In this document: positions 1 to 44,688 of the stretch, piece by piece
How positions within the stretch are numbered: position 1 is the stretch's first letter
Layout of the letters: each line of letters opens with the position of its first letter
Assembly (NCBI GenBank): GCA_029571985.1
Contig: JAKQVC010000177.1
Coordinates: forward strand, 1 to 44,688
Direction of reading: 5' to 3'
Length of the DNA stretch: 44,688 bases
Source: Bacteroidota bacterium
GTDB lineage: Bacteria > Bacteroidota > Bacteroidia > Chitinophagales > BACL12
Notes under the pieces: model-generated
Told to the model about the DNA's origin: nothing
Databases searched by the model: none
The model's input: only the letters and a program-made list of their open reading frames with translations
Program-made: the position numbers and the translations under genes

Positions 1-382
1 TTTTAAAACCATGGGTTTGTCTTTTGTTCCAATTGTGTAAGCCATAGGTTAATTTGTATTTAGTTTTGAAAATGGTTTCTACTTTGTTTCGTAAATCCTT
101 GGCGAATACTTCAAAAAGAAAGTGTAAGGCTGATACCACTCGTCTGGATAAACGAACAAAACACCCCCGAATATACGAGATAAGTTGAGGATTATCGCTT
201 CATTTTCACTGATAAATTATGCATTTAACTTTCCGGTGCCCGGGATTAGGTTCATCGTAGCAGCATACCGGTAATGTATGTCTTCCAGATATCAGGCAGG
301 TTAGAAAACCGGCAGAGAAAATTGAAATGCTCGCATTTGATGTAAATCAAAATTTAAAAGAAACCGGATGCACTCGCGTTTG
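1..382. other. Non-coding stretch, no feature recognised
   Basis: No reading frame with signal-peptide, domain or codon character is visible on either strand, and I see no tRNA-like fold, strong terminator hairpin or repeat. It may be the downstream flank of a gene outside the window or the 3' region of the lipoprotein gene that ends at 383. Confidence 0.5.
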
Positions 383-781
383 TCAGTCGCTTATTTTATG
401 CATAGACATCGTCCAACAATCGGGCGCTAAACCGAGACAATGATTGAACCTAAGTGTGTCTCCGCCTAAAGTTAAATAGGGTGGGTGATAGTTGATGTCC
501 GAACGCCACATGCCATCAATATAGGTAAACTGAAATCCATCGGTTGACTGGTAGGTTGGGGTGAAAACAATACGTATGGTATTTTCAGATGCCGACCCGA
601 TAATTTCTGCCTCAATATTAGTGGTATCGGAATTGAATACCCCGGTGTAATACTGATGTATTTTTACGCCGGAATAATGACCAACCACATCTGATACATA
701 ATCTACGAAAATGGGCTCGTCTTGTTGGCAGGAAATCCATGACAGACTGAGGATGAAGATGAAAACATAAGCTACTTTCAT
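383..781 (-). CDS. Small putative lipoprotein, unknown function
   Basis: This 132-residue protein starts with a charged residue and a hydrophobic stretch ending in a lipobox-like WISC, with Cys18 as the likely lipidated residue. That predicts Sec export, signal peptidase II cleavage and membrane anchoring. The mature part is rich in Thr, Tyr, Asp and aromatic residues and looks like a small beta-sandwich, but I recognise no family. It contains two further Cys residues near the C-terminus. It lies alone, downstream of another exported protein of unknown function on the same strand. Export is well supported by the N-terminus; the biological role is unknown. Confidence 0.6.
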   Translation of the reverse strand: MKVAYVFIFILSLSWISCQQDEPIFVDYVSDVVGHYSGVKIHQYYTGVFNSDTTNIEAEIIGSASENTIRIVFTPTYQSTDGFQFTYIDGMWRSDINYHPPYLTLGGDTLRFNHCLGLAPDCWTMSMHKISD

Positions 782-1011
782 GCTATGAAAGATTTTGATG
801 TCATTTTTGCACTTTTACCTTAGCTAATGTAGGCATATTATCTGAATTTGGAAACTAGTACTTTCACCTAAATAGTTTGGCACCACAAATGGATAATGCT
901 TATATGCTAAGTGTCGTAATAGTTTTTCTTGTAATCTAATTTGGATATAATATGACTTTCCCATGATAGCTTGGCTGAAAATTTTGCTACGCAATACCAA
1001 TGTTGATATGC

Positions 1012-1833
1012 TCACGGGTTATCTAAGTCAAAATAATTTTCACGGTTTATTTTGTATTCAGCATAGGCAATATACCGCAACAATATCTTATAGAGTGTTT
1101 CCTTTGAAAAATAGGCTTCCATTGGCAATTGACTGAAAAGAGGGGATTGCTGATATAACATGTAATACGTCATAAATTCATCCACTTGTGTATCAGGCAC
1201 TCCATCATACAAATTTCCTGAATAGTCGTATACAACAGTATCCTGGTTTTTGCTGATTAGGGTTAGTGATATAAAAAAAGGGGCTCCATCTATTACCGTA
1301 GTTGATTTGTCCAACGCCTGACTATATGCTGTATTAAACTGGTTGTATTCAATGGTAATACTTCTGTTAGAATCAATTTGCCGGATTATGTCTGCATATT
1401 CGACTCTGTAGAGCAGGTTACCGAGATAATCTTTTTTCTTGCTTAAGGCGATGAGCGAATCCATGTCCGCCTCGGTCAGGATAATTGTACACCGACTGTC
1501 ATCAGCTTTTTGTTCAATGTAATCGACTGCCTGCAAAACCATTTGCTTATTTGAGCGAAGCAATGGCTTACAGGAATGCCACCGCAAACCAATGAATTGT
1601 TTCTGTTTGCAGTAGGTATGCCTCACTCGTCTACCTTTTACATGATAAGCCTCACTTTCGTTGTGAAACGACGGCAGATAGGCAATACTACAGGATAATT
1701 GAATAGCCTGATCTCGCGGTTTTTGATCCGGTGATTGCGCACTTAGCGTGCAAACCAACATCACAAAGCAAATAGTACCCGCCAGTATTAACCGACATGT
1801 GTTTGTATAGCTTTTTAATTGGGCTGAATACAT
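1012..1833 (-). CDS. Exported protein of unknown function
   Basis: The 273-residue product has a long N-terminal region (about 15 residues) before a hydrophobic core at roughly residues 15-31 ending in LSAQS, consistent with a Sec signal peptide cut after Ala. Before the core lies KSYTNTCR, and a later start is possible. The mature part has scattered Cys residues (CSIAYLP, HTYCKQ, WHSCKP, SRCTI) and no family I recognise. The frame is fully open and the codons look natural. It precedes the lipoprotein gene on the same strand, 230 bases away, with no visible hairpin between. It could be lineage-specific. I am fairly confident it is coding but have no functional call. Confidence 0.55.
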   Translation of the reverse strand: MYSAQLKSYTNTCRLILAGTICFVMLVCTLSAQSPDQKPRDQAIQLSCSIAYLPSFHNESEAYHVKGRRVRHTYCKQKQFIGLRWHSCKPLLRSNKQMVLQAVDYIEQKADDSRCTIILTEADMDSLIALSKKKDYLGNLLYRVEYADIIRQIDSNRSITIEYNQFNTAYSQALDKSTTVIDGAPFFISLTLISKNQDTVVYDYSGNLYDGVPDTQVDEFMTYYMLYQQSPLFSQLPMEAYFSKETLYKILLRYIAYAEYKINRENYFDLDNP

Positions 1834-2043
1834 GATGTAGGGTTAAAGGTTAAGGGATGCTGTTCAGGGCACCATAGTTTCGTGTCCTGGATTCCGTTAG
1901 GAGAGCATTCCTGACAGGTGGTAGGCGTTGCCATGATTCGGGTTGTCAGTTCAGGTGTTGTTTCGTCACTAAACTACCAAATCTTTAATCTTCGTCAGTC
2001 GGGAAGCTGAGATTGTTAGTTTCACGGCAATTCGGTTTGCGGC

Positions 2044-2059
2044 ATATATATATATATAT
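2044..2059. repeat. (AT)8 dinucleotide tract
   Basis: Eight perfect AT units lie between a C and a G in non-coding DNA. Tracts of this kind can vary in length by replication slippage. It is about 210 bases upstream of the 1012-1833 start on the opposite side from any recognised promoter, so I assign no regulatory role. Confidence 0.9.
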
Positions 2060-2380
2060 GTAAACCGATATTAGGTAAGGAAACATTGGCAGACGATCAT
2101 GATATGGACTAAATTTGTGGTGCCTTGACCTGCATTTATCACCGTCTTCTTGCGGTTTCTTACCTGCCTTTTGGCTGTTTTTGACTTTTTTTTTGACCCT
2201 TCTGGGCAAAAATATGTCACAATTTCTCGAAAAATCGTACATTTTCTATTAAAAAATTGATTAAAAGGAGGTCGTATTTTTGAAAATTAGACACAAATTG
2301 AACGCTATGTTAACATATGCTCAATCTTTCTCCAGCTTTTGTTGTCAAAGGGTTATTTAATAAAAAAAATGTCGTCGGGG

Positions 2381-2412
2381 CTTGCAATATCGGCAAAGGG
2401 GGCTTACTTTTG
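2381..2412 (+). promoter_or_regulatory. Bacteroidetes-type promoter for the laminin B-like gene
   Basis: A CTTG (2381-2384) stands 20 bases before TACTTTTG (2405-2412), which matches the TAnnTTTG -7 element exactly and the TTTG -33 element in three of four bases. The start codon at 2448 follows after a leader of about 30 bases. Confidence 0.6.
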
Positions 2413-2447
2413 AAGTCTCGTTATTACCAGTCACTAACACACACAAC

Positions 2448-3569
2448 ATGAAACACATTCTAACTACCTTGGTGGTTGGGGTTTGTCTCAGCTTAACGAA
2501 AGTTTACGCACAACCGGCATCATACTTTAATGCAAGTGATGAAGGTTGGACAGCACTATGCGAGTGCGGCGTTCACCCAACTGCAAGCTGGACATCCACT
2601 GCCGGTTCCCCAGGAGGTGCCTTTAGAGGCACAGATAATGCCAACGGCGTTTGGTATTATAACTCCCCTGCAGCCTTCAACATCGACCTTACCGCCTATT
2701 ACAACGGCACGTTGACCTTTGATCAAAAGCAGAATACTGCCTTGAATCAAACCAGCGAACCGGATGTGATGCTGGTTAAGTCAGATGGCACTAAAATCGT
2801 GTACAACACTACATCTAACCCGGCCACAACCTGGACGCATTACAGCATTCCATTGAGCGAAAGTGGTTGGAGATATGAAACACTGCTTGGTGCAGCGGTT
2901 TCTTATGACGACTTCATGGATTTTATTTCCACATTTGCCGTTATCAAAATCAGAGGTGATTATTCATCAAATACCACTGAAACCATTTGGATGGATAATG
3001 TGGTTATTACCGGCCCGATAATTTTACCTATCGAATTGGGCAATTTTGTAGCTACGCCCACTGAATTGACTCAGGCGCAATTAGACTGGACAACCCTGAC
3101 AGAAGTGGATGTAGACCATTTTGAAATAGAAAAGAAAACAAGCTATGATGCTGAGTTTACTGTTATCGGCTCTGTGAGCGGTGCTGGAAATTCAACTGAT
3201 GAATTACATTATTCGTTTGTCGACCAACAGTTTAATGCACTGAGCTATTATCGCCTTGGTGTGGTTGGTTCTGATGGCGTTAAAACATATTCTCCTGTTG
3301 TTTTAGCAGAACCACTCTCTGACGTGCATACTGATATTCAGGTTTTCCCTAACCCTGCAACCAATTCAGTATCTATCATGTCTAGCTTATCAAATAGTTC
3401 ATTCGATAAAATCCAGATTGTAAGTATAACGGGTGAAGTGCTTTATAGCACACAAGCTCCGTTGGCGAACACAACATTGGATATAACTGATTTACCTTCC
3501 GGTATTTACTTTATCCGGGCTTTACAGGGAGATGTACAATCAGTTGCTCAATTCAATGTGGTAAAGTAA
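2448..3569 (+). CDS. Secreted T9SS protein with laminin B-like domain
   Basis: I place the start at 2448 because the next residues form a clean signal peptide (KHILTTLVVGVCLSL ending VYAQ); the longer frame from 2382 overlaps the promoter. The 373-residue protein begins with a domain of about 170 residues resembling laminin B (domain IV): GVWYYNSPAAF, LTFDQKQN, then DVMLVKSDGTKIVY, WTHYSIPLSESGWR, VIKIRGDYSS and WMDNVVITG in the family order. A spacer beginning LPIELGNF, with a fibronectin III-like look, follows. The C-terminus is a T9SS type A sorting domain with VFPNPATNSVSI and a final LPSGIYFIRAL. It would be exported by Sec, then T9SS, and act at the cell surface or outside, probably in carbohydrate or surface binding. 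The next gene downstream is also secreted. The laminin B call is from motif order only. Confidence 0.85.
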   Translation: MKHILTTLVVGVCLSLTKVYAQPASYFNASDEGWTALCECGVHPTASWTSTAGSPGGAFRGTDNANGVWYYNSPAAFNIDLTAYYNGTLTFDQKQNTALNQTSEPDVMLVKSDGTKIVYNTTSNPATTWTHYSIPLSESGWRYETLLGAAVSYDDFMDFISTFAVIKIRGDYSSNTTETIWMDNVVITGPIILPIELGNFVATPTELTQAQLDWTTLTEVDVDHFEIEKKTSYDAEFTVIGSVSGAGNSTDELHYSFVDQQFNALSYYRLGVVGSDGVKTYSPVVLAEPLSDVHTDIQVFPNPATNSVSIMSSLSNSSFDKIQIVSITGEVLYSTQAPLANTTLDITDLPSGIYFIRALQGDVQSVAQFNVVK

Positions 3570-3608
3570 ATCAATAGATCACAAGTCGAACCCCATCATA
3601 CTCGTTAA

Positions 3609-3627
3609 CCGGGATAGAATATTCCGG
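3609..3627 (+). other. Short intergenic hairpin
   Basis: CCGGGATA and TATTCCGG form an 8-bp stem with one G-U pair around a GAA loop. No T-run follows, so it is not an obvious terminator. It lies between two secreted-protein genes 104 bases apart and could be an mRNA-processing or stability element. Confidence 0.35.
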
Positions 3628-3673
3628 ACAAGCATACTTCGTTTAATTTAAACCTTTCAATGCCTTATATTTT

Positions 3674-5131
3674 ATGAAAAATCTCACACCAAGTAAAGTA
3701 GCAGTTGTCGTGATGCTGTTGCTCTCCTCCGCGGTAAATCAACTTACTGCGCAAATCACACTTTACCACTACTCGAATCAGGTAGATGGTTATGCTAACT
3801 ATGTAGATCCTAACCTGTCAGCAGAAAAACTGCGTAGGGTGAAAGGTGCATCCGGTGTAGGCGCCGGTATCATCTGCCCAATCGGTTTTACTTCAAAGGG
3901 TTTTTCTACAGCCGGAGATTATGCCGATAATATGCCGAGTGTATTAAGCACAATCACACCAGGAACAGGTGTAGATTTTGAAGTGGGTTCTATCACTGCA
4001 CGCGTACGTATTACTGAAACAGGTCCGATTTACATGCGTATCGCTTATTCTGTTGACGCAGGAACAACCTGGATTGATGGTGGTATTGATTATACTCCAT
4101 TTATTTCTGATTGTGGCGATGAAACTGAATTCTGTAACTGGGATATGCCTGATTTTAACGTAACAGATAAACTGTATGTGCGCTTTATTCCTTACGGAAC
4201 AATCGCTACTTCAGGTCGTTTTAATATCAGTGATATTTATGTGTATGGTGCCTTAGACATGGTTGATGAAGACGGTGATGGATATGGAATCGCTATCGAT
4301 TGCGACGATACCAATGCGGATATTAACCCGGGTGCAGCAGATATTTGCAACGATATTGACGAAGACTGTGATGGAATTGCTGATGAAGTAAATATCTCTA
4401 TTACACCAACTGGTGACGTTTACATTTGTGATGATGAAACCGTAACACTTTATGGCACAGAAGGCTATGATAGCTATCAGTGGTATAAAAATGGTAATCC
4501 AATTCCGGTAACAACTTCCAGCATCGTAATTGAAAATCCAGGTTATTATCAGGTAGAAGCTACTAACGGTGGTTGCACCGCAATCTCTGAAGTACAAGCC
4601 GTAGCGGTAACTGCTATGCCTTTTGGTAATATCTTCTATCCAGACGGACTCGACCTGTGTGCTGACGACTCAATTCTGCTTAAAGCTAGTTATGATGAGT
4701 TGTGGGACTGGCAGTGGTACAAAGATGGTTTGCCTATGGAAGGTGAAATCAACTACAAAGTATTAGTTACTGAACCTGGTTCTTACTATTGTCAGATTAT
4801 TACTGTATTCGGTTGCTTCCGCAATACAGATGAAGTAGAGGTTACCGTTTGCCGCTCAGGTGAACCAACAGCAGTTTCTGCTCAAACAATTCAGATCTAT
4901 CCTAACCCGGCTAACCAAACCGTTACTTTAGATATTGAAGAAATTAACAGCAATGCGGCTATGCTCGAAATTTATGATATCAATGGACAATTAATGCGTC
5001 AACAACAATTGGATATCGCTAACCAGCAAACAGTTTCTGTTCCGGTTGCCGATTTACCAAATGGTATGTATTTTGTTCGTGTCCTCACTCAGGATAATAT
5101 GCTGAGCGCATCGTTCACCATCAACAGATAA
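3674..5131 (+). CDS. Secreted T9SS protein with MopE-like motif and Ig-like modules
   Basis: The 485-residue protein has a signal peptide (KVAVVVMLLLSSAVNQLTAQ), then about 165 residues resembling a beta-sandwich with no family I can name. Residues about 196-238 hold the pattern DEDGDGYG..DCDD.NADINPGA.DICN.IDEDCDG, the MopE-type putative metal-binding motif with paired Asp and three Cys. Two Ig-like modules of about 75 residues follow, each with a YQWYKNG- or WQWYKDG-type core and two Cys. The C-terminus is a T9SS type A sorting domain (IYPNPANQTVTLDI, LPNGMYFVRVL). It is likely a surface or secreted binding protein. It is 104 bases downstream of the laminin B-like gene and may share its transcript; a strong terminator follows. 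The metal specificity cannot be read from sequence. Confidence 0.85.
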   Translation: MKNLTPSKVAVVVMLLLSSAVNQLTAQITLYHYSNQVDGYANYVDPNLSAEKLRRVKGASGVGAGIICPIGFTSKGFSTAGDYADNMPSVLSTITPGTGVDFEVGSITARVRITETGPIYMRIAYSVDAGTTWIDGGIDYTPFISDCGDETEFCNWDMPDFNVTDKLYVRFIPYGTIATSGRFNISDIYVYGALDMVDEDGDGYGIAIDCDDTNADINPGAADICNDIDEDCDGIADEVNISITPTGDVYICDDETVTLYGTEGYDSYQWYKNGNPIPVTTSSIVIENPGYYQVEATNGGCTAISEVQAVAVTAMPFGNIFYPDGLDLCADDSILLKASYDELWDWQWYKDGLPMEGEINYKVLVTEPGSYYCQIITVFGCFRNTDEVEVTVCRSGEPTAVSAQTIQIYPNPANQTVTLDIEEINSNAAMLEIYDINGQLMRQQQLDIANQQTVSVPVADLPNGMYFVRVLTQDNMLSASFTINR

Positions 5132-5155
5132 TTAGTAGTTATTCATATTGATTAC

Positions 5156-5186
5156 GCCGCCATGTGTATGCATGGCGGCTTTTTTT
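5156..5186 (+). terminator. Rho-independent terminator
   Basis: GCCGCCATG and CATGGCGGC form a perfect 9-bp GC-rich stem around a 6-base loop, followed by seven T. It ends transcription of the secreted-protein gene that stops at 5131. Confidence 0.9.
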
Positions 5187-5492
5187 ATGCGAGATGTTTA
5201 TAGCAGGATGTTATTTGGATTGAATAAGTTTTGTCCTGATTGTATATCGATATTAATTATCAGGTAAATGATCGTAAGTGACTTCAGGAAATGCCAAATT
5301 GCACTGCCGCAAACCACTGACTTACCCGCACGAATAACATTGATCGTGTAAGGTCCTAATGTGTTATTAACCGGCGCGGCTAGCAATCGATTAAGTGGCT
5401 GAAACACGACACCTCACGTATTTCTGAGCGGTAATATTGATTGAGTTTTGAATAATTGAATATATAGGATAACTCTATACGAGTATCAGCTC
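5187..5492. other. Intergenic region between convergent genes
   Basis: This stretch lies between the plus-strand terminator ending at 5186 and the minus-strand terminator at 5493-5526. I see no gene in it. A 69-residue open frame on the minus strand (5198-5407) has no signal peptide, domain or start context and looks like chance. Confidence 0.5.
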
Positions 5493-5526
5493 AAAAAAAA
5501 GAAGCTGCCATTTAATGACAGCTTCT
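5493..5526 (-). terminator. Rho-independent terminator, minus strand
   Basis: AGAAGCTG and CAGCTTCT pair as an 8-bp stem with a partly paired interior. On the minus strand the stem is followed by a T8 run (A5493-5500 on the plus strand). It sits 38 bases past the stop of the minus-strand T9SS gene. Confidence 0.8.
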
Positions 5527-5563
5527 GAGAAGAATGATTTTAGTAAAAAGGAATACGAATGCT

Positions 5564-6295
5564 TTATTGCAGGATGCTGAGTTTTTCAGTCCAAACAACT
5601 TGACTGCTGCCATCAACCAGACGAACAAAATAAATGCCCTGAGTTAAATCAGTAACATCTAATTCCATCTTTCCATTAGCAGTATTCCAGTCAAAACGAG
5701 CAACCTCATGTCCAACCAGATTTACAATACTTACTTGTTGAACAAATGCGCTTTTTGAAGCATAAATATTAATTGTATTTATGGCAGGGTTTGGATATAC
5801 AGCAAAGCTATTATCTAACTCAGGACTTATGATGGCAACATCACAATCATCGCTGGTAGTTCCCAGAAAGGCCTTAAATAATCCAACCGCATTATAATTA
5901 GCGCTGTCCAGAACACTGTAAAATACAACTTCTACCGTGCCACATCCTGGAACCGGATTGTATACCCCATCTTTGAAATTACGAGCATCAAATTTGACAA
6001 ATACGCTACCCATGGTATCAGCTGGTGCCTCAAAATAATCTCCCGGCGCATCTGCGTTTGGCGACCAGCATAATGTGAAGTCACACACACTGCTTGTCCA
6101 ATAATCCGGTATATCATTGATCGTGCGTTTCCAGGTCATCGTTTGTGTTTCGCCGGCATTGTGTAATTCAATATGTACTTCATGGATGATGTCGGGTTCG
6201 CCCTCTAGTTCAGCAATTGCCGGAGTAAGTGTGATGTTTTGTGCCTGCAGCGAAACAACAGGCAGGAGGCATGCGAGGAGGTACAATTTTCTCAT
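5564..6295 (-). CDS. Secreted protein with T9SS type A sorting domain
   Basis: I start it at 6295 because the following residues form a standard signal peptide (RKLYLLACLLPVVSLQAQ); the frame is open upstream to 6382 but that part is not signal-like. The 243-residue protein has a beta-rich middle with paired Cys (SSVCDFTLCW) and a region (TMTWKRTINDIPDYW) reminiscent of short secreted Bacteroidetes proteins with an immunoglobulin-like fold. The C-terminus is a T9SS type A sorting domain (FAVYPNPAINTINIY, LTQGIYFVRLV). Terminators on both sides make it a single-gene unit. The role is unknown beyond being secreted. Confidence 0.8.
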   Translation of the reverse strand: MRKLYLLACLLPVVSLQAQNITLTPAIAELEGEPDIIHEVHIELHNAGETQTMTWKRTINDIPDYWTSSVCDFTLCWSPNADAPGDYFEAPADTMGSVFVKFDARNFKDGVYNPVPGCGTVEVVFYSVLDSANYNAVGLFKAFLGTTSDDCDVAIISPELDNSFAVYPNPAINTINIYASKSAFVQQVSIVNLVGHEVARFDWNTANGKMELDVTDLTQGIYFVRLVDGSSQVVWTEKLSILQ

Positions 6296-6380
6296 GTAAT
6301 CAATCATTATGGTGAATAAAATGCAGGAAACGCAAGGCAAAGGCCTGGTATTTCCTATACAAATGTAATGCCTTACAAGC

Positions 6381-6415
6381 AAAAAAAAGAGTCAGGCGCT
6401 TAACCTGACTCTTTT
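6381..6415 (-). terminator. Rho-independent terminator, minus strand
   Basis: A 12-bp stem (AAAAGAGTCAGG with CCTGACTCTTTT, loop CGCTTAA) is followed on the minus strand by a T8 run (A6381-6388 on the plus strand). It ends the Omp28-like gene and insulates the next gene downstream. Confidence 0.9.
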
Positions 6416-6432
6416 ATGACCTTGAAATAGGG

Positions 6433-8484
6433 TTATTTCACAATCTGTAATTTCTCTGTTTGTGTGCGCTGAGCGCCATTAGTGAGGTAATAAAAATACA
6501 TACCTGCACCCAATTCAGTGGTAGATAATGTGTAGGCAGTTGTTCCGGCCTGCACAGTACCAGTATATACAACCTTACCGGTAATGTCGGTAACGGCAAG
6601 TGTCATATCCTGCTCAATGTTTTCCATAGGAATCATTGTGCTGTTAACTGCCGGGTTTGGCTGGGCACCACCAAGTAATCCCTGAATCAACTGATCGTAA
6701 GTAATTCCATCAATATTGCCACGGAAATACAGGTAAGTAGCCTCCATAACCGCATTTCTTACGGCATCATCTGCAATCATTTCGAGCCCGATACCTAAGT
6801 ATACTGTTTTGAAATCAGAAGTTTCAGCTCTAACACCACCAATTTTGGTACCGGCATTATAAGAGAAAATGCTGAAAGCATCAACGCCATTTGGTTCAAT
6901 TTGCTCAGGATAGTAATAGTCAGTTCCATAAGGTTTGCTGATATCGCTTTCTGCAACAGTGCCATACCAGGTATCATCAGCAACTGCCGTAAAGGTGGAT
7001 GCACCTGAAGCAGCATCAGCCACATAAGAAGCCATCAGATAGTTTTCGTAAAAATCAACAGCTTCAGGGTAATAAGCAGCATATTCATTTACTTCCCAAC
7101 CAATGTCCTGACCTGAAATAAATAAATTACCGCCATTATCCAGAAAGTCCATTAACTGGCTAATTTTTTCAGCATCACTTACTAAACCAGGGAAGGTCCA
7201 GCCAACATTGTAATAGATATTTTCTACTTCAGATAAAGCTCCGCTGTTAAAACCTTTCTTCATGGTAAAGTGGCTGGTGGCTGCATATGTAGTCAGGTCT
7301 GCAGAAGCAAGTCCGTCTGTATACAATGATTCCCAGTCATAAGTGCCATAAGGCGAACCATCACCAAAGCTTACTTCATTATTCACCACCAGGTCGGTAA
7401 CGCCGCTGATAATATAATAGCTTAAAACTTGTGGCGCTAATTCCGGATTATCAGGGAAGCTTACCGTAATGGTATACTCACCAATTGCAGGCGTTGGACC
7501 CACATTCACATTTAAACCAACAGGCACATCACCAGATGCACCAACATAGGCAGATGTTGCACCTGTATAAGTAGTGCCATCATAAGTATAGCTTGCACTC
7601 CAGTCGCCCGGCTGCGTAACGGCAAAATCAATATCGATATTCATACCCATCGCATCGCTCAGGTTGAGCACTTGTCCGCTAAATGCGGTTGCAGCACCTG
7701 AAACGCCTTGTACAAAGGTGTTAGTAGATAAATTGATTACCTCAATATCCGGATCTAAAGCTGAACCTGAGTTTAATACATTTTTGCTGCCGGATTCCTG
7801 AACCCAAGCTAAAGCATACATGTTTTCGGCAATGTAATCATCAACTAATTCATAGCTGTAATCAAAACTTACACTACCACCAATCGCAGCAGGAGTAAAG
7901 GTTACACCGCTTGTGCCGGTAATAGATTCGCGGAAAACATTCGGAAATTCTGTTTCACCATTTGTGCCTGGAGCTGAACCATATTCAATAATATGTTCAA
8001 CGGCAGCAGCTTTAATTTTATAAGTGCCCGCGGGAACAGTACCTACTGTTACCACTTCGATATGCACGTTACGTGTTGTACCGGTGGTTGATTCAGTTAC
8101 TAATACACGAATCGGACTGGTTTCGGCAAGCAGGTTGTTAACGATATCCTGAGTTACACCTGCAGGACTACCTATCTCAACGCCATTTTGGATCATATCC
8201 GGAACACCGGTTACGCCATAATAATCAACCATCGCATCACTTTCGCTGGAATTAAATTCATACATAGGATCATATCCCGGCCATGAAGTATGGTAGGCAA
8301 CGTGGTGCACGTTACTTTCATTGGCATAATAAACTTCCTGGAAAAATGGATTTTGAGACGCACAAGGACCACAAGATGCCTGTGTGAAGTGCTCAAATAA
8401 TGGGTATTTTTTCGCCTGACCAAAGGTGGTGCCGGTTAACAATACCAGTGTGATAACGGGTAAGATGTAAAGCGATTTTTTCAT
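6433..8484 (-). CDS. Omp28/thioredoxin-like secreted T9SS protein
   Basis: The 683-residue protein starts with a signal peptide (about 1-23, LLTGTTFGQ). Residues 28-240 resemble the Omp28 family, a thioredoxin-fold relative: FEHFTQASCGPC carries a CxxC pair at Cys38 and Cys41, followed by HVAYHTSWPGYDPMY and VTGVPDMIQNG. A middle beta-sandwich (about 245-350) follows, then a domain at about 360-600 (ISQLMDFLDNGGNLFISGQD, later VYLGIGLEMI) that looks like a class I glutamine-amidotransferase-type alpha/beta fold. The C-terminus is a T9SS type A sorting domain (AQPNPAVNST, LGAGMYFYYLT). The CGPC pair suggests redox or disulfide activity outside the cell, but this is inferred. It is transcribed divergently from glcD and ends at its own terminator. 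Confidence 0.8.
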   Translation of the reverse strand: MKKSLYILPVITLVLLTGTTFGQAKKYPLFEHFTQASCGPCASQNPFFQEVYYANESNVHHVAYHTSWPGYDPMYEFNSSESDAMVDYYGVTGVPDMIQNGVEIGSPAGVTQDIVNNLLAETSPIRVLVTESTTGTTRNVHIEVVTVGTVPAGTYKIKAAAVEHIIEYGSAPGTNGETEFPNVFRESITGTSGVTFTPAAIGGSVSFDYSYELVDDYIAENMYALAWVQESGSKNVLNSGSALDPDIEVINLSTNTFVQGVSGAATAFSGQVLNLSDAMGMNIDIDFAVTQPGDWSASYTYDGTTYTGATSAYVGASGDVPVGLNVNVGPTPAIGEYTITVSFPDNPELAPQVLSYYIISGVTDLVVNNEVSFGDGSPYGTYDWESLYTDGLASADLTTYAATSHFTMKKGFNSGALSEVENIYYNVGWTFPGLVSDAEKISQLMDFLDNGGNLFISGQDIGWEVNEYAAYYPEAVDFYENYLMASYVADAASGASTFTAVADDTWYGTVAESDISKPYGTDYYYPEQIEPNGVDAFSIFSYNAGTKIGGVRAETSDFKTVYLGIGLEMIADDAVRNAVMEATYLYFRGNIDGITYDQLIQGLLGGAQPNPAVNSTMIPMENIEQDMTLAVTDITGKVVYTGTVQAGTTAYTLSTTELGAGMYFYYLTNGAQRTQTEKLQIVK

Positions 8485-8504
8485 GTTCTAAAAAATTTGA
8501 ACCT

Positions 8505-8535
8505 TAAAGATACCGATTCTTGATAGAGAAACAAA
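8505..8535 (-). promoter_or_regulatory. Promoter of the Omp28-like gene
   Basis: On the minus strand, TTTG (8535-8532) stands 19 bases before TATCTTTA (8512-8505), seven of eight bases of the -7 element. The start codon lies about 20 bases downstream. Confidence 0.65.
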
Positions 8536-8545
8536 TGTGTACACA
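8536..8545. promoter_or_regulatory. 10-bp palindrome TGTGTACACA
   Basis: A perfect palindrome immediately upstream of the -33 element of the Omp28-like gene and 46 bases before the -33 element of glcD. It could be an operator for either promoter, but a 10-bp palindrome can arise by chance. Confidence 0.3.
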
Positions 8546-8580
8546 AAGGTTTTGGCGGTAAACAGCTCCCACAGGGGCGT

Positions 8581-8597
8581 GCACAACTTCTTTGTGC
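8581..8597. promoter_or_regulatory. Inverted repeat over the glcD -33 box
   Basis: GCACAA and TTGTGC are perfect inverted arms separated by CTTCT. The right-hand arm region includes the -33 TTTG at 8591-8594, so a protein bound here would block the promoter. This is the arrangement expected of a repressor operator, but no regulator is identified. Confidence 0.4.
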
Positions 8598-8622
8598 GCT
8601 TGCGGGAAGCCGTATACCTTTG
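8591..8622 (+). promoter_or_regulatory. Promoter of the GlcD-type oxidase gene
   Basis: TTTG (8591-8594) and TACCTTTG (8615-8622) are exact matches to both Bacteroidetes promoter elements with a 20-base spacer. The ATG at 8628 begins five bases after the -7 element, so the transcript should be leaderless or nearly so. Confidence 0.8.
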
Positions 8623-8627
8623 ACGTT

Positions 8628-10028
8628 ATGTTTACGAAGTTGACCTCTGAAGACATTCAGCACTTTAAACATATTGTTGGCGATACATGGGTGTCTGTTC
8701 AACAGGAAGATTTGTTGCATTATGGGAGCGACGAAACGGAAGATTTAAACTTTCCGCCAGAGGTGGTCATTAAACCCCGAACACCACTGGAGATTGCTGC
8801 CATTATGCAGTGGGCACATGCACGCTATATTCCGGTTACCCCAATGGGTGCCAGAACGGGCCTTAGTGGCGGCGCATTACCTGTTTTTGGAGGTATAGCG
8901 CTGAGTATGGAGCGATTTAACCGGATTCTGAACATTGATGAACGCAATTTGCAGGTTACCACCGAACCGGGCGTGATTACAGAGGTGTTGCAGGAGGCAG
9001 TTAAGGCCAAAGGATTATTTTATCCTCCCGATCCGGCAAGCAAAGGGTCTTGTTTTATAGGAGGCAATGTTTCTGAAAATTCCGGTGGTCCGAAAGCAGT
9101 GAAATACGGAGTGGTGAAAGATTATGTGTTAAACCTGGAAGTCGTATTGCCGGATGGTGAAATCATCCAGACCGGTGCCAATGTGCTTAAAAATGCAACC
9201 GGATACAACCTCACACAATTACTGGTGGGTAGCGAAGGCACACTGGGCATCATTACTAAAATAGTTTTGCGCCTGATACCTTACCCACAACGGGATTTTT
9301 TAATGCTCATTCCCTTTGGATCAGCAACGGATGCCTGTGCTGCAGTTAGTGCCATTTTTCAGGCAGGAATAACACCCAGTGCGATGGAATTTATGGAGCG
9401 GGATGCCATTGAATTTGTATTGATGCATAACCCGGATTTACATATGGATTTACCCGCAGATGTACAGGCACATTTGCTTGTTGAGGTGGATGGAAATGAT
9501 GAAGAAATACTGATGCGCGATTGCGAAAAAATTGCAGAGGTCGTTTCAGCCTATCATGCGGGTGAAATGCTTTTTGCCCAATCAGAGCGCGAAAAACAGG
9601 ATTTATGGCGCATCCGTAGAAAAGTGGGAGAGGCGGTAAAGCAACATTCTGTTTACAAGGAGGAAGATACGGTTGTGCCCCGGGCTGAATTGCCTGCTCT
9701 GCTAAAAGGCGTAAAAGAAACAGGTCTGAAATACGGCTTCAGGTCTGTGTGTTATGGACATGCCGGTGATGGTAATCTGCATGTAAATATTTTGCGCGGC
9801 GATTTGTCGGACCATGCCTGGCAAACCACGCTCACAGAAGGCATCCGCGAGATATTTCAACTCGTCGTACAACTCGGCGGCACCATCAGCGGCGAGCACG
9901 GAATTGGCTGGGTCCAAAAGCCCTTCATGCCAATTGCCTTTTCATCCCGACAGTTGCAACTTTTTAAACACATTAAAGCGGTTTTCGATCCGAAGGGCAT
10001 TCTTAATCCGGGTAAGGTTATTGATTGA
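8628..10028 (+). CDS. glcD: FAD-linked oxidase, glycolate/D-lactate oxidase GlcD type
   Basis: The 466-residue protein belongs to the FAD-linked oxidases that act on 2-hydroxy acids such as glycolate or D-lactate and pass electrons to a carrier or quinone. The FAD-binding domain (about 40-215) shows VTPMGARTGLSGGAL (70-84), FYPPDPASKGSCFIGGNVSE (131-150) and VGSEGTLGIITK. The C-terminal oxidase domain has CYGHAGDGNLHVNI (375-388) and GTISGEHGIGWVQKPFM, both family signatures. No iron-sulfur cysteine cluster is present, so it is the GlcD-type subunit rather than a GlcF fusion. The start at 8628 is fixed by the promoter and by alignment with the usual N-terminus; the frame opens at 8592 inside the promoter. 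No glcE or glcF lies beside it. Substrate cannot be chosen between glycolate and D-lactate. Confidence 0.9.
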   Translation: MFTKLTSEDIQHFKHIVGDTWVSVQQEDLLHYGSDETEDLNFPPEVVIKPRTPLEIAAIMQWAHARYIPVTPMGARTGLSGGALPVFGGIALSMERFNRILNIDERNLQVTTEPGVITEVLQEAVKAKGLFYPPDPASKGSCFIGGNVSENSGGPKAVKYGVVKDYVLNLEVVLPDGEIIQTGANVLKNATGYNLTQLLVGSEGTLGIITKIVLRLIPYPQRDFLMLIPFGSATDACAAVSAIFQAGITPSAMEFMERDAIEFVLMHNPDLHMDLPADVQAHLLVEVDGNDEEILMRDCEKIAEVVSAYHAGEMLFAQSEREKQDLWRIRRKVGEAVKQHSVYKEEDTVVPRAELPALLKGVKETGLKYGFRSVCYGHAGDGNLHVNILRGDLSDHAWQTTLTEGIREIFQLVVQLGGTISGEHGIGWVQKPFMPIAFSSRQLQLFKHIKAVFDPKGILNPGKVID

Positions 10029-10207
10029 GGCCGCCCGAAACCGCTATTTTTTTTCTGAAAATTCATTTTTTTGTCATACTTTCGACACAACAATAGGTGA
10101 GCATTCCCGTTCTATCCTCAGAGAGCGGTTATCCTGATACTACACACACAACAAGGCGATTATTCTCAGAACCACACACAGGTTAAATCGTCAAAACATA
10201 TTCCTGT

Positions 10208-11608
10208 ATGAACAGGTGCGTGATTTATGTTTGTGTAGTCATGATGAGCATGTTGATGCCACTCAACACGCATGCTCAGGAATTTCAGGGATTGCGCACA
10301 GATAATTTCTCCGGTTCAAATGGCATGTTATTAAATCCGGCAGGCCCTATTTCTGGTCGTTTGCCATGGGATGTTAATGTCGGGGCCTTTGCAGTAAATG
10401 AGGATAATAATTATATCCAGATTCCCGACCCGATGCTGCGGTTTGTTTCTACTACCGATAGTATTATTGATGTAAACTATTATCATCCCAAAAAAATATA
10501 CGGACATGGAAATGTCCTGCTGCAATTGCCTTCTGCTTTTATGCGGTTTGATGATTATGCATTCGGCATGTATACTACCGCACGCTCAGCGGGCTATTTC
10601 TTAAGCGATAAGCAAACGGAAGGCATCATCGGGATTAAAGATTTACCGCTGTATACAGAACACACCATGCCGGCATTTAATGCAGGCGTTTTGGTTTGGT
10701 CCGAAATTGGATTAAATGGCGAGATGATATTGGAATCAAACTCGCTTTTCAGCATTCATATCGGTATGAACCTCAAATTTTTAATGGGATTTGAAGCACT
10801 CGGATTTGAAAATAATGAGGATTTTGTTTTTGTAAAAGATACGGTTAACTATAACCTGAGTGCATTTAATACTGAATTTGATTATACCAGAAACCTGGGT
10901 TCTAATTTATTATATGACCCGGCTAACTACGCCTTAAATGGTAAAGGTGTTGGCCTGGATATTGGTGGATATTATATCATTCATAAAAAAAGCAAATTCA
11001 CCTACTCACGTAAATTGGGATATACCTGGAAATTCGGTGCGGCATTGTTGGATTTAGGTGCCATCAAATTCACAGCCAATTCTGGAAGTTATCATCTTCA
11101 GGATACATTGCCTTTTGCTGTTTCAAACCTTGTTTTAGATTCAATAGATGATATTGATGAATTTAATCGCACCGGATCGAAAACGATTTATGATGATGTT
11201 GACTTTTCTAAAGATTTCAGCACCTTTAGTATGTTTCTCCCGGCTGCATTAATGCTGTCGGTTGACAAGCCACTGGGAAATGATTTTTTTGTTCAGGCGA
11301 TGATTGTGCGCCGTTTTCCGCGGTTTGGTACAAATCTGATTGCCCGCTCTAATATTGTAGCTGTTACACCAAGATACGAACGCAGAAAAATAGGATTGTT
11401 TATGCCGATGCAATTATACGAGGATAAAGAATTCCGAATCGGCGGTGCAGTGCGGTTTTTTTTCCTGACGGTGGGCACTGATAATTTTAGATCGTGGACA
11501 AATCCGGAAGATTATGCTTCCATTGATTTCTATGTAGGGGTCAAATTAACGCCTTATTGGCTGGTGCCTGAAACCAAAAAGAAATTTATTGAATGTCTGA
11601 AATGGTAA
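10208..11608 (+). CDS. Probable outer-membrane beta-barrel protein (DUF5723-like)
   Basis: The 466-residue protein has a signal peptide (CVIYVCVVMMSMLMPLNTHAQ) and a mature part made of alternating hydrophobic and polar strands. The opening (RTDNFSGSNGMLLNPAGPIS) and repeated VGAF/FGMY/FGAALLDLG/FFVQAMIVRRFPRFG strand-turn patterns resemble the DUF5723 family of Bacteroidetes outer-membrane proteins. The end (VGVKLTPYWL) also looks like a final barrel strand. Function is unknown. It is convergent with rsmI, whose stop is only 16 bases away, so the two transcripts share a very short 3' junction. Confidence 0.65.
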   Translation: MNRCVIYVCVVMMSMLMPLNTHAQEFQGLRTDNFSGSNGMLLNPAGPISGRLPWDVNVGAFAVNEDNNYIQIPDPMLRFVSTTDSIIDVNYYHPKKIYGHGNVLLQLPSAFMRFDDYAFGMYTTARSAGYFLSDKQTEGIIGIKDLPLYTEHTMPAFNAGVLVWSEIGLNGEMILESNSLFSIHIGMNLKFLMGFEALGFENNEDFVFVKDTVNYNLSAFNTEFDYTRNLGSNLLYDPANYALNGKGVGLDIGGYYIIHKKSKFTYSRKLGYTWKFGAALLDLGAIKFTANSGSYHLQDTLPFAVSNLVLDSIDDIDEFNRTGSKTIYDDVDFSKDFSTFSMFLPAALMLSVDKPLGNDFFVQAMIVRRFPRFGTNLIARSNIVAVTPRYERRKIGLFMPMQLYEDKEFRIGGAVRFFFLTVGTDNFRSWTNPEDYASIDFYVGVKLTPYWLVPETKKKFIECLKW

Positions 11609-11623
11609 GCTTGAACATCCGCA

Positions 11624-12298
11624 TTATTCAGCTGCCGCAATTACAATAACACATTCTCCTTTTGGTTCTTTCTGCATATAATGCGCTAAAACTTCAGTGC
11701 AGGTGCCTCTGATTGTTTCTTCAAATTTTTTGGAAATCTCTCTGCTAACAGTTACCTGCCGGTCTCCTAAAAAAGTTTGAATCTGCGTGAGTGTTTTTAC
11801 CAATCGCTGCGGCGCCTCATAAACAACCATGGTTTTATTTTCCTGTGCCATGGATTTAAATTTTGTTTCACGGCCTTTTTTCTGCGGTAAAAATCCGAGA
11901 AAAATAAATTCATGTATGGGCAAACCGGAATTAACCAACGCTGGAACAAAGGCAGTTGCGCCGGGAAGTGTTTCAACCGCAATCCCTTTTGATACGCAGG
12001 TATGTACTATTAAATAACCAGGATCGGATATACCGGGTGTGCCTGCATCTGAAATGAGTGCAATGGTTTTACCAGCAGCAATTTCTTCACTGATGCGCTC
12101 AACCTGGGCATGCTCATTAAACTTATGATGCGAAATGGCTTTTGTTTCAATGCCAAAGTGCTTTAACAATACACCGGATGTGCGGGTGTCTTCGGCAAGA
12201 ATTAAATCAACCTCTTTAAGTATACGAATTGCTCTGTAGGTAATATCTTCTAAATTACCTACCGGAGTGGGAACCACATATAGTTTGCCAGCCGACAA
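11624..12298 (-). CDS. rsmI: 16S rRNA 2'-O-ribose C1402 methyltransferase RsmI
   Basis: RsmI methylates the 2'-hydroxyl of C1402 in 16S rRNA using S-adenosylmethionine, tuning the decoding centre. The 224-residue product starts LYVVPTPVGNLEDITYRA, has LILAEDTRTSGVLL, and the SAM-binding loop ISDAGTPGISDPG, followed by the tetrapyrrole-methylase core (LPGATAFVPALVNSGLP, FLGFLP). It ends soon after the core (GECVIVIAAAE) and so lacks the C-terminal helical extension of the longer enterobacterial form. It is the last gene of the pepP-pssA-purS-rsmI operon, 31 bases after purS. Confidence 0.95.
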   Translation of the reverse strand: MSAGKLYVVPTPVGNLEDITYRAIRILKEVDLILAEDTRTSGVLLKHFGIETKAISHHKFNEHAQVERISEEIAAGKTIALISDAGTPGISDPGYLIVHTCVSKGIAVETLPGATAFVPALVNSGLPIHEFIFLGFLPQKKGRETKFKSMAQENKTMVVYEAPQRLVKTLTQIQTFLGDRQVTVSREISKKFEETIRGTCTEVLAHYMQKEPKGECVIVIAAAE

Positions 12299-12329
12299 GT
12301 GCTTATTCGTTTACATTTCAGGTCAAAGC

Positions 12330-12581
12330 TCAAGCCTCATGGATGGTGAGCGTGTAGCTCTCCATAATCGGATTGGCTAATAATTTTTTACAGGCTTCCT
12401 CTGCAATTTTTTTTGCTTCTGCAGCATTGGCGGCTTCAATATGTAACTGGATATGTTTGCCTATGCGCACATCTTTAATTGCATCAAGTGATAAATTGTG
12501 CATACTGCCTGCCACAGCTTTCCCTTTAGGATCTAATAATTCTTTCAGAGGCATTACATCTATCTCTGCTTTAAAGACCAT
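12330..12581 (-). CDS. purS: Phosphoribosylformylglycinamidine synthase subunit PurS
   Basis: PurS is the small subunit of the formylglycinamidine ribonucleotide synthase complex (with PurL and PurQ) in purine synthesis. The 83-residue protein has the family's compact form: FKAEIDVMPLKELLDPKGKA at the N-terminus, then DVRIGKHIQLHIEA and EEACKKLLANPIMESY. Its start lies inside pssA, whose stop is at 12571-12573 (11-base overlap), suggesting coupled translation. purL and purQ are not beside it. It is the third gene of the pepP-pssA-purS-rsmI operon. Confidence 0.93.
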   Translation of the reverse strand: MVFKAEIDVMPLKELLDPKGKAVAGSMHNLSLDAIKDVRIGKHIQLHIEAANAAEAKKIAEEACKKLLANPIMESYTLTIHEA

Positions 12582-13359
12582 TTTCTTTGATATTTTTTGT
12601 GATGGAAATGATGATATACAAAAATAATAGTATCGGTATTACCGCAAATAGTATATTAAAAATGAATATAGCTGTAAAACCAACAAATATGCTGATGAGT
12701 AATAAACCATAAACCCATTGATTTTCCTGCCATCCAAATGATTTGAATTTCAAACTTAACATCGGTATTTCACTCATCATCAGATAACTGAGCAATATAA
12801 CCAGGCCGAGCAATACCCAATGATTTTGCAACGTAGTGAGCAACCCTAATTCATTGCGCAATAACATCGGTGGCAAAGAAACGATAATCATTGCCATGGC
12901 AGGTGTTGGTAATCCTAAAAAACCTGTTTTCTGGCGCACGTCAATATTAAAGCGCGCCAAACGCACTGCAGCGAATATGGTAACCAGAAAGCCTGTCGAA
13001 AAATATAAAATCGGATAGTCGAATGCATTGTAATGCACATAATAGGCACGTGCCAATAATTGATACATAATCAATCCCGGTACCAACCCAAAAGTAACTA
13101 CATCAGCCAGTGAATCTAATTGTTTGCCAAGTGCCGACTCAACCTTTAGTGCTCTCGCAACAAAGCCATCAAAAAAATCAACAACGCCTGCAAGCATGAC
13201 ACAGTAGCAGGCTAAATTGATTAAACCCATGTCTATAAAAAATTCCTGCTTTCCGGTCATAATTACCATATGGTCATTATACAGGTATACAACACCCATA
13301 CAACCTAAAAACAAGTTGAAAAGTGTAAGGATGTTTGGCAGGTTTTGTATAAGTTTCAT
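12571..13359 (-). CDS. pssA: CDP-diacylglycerol-serine O-phosphatidyltransferase
   Basis: This membrane enzyme joins CDP-diacylglycerol and serine to form phosphatidylserine, the precursor of phosphatidylethanolamine. The 262-residue protein has the full CDP-alcohol phosphotransferase signature D-G-x2-A-R-x8-G-x3-D-x3-D at Asp64, Gly65, Ala68, Arg69, Gly78, Asp82 and Asp86. About seven hydrophobic segments follow, ending in two close segments (FILFAV...PILLFLYIII). The start at 13359 gives KLIQNLPNILTLFNLFLG, typical of the family. It sits 38 bases after pepP and overlaps purS. Confidence 0.94.
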   Translation of the reverse strand: MKLIQNLPNILTLFNLFLGCMGVVYLYNDHMVIMTGKQEFFIDMGLINLACYCVMLAGVVDFFDGFVARALKVESALGKQLDSLADVVTFGLVPGLIMYQLLARAYYVHYNAFDYPILYFSTGFLVTIFAAVRLARFNIDVRQKTGFLGLPTPAMAMIIVSLPPMLLRNELGLLTTLQNHWVLLGLVILLSYLMMSEIPMLSLKFKSFGWQENQWVYGLLLISIFVGFTAIFIFNILFAVIPILLFLYIIISITKNIKENGL

Positions 13360-13397
13360 GAATCTGTATCCCGGCGTTTATTTTGGTTAATGATGAA

Positions 13398-14690
13398 TTA
13401 GGAATGCATCAATGATTCAATTTCGTCAACCTCTGCAGGTGTATCGCGCATGAAATCATATTTACTGCCATCCGGCATCAGCATAATATCATTTTCGATG
13501 CGAATACCGATGCCTTCTTCACGTATATAAATTCCAGGTTCACAAGTTAAAACGGCATTAGCCGGAACCGGTGCATAATGATCGCCGATATCATGTACGT
13601 CTAATCCTAAAAAATGTCCGGTGCCATGCATAAAATATTTTTTAAAGGCAGGCCATTCAGGATCCTGATTTTTAATATCGGTATCTGTAATTAATCCTAA
13701 ACCTTTTAATTCCGATTCCATCACTTTTCCGACTTCCGCATTAAAATCCTTTAAAATCATGCCTATATGCATCATATCAATGGCCTTTTTCTGAACCCGT
13801 AATACGGCATTGTACACATCTTTCTGACGTTGTGTGAATTTTCCGTTTACCGGAATTGTTCTGGTCAGGTCAGCACAATAATTCGCATATTCTACGCCAA
13901 AGTCCATTAATAACAAGTGCCCATCTTCACAACGTAAATTATTGTCTACATAGTGTAATACACATGCACTTGGTCCACTGGCAATAATACTGCCGTAAGC
14001 AGGTCGGGTGCCTCTGTTGCGCAAAAATTCATGTTGAATTTCAGCTTCCAGTTCATATTCCATCACACCGGGTTTCACAAATTGTAAAACGCGTTTGAAG
14101 GCTTTGTTTGTGATGTCGCAGGCAATTTGCATTAAATCGCGTTCCCACAAACTTTTTGATGTGCGCAATTGTGCCATAATGGGTGCACTGCGCATATACT
14201 GATGTAAGGGATATCTGCTTTTTGTTTCCTGAATAAAACGGGCATCCCTGTTTTGTACAGTTATGCTGGCGCGATCATTTTCGTTGGTGTTTAAGTACAC
14301 ATTCGCCGCATGGTTCATAAGCATACCGAAAATACCTGCAAAATCTTCCTTCCAGTGAATGGTTTGAATACCACTGGCGGCACGCGCTTCCTCTTCCGTG
14401 TATTTATGTCCTTCCCAAATGGCAATATGTTCGTTGGTCTTTTTTAAAAATAAGGCTTCGCGATATTTAGGATTCGGACAGTCGGGATAAATCAGCAGGA
14501 TGGTTTCTTCCTGATCAATACCGCTGAGATAAAATAAATCACTACTCTGCTTCCAGGGATGAAATTGATCTGCGTTTGTCGGCATTTCATCATTGCTATG
14601 GAAAACTGCAATACTGTTGGGTTGCAGATGCTGGGTATAATTCGCCCGGTTATGAACGAACAGCGCTTGATCTATAGGCAGATACTTCAT
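13398..14690 (-). CDS. pepP: Xaa-Pro aminopeptidase (aminopeptidase P, M24B)
   Basis: Aminopeptidase P removes an N-terminal residue that precedes proline, using two metal ions. The start at 14690 gives KYLPIDQALFVHNRANY, typical of the family; the frame opens further upstream at 14753. In the 430-residue protein the creatinase-like N-domain is followed by a pita-bread catalytic domain with the five metal ligands: Asp263 (LLMDFG), Asp274 (CADLTRT), His359 (HGTGHFLGLDVHD), Glu384 (CEPGIYI) and Glu399 (RIENDI). No signal peptide, so cytosolic. It heads the minus-strand operon with pssA 38 bases downstream. Confidence 0.95.
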   Translation of the reverse strand: MKYLPIDQALFVHNRANYTQHLQPNSIAVFHSNDEMPTNADQFHPWKQSSDLFYLSGIDQEETILLIYPDCPNPKYREALFLKKTNEHIAIWEGHKYTEEEARAASGIQTIHWKEDFAGIFGMLMNHAANVYLNTNENDRASITVQNRDARFIQETKSRYPLHQYMRSAPIMAQLRTSKSLWERDLMQIACDITNKAFKRVLQFVKPGVMEYELEAEIQHEFLRNRGTRPAYGSIIASGPSACVLHYVDNNLRCEDGHLLLMDFGVEYANYCADLTRTIPVNGKFTQRQKDVYNAVLRVQKKAIDMMHIGMILKDFNAEVGKVMESELKGLGLITDTDIKNQDPEWPAFKKYFMHGTGHFLGLDVHDIGDHYAPVPANAVLTCEPGIYIREEGIGIRIENDIMLMPDGSKYDFMRDTPAEVDEIESLMHS

Positions 14691-14716
14691 AATGATTATT
14701 CTCGGATTAGGAATCG

Positions 14717-14747
14717 TAAAGGTAATCAAAAGCCCCCGACCTCCAAT
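14717..14747 (-). promoter_or_regulatory. Probable promoter of the pepP operon
   Basis: On the minus strand ATTG (14747-14744) stands 19 bases before TACCTTTA (14724-14717). Each element departs from consensus by one base. It lies 27 bases upstream of the pepP start. Confidence 0.45.
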
Positions 14748-14791
14748 TTGCATCCTGTCTGGAAAAGCTCAGGGGGCATTGCCGTAAAAGC

Positions 14792-14834
14792 AAAGAACCT
14801 GACTGGTATTTATTGCCTACCAATCAGGTTCTTT
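14792..14834 (-). terminator. Hairpin ending the barrel-protein pair
   Basis: AAAGAACCTGACTGGT and ACCAATCAGGTTCTTT pair along 16 bases with one mismatch, loop of 11. It lies 25 bases past the minus-strand gene ending at 14860. T-runs are short on the minus side (GCTTTTACGG), so it may act together with other factors or serve mRNA stability. Confidence 0.6.
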
Positions 14835-14859
14835 AAAATTTTTGTTTATCCGCTATCGA

Positions 14860-15498
14860 TTAAAACAAAACAGAGGCTCTCAGGCCAATTTGTTGCGGGA
14901 AATAGCGTGAGTCGCTGTCGTCATTTTTAGTATACACCACCATGTTTTTAACGCCATTTTGGAAAAAGGTGGTAAACATTAAGGTCATATGATCATTCAT
15001 GTTGTATTCCAAACCGGCACCCATGGTCAGACTGGTATTTGAACTTTGGTATTCATAATCCTCTCCACCGCCCTTGCCGTCGTTCAATACAACGCTGCTG
15101 CTGAGGGTAAAGCCCATGGTAACGCCATATTGCAGGAAAATAACAGACTTGCCCATTTCATTACTTCTCAGTCGCACCATGATGGGTAAATCAAGCGTGG
15201 TAGTTTTAAAATCCCAATATTTCCCGGCATAGCTCTGCGAGGTTGGGTTTTGTTCAAAGCCACCGGGAACTGAGGTAAAGCGCAAGCCACTGGCGATGGC
15301 AAAGCGGCCGGTTTCGCCAATTGCGTAGTCAAGTTCACCGCCAAGTTGAAATCCAAATTTGTTGTCTGCTGGCAGGTAGTTATCGCCCTCCACTATCCAA
15401 AAGTTAACCGCAGGTGCCACTGACGCGCCAAATCTGAATGATTGAGCCTGAACCACTGATGCACATGCGATGAGTATGCCGAGTATTGTATATTTCAT
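14860..15498 (-). CDS. Outer-membrane beta-barrel protein, porin family
   Basis: The 212-residue protein has a signal peptide (KYTILGILIACASVVQAQ) and a small barrel of the PF13568-like type: FRFGASVAPAVNF at the start, repeated strand-turn patterns (GRFAIASGLRFTSV, LDLPIMVRLRSN, VIFLQYGVTMGF, TMGAGLEYNM), and a C-terminal IGLRASVLF ending in Phe, as expected for insertion by BAM. It lies 37 bases after a homologous gene on the same strand; both show the same order of motifs, so they arose by duplication. Function is not predictable. Confidence 0.8.
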   Translation of the reverse strand: MKYTILGILIACASVVQAQSFRFGASVAPAVNFWIVEGDNYLPADNKFGFQLGGELDYAIGETGRFAIASGLRFTSVPGGFEQNPTSQSYAGKYWDFKTTTLDLPIMVRLRSNEMGKSVIFLQYGVTMGFTLSSSVVLNDGKGGGEDYEYQSSNTSLTMGAGLEYNMNDHMTLMFTTFFQNGVKNMVVYTKNDDSDSRYFPQQIGLRASVLF

Positions 15499-15535
15499 AT
15501 GATATTAAGCTAAATGAATAAAAGAATGAAAAACA

Positions 15536-16216
15536 TTAGAATAAACCGGCAATGCGAATGCCGGTCTGGTTAAGTTTGACTTCGGAGCCATCATTGTTAT
15601 CGGAGTAGACGCTGGTTGCGCCGCGCTGCATAAATGCGCCTATCAGTAGGGTTGCGCCTTCCGAAATTTCAAACTCTGTTCCAAAGCCGAATTGCAAGCC
15701 ATAATTGGTTTTCAGGTATTCGACACTATTGGCACTCCCCCGATCGAAGTAATCGAGGTCGCTATCGCCCTCTAATTCGCCATTCGCTTTGGTTTCCCAA
15801 TAATCGCCCATGGCCCGGTAGCATTTTCCATAGGCAAAGCCGCCTTCAGCATAAAATACAAACTTGCCCAATTGCGGTGTTCGCGCCTGCAGCGTAATTG
15901 GGATTTCAATATATCGGGCTCTTACTGTCCATTCTTTATCTGAATTTGAGCCGGAAATATTGGTGGATGTTAAGCCGCTTTCGGCATAATTGAGGTTGAA
16001 ACCTGCCGTAATCCCCAGCAGCTCGCTTTTCAAAAAGGTCTGGTTAAACAACAATCCATACTGAAATCCGGAGAACACGGGACCATCTTCATCATATAAA
16101 GATGGGTCGTAAACCAGCGAATTTTTCGAAAAGCCGATGGAAACACCGTACCTGAATTGCTGCGCATATAGCGAAACGGAGCAGGAGAGGAGTAGGAGGA
16201 GTACTATTTTTTTCAT
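15536..16216 (-). CDS. Outer-membrane beta-barrel protein, paralogue of the next gene
   Basis: The 226-residue protein has a signal peptide (KKIVLLLLLSCSVSLYAQ) and the same small-barrel pattern as the gene at 14860: QFRYGVSIGFSKNS, LLGITAGFNLNYAESG, YIEIPITLQARTPQ, VFYAEGGFAYGKC, GLQFGFGTEFEI, and a C-terminal IRIAGLF ending in Phe. It is first in the two-gene unit, with a promoter-like sequence 35 bases upstream. The order of strands suggests an eight- to ten-strand barrel. Role unknown. Confidence 0.8.
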   Translation of the reverse strand: MKKIVLLLLLSCSVSLYAQQFRYGVSIGFSKNSLVYDPSLYDEDGPVFSGFQYGLLFNQTFLKSELLGITAGFNLNYAESGLTSTNISGSNSDKEWTVRARYIEIPITLQARTPQLGKFVFYAEGGFAYGKCYRAMGDYWETKANGELEGDSDLDYFDRGSANSVEYLKTNYGLQFGFGTEFEISEGATLLIGAFMQRGATSVYSDNNDGSEVKLNQTGIRIAGLF

Positions 16217-16251
16217 GAATGTAAATGTTCTTTAAGTCCTGATAATGGCAA

Positions 16252-16282
16252 CAAAAAAATGGCCTGCGACCTTCTAATCAAA
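16252..16282 (-). promoter_or_regulatory. Promoter-like sequence of the barrel-protein pair
   Basis: On the minus strand TTTG (16282-16279) stands 19 bases before TTTTTTTG (16259-16252), one base from the TAnnTTTG consensus. It lies 36 bases upstream of the start at 16216. Confidence 0.45.
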
Positions 16283-16496
16283 GAGACCAGGCGGATGGCA
16301 ATGTCACAAATGAGTTAAAAAATGAGTAATCATTATCGCCAAAAATAGAGACTTTAAGCCATTTTTGTATGAAAATAATCCGAAATATCGACGTCACAAA
16401 TACCCGGATTATGTAGCAAAATGGAAGTTGCCGTGAAACCGGGTAGGGGTTGATTTTAGGGAAGAGGCGCCCTTCATTGTTTATTCTCTGTTGAAA

Positions 16497-16528
16497 TTTG
16501 GTTTTCCGGTACAGACCTCCTATCTTTG
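16497..16528 (+). promoter_or_regulatory. Upstream promoter (P1) of the ribosomal cluster
   Basis: TTTG (16497-16500) and TATCTTTG (16521-16528) are exact matches to both elements with a 20-base spacer. The bases right after (CAGCCC) are the same as after the second promoter. Confidence 0.75.
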
Positions 16529-16646
16529 CAGCCCGTTTGGGTATAAAAGCCCAAAACGGAACGAAAACCGGCCGCAGGTTAATTAAGGGAGTGAACCCCG
16601 ATACTGTTCGCAAATGGCTTACCTGCACTCTCTCCAGCTTTTTTTT
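16529..16646 (+). promoter_or_regulatory. Structured leader RNA between the twin promoters
   Basis: If transcription starts at P1 the RNA would contain a hairpin at 16533-16559 (CCGTTTGGG with CCCAAAACGG, one bulge), a long-range helix GCAGGT 16574-16579 with ACCTGC 16621-16626, and a competing pairing GAGTG 16589-16593 with CACTC 16626-16630. The two pairings interleave and share C16626, so they exclude each other or form a pseudoknot. A T8 tract at 16639-16646 follows at once. This is the layout of an attenuator or ribosomal-protein-binding leader, but no known Rfam family is recognised by eye. Confidence 0.4.
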
Positions 16647-16664
16647 GGGGTTTGTGCACATACC

Positions 16665-16696
16665 TTTGTGAATATCCTCACCCCTTCTTATCTTTG
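16665..16696 (+). promoter_or_regulatory. Downstream promoter (P2) of the ribosomal cluster
   Basis: TTTG (16665-16668) and TATCTTTG (16689-16696) match both elements exactly with a 20-base spacer. rpsL starts at 16735, giving a leader of about 30 bases rich in A and T. Confidence 0.8.
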
Positions 16697-16734
16697 CAGC
16701 CCCAAAATTTTTAAACAAAAAGGTTAATAACTGA

Positions 16735-17136
16735 ATGCCTACTATTCAACAGTTAGTTCGCAAAGGACGGGATGTAATGAAGAGTCCCAGCAAAAGCCGC
16801 GCATTGGATGCATGTCCTCAGAAACGTGGTGTGTGCACCAGGGTTTATACAACCACGCCTAAAAAGCCAAACTCAGCACTTCGCAAGGTGGCTAAGGTGC
16901 GTTTGACCAATCAGACCGAGATTATCGCTTATATCCCGGGTGAAGGTCACAACCTCCAGGAGCACTCAATCGTGTTAATCCGCGGTGGCAGGGTGAAAGA
17001 TCTTCCGGGTGTGCGTTACCACATCGTTCGCGGTGCATTAGATACTGCAGGTGTGAACAACCGTAAGAAGAGCCGTTCTAAATATGGTACTAAACGTCCT
17101 AAAGCAGGCGCTGCAGCACCAGCAGGTAAAAAATAA
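16735..17136 (+). CDS. rpsL: 30S ribosomal protein S12 (uS12)
   Basis: S12 sits at the decoding centre of the 30S subunit and helps read the codon. The 133-residue protein has the invariant [14 protein letters not shown] and [17 protein letters not shown] stretches, with Lys43 and Lys88 unchanged, so no streptomycin-resistance substitution is present at these sites. The C-terminal tail ends [11 protein letters not shown], longer than in E. coli. It heads the 33-gene cluster, preceded by twin promoters. Confidence 0.99.
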
Positions 17137-17164
17137 TTCTGAACGATAAGTATATCTATATACA

Positions 17165-17632
17165 ATGAGAAAACTTAAACCGAAGAAAAGGATACTCCCG
17201 GGAGACCCACGCTTCAATGATGCATTGGTTACCCGTTTCATAAATATGATGATGTGGGAAGGTAAAAAAAGTACTACCTACACCATTTTTTACGATGCAT
17301 TGGAACTGGTTGAAAAACAAACCGGTGAAAGCGGATATGAAATTTGGAAAAAAGCATTGAGCAATGTTACACCAGGTGTTGAGGTGAAAAGCCGTCGTAT
17401 CGGTGGTGCTAACTTTCAGATTCCAACAGAAATTCGCCCTGATCGCAAAGTGAGCCTTTCAATGAAATGGTTAATCATGTTCAGCCGCAAACGTTCTGGT
17501 CGCTCAATGGCCGAAAAATTAGCTGCTGAAATCGTTGCCGCAAGCAAAGGTGAAGGTGCTACTATCAAAAAGAAAGAAGATGTACACAAAATGGCTGAAG
17601 CCAATAAAGCTTTCGCCCATTTCAAATCGTAA
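17165..17632 (+). CDS. rpsG: 30S ribosomal protein S7 (uS7)
   Basis: S7 nucleates assembly of the 30S head by binding the 3' domain of 16S rRNA and lies at the E site. The 155-residue protein has the conserved RVTRFIN-like start ([17 protein letters not shown]), [19 protein letters not shown] and the C-terminal helical region ending NKAFAHFKS. It follows rpsL by 28 bases and precedes fusA by 24, the usual str operon order. Confidence 0.98.
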
Positions 17633-17656
17633 TCAATATAGTTAGAAGGATTTATT

Positions 17657-19765
17657 ATGGCAAGGGATCTTAAATATACCAGAAACATCGGAATTGCAGC
17701 GCACATCGACGCCGGTAAAACAACAACTACCGAGCGTATCCTCTTTTATACCGGTATGACACATAAAATCGGTGAGGTTCACGATGGTGCAGCTACCATG
17801 GACTGGATGGAGCAGGAAAAAGAACGTGGTATCACGATTACTTCCGCTGCTACTACCACCGCCTGGAAATATAATAATGAAGAGTATAAAGTAAATATTA
17901 TCGATACCCCCGGACACGTTGACTTTACCGTTGAGGTAGAGCGCTCATTGCGTGTATTAGATGGTGTGGTAGCTTTATTTTGTGCAGTAGGTGGTGTTGA
18001 ACCACAATCAGAAACCGTTTGGCGTCAGGCTAACCGTTACCGCGTTCCTCGTATCGGTTTCGTAAATAAAATGGACCGTTCAGGTGCCGACTTCCTCGAA
18101 GTTGTAAAACAGGTTAAAGAAGTTTTAGGCGCAAACCCGGTGCCACTCGTTATTCCAATTGGTGCTGAAGAAACTTTCCGTGGTGTAGTTGATTTGATCG
18201 CTAACCGCGCGATGATTTGGGATGACGCTACCCAAGGAATGACTTATCAGGTAATTCCGATTCCGGATGATGTAAAAGATGAAGTTGCTGAATACCGTGC
18301 AAAACTCGTAGAAGCGGTTGCTGAATACGATGATGCGTTGCTCGAAAAATTCTTCGACAATCCGGATTCAATTACTGAAGATGAATTAATTCAGGCTATC
18401 CGTAAGGCTACTATCGATATCGCGATTATTCCGATGTTGTGTGGTTCTTCATTTAAGAATAAGGGTGTTCAGTTTATGTTGGATGCCGTTTGTCGCTACC
18501 TGCCTTCACCACTCGATATTGAGGCTGTGAAAGGTACGCACCCTGATACTGAAGAAGAATTAATCCGCAAGCCGGATGCTAAAGAACCTTTTACAGGTCT
18601 TGCATTTAAAATTATGACCGACCCGTTTGTAGGTCGTCTCGCATTCTTCCGGGTATATAGCGGACGCCTGGATGCAGGTTCTTACGTGCTGAATACCCGT
18701 ACAGGTAAAAAAGAACGTATTTCCCGTATCCTCCAAATGCACGCCAATAAACAAAATCCAATCGATTTTATCGAAGCGGGTGATATTGGTGCAGCTGTTG
18801 GTTTTAAAGATATTCGTACCGGTGATACTTTGTGCGACGAGAACAATCCGATTGCACTCGAAAGTATCAAATTCCCGGATCCGGTTATCGGTTTAGCTAT
18901 CGAGCCTAAAACAACGGCTGATGCAGATAAACTGGGTATGGCTTTATCTAAACTCGCTGAAGAAGATCCAACATTCAAAGTAATGTTCGATGATGAAACC
19001 GGCCAGACCGTTATTCGCGGTATGGGTGAGTTACACCTCGAGATTATCGTGGATCGTTTGAAGCGCGAATTTAAATTAGAAGTGAATCAAGGTGCGCCTG
19101 AGGTTGCTTATAAAGAAGCATTCACCAAAGTGCATAAGCATCGTGAAACATATAAGAAACAAACGGGTGGTCGTGGTAAATTCGCTGATATCCAGTTTGA
19201 AATCGGCCCTGCTGATGAAGGTGTTCTCGGCTTACAGTTTGTAAACGACATCTTCGGAGGTTCAATTCCGCGCGAATTTGTGCCTGCAGTAGAGAAAGGT
19301 TTCAAAGAAGCCATGAGCACCGGTGTGTTAGCTGGTTATAATGTAGACAGTATGAAAGTGCGCCTGTTCGATGGTTCATTCCATGCGGTTGACTCTGACC
19401 AGTTCTCATTTGAAATGTGTGCTAAAATGGCTTTCCGTGAAGCAGGACGCAGCGCAGGCCCACAATTATTAGAACCAATTATGAAACTCGAGGTAATTAC
19501 ACCGGAAGATCATATGGGTGATGTAATTGGTGACTTGAACCGTCGCCGCGGTATGATTGAAGGTTTCGATAATAAAAACAACGCAACCGTAATCAAAGCT
19601 AAAGTACCACTGAGCGAAATGTTTGGCTATGTAACACAATTACGTACCATTACTTCAGGACGTGCTACATCAATTCTTGAGTTCTCACACTTCGCTCCGG
19701 CACCATCCGGTATCGCAGATGAAGTGATTGCGAAATCAAAAGGTAAAGTGTCAGTTGATCATTAA
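17657..19765 (+). CDS. fusA: Translation elongation factor EF-G
   Basis: EF-G is the GTPase that moves tRNAs and mRNA through the ribosome after each peptide bond and, with RRF, splits ribosomes. The 702-residue protein has all G motifs: [15 protein letters not shown] (15-29), the switch region [20 protein letters not shown] (83-90) and NKMD (137-140), followed by domains [19 protein letters not shown] and the late [13 protein letters not shown] are typical. An SD-like AGAAGGA lies 9 bases upstream of the ATG, which is unusual in this phylum. No tuf follows; rpsJ comes 25 bases later. Confidence 0.99.
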
Positions 19766-19790
19766 TCAGTAAAGAAAGAATATCAGGATT

Positions 19791-20096
19791 ATGACCTATA
19801 AGATCAGAATGAAGCTGAAGTCTTTTGACCACACACTGGTGGACAAAACAGCTGAGCGGATCGTAAAAACTGTTCGTAATACAGGTGCAGTGGTAACGGG
19901 GCCTATTCCGCTGCCAACGCAAAAGAAAATTTATACTGTATTGCGTTCACCACACGTAAATAAAAAATCTCGCGAGCAATTCCAGTTGTGCACGTATAAG
20001 CGTCTGCTGGATATCTACAGTGCAACAAATAAAACAGTAGATGCTCTGCAGAAACTTGAATTGCCAAGTGGCGTAGAAGTTGAAATCAAAATCTAA
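19791..20096 (+). CDS. rpsJ: 30S ribosomal protein S10 (uS10)
   Basis: S10 is part of the 30S head and, in many bacteria, also of the NusB antitermination complex. The 101-residue protein has [40 protein letters not shown] and the C-terminal [11 protein letters not shown], all conserved. It opens the S10 section directly after fusA, so str and S10 genes form one unit here. Confidence 0.98.
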
Positions 20097-20110
20097 AAGC
20101 GCTTTAGATC

Positions 20111-20728
20111 ATGAAAGGAATAATTGGTAAAAAAATCGGTATGACCCACTATTTCGGTGAGGATGGAAAGATGATTTCCTGCACTGTAGTAGAAGCTGGT
20201 CCATGCGTTGTACTGCAAAAGAAAACTGAGGATAACGACGGATACACTGCGCTTCAGCTAGGCTTTGGCGAAAAGAAAGAAAAGAATGTGAGCAATGGAA
20301 TGAAAGGCCATTTCAAAAAGGCTAATGCAACTCCTTCACAGACTATTCGCGAATTCCGCAATTTCGATTTGGATAAAAATGTAGGTGAGTCTATCACTGT
20401 CGACATTTTTGAAGAAGGCGAAAGCGTAAGCGTTGTTGGAACTTCAAAAGGTAAAGGTTTCCAGGGTGTTGTTAAACGCCACAACTTTAACGGTGTGGGT
20501 ATGCGCACACACGGTCAGCACGACCGTCACCGCGCTCCGGGTTCAATCGGTTCGTCTTCATTCCCATCACGCGTATTTAAAGGTATGCGTATGGCAGGCC
20601 GTATGGGTAACGACACCGTTAAGCAACGTAACATTAAAGTAGCAAAGATTATCTCTGATAAGAATCTGATCCTGTTAAACGGAAGCGTTCCGGGCAGCAA
20701 AGGTTCCTATGTAATAATTGAGAAATAA
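20111..20728 (+). CDS. rplC: 50S ribosomal protein L3 (uL3)
   Basis: L3 is an early-binding 50S protein reaching the peptidyl-transferase centre. The 205-residue product begins KGIIGKKIGMTHYF and has the conserved loop VVKRHNFNGVGMRTHGQHDR followed by GSIGSSSFPSRVFKGMRMAG. Its stop is one base before the rplD start, suggesting coupled translation. Confidence 0.98.
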   Translation: MKGIIGKKIGMTHYFGEDGKMISCTVVEAGPCVVLQKKTEDNDGYTALQLGFGEKKEKNVSNGMKGHFKKANATPSQTIREFRNFDLDKNVGESITVDIFEEGESVSVVGTSKGKGFQGVVKRHNFNGVGMRTHGQHDRHRAPGSIGSSSFPSRVFKGMRMAGRMGNDTVKQRNIKVAKIISDKNLILLNGSVPGSKGSYVIIEK

Positions 20729-20729
20729 G

Positions 20730-21359
20730 ATGAAAGTAGATATCGTAAAAATATCAGGTGAAAAGGCTGGCCGTCAGATCGAACTCAATGAGGCGATCTT
20801 CGGAGTAGAACCTAACGACCATGCGATTTATCTTGCAGTAAAGCAATATCTCGCTAATCAGCGTCAAGGTACTCATAAAGCTAAAGAACGTAACGAAGTT
20901 GCTGGTTCAACCAGAAAATTGCATCGTCAGAAGGGAACAGGTGGTTCACGTAAAGGTGATATCAAAAACCCGATTTTCCGCACAGGTGGTACTATTTTCG
21001 GACCTCGTCCACGTAACTACAGTTTTAAGTTAAACCGTAAGGTGAAAGAACTGGCTCGTCGTTCTGCTTTAGCATATAAAGTGAAAGGAAACAGCCTGGT
21101 AATTGTTGAAGATTTCAACATGGACGCACCTAAAACAAAAACATTTGCCGGTATTTTAAAAAGTATCGGAGTTGCCGGAAAGAAAACACTTTTTGTAGTG
21201 GGCGACAATGAAAATGTTTTGTTGAGCATGCGTAACCTTCCGAAAGTGAGCAGCGCACGCGCAGAAGATTTGAATACTTACAATGTGATGAATGCACAGT
21301 GTTTAGTAATCAGCGAAAGCGCAGTGAAGCAAATCAACCAAATGGCAGAAAACAACTAA
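20730..21359 (+). CDS. rplD: 50S ribosomal protein L4 (uL4)
   Basis: L4 lines the peptide exit tunnel and in some bacteria represses its own operon. I place the start at the ATG at 20730, right after rplC; an in-frame TTG at 20718 lies inside rplC. The 209-residue protein has KGTGGSRKGDIKNPIFRTGG, FGPRPRNYSFKLNRKVKELA and the usual Rossmann-like C-terminal part (GKKTLFVVGDNENV). Confidence 0.97.
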   Translation: MKVDIVKISGEKAGRQIELNEAIFGVEPNDHAIYLAVKQYLANQRQGTHKAKERNEVAGSTRKLHRQKGTGGSRKGDIKNPIFRTGGTIFGPRPRNYSFKLNRKVKELARRSALAYKVKGNSLVIVEDFNMDAPKTKTFAGILKSIGVAGKKTLFVVGDNENVLLSMRNLPKVSSARAEDLNTYNVMNAQCLVISESAVKQINQMAENN

Positions 21360-21373
21360 TACCAGATACGAAA

Positions 21374-21670
21374 ATGGCAAAGCGAATCTTAATAAAACCA
21401 CTCATCACCGAGAAAACCACCAAGCTGAATGAAGCGAATGGTACCTATGGTTTTGTAGTGGGTATGGATGCCAATAAAATCGAAATCAAACGCGCAATAG
21501 AACAACACTATGGCGTAAAGGTTGAGAACGTTAGAACGGTAACCGATAAAGGCAAATTTGGCTGGAATCGCACACCATTCGGCATCAGTCAGGGAACAAA
21601 AGGCCGCGTAAAGAAAGCCTATATCACCCTGAAACAAGGAGAAACAATTGATTTTTTCAGCACAATCTAA
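21374..21670 (+). CDS. rplW: 50S ribosomal protein L23 (uL23)
   Basis: L23 sits at the tunnel exit, where signal-recognition particle and trigger factor dock. The start at 21374 gives AKRILIKPLITEKTTKLNEA, the family start; the open frame extends upstream into rplD but is not conserved there. Length 98 residues, with VKVENVRTVTDKGKF conserved. Confidence 0.97.
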   Translation: MAKRILIKPLITEKTTKLNEANGTYGFVVGMDANKIEIKRAIEQHYGVKVENVRTVTDKGKFGWNRTPFGISQGTKGRVKKAYITLKQGETIDFFSTI

Positions 21671-21678
21671 TCTGAAAG

Positions 21679-22503
21679 ATGGCATTAAAGAAATATAATC
21701 CGGTTACACCAGGTACACGATTCAGAATTGGCAACGCCTATACTGAATTAACTACCGATAAGCCAGAGAAGAGCCTGTTGGCGCCGATGAAAAAAACCGG
21801 CGGTCGTAACAGTTCCGGAAACCTGACCATGCGCTATATCGGCGGTGGACACAAGCGTAAATTCCGTGTCGTTGACTTCAAGCGCGATAAGCATACCGTT
21901 GCTGCAACTGTTAAAACTGTTGAGTACGATCCGAACCGTACTGCATTTATTGCTTTGTTGGTATATGCAGATGGTGAGAAACGTTATATCCTGGCACCAA
22001 ACGGTATTCAGGTAGGACAACAGGTAGTTGCAGGTGAAAACGTTGCACCGGAATTAGGAAATGCATTGATGTTGCGTAATATCCCACTGGGTACTATTAT
22101 TCACAATATCGAAATGTATCCTGGTCGTGGTGGTATGATTGCACGCAGCGCAGGTAGCTGGGCTCAGCTGTCAGCAAAAGAAGGTAAGTATGCAATTATC
22201 CGCATGCCTTCAGGCGAAACCCGCATGATCCTCGATACCTGCTTTGCAACAGTAGGAACTGTTTCTAACCCTGACCATAACCTCCAGCAACTGGGTAAAG
22301 CCGGTCGCAAACGTTGGTTAGGTCGCCGTCCTCGTAACCGTGGTGTAGCTATGAACCCTGTTGATCACCCAATGGGTGGTGGTGAAGGTCGTTCATCAGG
22401 AGGACACCCACGTTCACGTAACGGTCAGATTGCAAAAGGTCTGAAAACACGTCATCCGAAAAAGACGTCAAGCAAATTTATCATCAGCAAGCGCAAAAAA
22501 TAA
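21679..22503 (+). CDS. rplB: 50S ribosomal protein L2 (uL2)
   Basis: L2 is needed for subunit joining and peptidyl-transferase activity. The 274-residue protein has [20 protein letters not shown], and near the C-terminus [20 protein letters not shown], carrying the conserved His implicated in activity, then [15 protein letters not shown]. It is eight bases after rplW and ten before rpsS. Confidence 0.99.
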
Positions 22504-22513
22504 TCAATAGGTA

Positions 22514-22777
22514 ATGGCACGTTCGATTAAAAAAGGACCATACATAGATCACAACCTGGTTGGTAAAGTAGATCAAATGAATGATTCAGGTAAACGCACC
22601 GTAATCAAAACCTGGTCACGTCGCTCTACTATTTCACCAGATATGGTAGGACACACATTTGCAGTGCATAACGGTAATAAATTCATTCCGGTATATGTAA
22701 CCGAAAACATGGTTGGTCATAAACTGGGCGAATTTTCACCTACCCGTAACTTCAAATCACACGCCGGTAACAGATAA
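22514..22777 (+). CDS. rpsS: 30S ribosomal protein S19 (uS19)
   Basis: S19 lies in the 30S head near the A site and binds with S13. The 87-residue protein has [34 protein letters not shown] and [17 protein letters not shown], all strongly conserved. It is five bases from rplV. Confidence 0.98.
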
Positions 22778-22782
22778 TCAAT

Positions 22783-23169
22783 ATGGAAGCAGTAGCGAAA
22801 CTCATAAACAATCCCCGCACTAATAATAACTCGGGGTCACCGCGCAAAGCCCGCTATGTGGCTGATATGATTCGCGGTTTGGATATTGATAAGGCACTTG
22901 CGGCCCTGAAATATACCAATCGTCGCAACGTAACTGCTGTTGAGCAGGTATTGCGTAGTGCGATTAAAAACTGGGAGCAGAAATACGAAATGGATGCAAC
23001 AGAAAGCAATCTGTACGTAAAGGAAATATTTGTCGATGGTGGTAAAACCATGCGTCGCTTCCTTCCTGCACCACATGGTCGCGCGTATCGCATGCGTAAA
23101 CGCACAAACCATATAACAATTAAAGTGGCTTCACGTAATGCCACTCCACAAAACGATAACAACGCTTAA
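22783..23169 (+). CDS. rplV: 50S ribosomal protein L22 (uL22)
   Basis: L22 binds 23S rRNA and its beta-hairpin lines the exit tunnel, a site of macrolide resistance mutations. The 128-residue product has SPRKARYVADMIRGL and the tunnel-hairpin part FLPAPHGRAYRMRKRTNHIT. The Asn-rich N-terminus (NNPRTNNNSGS) and C-terminal tail (TPQNDNNA) extend the usual E. coli length of 110. Confidence 0.97.
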   Translation: MEAVAKLINNPRTNNNSGSPRKARYVADMIRGLDIDKALAALKYTNRRNVTAVEQVLRSAIKNWEQKYEMDATESNLYVKEIFVDGGKTMRRFLPAPHGRAYRMRKRTNHITIKVASRNATPQNDNNA

Positions 23170-23186
23170 TAAAATAACTGATTCGA

Positions 23187-23891
23187 ATGGGACAAAAGTG
23201 TAACCCAATAGGTAATAGGTTAGGTATCATCCGCGGATGGGACAGCAACTGGTACGGTGGTAAAACCATGGCAGAGAAACTGGTTGAAGATGAACGCATC
23301 CGCCAATATCTGAATGCGCGTATCTCTAAAGGTGGCATTAGCCGCATTGTAATTGAACGCACGCTTAACCGTATCACGGTAACAATTCATACATCGCGCC
23401 CCGGTATCATTATCGGTAAAGGTGGTGGTGAAGTGGATAAGCTGAAAGAGGAATTGAAAAAAATTACTCAGAAAGAAGTTCAGATTAACATCATCGAAAT
23501 TCGTCGTCCTGAATTGGATGCCAATATCGTAGGTGAAACTATTGCCCGCCAATTGGAAGCACGTATCAATTTCCGTCGCGCTATCAAAATGGCTGTTGCA
23601 TCAACCATGCGTATGGGTGCTGAAGGGATAAAGATTCGCGTAAGCGGTCGATTGAACGGAGCTGAGATGGCCCGCACAGAAGAATACAAACAAGGACGTG
23701 TGCCACTGCATACATTCCGTGCCGATATCGATTATGCCTGGAAAGAAGCACTTACTGTGTATGGAAAAATCGGTGTTCGCGTATGGATCTGTAAAGGTGA
23801 AGTACTCGGCAAGCGCGACCTGTCGCCAAACGTTGGTTTGCCACAGGAAAAAGATCGCAATAAACAAAGAAGAAGACCAGCAAAACGATAA
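23187..23891 (+). CDS. rpsC: 30S ribosomal protein S3 (uS3)
   Basis: S3 forms part of the mRNA entry channel and its helicase activity. The 234-residue protein has [20 protein letters not shown], the KH domain motif [20 protein letters not shown], and GMRVWI-like [13 protein letters not shown] near the end. It lies between rplV and rplP in standard order. Confidence 0.98.
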
Positions 23892-23905
23892 AATAATAGG
23901 ACATC

Positions 23906-24325
23906 ATGTTAGCGCCTAAAAAAGTAAAACATCGTAAGACCTTTAAAGGTAAGATCAAAGGTGATGCAAAACGCGGATCTCAGTTGTCTGCAGGCTCATT
24001 TGGTCTGAAAACACTTGAAGAAGGTTGGATCACAGATCGCCAGATTGAAGCAGCCAGGGTGGCACTTACCCGCCATCTCAAACGCGAAGGTCAGGTGTGG
24101 ATCAATATTTTTCCTGATAAGCCTATCACCAAAAAACCTGCTGAGGTGCGTATGGGTAAAGGTAAAGGTAACCCTGAATTATGGGTTGCAGTTGTAAAGC
24201 CGGGCAGAATTATGTTCGAAGCGGAAGGTGTTCCACTGGACACTGCGCGCGAAGCAATGCGTCTGGCAGCAGGAAAATTACCAGTTAAAACAAAATTTGT
24301 AGTTCGTAGAGACTACGAAGCATAA
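23906..24325 (+). CDS. rplP: 50S ribosomal protein L16 (uL16)
   Basis: L16 sits near the A site and helps tRNA placement. The 139-residue protein opens [18 protein letters not shown], then shows [20 protein letters not shown] and [20 protein letters not shown], both conserved. It is 14 bases after rpsC. Confidence 0.98.
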
Positions 24326-24344
24326 TCATAAATAAAGAGGCAAA

Positions 24345-24554
24345 ATGGCTAAGCTTAAACGAGAAGATCTCAACCAGCTGAGTTTGGAAGACTTGAAGCA
24401 ACGTCTTCATGACGATTCCGAGCGCCTGATGAAATTGCGTTTCAATCATGCAGTGAATCCGTTGGATAACCCATCACAATTGCGTTATCTGCGCAGAGAA
24501 ATTGCGCGCTTGAAAACAGAAATGCGTAAACGTGAACTGGCTACCGCCAAATAA
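24345..24554 (+). CDS. rpmC: 50S ribosomal protein L29 (uL29)
   Basis: L29 is a small helical protein beside the tunnel exit, near L23. The 69-residue protein has LSLEDLKQRLHDDSERLMKL and the typical C-terminal IARLKTEMRKRELA. An AGAGG stands 7 bases before the ATG. Confidence 0.96.
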   Translation: MAKLKREDLNQLSLEDLKQRLHDDSERLMKLRFNHAVNPLDNPSQLRYLRREIARLKTEMRKRELATAK

Positions 24555-24567
24555 AAAGTAAATCGGC

Positions 24568-24831
24568 ATGGAAGAAACTACCAGAGCATTAAGAAGAACC
24601 ATTATCGGAGTGGTAACCAGCGACAAAATGGATAAATCCATTACCGTTTCTGTTGAGCGTAAAGTGATGCACCCGAAATATGGTAAGTACTTGAAAAAGA
24701 CAAAAAAATACCATGCGCATGACGAGGCAAATGAAGCTAAAGCAGGCGATAAGGTGAAAATCATGGAAACCCGCCCATTGAGCAAACTCAAAAGGTGGAG
24801 ATTAGTTGACATCGTAGAAAGAGCTAAATAA
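24568..24831 (+). CDS. rpsQ: 30S ribosomal protein S17 (uS17)
   Basis: S17 is an OB-fold protein binding 16S rRNA early in assembly. The 87-residue protein has [40 protein letters not shown] and [18 protein letters not shown]. One base separates it from rplN. Confidence 0.98.
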
Positions 24832-24832
24832 C

Positions 24833-25201
24833 ATGATCCAGCAAGAATCCAGACTAAAAGTAGCTGACAACAGCGGAGCACGTGAAGTATTATGTATTCG
24901 CGTTCTCGGTAGCACACGCAGACGTTATGCGTCTCTCGGTGATAAGATCATTGTTACCGTGAAGGATGCACTTCCGGGCGGTGGTGTCAAAAAAGGAACC
25001 GTTTCAACTGCAGTAGTAGTGCGCACACATAAAGAAGTGCGTCGTAAAGATGGTTCTTATATCCGTTTCGACGACAATGCTTGTGTATTACTCAACGCAT
25101 CTGACGAACCACGCGGCACACGTATCTTCGGACCAGTTGCCCGTGAACTGAGAGATAAACAATTTATGAAAATCGTTTCATTAGCACCGGAGGTGTTATA
25201 A
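24833..25201 (+). CDS. rplN: 50S ribosomal protein L14 (uL14)
   Basis: L14 contacts the 30S subunit and is a docking point for silencing factors. The 122-residue protein has [40 protein letters not shown] and the end [18 protein letters not shown]. It starts the spc section; rplX begins two bases after it. Confidence 0.99.
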
Positions 25202-25203
25202 TT

Positions 25204-25551
25204 ATGAAGAACGCAGCAAATAACGACCGTTTTCAACCAAAGTTTCATGTGAAAAAGAATGATACTGTGGTAGTTATTACGGGGGCAGACAAAGGCAAAA
25301 AAGGCCGTGTTGTTGAAGTGGATGCAACAAAAAGCCGTGTATTGGTTGAAGGAGTAAATATTATTTCTAAACATACACGTCCAACACAACAATATCCGAA
25401 TGGTGGCATCATTAAAAAAGAAGCACCTATTCATATCAGCAATGTGATGCCAGTTGATCCGAAAACAGGAAAAGGCACACGTGTTGGCCGCAAAACAGAA
25501 GGCGGTAAGTCAGTAAGAATTTCAAAAAAATCAGGAGAAATTATTAAATAA
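25204..25551 (+). CDS. rplX: 50S ribosomal protein L24 (uL24)
   Basis: L24 initiates 50S assembly. The 115-residue protein carries the KOW motif region [20 protein letters not shown] and [20 protein letters not shown]. Its stop codon overlaps the start of rplE by one base. The N-terminus is slightly longer than in E. coli. Confidence 0.97.
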
Positions 25552-26105
25552 TGGAAACCAGGACCCCACGTCTAAAGAAACTGTACCATGATGAGGTGGT
25601 AAAGGGCTTACAGGAGAAATTCCAGTATAAAAGCTCTATGCAGGTACCTAAGCTGGTGAAAATTGCCATTAACCAGGGTTTAGGCGCTGCCACGCAAGAT
25701 AAAAAAGTGGTAGATGTTGCCATCGACGAATTAACCAGAATTACCGGTCAGAAAGTAGTTCCGACTATTTCGAAGAAAGCGATTTCGAACTTCAAGTTGC
25801 GTGAAAATATGCCAATCGGTGCACGCGTGACTTTGCGCGGTGATAATATGTATGAGTTCCTCGACAGATTTATCTCTGTAGCATTACCTCGTGTTCGTGA
25901 CTTTAAAGGCGTAAATAATAAAAGCTTTGATGGTCGTGGTAATTATACCATCGGTATTACTGAGCAGATTATCTTCCCGGAAATCGATATCGATAAGATT
26001 ACGAAAATCACCGGTATGGATATCACTATCGTAACTACCGCAGAAACCGATGCAGAAGCATATGAATTATTAAAAGGATTGGGAATGCCATTCCGCAAAT
26101 CATAA
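25551..26105 (+). CDS. rplE: 50S ribosomal protein L5 (uL5)
   Basis: L5 binds 5S rRNA and bridges to the 30S head. The 184-residue protein has [34 protein letters not shown] and [20 protein letters not shown], with the end [12 protein letters not shown]. The start overlaps the stop of rplX by one base. Confidence 0.98.
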
Positions 26106-26114
26106 TATCAACGC

Positions 26115-26384
26115 ATGTCCAAGAAATCAGTAATAGCAAGAAATAACAAGCGTCAGCAAATGATTGCAAAATATGCTGAGCGCCGTAAACAACTGAAAGC
26201 TGAAGGTAAATGGGATGAACTGGATAAACTTCCACGTAATGCCTCACCTGTGCGCTACAAAAATCGTTGTAAGCTTACCGGACGTCCTCGCGGTTATGTT
26301 GGTGACCTCGGTATTTCCAGGATTAAATTGCGCGACCTTGCCTTATATGGTAAGATCCCGGGCATGACAAAAGCAAGTTGGTAA
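26115..26384 (+). CDS. rpsN: 30S ribosomal protein S14, zinc-free form (uS14)
   Basis: S14 is a late-assembly protein of the 30S head. This 89-residue form is the long, zinc-independent type: the CxxC pairs of the short form are absent and only one Cys (RCKLTGRPRGY) remains. SPVRYKNRCKLTGRPRGYVG and FG-like GISRIKLRDLA are conserved. A usual state for Bacteroidetes. Confidence 0.97.
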   Translation: MSKKSVIARNNKRQQMIAKYAERRKQLKAEGKWDELDKLPRNASPVRYKNRCKLTGRPRGYVGDLGISRIKLRDLALYGKIPGMTKASW

Positions 26385-26413
26385 TTCAAAGACATTTGTA
26401 AACGAATCGAAAG

Positions 26414-26815
26414 ATGAAAGTAACAGATCCAATAGCAGATTTCCTGACCAGGATCAGAAATGCCCAGAAGGCAAATCACAGAATCGTGGAAATCCCGTCT
26501 TCTAACATGAAGAAGCGTCTTACAGAAATTCTGTACGAAAACGGATTTATCTATAAATATAAGTTCGATGCTGATGGTCCTCAGGGCACAATCAAAATCG
26601 CTCTTAAATACGATCCTGTAACTAAGGCTCCAGCCATTAAAGGTATTAACCGTATCAGCACACCAGGTTTACGCAAGTATACAGGTGCTACGGAATTACC
26701 ACGTGTAATGAGCGGCTTAGGTATCGCTATCATGTCAACTTCAAAAGGAGTAATGACAGAAAGAGAAGCAAAACGTCAGAATATTGGCGGTGAAGTACTG
26801 TGTTACGTGTATTAA
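26414..26815 (+). CDS. rpsH: 30S ribosomal protein S8 (uS8)
   Basis: S8 binds 16S rRNA in the central domain and, in E. coli, represses the spc operon. The 133-residue protein starts VTDPIADFLTRIRNAQKA and has PSSNMKKRLTEILYENGFI and the C-terminal GLGIAIMSTSKGVMTEREAK with GGEVLCYVY. Confidence 0.98.
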   Translation: MKVTDPIADFLTRIRNAQKANHRIVEIPSSNMKKRLTEILYENGFIYKYKFDADGPQGTIKIALKYDPVTKAPAIKGINRISTPGLRKYTGATELPRVMSGLGIAIMSTSKGVMTEREAKRQNIGGEVLCYVY

Positions 26816-26837
26816 TTAAAACTGAAAGTAGAACATT

Positions 26838-27392
26838 ATGTCACGAATAGGAAAGTTACCCATACAATTACCCGCAGGTGTTACAGTATCTGTAGCTGGT
26901 AATAATACGGTAACAGTAAAAGGCAAACGCGGCGATTTAACTCTGAAAGTTGATCCGGATATCACTCTGAAAATAGAGGATAGCACAGTGAAACTGGAGC
27001 GCCCGACTGAACAAAAACGTCATCGCGCTATGCATGGTTTATATCGTGCACTCCTCGCCAATATGGTGAAAGGTGTTAGCGATGGGTTCAAAAAAGAATT
27101 AGAATTGGTAGGGGTAGGTTACCGCGCATCTAATCAGGGTCAAATTCTCGAATTGTCGGTGGGATATTCTCACCCAATTATGATGATGATTCCTAAAGAA
27201 GTGAAGTTAACTACCGTTACTGAAAAAGGTAAGAATCCGATGATCATATTGGAATGTAACGACAATCAATTGCTCGGCGCTATTGCTGCAAAGATTCGTT
27301 CATTCCGTAAGCCGGAACCTTACAAAGGAAAAGGTATTAAGTATGTTGATGAAACATTACGTCGTAAGGCAGGTAAAACTGCCGGTAAATAA
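26838..27392 (+). CDS. rplF: 50S ribosomal protein L6 (uL6)
   Basis: L6 lies near the factor-binding site of the 50S subunit. The 184-residue protein begins [18 protein letters not shown], shows [20 protein letters not shown] and ends in the conserved [20 protein letters not shown] signature. Confidence 0.98.
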
Positions 27393-27403
27393 TCGGTAAA
27401 AAT

Positions 27404-27760
27404 ATGTTATCTACAAAAGCAGTAAGAAGACAAAAAATCCGCTATCGTATCCGCAAAAAAGTTGCAGGTACGGCTGAGCGTCCGCGCCTGGCGGTTTTCA
27501 GGAGCAACAAAGAGATCTACGCACAGTTGATCGATGATGTTGCTGGTCACACAGTGTGTGCCGCATCCACCGCCGACAAGCAGGGCAAATCGCTTACCGG
27601 TACTAAAACTGACAAAGCAAAAGCAATTGGTAAAAGAATTGCTGAGCAAGCCGCAGCAAAAGGCATCAGTTCAGTATCGTTTGACCGCGGAGGTTATTTA
27701 TATCACGGACGTGTAAAGGCCCTTGCGGAAGGAGCACGTGAAGGCGGTCTTCAATTCTAA
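27404..27760 (+). CDS. rplR: 50S ribosomal protein L18 (uL18)
   Basis: L18 binds 5S rRNA with L5. The 118-residue protein has [39 protein letters not shown] and the C-terminal [20 protein letters not shown] and GGLQF, all family features. Confidence 0.98.
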
Positions 27761-27774
27761 AAAGCAACAACGTT

Positions 27775-28296
27775 ATGGCAGTAAATAAAGATTTGCAAAG
27801 AGTAAGAACGAGCGAGCTCGAACTGAAAGAAAAAATCGTTGGCATCCAGCGTGTTGCCAAAGTAACCAAAGGTGGACGTACCTTCAGCTTCTCTGCACTG
27901 GTTGTAGTAGGTGATGGAAATGGTATTGTTGGCCATGGTTTGGGAAAAGCCCGCGAAGTAACTGAAGCCATTCAGAAAGGTATCGACGACGCCAAGAAAA
28001 ACCTGATTAAAGTGCCTGTTTTTAATGGAACTATTCCGCACGAACAACACGGAAAATTCGGTGCCGGTAAAGTGATGATCAAGCCTGCTGCACACGGAAC
28101 AGGTGTAATCGCCGGTGGTGCTATGCGCGCTGTGTTGGAAAGTGCAGGTGTTACCGACGTATTGGCTAAATCACTCGGCTCATCAAATCCGCACAACGTG
28201 GTAAAGGCAACTTTAGATGCACTGGCACACTTGCGCAGTCCGCTTACAGTTGCTCAAAATCGCAATGTATCTGTGAAAAAAGTATTCAACAGTTAA
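27775..28296 (+). CDS. rpsE: 30S ribosomal protein S5 (uS5)
   Basis: S5 affects accuracy of decoding and lies at the mRNA entry. The 173-residue protein has [40 protein letters not shown] and [20 protein letters not shown], all strongly conserved. Confidence 0.98.
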
Positions 28297-28306
28297 TTAT
28301 ACGCAT

Positions 28307-28486
28307 ATGGCGAAGATTAGGATAACATCAGTGAAGAGCACTACCGACAGGCCTAAAAACCAAAAGGCAACTATGAAGGCGCTCGGTTTGCGTAAAATGC
28401 ATCAAACCGTAGAAGTGGAAGCAACTCCACAAATTCTGGGTATGGTGAAAACAGTTCAACATTTGTTAAAAGTAGAAAACATCTGA
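28307..28486 (+). CDS. rpmD: 50S ribosomal protein L30 (uL30)
   Basis: This 59-residue gene fills the gap between rpsE and rplO. The product AKIRITSVKSTTDRPKNQKA followed by TMKALGLRKMHQTVEVE is the standard L30 fold and length. L30 binds 23S rRNA at the subunit periphery. It ends one base before the rplO start. Confidence 0.97.
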   Translation: MAKIRITSVKSTTDRPKNQKATMKALGLRKMHQTVEVEATPQILGMVKTVQHLLKVENI

Positions 28487-28487
28487 T

Positions 28488-28940
28488 ATGGAACTTTCAA
28501 ACTTAAAACCGGCTGCCGGTTCAATTAAGAAGCGTCATCGCATCGGTCGTGGACAAGGTTCCGGCTGGGGTGAAACTGCAGGCCGTGGTTTTAAAGGCGC
28601 AGGATCCCGCTCTGGTAATTCAACCAAGCGTGGTTTTGAAGGTGGACAGATGCCTTTGCAGCGTCGTTTACCAAAACGCGGTTTCAATAATAAAAACTTT
28701 GAAACTAAGTATACCACATTGAACCTCGACCAGATTCAGGAAATGGTAGATAAATACGAAATCACCAAATTCGATCAGGATATGCTCGTAGCCAACCGCA
28801 TCATCAAAGGTGATGAGAAGTTGAAAGTACTGGGCAGAGGCGAATTGAAAACTAAAGTGGAAATCTGGGCTCACGCCTGTAGCGAAACAGCAAAAAAAGC
28901 AATTGAAGCTGCTGGTGGATCTATTACTATGATTGGATAA
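28488..28940 (+). CDS. rplO: 50S ribosomal protein L15 (uL15)
   Basis: L15 is a late-binding 50S protein with a long glycine-rich extension reaching into 23S rRNA. The 150-residue protein has the extension IGRGQGSGWGETAGRGFKGA, GFEGGQMPLQRRLPKRGFNN and a compact C-terminal domain ending AAGGSITMIG. Confidence 0.98.
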   Translation: MELSNLKPAAGSIKKRHRIGRGQGSGWGETAGRGFKGAGSRSGNSTKRGFEGGQMPLQRRLPKRGFNNKNFETKYTTLNLDQIQEMVDKYEITKFDQDMLVANRIIKGDEKLKVLGRGELKTKVEIWAHACSETAKKAIEAAGGSITMIG

Positions 28941-28944
28941 TCAC

Positions 28945-30300
28945 ATGAAACAATTCATACAAACAATAAAAAATATCTGGAGCATCGAAGACTTGCGTAA
29001 GCGCATAGTCTACACGATTGGATTGGTATTGTTATACCGATTCGGCTCGTACGTGATGTTACCTGGTATTGACCCAACGCTTTATAACCAGGCGGCGAAT
29101 GTAAATCAGCAAAGTGGTTTACTCGGATTAATCAACCTGTTTGCAGGTGGTGGTTTTAGCCGCGCTTCTATTTTTGCGCTGGGTATTATGCCGTATATCT
29201 CTGCGTCTATCGCAATTCAATTGTTAGGTATCGCAGTTCCTGCTTTTGCACGTTTGCAAAAAGAAGGCGAAAGTGGTCGTCGCAAGATGAACCAATATAC
29301 CCGTTACCTGACGGTTGTTGTTACGGCTTTGCAGGCGAGTGGTTATTTTGCCTATTTGAAAAATCTGAGTCAGTCTACTGACTTTATTACCGCCCCTGAA
29401 GGTTTATTCTGGTTTATCTGTTTGGTTATTCTGACCGCCGGAACACTCTTCACCATGTGGATGGGTGAGCGTATCACCGATAAAGGTTTAGGTAATGGTA
29501 TTTCATTACTCATCATGGTGGGTATCGTAGCCGGATTACCAGCAGCTTTAATCAACGAGATTACACATCGCGGTGCCGATGGTGGCGGTGGATTTATTCC
29601 ATTCGTTCTGGAGATAGCCTTCCTGATTATGGTGATTATGGGTTGTATCTTGTTGGTACAGGGTACACGACGTATCCCGGTTCAATATGCTAAGCGGGTT
29701 GTTGGCAGTCGCCAGTTTGGTGGTGTGCGTCAATACATCCCGCTGAAAATTAACGCTTCGGGTGTAATGCCTATCATCTTTGCTCAGGCCCTGATGTTTA
29801 TTCCGGGCATATTTGCACAGATTAATGAAGACTGGCAAACCAGTTCATTCCTGGTTATGCTCAACGATTTTCAAAGTATTGGATATAACCTGATTTACGG
29901 TTCATTAATTATTCTGTTTACCTATTTCTATACAGCCATCATTATCAATCCAACGCAGATTGCTGATGATCTGAAAAAGAATGGTGGTTTTATTCCAGGT
30001 ATCAAACCCGGAAAGAAAACAGCAGAATTTATTGATAATGTATTATCTCGAATTACATTGCCTGGTTCAATTTTCCTGGCATTAGTGGCGATTGCTCCTG
30101 TATTTTCCCGTGCATTTGGTGTAGATACATCGTTTGCACAGTTTTTCGGAGGAACCTCACTGCTCATCATGGTGGGTGTAATTTTGGATACTTTACAACA
30201 AATAGAAAGTCACCTGTTGATGCGCCACTATGACGGACTGATGAAATCCGGCCGAATTAAAGGTCGTCAATCAGCAGCATTAAGCGTACCGCAGGGATGA
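28945..30300 (+). CDS. secY: Preprotein translocase channel subunit SecY
   Basis: SecY forms the protein-conducting channel in the inner membrane, with SecE and SecG, through which all signal-peptide proteins in this window would pass. I start it at the ATG at 28945 (KQFIQTIKNIWSIEDLRKRI, the family start); a TTG at 28933 lies inside rplO. The 451-residue protein has about ten hydrophobic segments, the plug-region motif GLINLFAGGGFSRASIFALG, IMPYISASI and the cytosolic loop VGSRQFGGVRQYIPLKINAS. Its stop overlaps the start of map by four bases (ATGA). Confidence 0.97.
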   Translation: MKQFIQTIKNIWSIEDLRKRIVYTIGLVLLYRFGSYVMLPGIDPTLYNQAANVNQQSGLLGLINLFAGGGFSRASIFALGIMPYISASIAIQLLGIAVPAFARLQKEGESGRRKMNQYTRYLTVVVTALQASGYFAYLKNLSQSTDFITAPEGLFWFICLVILTAGTLFTMWMGERITDKGLGNGISLLIMVGIVAGLPAALINEITHRGADGGGGFIPFVLEIAFLIMVIMGCILLVQGTRRIPVQYAKRVVGSRQFGGVRQYIPLKINASGVMPIIFAQALMFIPGIFAQINEDWQTSSFLVMLNDFQSIGYNLIYGSLIILFTYFYTAIIINPTQIADDLKKNGGFIPGIKPGKKTAEFIDNVLSRITLPGSIFLALVAIAPVFSRAFGVDTSFAQFFGGTSLLIMVGVILDTLQQIESHLLMRHYDGLMKSGRIKGRQSAALSVPQG

Positions 30301-31109
30301 TCTATTATAAAACACAGGATGAGTTAAACCTTATCCGAAAGAGTTCTTTACTTGTTTCTGATACACTGGCAATGATTGCCGGTATACTCAAGCCGGGTGT
30401 AACAACCGAATGGCTTGATCAACAGGCTGAAAGTTTTATAACCGGCCACGGTGGGAAGCCATCGTTTAAGGGTTATAAAGGATATAAGCACACGTTGTGT
30501 ATCTCTGTTAATGATCAGGTTGTGCATGGTATTCCATCCGCACGCGAGATTAAAAACGGTGATGTTGTATCGGTTGATTGTGGTGTATTTATGAATGGTT
30601 TTCATGGAGATTCAGCTTTCACCTTTTTGGTGGGCGAGGTTTCGATGGATGCAGTGAATCTGGCTAAAGCAACCAGAGCTTCCCTGTATAAAGGCATTGA
30701 AATGGCTATAGCCGGTAACCGTATTGGTGACATCAGCTATGCAATTCAACATTATGCTGAAACGGTTCATGGATACGGTGTAGTTAGAGAGCTGGTTGGA
30801 CATGGCATTGGAAAGAAATTGCACGAAGATCCGGAGGTTCCCAATTTTGGAACGCGAGGTCATGGTGCAAAAATGCAGGAAGGTATGACGATTGCCATTG
30901 AGCCAATGATTAATCTGGGAACCAGAAATGTGGTGCAGGAGAATGATGGATGGACTATCCGGACGAAAGACGGAAAAGTGAGCTGTCATTATGAGCACAC
31001 CGTTGCAGTGATGAAAGACAAGGCAGATATTTTGTCGAGTTTTGACCAGATTGATGCAGCCATAGCAAGTAATGTGAACTTATATAAAGAGAAAGAAACA
31101 ATAGGTTAA
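30297..31109 (+). CDS. map: Methionine aminopeptidase, type I
   Basis: MetAP removes the initiator methionine from new proteins using two divalent metals. The 270-residue protein has the five ligands: Asp94 (SVDCG), Asp105 (GFHGDSAF), His169 ([14 protein letters not shown]), Glu202 (IAIEPMI) and Glu233 (HYEHTVAV). His77 in VVHGIPS is the usual substrate-side residue. The start overlaps the secY stop (ATGA) and its stop overlaps the infA start by one base, so translation is likely coupled. Confidence 0.98.
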
Positions 31110-31327
31110 TGTCGAAACAAGGACTAATAAAACAAGACGGAACGATAACAGAAGCATTATCCAATGCCATGTTTAGAGTGAAGCTTGAAAATGAACACGA
31201 AATAGTAGCACATATCTCAGGAAAAATGCGGATGAATTATATCCGGATTCTCCCGGGCGACAGGGTTACCGTAGAAATGAGTCCATACGACTTAACAAGA
31301 GGAAGAATTATTTATCGTTACAAATAA
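31109..31327 (+). CDS. infA: Translation initiation factor IF-1
   Basis: IF-1 binds the 30S A site during initiation. The 72-residue OB-fold protein has [40 protein letters not shown] and [20 protein letters not shown]. Placed between map and rpmJ as in many bacteria. Confidence 0.98.
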
Positions 31328-31335
31328 ACAGCATT

Positions 31336-31452
31336 ATGAAAGTTAGACCGTCCATTAAGAAACGAAGTGCCGATTGTAAAATCGTGCGCCGGAAGGGTAA
31401 GCTGTATGTGATCAACAAAAAGAACCCTAAATTCAAACAACGTCAAGGTTAA
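31336..31452 (+). CDS. rpmJ: 50S ribosomal protein L36, zinc-free form (bL36)
   Basis: A 38-residue gene between infA and rpsM. The protein opens [20 protein letters not shown] and ends NPKFKQRQG. Compared with the zinc-binding form the first Cys, third Cys and His ligands are replaced by Ser11, Asn27 and Phe33, with only Cys14 left, so it cannot bind zinc. Confidence 0.97.
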
Positions 31453-31476
31453 TTCTAAAATTAGAGAAAACAATAT

Positions 31477-31857
31477 ATGGCAAGGATTGCTGGTATTGAC
31501 TTACCAAAAAACAAGAGAGGCGTAATAGGCCTCACATACATCTACGGTATCGGCCTGACTACCTCAAAGCAGATATTGGCTGGAGCCGGAGTTGATGAGA
31601 GCAAAAAAGTTAAAGACTGGAATGACGATGAGATCAACGCCATTCGTGCTTACATCAATAACGAGCTGAAGGTAGAGGGTGCACTCCGTTCGGATATGCA
31701 ATTGTCAATCAAGCGATTGATGGACATTGGATGTTATCGCGGAATTCGCCACCGTAAAGGACTTCCTGTTCGCGGACAGCGTACAAAATCGAACGCCCGT
31801 ACGCGTAAAGGAAGGAAGAAAACAGTTGCCAACAAGAAAAAGGCACCTAAAGGTTAA
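31477..31857 (+). CDS. rpsM: 30S ribosomal protein S13 (uS13)
   Basis: S13 contacts the 50S subunit and the P-site tRNA. The 126-residue protein has [33 protein letters not shown] and the end [20 protein letters not shown]. It opens the alpha section. Confidence 0.98.
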
Positions 31858-31899
31858 TCAAATTGAATCGCTGTTTAATTTCATTTATTTCCATATACA

Positions 31900-32298
31900 A
31901 TGGCTAAATCAACGTCAGCAAAAAAGTCAACGAAAAAGAGAGTTGTTAAGGTGGATGCCGAAGGTCAAGCGCACATTCAGGCATCTTTCAACAATCTCAT
32001 TATTACTTTCACGAATCTGGCAGGTCAAACAATTAGTTGGGCCAGCGCAGGAAAGGCAGGTTTCCGTGGTTCTAAAAAGAACACACCTTATGCCGCTCAG
32101 GTAGCAACATCTGAGGCAGCAAAAGTTGCCTACGATGCAGGTTTGCGTCGCGTGGAAGTTTTCGTAAAAGGTCCTGGTTCAGGTCGTGAATCAGCTATCC
32201 GTACGATCGTTGCAAACGGAATCGACGTAACTGTTATCCGTGACATTACACCAATGCCACACAACGGTTGCCGTCCACCAAAAAAGAGAAGAGTTTAA
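31900..32298 (+). CDS. rpsK: 30S ribosomal protein S11 (uS11)
   Basis: S11 lies on the 30S platform near the Shine-Dalgarno/anti-Shine-Dalgarno region. The 132-residue protein has the conserved [40 protein letters not shown] and the end [18 protein letters not shown]. The lysine-rich N-terminal extension is long. Confidence 0.98.
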
Positions 32299-32323
32299 TT
32301 AAAACTGAAAATTAACAAGAGCA

Positions 32324-32929
32324 ATGGCAAGATATACAGGCCCAACTACCAAGAAATCCAGGTCGTTTGGTGAATCCATCTTCGGCTACGACAAATCGTT
32401 CGAGAAGCGTAAATATGCTCCCGGACAGCATGGTCTTTCCCGCAAGAAGAAAAGTGCAAGCGAATACGGTATTCAGCTTAAAGAAAAACAAAAAGCTAAA
32501 TATACTTACGGATTGCTTGAGCGCCAGTTTCGCAAAACATTTGAAGCCGCTACACGCCGTCATGGTGTTACCGGTGAAGCATTATTGCAATTATTAGAGG
32601 CTCGTTTGGATAATACTATTTTCCGTATGGGTCTGGCTCCAACCCGCCGTGGTGCTCGCCAATTAGTTAATCACAAACACATTGAAGTAAATGGTCAGAT
32701 TTGCAGTGCCCCTTCTGCAACATTGCGCCCTGGTGATGTGATTACGATTCGCGAAAAATCTAAGGATCATGAGTGGATAGTAGCTGCTGCTAACAATCCC
32801 GGAAAAAAATACAGCTGGTTGGAATGGAATCCGACACAATTAAAAGGTGTATTTGTTAATTATCCTGAGCGCGATCAAATTCCTGAAAATATCAGAGAGC
32901 AACTTATCGTCGAACTCTATTCTAAATAA
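32324..32929 (+). CDS. rpsD: 30S ribosomal protein S4 (uS4)
   Basis: S4 nucleates 30S assembly. The 201-residue protein starts [20 protein letters not shown], has [20 protein letters not shown] and the S4 RNA-binding domain [32 protein letters not shown]. Zinc-free N-terminus. Confidence 0.98.
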
Positions 32930-32947
32930 ACGTAAAAACCCTATAAT

Positions 32948-33946
32948 ATGGCATTACTTTCTTTTCAGCGTCCTGATAAGATCACCTTACAAAAAGCTAC
33001 TGATTTCGAAGGTACATTCGAATTCAAACCTTTGGAACCTGGCTTCGGTGTGACCATCGGAAACGCTCTGCGCAGAGTGCTGTTGAGCTCTCTCGAAGGT
33101 TATGCGATATCTTCTGTTAAAATCAGCGGTGTTGATCATGAATTCAGCACGATTAACGGTGTAATGGAAGATGTTACTGAAATCGTATTGAATCTGAAAC
33201 AAGTTCGCCTTAAGAGAGAACTGGGTGGAGATGATAACGCGGTTGAAAAAATCTTCATCTCTTTAAAGGATAAAGAAGAATTTAAAGCAGGTGATATCGA
33301 AAAACATACAAACAGCTTCCGCGTTACAAATCCGGATTTGTTGATTTGTCGCATGGAGCCTTTTGTGAAACTCGATATCGAATTAACGATTCAAAAAGGT
33401 CGTGGTTATTTACCTGCAGAAGAAAATAAAGGTGTTGATCGCGCAATTGGTGTTATTCCAATTGACGCTATTTATACGCCAATCAAAAATGTGCGTTATA
33501 CCATTGAAAATACGCGTGTTGAGCAAAAAACTGACTATGAGAAATTGCTCATCGAAATTAAAACAGATGGTACTATTCATCCAGAGGATGCTATCAAGGA
33601 AGCAAGCCGCATCCTGATTCAGCATTTAATGTTGATTACAGATGAGCACATCACCTTTAACACAGTTGGCGAAAAAGAAGCCAATGTGGTTGATGAGCAT
33701 ACCCTGCATATCCGCAAATTGTTGAAGACTCCATTGGAAGATCTCGACTTGTCGGTTCGTGCTTACAACTGTTTGAAAGCAGCAAAAATTAATTCATTGG
33801 CTGAATTGGTAAAATACGATACTAACGAATTGTTGAAATTCCGCAATTTCGGTAAGAAATCACTGGTGGAAATTGAAGCAATGGTTCTGGATAAGGGCTT
33901 ACAGTTTGGTATGGACCTCGCCAAATATAATTTAGATGAAGATTGA
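32948..33946 (+). CDS. rpoA: RNA polymerase alpha subunit
   Basis: Alpha forms the dimer on which RNA polymerase is built and its C-terminal domain contacts upstream promoter DNA and regulators. The 332-residue protein has the N-terminal domain motif [20 protein letters not shown] and [20 protein letters not shown], a linker near 240-250, and the C-terminal domain with [20 protein letters not shown] and [20 protein letters not shown]. It lies between rpsD and rplQ. Confidence 0.99.
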
Positions 33947-33989
33947 TCGGTAACGCGTCATTTAGTAACCGATTTAAAAAAAGAAGAAA

Positions 33990-34484
33990 ATGAGACACGG
34001 AAACAAAATTAACCACCTCGGACGTAAAACAGCTCACCGTAAATCTATGTTGGGCAATATGGGTACATCTTTGATTTTGCATAAGCGTATTAAAACGACT
34101 TTAGCAAAGGCGAAAGAATTGCGTATGTATATTGAGCCGCTTATCAATCGCGCAAAAGAAGATACTACACACAATCGTCGTTTGGTGTTCAGTAACCTCC
34201 AAAGCAAAGAAGCTGTTAACGAACTGTTTACCAATATTGCCGGTAAAATCACAGATCGTAATGGTGGATATACCCGCATTTTGAAGCTGGGTGAAAATCG
34301 CTTGGGTGATAACGCTGAAACCTGCTATATTGAGCTGGTTGATTATAATGAAAACATGCTCAAAACAGCCAAGCCTGCAGGTGCTAAAAAACGCAGTCGT
34401 CGTAGCTCAGGTAAATCTGAGAAGAAAGCGGTTGAACCAGAAGCAAAAGCAGAGGATACAGCATCAACAGAAGAAAACGCGTAA
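33990..34484 (+). CDS. rplQ: 50S ribosomal protein L17 (bL17)
   Basis: L17 lies near the tunnel exit. The 164-residue protein begins [20 protein letters not shown] and has [20 protein letters not shown] and [20 protein letters not shown]. The body ends near residue 125; a charged tail of about 40 residues rich in Lys, Ser, Glu and Ala follows ([20 protein letters not shown]), longer than in E. coli. It is the last gene of the cluster. Confidence 0.98.
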
Positions 34485-34510
34485 ACTACTTACGCTTCAA
34501 CATTATAGCA

Positions 34511-34541
34511 AAGGCTCCGGAAACGGGGCCTTTTGTTTTTT
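34511..34541 (+). terminator. Terminator of the ribosomal cluster
   Basis: A 9-bp stem (AAGGCTCCG with CGGGGCCTT, one G-U) closes a GAAA loop and is followed by TTTTGTTTTTT. It lies 26 bases past the rplQ stop and is the only strong terminator in the 17.8 kb cluster. Confidence 0.9.
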
Positions 34542-34679
34542 GCTTGACTTCACTGTTCATATAATTGATAATATATCAGAAAATTGTATAGAATTCTATG
34601 GATTTGTGACAATTCCTGAATTTGAGGATTACCGATTTTTAATTAATTTAACCATTATTAATCCTTAAACTAATCCAAT

Positions 34680-36455
34680 ATGAGACACTTTTTAACGCTC
34701 TTTTTTTTATTTGCAACTCTAGTAGTCACAGCACAGTCATCATTTTTGAAGCATTATGGAGGTCCAATTATACCAGAGCCATTAGCGCCGTTGCCTGGTC
34801 ATCAACGATTTACATGTTTGATTCAAAAGAATGAGACTATTCTAATTGGAGGAACATTAGCAGCAAGTAGTACGTGGCCACCCACTAATTATGCAATGAC
34901 AATAGTAGAAGTTGATTTGAATGGTAGTTTTATTCAGCAGTATGTGATGGATTTTGATGAAGTAGATAGAATTATTATGCCAATGAGTATATTATGGGCA
35001 GGAGATTATATCTATATCTGTGGGGCTGTGGGCCTTCCCAACTTGGCTGTAAGTCCAAATACTTATGACATTAATCTTACAACTTCTGTTGGTTTTGTAT
35101 TGAAGTACAATATTATAAGTGGTTTGGTAGAATGGTGCTCTAGGCCTTCAGACGAATATAATGCGGTTTCCAGTTTTTTGGATATGGCCTTTCTTGACAA
35201 TGGTGATTTATTAATTTGTGGTCAAAAGGATTATAGGATTGATCCAACTAGTGAAGATGCGATATTATACGAGGTAGATGATGCAACGGGAAACCTTACT
35301 CAAAGGGTTATTTGCCGCCCTGTTGATGATGATTTAGTCGCGGGAGTATCTTCTGACACCTATTTTTCTTTACAAATTGACACCGAAACTGATAATTCAA
35401 TTTATTGTACTGGTAGATTCGAATTAAGGCCGGATAACTATTTAGACCACATGCGCCCAGTAATGATGACTTTTGCATCTGATTACACACCAGTGGTACA
35501 AGATTATTATTTGGTGCCAAATGAATCACCCGCTCGGTTGTATAATTTAGATGGAATCAGGGTGGCCGATGATTATATACAAATTACAACCGGTGATTTA
35601 GAAGATGATGGCACGCCACAAGAAGATCTCATTGTAATGAGATCTGAATTAAATGGGGATTTAATTTGGGCTAACCAGTATGATTTTCCACAAGAGTTGG
35701 ACGGTCAATTGCACTCTGTAAAATTTGAAACGACTAAAATTGGTTTGATTGTTAATCAAAGATATATTGTTTGGGGAAGTGCATACAATGCTGCGACCCT
35801 ACCTCGTTTTGGCAAACCATTTTTATTAACATTGAACGCAGATGGCACTGTGTTTAATTGCAGGAATTACCGAGGGATTCTCGCTAGTACGAATTTGTGC
35901 CCAAATTCTATGATTGTTGTTGACCATCCGGGTAAGGTGCCCGATGAAGTTTATGCAGTTGGCTATTTTAGAGGGGGTACTGTTGAAAAAGGTGCATTAT
36001 TGCATGCATCGAATACTAGTGGTGATGTAGGATTATGTGATGGTGTTTTGAATCCGACTGTTGTTGATATTTCATATCAAAATGAATTTGATTTCGATTT
36101 ACCGGTTTATGAAGATATCACAACACCTAATATTGTGACACAATTAGGTGGGGGCTTTACTGAGAGTTTGGCGGAATGTTCGGCACGTGAGGCGGATGAA
36201 TTTTTATATTCTGTTGACTGTCATAATTACATCTTTCAAAATGGCTTACAAACGACGTTTTATTACTGTGAAGCGGATGTGATTGGGGATGAATTTTTGA
36301 CAGTTTATAATAATCTTGGGCAATTGATTTTAGAACAAAAAATTGCTGGTGGTGAGAATATATTAGATTTTGAATTTCCTGTTGGCTTATACCACTTAAT
36401 TGTTGAATCGCAAAATGTTAACTATGAAACATTGACTGTGGTCATCGGTAAATAG
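34680..36455 (+). CDS. Secreted protein with propeller-like repeats, probable T9SS cargo
   Basis: The 591-residue protein has a signal peptide (RHFLTLFFLFATLVVTAQ). Its mature part has several stretches of one pattern: a description strand (ILIGGTLAASS, YIYICGAVGLP, LLICGQKDYR, YIVWGSAYN, VYAVGYFRGG) about 60-100 residues apart, suggesting a beta-propeller or SBBP-like repeat protein. The last 75 residues resemble a T9SS sorting domain (VYNNLGQLILEQ, FPVGLYHLIVE) but lack the usual PNP motif. The gene is visibly more AT-rich than its neighbours, especially at third positions. It follows the ribosomal terminator and is convergent with the T9SS triplet. Possible later acquisition. Confidence 0.7.
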   Translation: MRHFLTLFFLFATLVVTAQSSFLKHYGGPIIPEPLAPLPGHQRFTCLIQKNETILIGGTLAASSTWPPTNYAMTIVEVDLNGSFIQQYVMDFDEVDRIIMPMSILWAGDYIYICGAVGLPNLAVSPNTYDINLTTSVGFVLKYNIISGLVEWCSRPSDEYNAVSSFLDMAFLDNGDLLICGQKDYRIDPTSEDAILYEVDDATGNLTQRVICRPVDDDLVAGVSSDTYFSLQIDTETDNSIYCTGRFELRPDNYLDHMRPVMMTFASDYTPVVQDYYLVPNESPARLYNLDGIRVADDYIQITTGDLEDDGTPQEDLIVMRSELNGDLIWANQYDFPQELDGQLHSVKFETTKIGLIVNQRYIVWGSAYNAATLPRFGKPFLLTLNADGTVFNCRNYRGILASTNLCPNSMIVVDHPGKVPDEVYAVGYFRGGTVEKGALLHASNTSGDVGLCDGVLNPTVVDISYQNEFDFDLPVYEDITTPNIVTQLGGGFTESLAECSAREADEFLYSVDCHNYIFQNGLQTTFYYCEADVIGDEFLTVYNNLGQLILEQKIAGGENILDFEFPVGLYHLIVESQNVNYETLTVVIGK

Positions 36456-36476
36456 AATAGATAATTAGTGAAAGTG

Positions 36477-36517
36477 AAATGTGGCGATTAATGTGTAATT
36501 AGTTAATCGCTACATTT
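36477..36517. terminator. Hairpin between convergent genes
   Basis: AAATGTGGCGATTA and TAATCGCTACATTT form a 14-bp stem with one G-U pair and a 13-base loop. T-runs on both sides are weak, so it may act as a bidirectional stop between the genes ending at 36455 (+) and 36551 (-). Confidence 0.6.
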
Positions 36518-36550
36518 ATTATTTGATATGCGGAATAATAATCATAACAT

Positions 36551-37447
36551 CTAACTCCCCGAAATAATGATTTTTTTTGTAATTGTGAAGCTCTCAGTGT
36601 AACATACGATTAAATAGACTCCTGATTCAATATGACTACACTCAAGTTGTGTTGCATTCCCATTCAGTATTTTATTATCTATGAGTGCACCGTTTAGGCT
36701 TACGAGTTCAATATTGCCATTCATTGGTGTTGAAGATTCAAGTTTTACAAATACCGTTTCATTCGAGTAATATACCTGAAGTTCTGGTTGTAAAACAGAG
36801 TTGCTTATTAGCTTGGTAGGAAAGAATGTCTCAATAGGAGTTTCAGCAACCGATTCGAAAGCAAGATCCTTAATTGTAAATGCCCTGTTTGATGGATCTA
36901 CCGTCAAGCGCACCCAACCGTAATAGGTGCTGTCGCCTTCTGCTAATTGCAATCCGACAAATTTATCCGTTTGGCCAAATAGCCATTCTCCGGCCTGAAT
37001 AATTGGATAGTAAAATGCCGAGCTGATTATTGCATAGAATTGATACAGCAGTGTCTGATAATCATTTTGTAAAAACAAACCGGCTGATGGTCCGATATCT
37101 ATGCCGGAATCGATAACATAAGGATATACGTAAGCGCCTCCACCGGTACTGAAGGCTGCAATGGCGTTATCGTTCGTTGGTGTAGCCAGGATGGCATTAA
37201 TCACATATAGGTTAAATCCACCCCAATACGTAGAAGCAAAGAAATTGGTAGATGTAAACAGGAAATTAAAATCGTTAGTGCCATTGCCATCCAGATCAAT
37301 TTCAACTCCGGTGCCGGGTACATCAATGACTACATCTGGCACCACATCTGTATAAATCACTTCAGCATCTGTCTGTGTGTGCATACATACGGCTGCCATT
37401 GCAGTGTATGCTGCCGGACTGAGTCTGAATTGTTTATGTTCAACCAT
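36551..37447 (-). CDS. Secreted triplet-family protein, member 1
   Basis: The 298-residue protein belongs to a three-gene tandem family. Its N-terminal 29 residues (AAYTAMAAVCMHTQTDAEV) are an atypical signal region, matched in the two paralogues. It has the family motif IYTDVVPDVV, then EIDLDGNGTNDFNFLF at about 49-64, an EF-hand/TSP3-like Asp/Asn loop, and YYGWVRLTV near residue 175. The C-terminal 80 residues (LQVYYSNETVFVKLES, IESGVYLIVCY) look like a T9SS sorting domain without the PNP motif. Its start lies 13 bases beyond the previous gene's terminator, so it may depend on read-through. Function unknown. Confidence 0.75.
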   Translation of the reverse strand: MVEHKQFRLSPAAYTAMAAVCMHTQTDAEVIYTDVVPDVVIDVPGTGVEIDLDGNGTNDFNFLFTSTNFFASTYWGGFNLYVINAILATPTNDNAIAAFSTGGGAYVYPYVIDSGIDIGPSAGLFLQNDYQTLLYQFYAIISSAFYYPIIQAGEWLFGQTDKFVGLQLAEGDSTYYGWVRLTVDPSNRAFTIKDLAFESVAETPIETFFPTKLISNSVLQPELQVYYSNETVFVKLESSTPMNGNIELVSLNGALIDNKILNGNATQLECSHIESGVYLIVCYTESFTITKKIIISGS

Positions 37448-37460
37448 ATATCACTAAAAT

Positions 37461-37494
37461 AAAAAAACCTCCTGAATGTTTTCAGGAGGTTTTT
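37461..37494 (-). terminator. Rho-independent terminator, minus strand
   Basis: A perfect 14-bp stem (AAAAACCTCCTGAA with TTCAGGAGGTTTTT, loop TGTT) followed on the minus strand by a T-rich stretch. It ends the gene that stops at 37514. The next gene starts 13 bases on. Confidence 0.9.
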
Positions 37495-37513
37495 ATTAAA
37501 TAGTGTTTACAGA

Positions 37514-38437
37514 TTAATTTTTTACAAATACCTGCTTCACATAATGTGCATCATCAGCAGTAGCAACACGCACAGTGTAAACACCTGTAGAGGCGTTATC
37601 TAATGCGATTTGCATACCGTTCATATTGAGGTTGCCATTAAATACCTGCTTGCCTTGTACGTCATAAACTTGTACTGTAGCAGCAGATTGGATTTGGATA
37701 TCGTTGATGTAAATGATGTTTCCATTGCTGTAAACATTCATAGCATCAGGATTGAGGCTATTGATAGCAGATGGCTCTTCACCAGCTTCAATCATAGCAT
37801 CAGGAGTACCATTGTATGCGTAATCGATTAAAACTACTTCGATATCAGCATTGTTAACAGTACAACGAACCCAACCATAATAATCGCCACCGTCGCCGGC
37901 AAACTTAACACCTACAAATTTTTCTGTTTTACCAGGCCATGCGCCAAAAGAATAAAACTGGTAGTTAGAACCTGGGACAGGGTAGTTAGCCACGCTCAGG
38001 AAAGCACCCATGTAGATATTAGAATTTGTGTAAATAGCTGCACCGCCATCAATCTCTGAGCCAGCGTTAAGCGCTTCAGCATAAGCTAAGGTGCCACCGC
38101 TTGATGTAGAGAGTGGGTATGCAACTGCTCCGTTACCGGCAGCAGGGTAAATCTTCATTACATTGAATAAACCATCAAAGTAAACGCTGTGGTTTGTTAC
38201 AGTGTAGAAGAAATCAGGCAGAGTAAATGTTGTTACGCTGAAGGTGAAATCAACATCACCATTGTCATCCATATCAACATCAAAAGCGCCCAGTGGGAAA
38301 ACTGATTCATCCGGATCGAGGTCAGTGTAGTTGATTTGACCTTGAGCCGCTGAATGCAATAGCAGGAATGAACCCGCTAAGGAGGAATAAGCAGCCAGTT
38401 TTTTACCAGCAATGCGAGGGGTAGAAGAATTCTTCAT
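37514..38437 (-). CDS. Secreted triplet-family protein, member 2
   Basis: The 307-residue protein is the second paralogue. Signal region: KKLAAYSSLAGSFLLLHSAA. The family motif is INYTDLDPD at about 35-43, the Asp loop is AFDVDMDDNGDVDFTF (51-66), and YYGWVRCTV lies near residue 200. The C-terminal 80 residues (AMNVYSNGNIIYINDI, ASTGVYTVRVA) form a T9SS-like sorting domain with SNGN in place of PNP. The order of motifs is the same in all three genes, so they arose by tandem duplication. It would be exported and probably binds calcium at the Asp loop; role otherwise unknown. Confidence 0.8.
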   Translation of the reverse strand: MKNSSTPRIAGKKLAAYSSLAGSFLLLHSAAQGQINYTDLDPDESVFPLGAFDVDMDDNGDVDFTFSVTTFTLPDFFYTVTNHSVYFDGLFNVMKIYPAAGNGAVAYPLSTSSGGTLAYAEALNAGSEIDGGAAIYTNSNIYMGAFLSVANYPVPGSNYQFYSFGAWPGKTEKFVGVKFAGDGGDYYGWVRCTVNNADIEVVLIDYAYNGTPDAMIEAGEEPSAINSLNPDAMNVYSNGNIIYINDIQIQSAATVQVYDVQGKQVFNGNLNMNGMQIALDNASTGVYTVRVATADDAHYVKQVFVKN

Positions 38438-38640
38438 TTTAGATAATTTTGGTTATAACTTGGCGCTAATATAGGCATTTTTACAGATTCCAGAAAACGC
38501 CCAGATAAAAAGGTTTAAAATGATTCGTTAACCTGGATTTCAGACTTCGTTTATTGGCTGCCACACCTGCCTGAAACCTTACTGGCACATGGGTTTAAGG
38601 TGTCAGCTAGTAGAAATGACGGTATGTTGCGTATCAAACA

Positions 38641-38699
38641 AAAAAGAGAGGCATTATTTTCAGTCCGGACAGATACATTCCGGTTGAAAATAATGCCTC
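38641..38699 (-). terminator. Long hairpin terminator, minus strand
   Basis: GAGGCATTATTTTCA (38648-38662) pairs perfectly with TGAAAATAATGCCTC, and CCGGA with TCCGG continues the stem after a small internal loop. On the minus strand it is followed by TTTTT (A38641-38645). It ends the gene that stops at 38726. Confidence 0.9.
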
Positions 38700-38725
38700 G
38701 AAGTCAGTCTTTTAAAACTGTAGTA

Positions 38726-39607
38726 TTAATTAGTCAGGTGTATTTGCTTGCGATATACGCCTGTTGGGCTTTCGAGTCGCACGATATAATTGCCGGTAGC
38801 TAAATCAGAACAAGTGAAGGTGCTTGTACCGGTCAATTGGCCGAAAGATTTTACCAGCTTACCATTCAAATCGAACATGGAACCAGTGGTTTCACTTTCA
38901 TCGGCAGAAACCTGGATATTGATGGTGTTGCCAGAAGCAAATACATCAGCGTCCATAACCGATGTTGTTGTGATGTCAGTAGCCACCTGGCCGGTAAATA
39001 TGGCCTGGTTAGCCGTACTTTCATAGGCATAATCATGGATAATGATGGTGGAAGCATCTTCTGATACGGATATGCGCATCCAGCCATAATAACGGTCTTT
39101 ATCTATATTGAGTCTGAAACCGAGAAAGGCCATGTCGGTACCTAACCAAACACCACCAGAGTAAGAATAATAAGGGGCACCAAGCAGCGATACGACAACA
39201 TTGAAACCAAGGGAGGCGCTGCCTTCGGCGAATTCAAGTCCGTCGTAAATAGCAACATCATCAGCCAAAACAGGCGTATACACACCTGAATATCCGCTGT
39301 AGGTTACAAGACTTCCAACAAACTCGTTTCCATTTAATGCGGCGCCAACAACGGCTTTTACGCCATAAGTAAAGGTTAAACCAAGGTAAGTACCCGAGCC
39401 GGAGAAACTGTAAATAGAGAATGAAAAGTCGTCAGTGCCATCTTCGTTGATGTCAAGAACGGATTCGGCGCCTTCACCTCCTAACGTAATGTCAGGATCA
39501 AGGTCAGTATAAACGACAGTTGCATCGGCCTGTTGGATGCTTAAGAATGCAGTTGCACTAGCTGCATACTGCACTAAACGGGAGGTTGTAGTATAATTTT
39601 TTTTCAT
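38726..39607 (-). CDS. Secreted triplet-family protein, member 3
   Basis: The 293-residue protein is the third paralogue and first in transcription order. Signal region: RLVQYAASATAFLSIQQADA. The motif VVYTDLDPDITL is at about 31-42, the Asp loop VLDINEDGTDDFSFSI at 50-65, and YYGWMRISV near 180. The C-terminal part (ADVFASGNTINIQVS, LATGNYIVRLE) is the T9SS-like sorting domain, again without PNP. Its start lies 28 bases after the terminator of the AlkP fusion gene and no promoter is clear, so it too may rely on read-through. Function unknown. Confidence 0.8.
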   Translation of the reverse strand: MKKNYTTTSRLVQYAASATAFLSIQQADATVVYTDLDPDITLGGEGAESVLDINEDGTDDFSFSIYSFSGSGTYLGLTFTYGVKAVVGAALNGNEFVGSLVTYSGYSGVYTPVLADDVAIYDGLEFAEGSASLGFNVVVSLLGAPYYSYSGGVWLGTDMAFLGFRLNIDKDRYYGWMRISVSEDASTIIIHDYAYESTANQAIFTGQVATDITTTSVMDADVFASGNTINIQVSADESETTGSMFDLNGKLVKSFGQLTGTSTFTCSDLATGNYIVRLESPTGVYRKQIHLTN

Positions 39608-39635
39608 AGCAAATATTCATTACCAAAACTATGCT

Positions 39636-39664
39636 AAAAATGGCTGTCTTTAGGGACAGCCATT
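39636..39664 (-). terminator. Rho-independent terminator, minus strand
   Basis: AATGGCTGTC and GACAGCCATT form a perfect 10-bp stem with a TTTAGG loop, and A39636-39640 gives T5 on the minus strand. It ends the AlkP fusion gene 52 bases past its stop. Confidence 0.8.
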
Positions 39665-39715
39665 CTAATTTTTGTTAAAATTTGACAGTTTTTATCTTTT
39701 TACGGATAAATGTGG

Positions 39716-42274
39716 TCATTTATTAGACTTTTCGCGGTGTAAGGATTTGTCAACCACAGAGGCCATTTCCTGAATATTCAGGTTTCCGCCTAAGAAGGTA
39801 CTAACCTTAGCGAGCTCTTCAGTCGGGTTATCAATCAGGTTTCGATGGGAAACAAACAGGATATCGATATTTCCCTGCTTAGGTGCCCAATCTTTTACCT
39901 TTTGTAAGTTTTGCTGAAAAGCATTTACCAGTCGGATGTTGATGGTATCATCTTTGGCTTTGCCATCGCGCACGAGCATATGGTGCTGGCTTTTTAATAC
40001 TTCATCCAAATCGCGTTCCATGAAAATAATACGGTAGTGATAATTTGCCGGTAATTCGAACAAGAGGTGGCTGATGACTTTTACAGCCTTCCCTTTTGCT
40101 TCTTTAACCCATGCCTTATTTCGCGCCAATGATTTTACGAGTTCATGCTCATAATATCCTTTTGGATTATTTTCATCCGGTGTTCTTAAACCATCTGTAA
40201 AAATATCAAGTCCACCTTTATCCAGCATTTGCATCATCATACTTGTTCCTGAGCGTGGAAGTCCTGAAACAATTACGACATCGCCTTTGATATTTTCGCG
40301 AATAGCAGCTTTGATATCTGCAGCTTCTTCCGGTTTTTGCAAATGTTCAGCGTAGATAGTGCTGAGCAGCTGGCGTGCTTTATTTACACCCGGCGCCATT
40401 TTAATACACACTTCTAATGCTTCTGCACTTCTTTCATAGTCGCCTAATTTATACAGTGCTTCGCCTAAATGGTAATGCGCAAATGGGAAGAAATAGGTAA
40501 GACCAACACAATTTAAAAAGCTGTCAATTGCTTCTTCATATTTGCCTTTACGCAAATAGGAAATTCCAAGGCCATGATGTGCAGATGCATTTCCCGGATC
40601 GTGTTCTAATTCTTTTAAGAAGGCTGTTTCTGCTTTTTGCCAACGCTTTAAAGCGAGGTAGCATCTGCCTAACTGCATGTGCACGCGCGAAGCATTTGGC
40701 ATTTCCTGTTCGATGGCTTCAAATAATTCCATCGCCAGTTTCGGTTTGTTTTCTATCAGCAGCAGGTTACCTTCCATAACACGCATACTAATTGATTCGC
40801 GACCCTGGTTTACATTTTTTATTTTGCTGAGTACTTCTCGGGTTTCTGCCACTTTATTCATGGATTGATATGCATGTGCAAGTCGCATAGCATACCTGTT
40901 TACACCCGGATTTTCAGCCACTAATTTTTCAAGAATTTCTGCTGCTTCCGCATACTTCCTGCCATTCATATAAGAACGGGCCAGGTAGTAATTATTTTCA
41001 TTAACGGTTTGTTTAATTGCTTTTTCTACGTTTTCGTTTGGACGCTCGATATAGCCTAATTCAATCAATTGTTCCAAGGCTTCTGCAGCTGCATACGGGT
41101 CTTCTTGTTTATCGGCAGGATGTTGACCAGAATTACCAGGTATGTTATCCCAGCTTTCTACCTTTTCAGGAATAATGGGTTCTTCAAAAGCATTTACCAA
41201 AACATTACCATCCATATCGGCGCCAACCGGTAATCCATATAATGTAAGCAAGGTTGGTGTAACATCTAATATTGAAGCGCCATAAATGCGTTCATCTTTT
41301 TTAACACCCGGACCATTTAATACGAAAATTCCGTAAGGGCTGTGTTCCAATGCAGGGGCAGCCGGTTCTTTTGGTAATTCGATAGGGCGTAGGTGGTCAG
41401 GATGAAATCCGTGATCAGAAATAAGCATGACAGTAACATCTGGTCCTGCAAGTTGCAACAGACGTTCTAACATCATGTCATGAAACTTATATCCGCTAAT
41501 GACTACATCCTTGTACAGATTAAATAAATCATCCGGCACCATTGCCATTTGTGGTGGATGAAATTTCATAAATCCATGACAGAAGTGGTCAATGGCATCA
41601 TAATATACTGCGAGAAAATCCCATTCTTCATGTTCCAGAATATAGGTAGCGGCACTGTGAATGGTAGAACAATCGGCAATAATTTTGGTAAGCATGCCGA
41701 GTCGTTTATCTTTTTCCTGATCAATTTTATTTGCATCCGGAATAAACGGTAAAATATGCGCAGCAGTAAGTTCAGAAGGGTGGATGCGCATCTTTTTAAA
41801 GAGCTCTGCTTTTTCAGCAGGATGTACAGTGCCATCAAGCATTGGCCAAGGCTCATTAATTGGTTTGGAAGCGCGTTGATATAAATTGCTCACCATCGTA
41901 CCATTAATTGGTTCTGCCGGATGAGAGGGCCACCAGCCGATGACGTGGCTTTTCATATCATGTTGATTGAAAATATTCCACACCGCTTTTACCTTTCTGG
42001 AAGTAATATATGCCGGTCTTACACCTTTACCAGAAGGATCTGGTTCAGTGAAGCCGATAATTCCGTGCTTGTATGGTCGTTTTCCAGTTGAAATGGAAGT
42101 CCATAAAGTTGGTGAAAGTGGTGGGTCTAATGTTGCGATATTTCCCATCACACCGCCATTAACCAATTTTTCAAGTGTTGGCATATGGCCTGCATCCATC
42201 AGTGGACCAATTACCTTCCAATCTGCAGCATCCCATCCAATCAGGAGTACTTTTTTTGCAATACGTTTACCCAT
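39716..42274 (-). CDS. Alkaline-phosphatase-fold / TPR / sulfotransferase fusion protein
   Basis: This 852-residue protein carries three functional parts and no signal peptide, so it is likely cytosolic. Residues 1-390 are an alkaline-phosphatase/phosphodiesterase domain: LLIGWDAADW with metal ligand Asp15; LDPPLSPTLWTSISTGKRP with Ser54 at the nucleophile position; YDAIDHFCHGF with Asp229 and His233; ISDHGFHPDH with Asp287 and His288; and HSPYGIFVLNGPG with His311. All expected ligands are present. Residues about 425-655 are five to six TPR-like helix pairs (ALKRWQKAETAFLKELEHDP, ASAHHGLGISYLRKGKYEEA). Residues 660-852 are a sulfotransferase-like domain with the PAPS-binding loop VIVSGLPRSGTSMM (667-680) and IIFMERDLDEVLKSQ. 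It follows a 69-residue gene by 56 bases. Substrate unknown. Confidence 0.85.
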   Translation of the reverse strand: MGKRIAKKVLLIGWDAADWKVIGPLMDAGHMPTLEKLVNGGVMGNIATLDPPLSPTLWTSISTGKRPYKHGIIGFTEPDPSGKGVRPAYITSRKVKAVWNIFNQHDMKSHVIGWWPSHPAEPINGTMVSNLYQRASKPINEPWPMLDGTVHPAEKAELFKKMRIHPSELTAAHILPFIPDANKIDQEKDKRLGMLTKIIADCSTIHSAATYILEHEEWDFLAVYYDAIDHFCHGFMKFHPPQMAMVPDDLFNLYKDVVISGYKFHDMMLERLLQLAGPDVTVMLISDHGFHPDHLRPIELPKEPAAPALEHSPYGIFVLNGPGVKKDERIYGASILDVTPTLLTLYGLPVGADMDGNVLVNAFEEPIIPEKVESWDNIPGNSGQHPADKQEDPYAAAEALEQLIELGYIERPNENVEKAIKQTVNENNYYLARSYMNGRKYAEAAEILEKLVAENPGVNRYAMRLAHAYQSMNKVAETREVLSKIKNVNQGRESISMRVMEGNLLLIENKPKLAMELFEAIEQEMPNASRVHMQLGRCYLALKRWQKAETAFLKELEHDPGNASAHHGLGISYLRKGKYEEAIDSFLNCVGLTYFFPFAHYHLGEALYKLGDYERSAEALEVCIKMAPGVNKARQLLSTIYAEHLQKPEEAADIKAAIRENIKGDVVIVSGLPRSGTSMMMQMLDKGGLDIFTDGLRTPDENNPKGYYEHELVKSLARNKAWVKEAKGKAVKVISHLLFELPANYHYRIIFMERDLDEVLKSQHHMLVRDGKAKDDTINIRLVNAFQQNLQKVKDWAPKQGNIDILFVSHRNLIDNPTEELAKVSTFLGGNLNIQEMASVVDKSLHREKSNK

Positions 42275-42330
42275 GTTAGTCGTTCAATCTAAATTCGATG
42301 CACCTTAACAGTGCAGTTAAAAAAGGAGAA

Positions 42331-42540
42331 TCAGGCCTGATCTGTATTTTCAGGAGCGTTATTTGTACCGGCAGTTTTATTTGCCCCTTTCATTTTGTGG
42401 TATTGATAGCGTACCTGACGCCACGCAATCAAACCTTTATATCCAAGGGCGAGTAATCCCAGGGAGCCTTCTACAGGTATACGAAATGGTTGCCCATCCG
42501 TTGTTGTGATTTTAATCTTGTTGACTGGTTTTTTTTCCAT
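42331..42540 (-). CDS. Small basic protein of unknown function
   Basis: A 69-residue protein directly upstream of the AlkP fusion gene on the same strand, so probably in its transcript. It has a charged N-terminus (EKKPVNKIKITTTDGQPFRI), a mildly hydrophobic middle (GSLGLLALGYKGLIAWRQVR) that could be a short amphipathic or membrane-touching helix, and a polar tail. No domain recognised. The frame has its own ATG, a promoter-like sequence 20 bases upstream, and sensible codons, so I take it as real. Confidence 0.6.
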   Translation of the reverse strand: MEKKPVNKIKITTTDGQPFRIPVEGSLGLLALGYKGLIAWRQVRYQYHKMKGANKTAGTNNAPENTDQA

Positions 42541-42560
42541 CCCGTTACTATTAAGGAATG

Positions 42561-42592
42561 CAAATTTAGCAGAATACTCTTGGCAAGCCTAA
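42561..42592 (-). promoter_or_regulatory. Probable promoter of the small-protein/AlkP unit
   Basis: On the minus strand TAAATTTG (42568-42561) matches the -7 element exactly; TTAG (42592-42589) stands 20 bases before it and is a weak -33 match. The start codon at 42540 is 20 bases downstream. Confidence 0.5.
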
Positions 42593-42627
42593 TATTCAGG
42601 AAGGATATTCGATGATATTGACAGAAA

Positions 42628-44688
42628 TCAACGAATGAGGGTAATGTTTCCTGCTACGCGTTGTTCCATACCATCGTCCAGCTTAACGATGATGACATAA
42701 GCATATACACCCTGATTTACCAATTCACCGTTGAAAGTGCCATCCCAGCCGATGTTTGGATCATTAGCCGGAAACTCTTCCATCGTGTAAATCAGCTCAC
42801 CCCATCTGTCAAAAACATGCATGGATGAAACAGTTGCTACGTCAGAACCGAATGCATTTAAGAAATCATTGATATAGTCGCCATTTGGCGTGAAGGTATT
42901 AGGAACGAATACAACAGGATCAAAAACCGGAACCACATTAATTGTAATATCATCTGTAGCTACACATCCATATTCATCCCATGCGGTAATGGTATAGGTC
43001 TGTGATAACAGCGAATCAAAAACGGGATTCACGCAGTTAGTGCAACTTAAGCCTGCAGGCGGATCCCACAAAACAGTTGTTGTGCCACCGATAGGATTCA
43101 ATACCGTTGTGGTATATTCCGGAATATATAAGTCAATACCCAGGTCAACCGTATTTTGAATGACTTCGATGGTGCCGGTTGTTGTATTTATACAACCATT
43201 AGCATCGGTATATGTATATAAAACGGTATACACGCCCGGTTCACCCGCAAGTGCAGGGTCAAATTCATTTCCTGAAACGCCCGTACCACTGAATGTTCCG
43301 CCTGTTGGGTCACCAATTATGAGAATAGGAGTGCCTTCCAGGCATATAACCGGGTCTATAGCTATGGCAGGGACAGGTAATGGATAAATAGTAACCTGAA
43401 AAGTATCTGTTTCAGGGCATCCTGGACTGGTATAATAAATGTCATATGGTCCGCCCGGGGTGCAAGCATTTAAATTTATTTCACCAGTAGTTGCATTTAT
43501 ACTTATACCCACTACAGCACTAAATGTACCACCCGGATTTAAAACCATGTTTGGAAGGGCTGTTCCGTAAGGGCAATATGCTGCTTTTGGATATGTGAAT
43601 GCGGCATCTGTAAGCGGCAGCACTTCGATAACAACAGTTGACGTGTTGCTGCATGGACCAACAGGTGTTGTATAGGTTATCGTATAAAAAGTACCTGGTG
43701 TGGCTGTTGTTAAATCAATGGTACCTGTGGTGGCATTTATGGTTATCGCCGGAGAAATCGTAAAGGTTCCTCCAGGTGTTTCTACACTTGTAACCAGCGC
43801 GCTACCCAGGTTGCAATACGACGTTGCATCATAAGTAAATGCAGGGTCATCGAGTGGATCTATGGTAATGGTTTCCGTGCTTGAGTTACTGCATGGGCCT
43901 GCAGGTGTTGTGTAGGTTATAGTATAAGTTGTGCCCACATTGCCGGTTGCCAGGTTAACCATTCCGGTAGCGGGGTTGATAGTCATAGTTGTTGGACTAA
44001 TCGTAAACGTTCCACCAGGTGTGGTTACTGCAGGAGAGGCTACGCCGGTTGGGCAATAGCTGGCTGCCGGATAACTAAAGGTGGCATCGTCTAACGGATC
44101 AATGGTAAGGGTAGTGGTTCCTGTACTACTGCAAGCACCTCCACCCGTAGTGTAAGTTATTGTATATGTTGTTCCAACTGCTCCGGTTGTTAAATCCACA
44201 ACACCTGTAACCGGATCAACATCTAAGCCCGGAGGCGAAACTGTAAAGGTGCCACCAGGACTGGTTACAGTTGGTGATGCCGTGCCGGTAGGGCAATAGG
44301 ACGGTGCCGGATAACTGAATGACGGATCTTCAAAGTCGATAATGGTTATAGTGAAGGTGAACGTACTGGAACAGAGTACACCTACTGTATAGGTAATGGT
44401 ATAGGTTGTTCCCACTGTTCCGGTTGCCAGGTTAATTTGACCTGTTGTTGGATTTATCGTTAAGCCAGCGGGACTCACTGTAAAGGTGCCGCCGGGGGTA
44501 GTAATAAAATCAGGCAGGACAGTTCCGGTAGGGCAATATATGACATCAGGATAACCGAATGAAGCGTCCGGGTCGATGATAATGGTAACTAGGTCGGTTG
44601 CCGATTCCGGAGGGCAGGCGCCATAAGGACCTTCAACCGTATAGGTGATGCCGTAAGAGCCGGGTGTGGAGGCCTCGAGGTCGATTTC
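42628..44688 (-). CDS. Large secreted adhesin with 80-residue modules and CHU_C domain (5' end off window)
   Basis: The frame is open to the window edge, so the N-terminus and signal peptide are missing; the GTG at 44478 is not a true start. At least five modules of 78-80 residues are seen, each with a core such as ASYCPTG, SPAVTTPGGTFTISP, INPATG and VGTTYTITYT, with a Cys pair (YC ... PCS). Two further beta modules follow (DPVICLEG and TVDLGIDLYIPEY). The last 90 residues are a CHU_C/gliding-motility type B sorting domain (NTFTPNGDYINDFLNAF, HVFDRWGELIY, NQGVYAYVIIV), which directs T9SS export and surface attachment. Length over 680 residues. Likely a surface adhesin. Confidence 0.9.
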   Translation of the reverse strand, partial: EIDLEASTPGSYGITYTVEGPYGACPPESATDLVTIIIDPDASFGYPDVIYCPTGTVLPDFITTPGGTFTVSPAGLTINPTTGQINLATGTVGTTYTITYTVGVLCSSTFTFTITIIDFEDPSFSYPAPSYCPTGTASPTVTSPGGTFTVSPPGLDVDPVTGVVDLTTGAVGTTYTITYTTGGGACSSTGTTTLTIDPLDDATFSYPAASYCPTGVASPAVTTPGGTFTISPTTMTINPATGMVNLATGNVGTTYTITYTTPAGPCSNSSTETITIDPLDDPAFTYDATSYCNLGSALVTSVETPGGTFTISPAITINATTGTIDLTTATPGTFYTITYTTPVGPCSNTSTVVIEVLPLTDAAFTYPKAAYCPYGTALPNMVLNPGGTFSAVVGISINATTGEINLNACTPGGPYDIYYTSPGCPETDTFQVTIYPLPVPAIAIDPVICLEGTPILIIGDPTGGTFSGTGVSGNEFDPALAGEPGVYTVLYTYTDANGCINTTTGTIEVIQNTVDLGIDLYIPEYTTTVLNPIGGTTTVLWDPPAGLSCTNCVNPVFDSLLSQTYTITAWDEYGCVATDDITINVVPVFDPVVFVPNTFTPNGDYINDFLNAFGSDVATVSSMHVFDRWGELIYTMEEFPANDPNIGWDGTFNGELVNQGVYAYVIIVKLDDGMEQRVAGNITLIR
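43375..44568 (-). repeat. Five tandem 240-bp modules
   Basis: Modules start at the codons of the DPSFSYP-type motif, at 44568, 44328, 44088, 43848 and 43608; four are exactly 240 bp and the fifth is 234 bp. Each encodes one 80-residue repeat. Neighbouring modules share many identical codons, which suggests recent duplication or conversion. The array may continue beyond the window. Confidence 0.85.

Follow-up and report, generated by a model that had tools for sequence, protein, structure and literature searches.

Several described systems resemble parts of the enzyme reported here. In eukaryotes, protein tyrosines are sulfated by TPST, a Golgi enzyme that prefers acidic sequence, and the ENPP/NPP phosphodiesterases and PafA are extracytoplasmic enzymes. 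O-GlcNAc transferase and SPINDLY use a TPR superhelix to feed protein substrates to a C-terminal transferase, and in the PEP-CTERM or IPTL-CTERM/exosortase systems one enzyme serves many surface proteins that share a tag, the whole being spread by co-inheritance. By analogy, we regard RaxST/RaxX of Xanthomonas as the nearest functional parallel, in which the gene of a bacterial PAPS sulfotransferase lies next to that of the secreted peptide on which it acts, RaxX, and this peptide is sulfated on tyrosine (PMC6637879). Here we analysed a window of 44,688 nucleotides from a Bacteroidota bacterium, in which alkaline phosphatase (AlkP), TPR and sulfotransferase domains are found in one polypeptide; no description of this combination was found in the literature searched, nor any of TPR sulfotransferases or of the midcut name.

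The 852-residue reading frame that a sequence-only reading had placed at 39716..42274 is present and runs on the minus strand, which that reading had left out, from an ATG at 42274 down to 39716 with zero internal stops. The protein is cytosolic and begins with the first AlkP strand, without a hydrophobic signal peptide, as had been claimed. Its N-terminal AlkP-superfamily domain is NPP/PafA-like (residues 1-390; 41105..42274, minus strand), with Ser54 as nucleophile and D15, D229, H233, D287, H288 and H311 as ligands, and is matched by Phosphodiest (PF01663) over residues 9-292 (1.4e-24, 87.7 bits against a gathering score of 23). The TPR linker was confirmed as a superhelix (residues 426-645; 40340..40999, minus strand) in which several Pfam TPR models exceed their gathering score over residues 429-629. 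The C-terminal domain (residues 665-852; 39719..40282, minus strand), which had been proposed to be a sulfotransferase, scores above the cut-off with both Sulfotransfer_3 (PF13469; 5.3e-10, 40.4 bits against 27) and Sulfotransfer_1 (PF00685; residues 667-844, 4.7e-8, 33.2 bits against 22). In an NCBIfam scan of the enzyme, the matches listed were all partial, of TPR type and below cut-off. The 5'-phosphosulfate-binding loop SGLPRSGTS is at residues 670-678, as reported (40241..40267, minus strand), and is followed by the 3'-phosphate-binding motif R754...S762 (RDLDEVLKS; 39989..40015, minus strand), whose Arg-to-Ser spacing of 8 is that of cytosolic sulfotransferases. Profile scores and PAPS motifs together place this domain among the PAPS sulfotransferases, and sulfate transfer is its predicted activity. 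At 24833-34484 of the window, upstream of the enzyme region, ribosomal protein genes form an operon of the usual kind, together with secY and rpoA-like genes.

Structure prediction, which had been put forward as a check, gave an AlphaFold model with three folded parts (mean pLDDT 89.8, pTM 0.81). In a structure search the AlkP part matched PafA with a Z of 27.4 and ENPPs with a Z of 26-27 (rmsd 2.6-3.5 over 270-320 residues), and in Foldseek the TPR part matched OGT and designed TPRs. The matches listed for the whole enzyme were dominated by TPR and AlkP folds and barely covered the residues past 596, and searching the PDB by sequence with each domain alone returned weak matches only (phosphonoacetate hydrolase, 0.002; SULT1B1, 3e-4). 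Residue counts in the alignment of the best 80 of 340 relatives showed both sites to be intact. All seven AlkP residues are kept at the positions previously assigned to them, D15 being a gap in three rows whose sequences end at a contig edge and the count for S54 being biased since it lies within the search pattern; G671, R674, G676, T677 and S678 of the PAPS loop, R754 and S762 of the 3'-phosphate motif, and E709 and K732 are invariant, and the TPR part is far more variable than the catalytic sites. No C/S-x-P-x-R formylglycine-sulfatase motif is present at the AlkP nucleophile stretch, LDPPLSPTLWTS, and the AlkP half is thus disfavoured as a classical sulfatase. From the NPP-like folds that the model matches, a nucleotide (PAP, PAPS) or else a phosphodiester would be the favoured candidate substrate of this half.

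Scanning 84,980 species genomes for the peptide patterns of the family gave 353 stretches, 340 of which encode relatives, and the best 80 were kept. The sequence-only reading had also asked how often this domain order occurs; the longest match spans all three domains in 78 of the best 80 of 340 loci, the two exceptions being L058, which is cut off by the contig edge towards the end of the last domain, and L064, which is split near residue 651. Relatives have full-length homologues with the same domain order at 45-85% identity, and the homologue loci include Bacteroidota, Acidobacteriota, Proteobacteria, Nitrospirota, Chlorobiota and Planctomycetota. The enzyme was found in 2 of 296 genomes in a wide Bacteroidota sample, i.e. 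it is rare among well-sampled genomes. From this comparison, the AlkP-TPR-sulfotransferase order is an old and conserved architecture across several phyla and no one-genome curiosity. Chance fusion of two genes, or their joining by a frameshift or in assembly, which was named earlier as the finding that would overturn the claim if located near residue 655, has next to no probability: no support for it was found, only L064 breaking the frame, whereas one open frame with the identical order is seen in nearly all of the 94 loci (14 + 80), from many assemblies. With the order conserved full length in 78 of the best 80 of 340 loci, across several phyla, neither a frameshift nor a join accounts for it.

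Among the genes around the best 80 of 340 loci one neighbour family stands out, with 96 genes in 59 loci, a minority of these genes having joined via unrelated domains. They are secreted proteins, and most of these partners have a signal peptide approximating KLxxYSxxAGxxxAxxxxAxAQ, with a nearly invariant tyrosine in an [L/I]xxY element. Among the 72 loci whose downstream sequence is long enough to show it, 39 have a same-strand gene with this leader within 250 bases downstream, and where no partner adjoins the enzyme a leader protein is often encoded elsewhere in the genome, again with the tyrosine. The window contains three leader-tagged secreted partners directly downstream of the enzyme, all on the minus strand. 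Partner 1 (293 aa; 38726..39607), which has a T9SS C-terminal domain and whose family is conserved beside the enzyme, is directly downstream and has its leader Tyr14 (RLVQYAASA) encoded at 39566..39568. The model of partner 2 (307 aa; 37514..38437; Tyr17 codon at 38387..38389, KLAAYSSLAG) shows a leader helix, a beta-sandwich body and a T9SS C-terminal domain, and in partner 3 (298 aa; 36551..37447; Tyr14 codon at 37406..37408, SPAAYTAMAA) the motif is slightly shifted. A T9SS sorting domain is present in 29 of the 37 partners scanned and IPTL-CTERM in two, and a fold search with the partner body gave clear matches for the T9SS C-terminal domain only. A leader-tagged protein with IPTL-CTERM is encoded in a Bacteroidota locus (L084:5613-6758), this signal being otherwise found here in the Nitrospirota partner L101. 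The genome of the window (G000) has 21 leader matches over many contigs and a single enzyme; ~18 further partner paralogues are on its contigs C4, C23, C35, C60, C99, C132, C138, C181, C223 (partly in tandem), C224, C241, C243, C245 and C268.

A profile of the leader only (E<1e-3) found proteins in 15 of 17 enzyme-positive relatives but in none of the 44 that lack the enzyme (61 genomes; Fisher p 1.9e-12, a value that overstates independence because the genomes are related). In two of the positives, G016 and G031, the enzyme gene is incomplete because it meets the end of a contig; G031 and G035, whose leader is divergent (L080), are the positives without a profile match, and two marginal leader matches in enzyme-negative relatives are unrelated proteins. 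In 294 further enzyme-negative genomes there was no match below 1e-3 to a leader containing the tyrosine, and the only other leader matches in the 296 further genomes were at 3.5e-4, without the tyrosine part, and at 0.005. A profile of the mature body, by contrast, found proteins in seven enzyme-negative genomes, whose readable N-termini are ordinary lipoprotein or Sec signals, with the leader absent. We set aside the invariance of the tyrosine in two of our alignments (A3 and A7), as their rows had been picked by that tyrosine, and used body-selected proteins instead: the leader tyrosine is present in about 98 of the 102 from enzyme-positive genomes (checked by eye), the exceptions being L113, with Leu in its place, L054 and L095, which lack the leader, and L050, where the codon is a stop; Phe was not seen at this position among the ~102. 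The L050 protein is a reverse-strand ORF (7137-9494) with the stop at the leader-Tyr codon site of its close relatives, and may be a pseudogene, an assembly error or something else. The mature-end tyrosine (YTDxxPD) also occurs in several enzyme-negative proteins and is therefore a feature of the body, less likely as the enzyme-linked acceptor; the enzyme-linked tyrosine is that of the leader. Exceptions to the pairing are Halobeggiatoa (G063) and a proteobacterium (G067), which have the enzyme and a body protein with no clear leader, and neither leader nor body protein was found in the Planctomycetota genome G066 or in the Beggiatoa-type G061 and G065.

The leader also follows the phylogeny of the enzyme. 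Enzyme clade II consists of Saprospiraceae with the Acidobacteriota loci L045 and L056 nested inside (support 0.77), and the distance from the tyrosine to the cleavage site is mostly 26-50 residues in this clade and mostly 14-17 in clade I, including Nitrospirota and Proteobacteria (Mann-Whitney p 2e-6, for related sequences that are not independent). In this sequence comparison, leader and enzyme evolve together, with the spacing following the enzyme clade even across phyla. It may still be asked if the sulfotransferase acts on a surface glycan, a lipid or a small molecule, with the leader proteins merely co-regulated and using or binding the product, since many bacterial sulfotransferases use small molecules or glycans and the partners, with their T9SS signals, belong to the cell surface. 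We consider this unlikely, because the enzyme co-occurs with the cytosolic leader and not with the body domain, which exists without the enzyme, and because the leader type follows the enzyme clade. The sulfated metabolite proposed in the sequence-only reading is not supported as a target; the operon partners and the phylogenetic profile point to one dedicated family of secreted proteins whose leader bears a tyrosine.

As for the co-substrate, an APS kinase gene is located 3 bp downstream in L066 and after the leader gene in L045 and L056. APS kinase is encoded in 17 of 17 enzyme-positive relatives but also in most enzyme-negative relatives, so that it does not discriminate between them and shows only that PAPS should be available.

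The fusion gene is duplicated in G027, G006, L091 and L093. In one clade of copies (support 1.0) none of the seven AlkP ligands remains, but VSGLPRSGTSMMMQ and the R/S pair are retained, whereas the sister copies (support 1.0) keep every AlkP ligand and have a sulfotransferase loop that is decayed in G027 (SSFKEGGDHE) and partly so in G006. In G027 the copies have fully divided the labour between them; in the other three genomes they have so far done so only in part. Paired paralogues with complementary site loss were noted at L205 (G027:C339:4000-18000), L206, L207, L091 and L093, and genomes with the duplicated fusion also encode free-standing proteins, ~390 aa long, that have a sulfotransferase domain of this kind (L208:292-1461, 38%; L091:16932-18080, 34% identity). 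As the losses after duplication are complementary, both activities appear to be required together, in one process. The original proposal of a dual-activity enzyme that edits or recycles a sulfated metabolite is thus retained for its two intact catalytic domains and their joint need, and dropped for its metabolite. The AlkP half might only recycle the co-substrate, hydrolysing PAP (or excess PAPS) and so relieving product inhibition with no role on the protein; its closest folds are nucleotide pyrophosphatases/phosphodiesterases, and a requirement wherever the transferase occurs is in keeping with the complementary decay. A separate PAP phosphatase would suffice for this, however, and the obligatory fusion (78 of the best 80 of 340) exceeds that need; on balance we find such a restricted role somewhat unlikely.

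The explanation that we prefer, and to which we give an even chance of being right, is a cytosolic, leader-directed protein-sulfating enzyme with an AlkP half that edits or recycles. One family of surface proteins would be made with a signal peptide bearing the [L/I]xxY element, and the TPR superhelix and the sulfotransferase domain would recognise this leader on the unexported chain, a role in recognition that we infer from co-occurrence and co-evolution. The sulfotransferase domain would sulfate the protein from PAPS, the likeliest acceptor being the leader tyrosine or a nearby residue. Both the modification of a protein residue and the choice of this residue are suggested by the transferase family and the tyrosine, and the nearly invariant leader tyrosine is consistent with a protein-tyrosine acceptor. 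The NPP-like AlkP domain would act in the same cycle, by ester removal (editing) or by clearance of PAP/PAPS, and the protein would be exported by Sec and then sorted to the surface, by T9SS in Bacteroidota and by IPTL-CTERM elsewhere. Against this explanation, signal peptidase should remove the part that contains the leader tyrosine, so a sulfate placed there would not show on the mature protein, which is a difficulty unless the mark is transient.

A rival reading is a reversible export gate, in which the leader tyrosine at the n/h border of the signal peptide is sulfated and blocks entry into Sec, and the AlkP domain takes the sulfate off again once the protein is to be exported. The tyrosine is the sole residue invariant in both leader types, with no Phe replacing it, its spacing to the cleavage site is constant in type I leaders, and both activities are retained in one scaffold; nevertheless, we judge the gate improbable, since AlkP-fold desulfation normally proceeds via formylglycine whereas the nucleophile here is Ser54, in a site of NPP type, and type II leaders place the tyrosine far from the hydrophobic stretch. 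That one enzyme adds sulfate to a signal-peptide tyrosine and removes it, reversibly timing the export of surface proteins, would be a new protein-export control system if true, and we regard it as very doubtful.

Returning to the leader-directed sulfation that we prefer, the pairing of enzyme and leader suggests a so far undescribed system by which surface proteins are modified ahead of their export. If one sulfotransferase is indeed paired with a whole family of surface proteins that share a tag, bacterial protein sulfation would reach well beyond RaxX, and a new kind of N-terminal tag would be suggested. The leader provides a search key for substrates and the duplicated lineage a natural separation of the activities, both of which make the biochemistry directly testable. 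Compared with the known systems, RaxX is one small peptide, whereas here ~20 surface proteins have the [L/I]xxY signal peptide, and RaxST is not known to be fused to a TPR or AlkP domain. Set side by side by general features, TPST has a PRSGT-type PAPS loop like the enzyme here, but the leader tyrosines, unlike the acidic sequence preferred by TPST, have mostly basic or neutral neighbours. The ENPP/NPP phosphodiesterases and PafA have their fold and two-metal ligand set in common with the AlkP domain (Z 26-27), which is here cytosolic, has a Ser nucleophile and is fused to TPR and sulfotransferase domains. O-GlcNAc transferase and SPINDLY are matched by the TPR part but transfer a sugar rather than sulfate and have no AlkP domain. 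Finally, some of the partners themselves carry the IPTL-CTERM signal, and the arrangement of one enzyme with many tagged surface proteins is like that of the PEP-CTERM and IPTL-CTERM systems, although the tag here is N-terminal and forms part of the signal peptide, and the enzyme is no protease.
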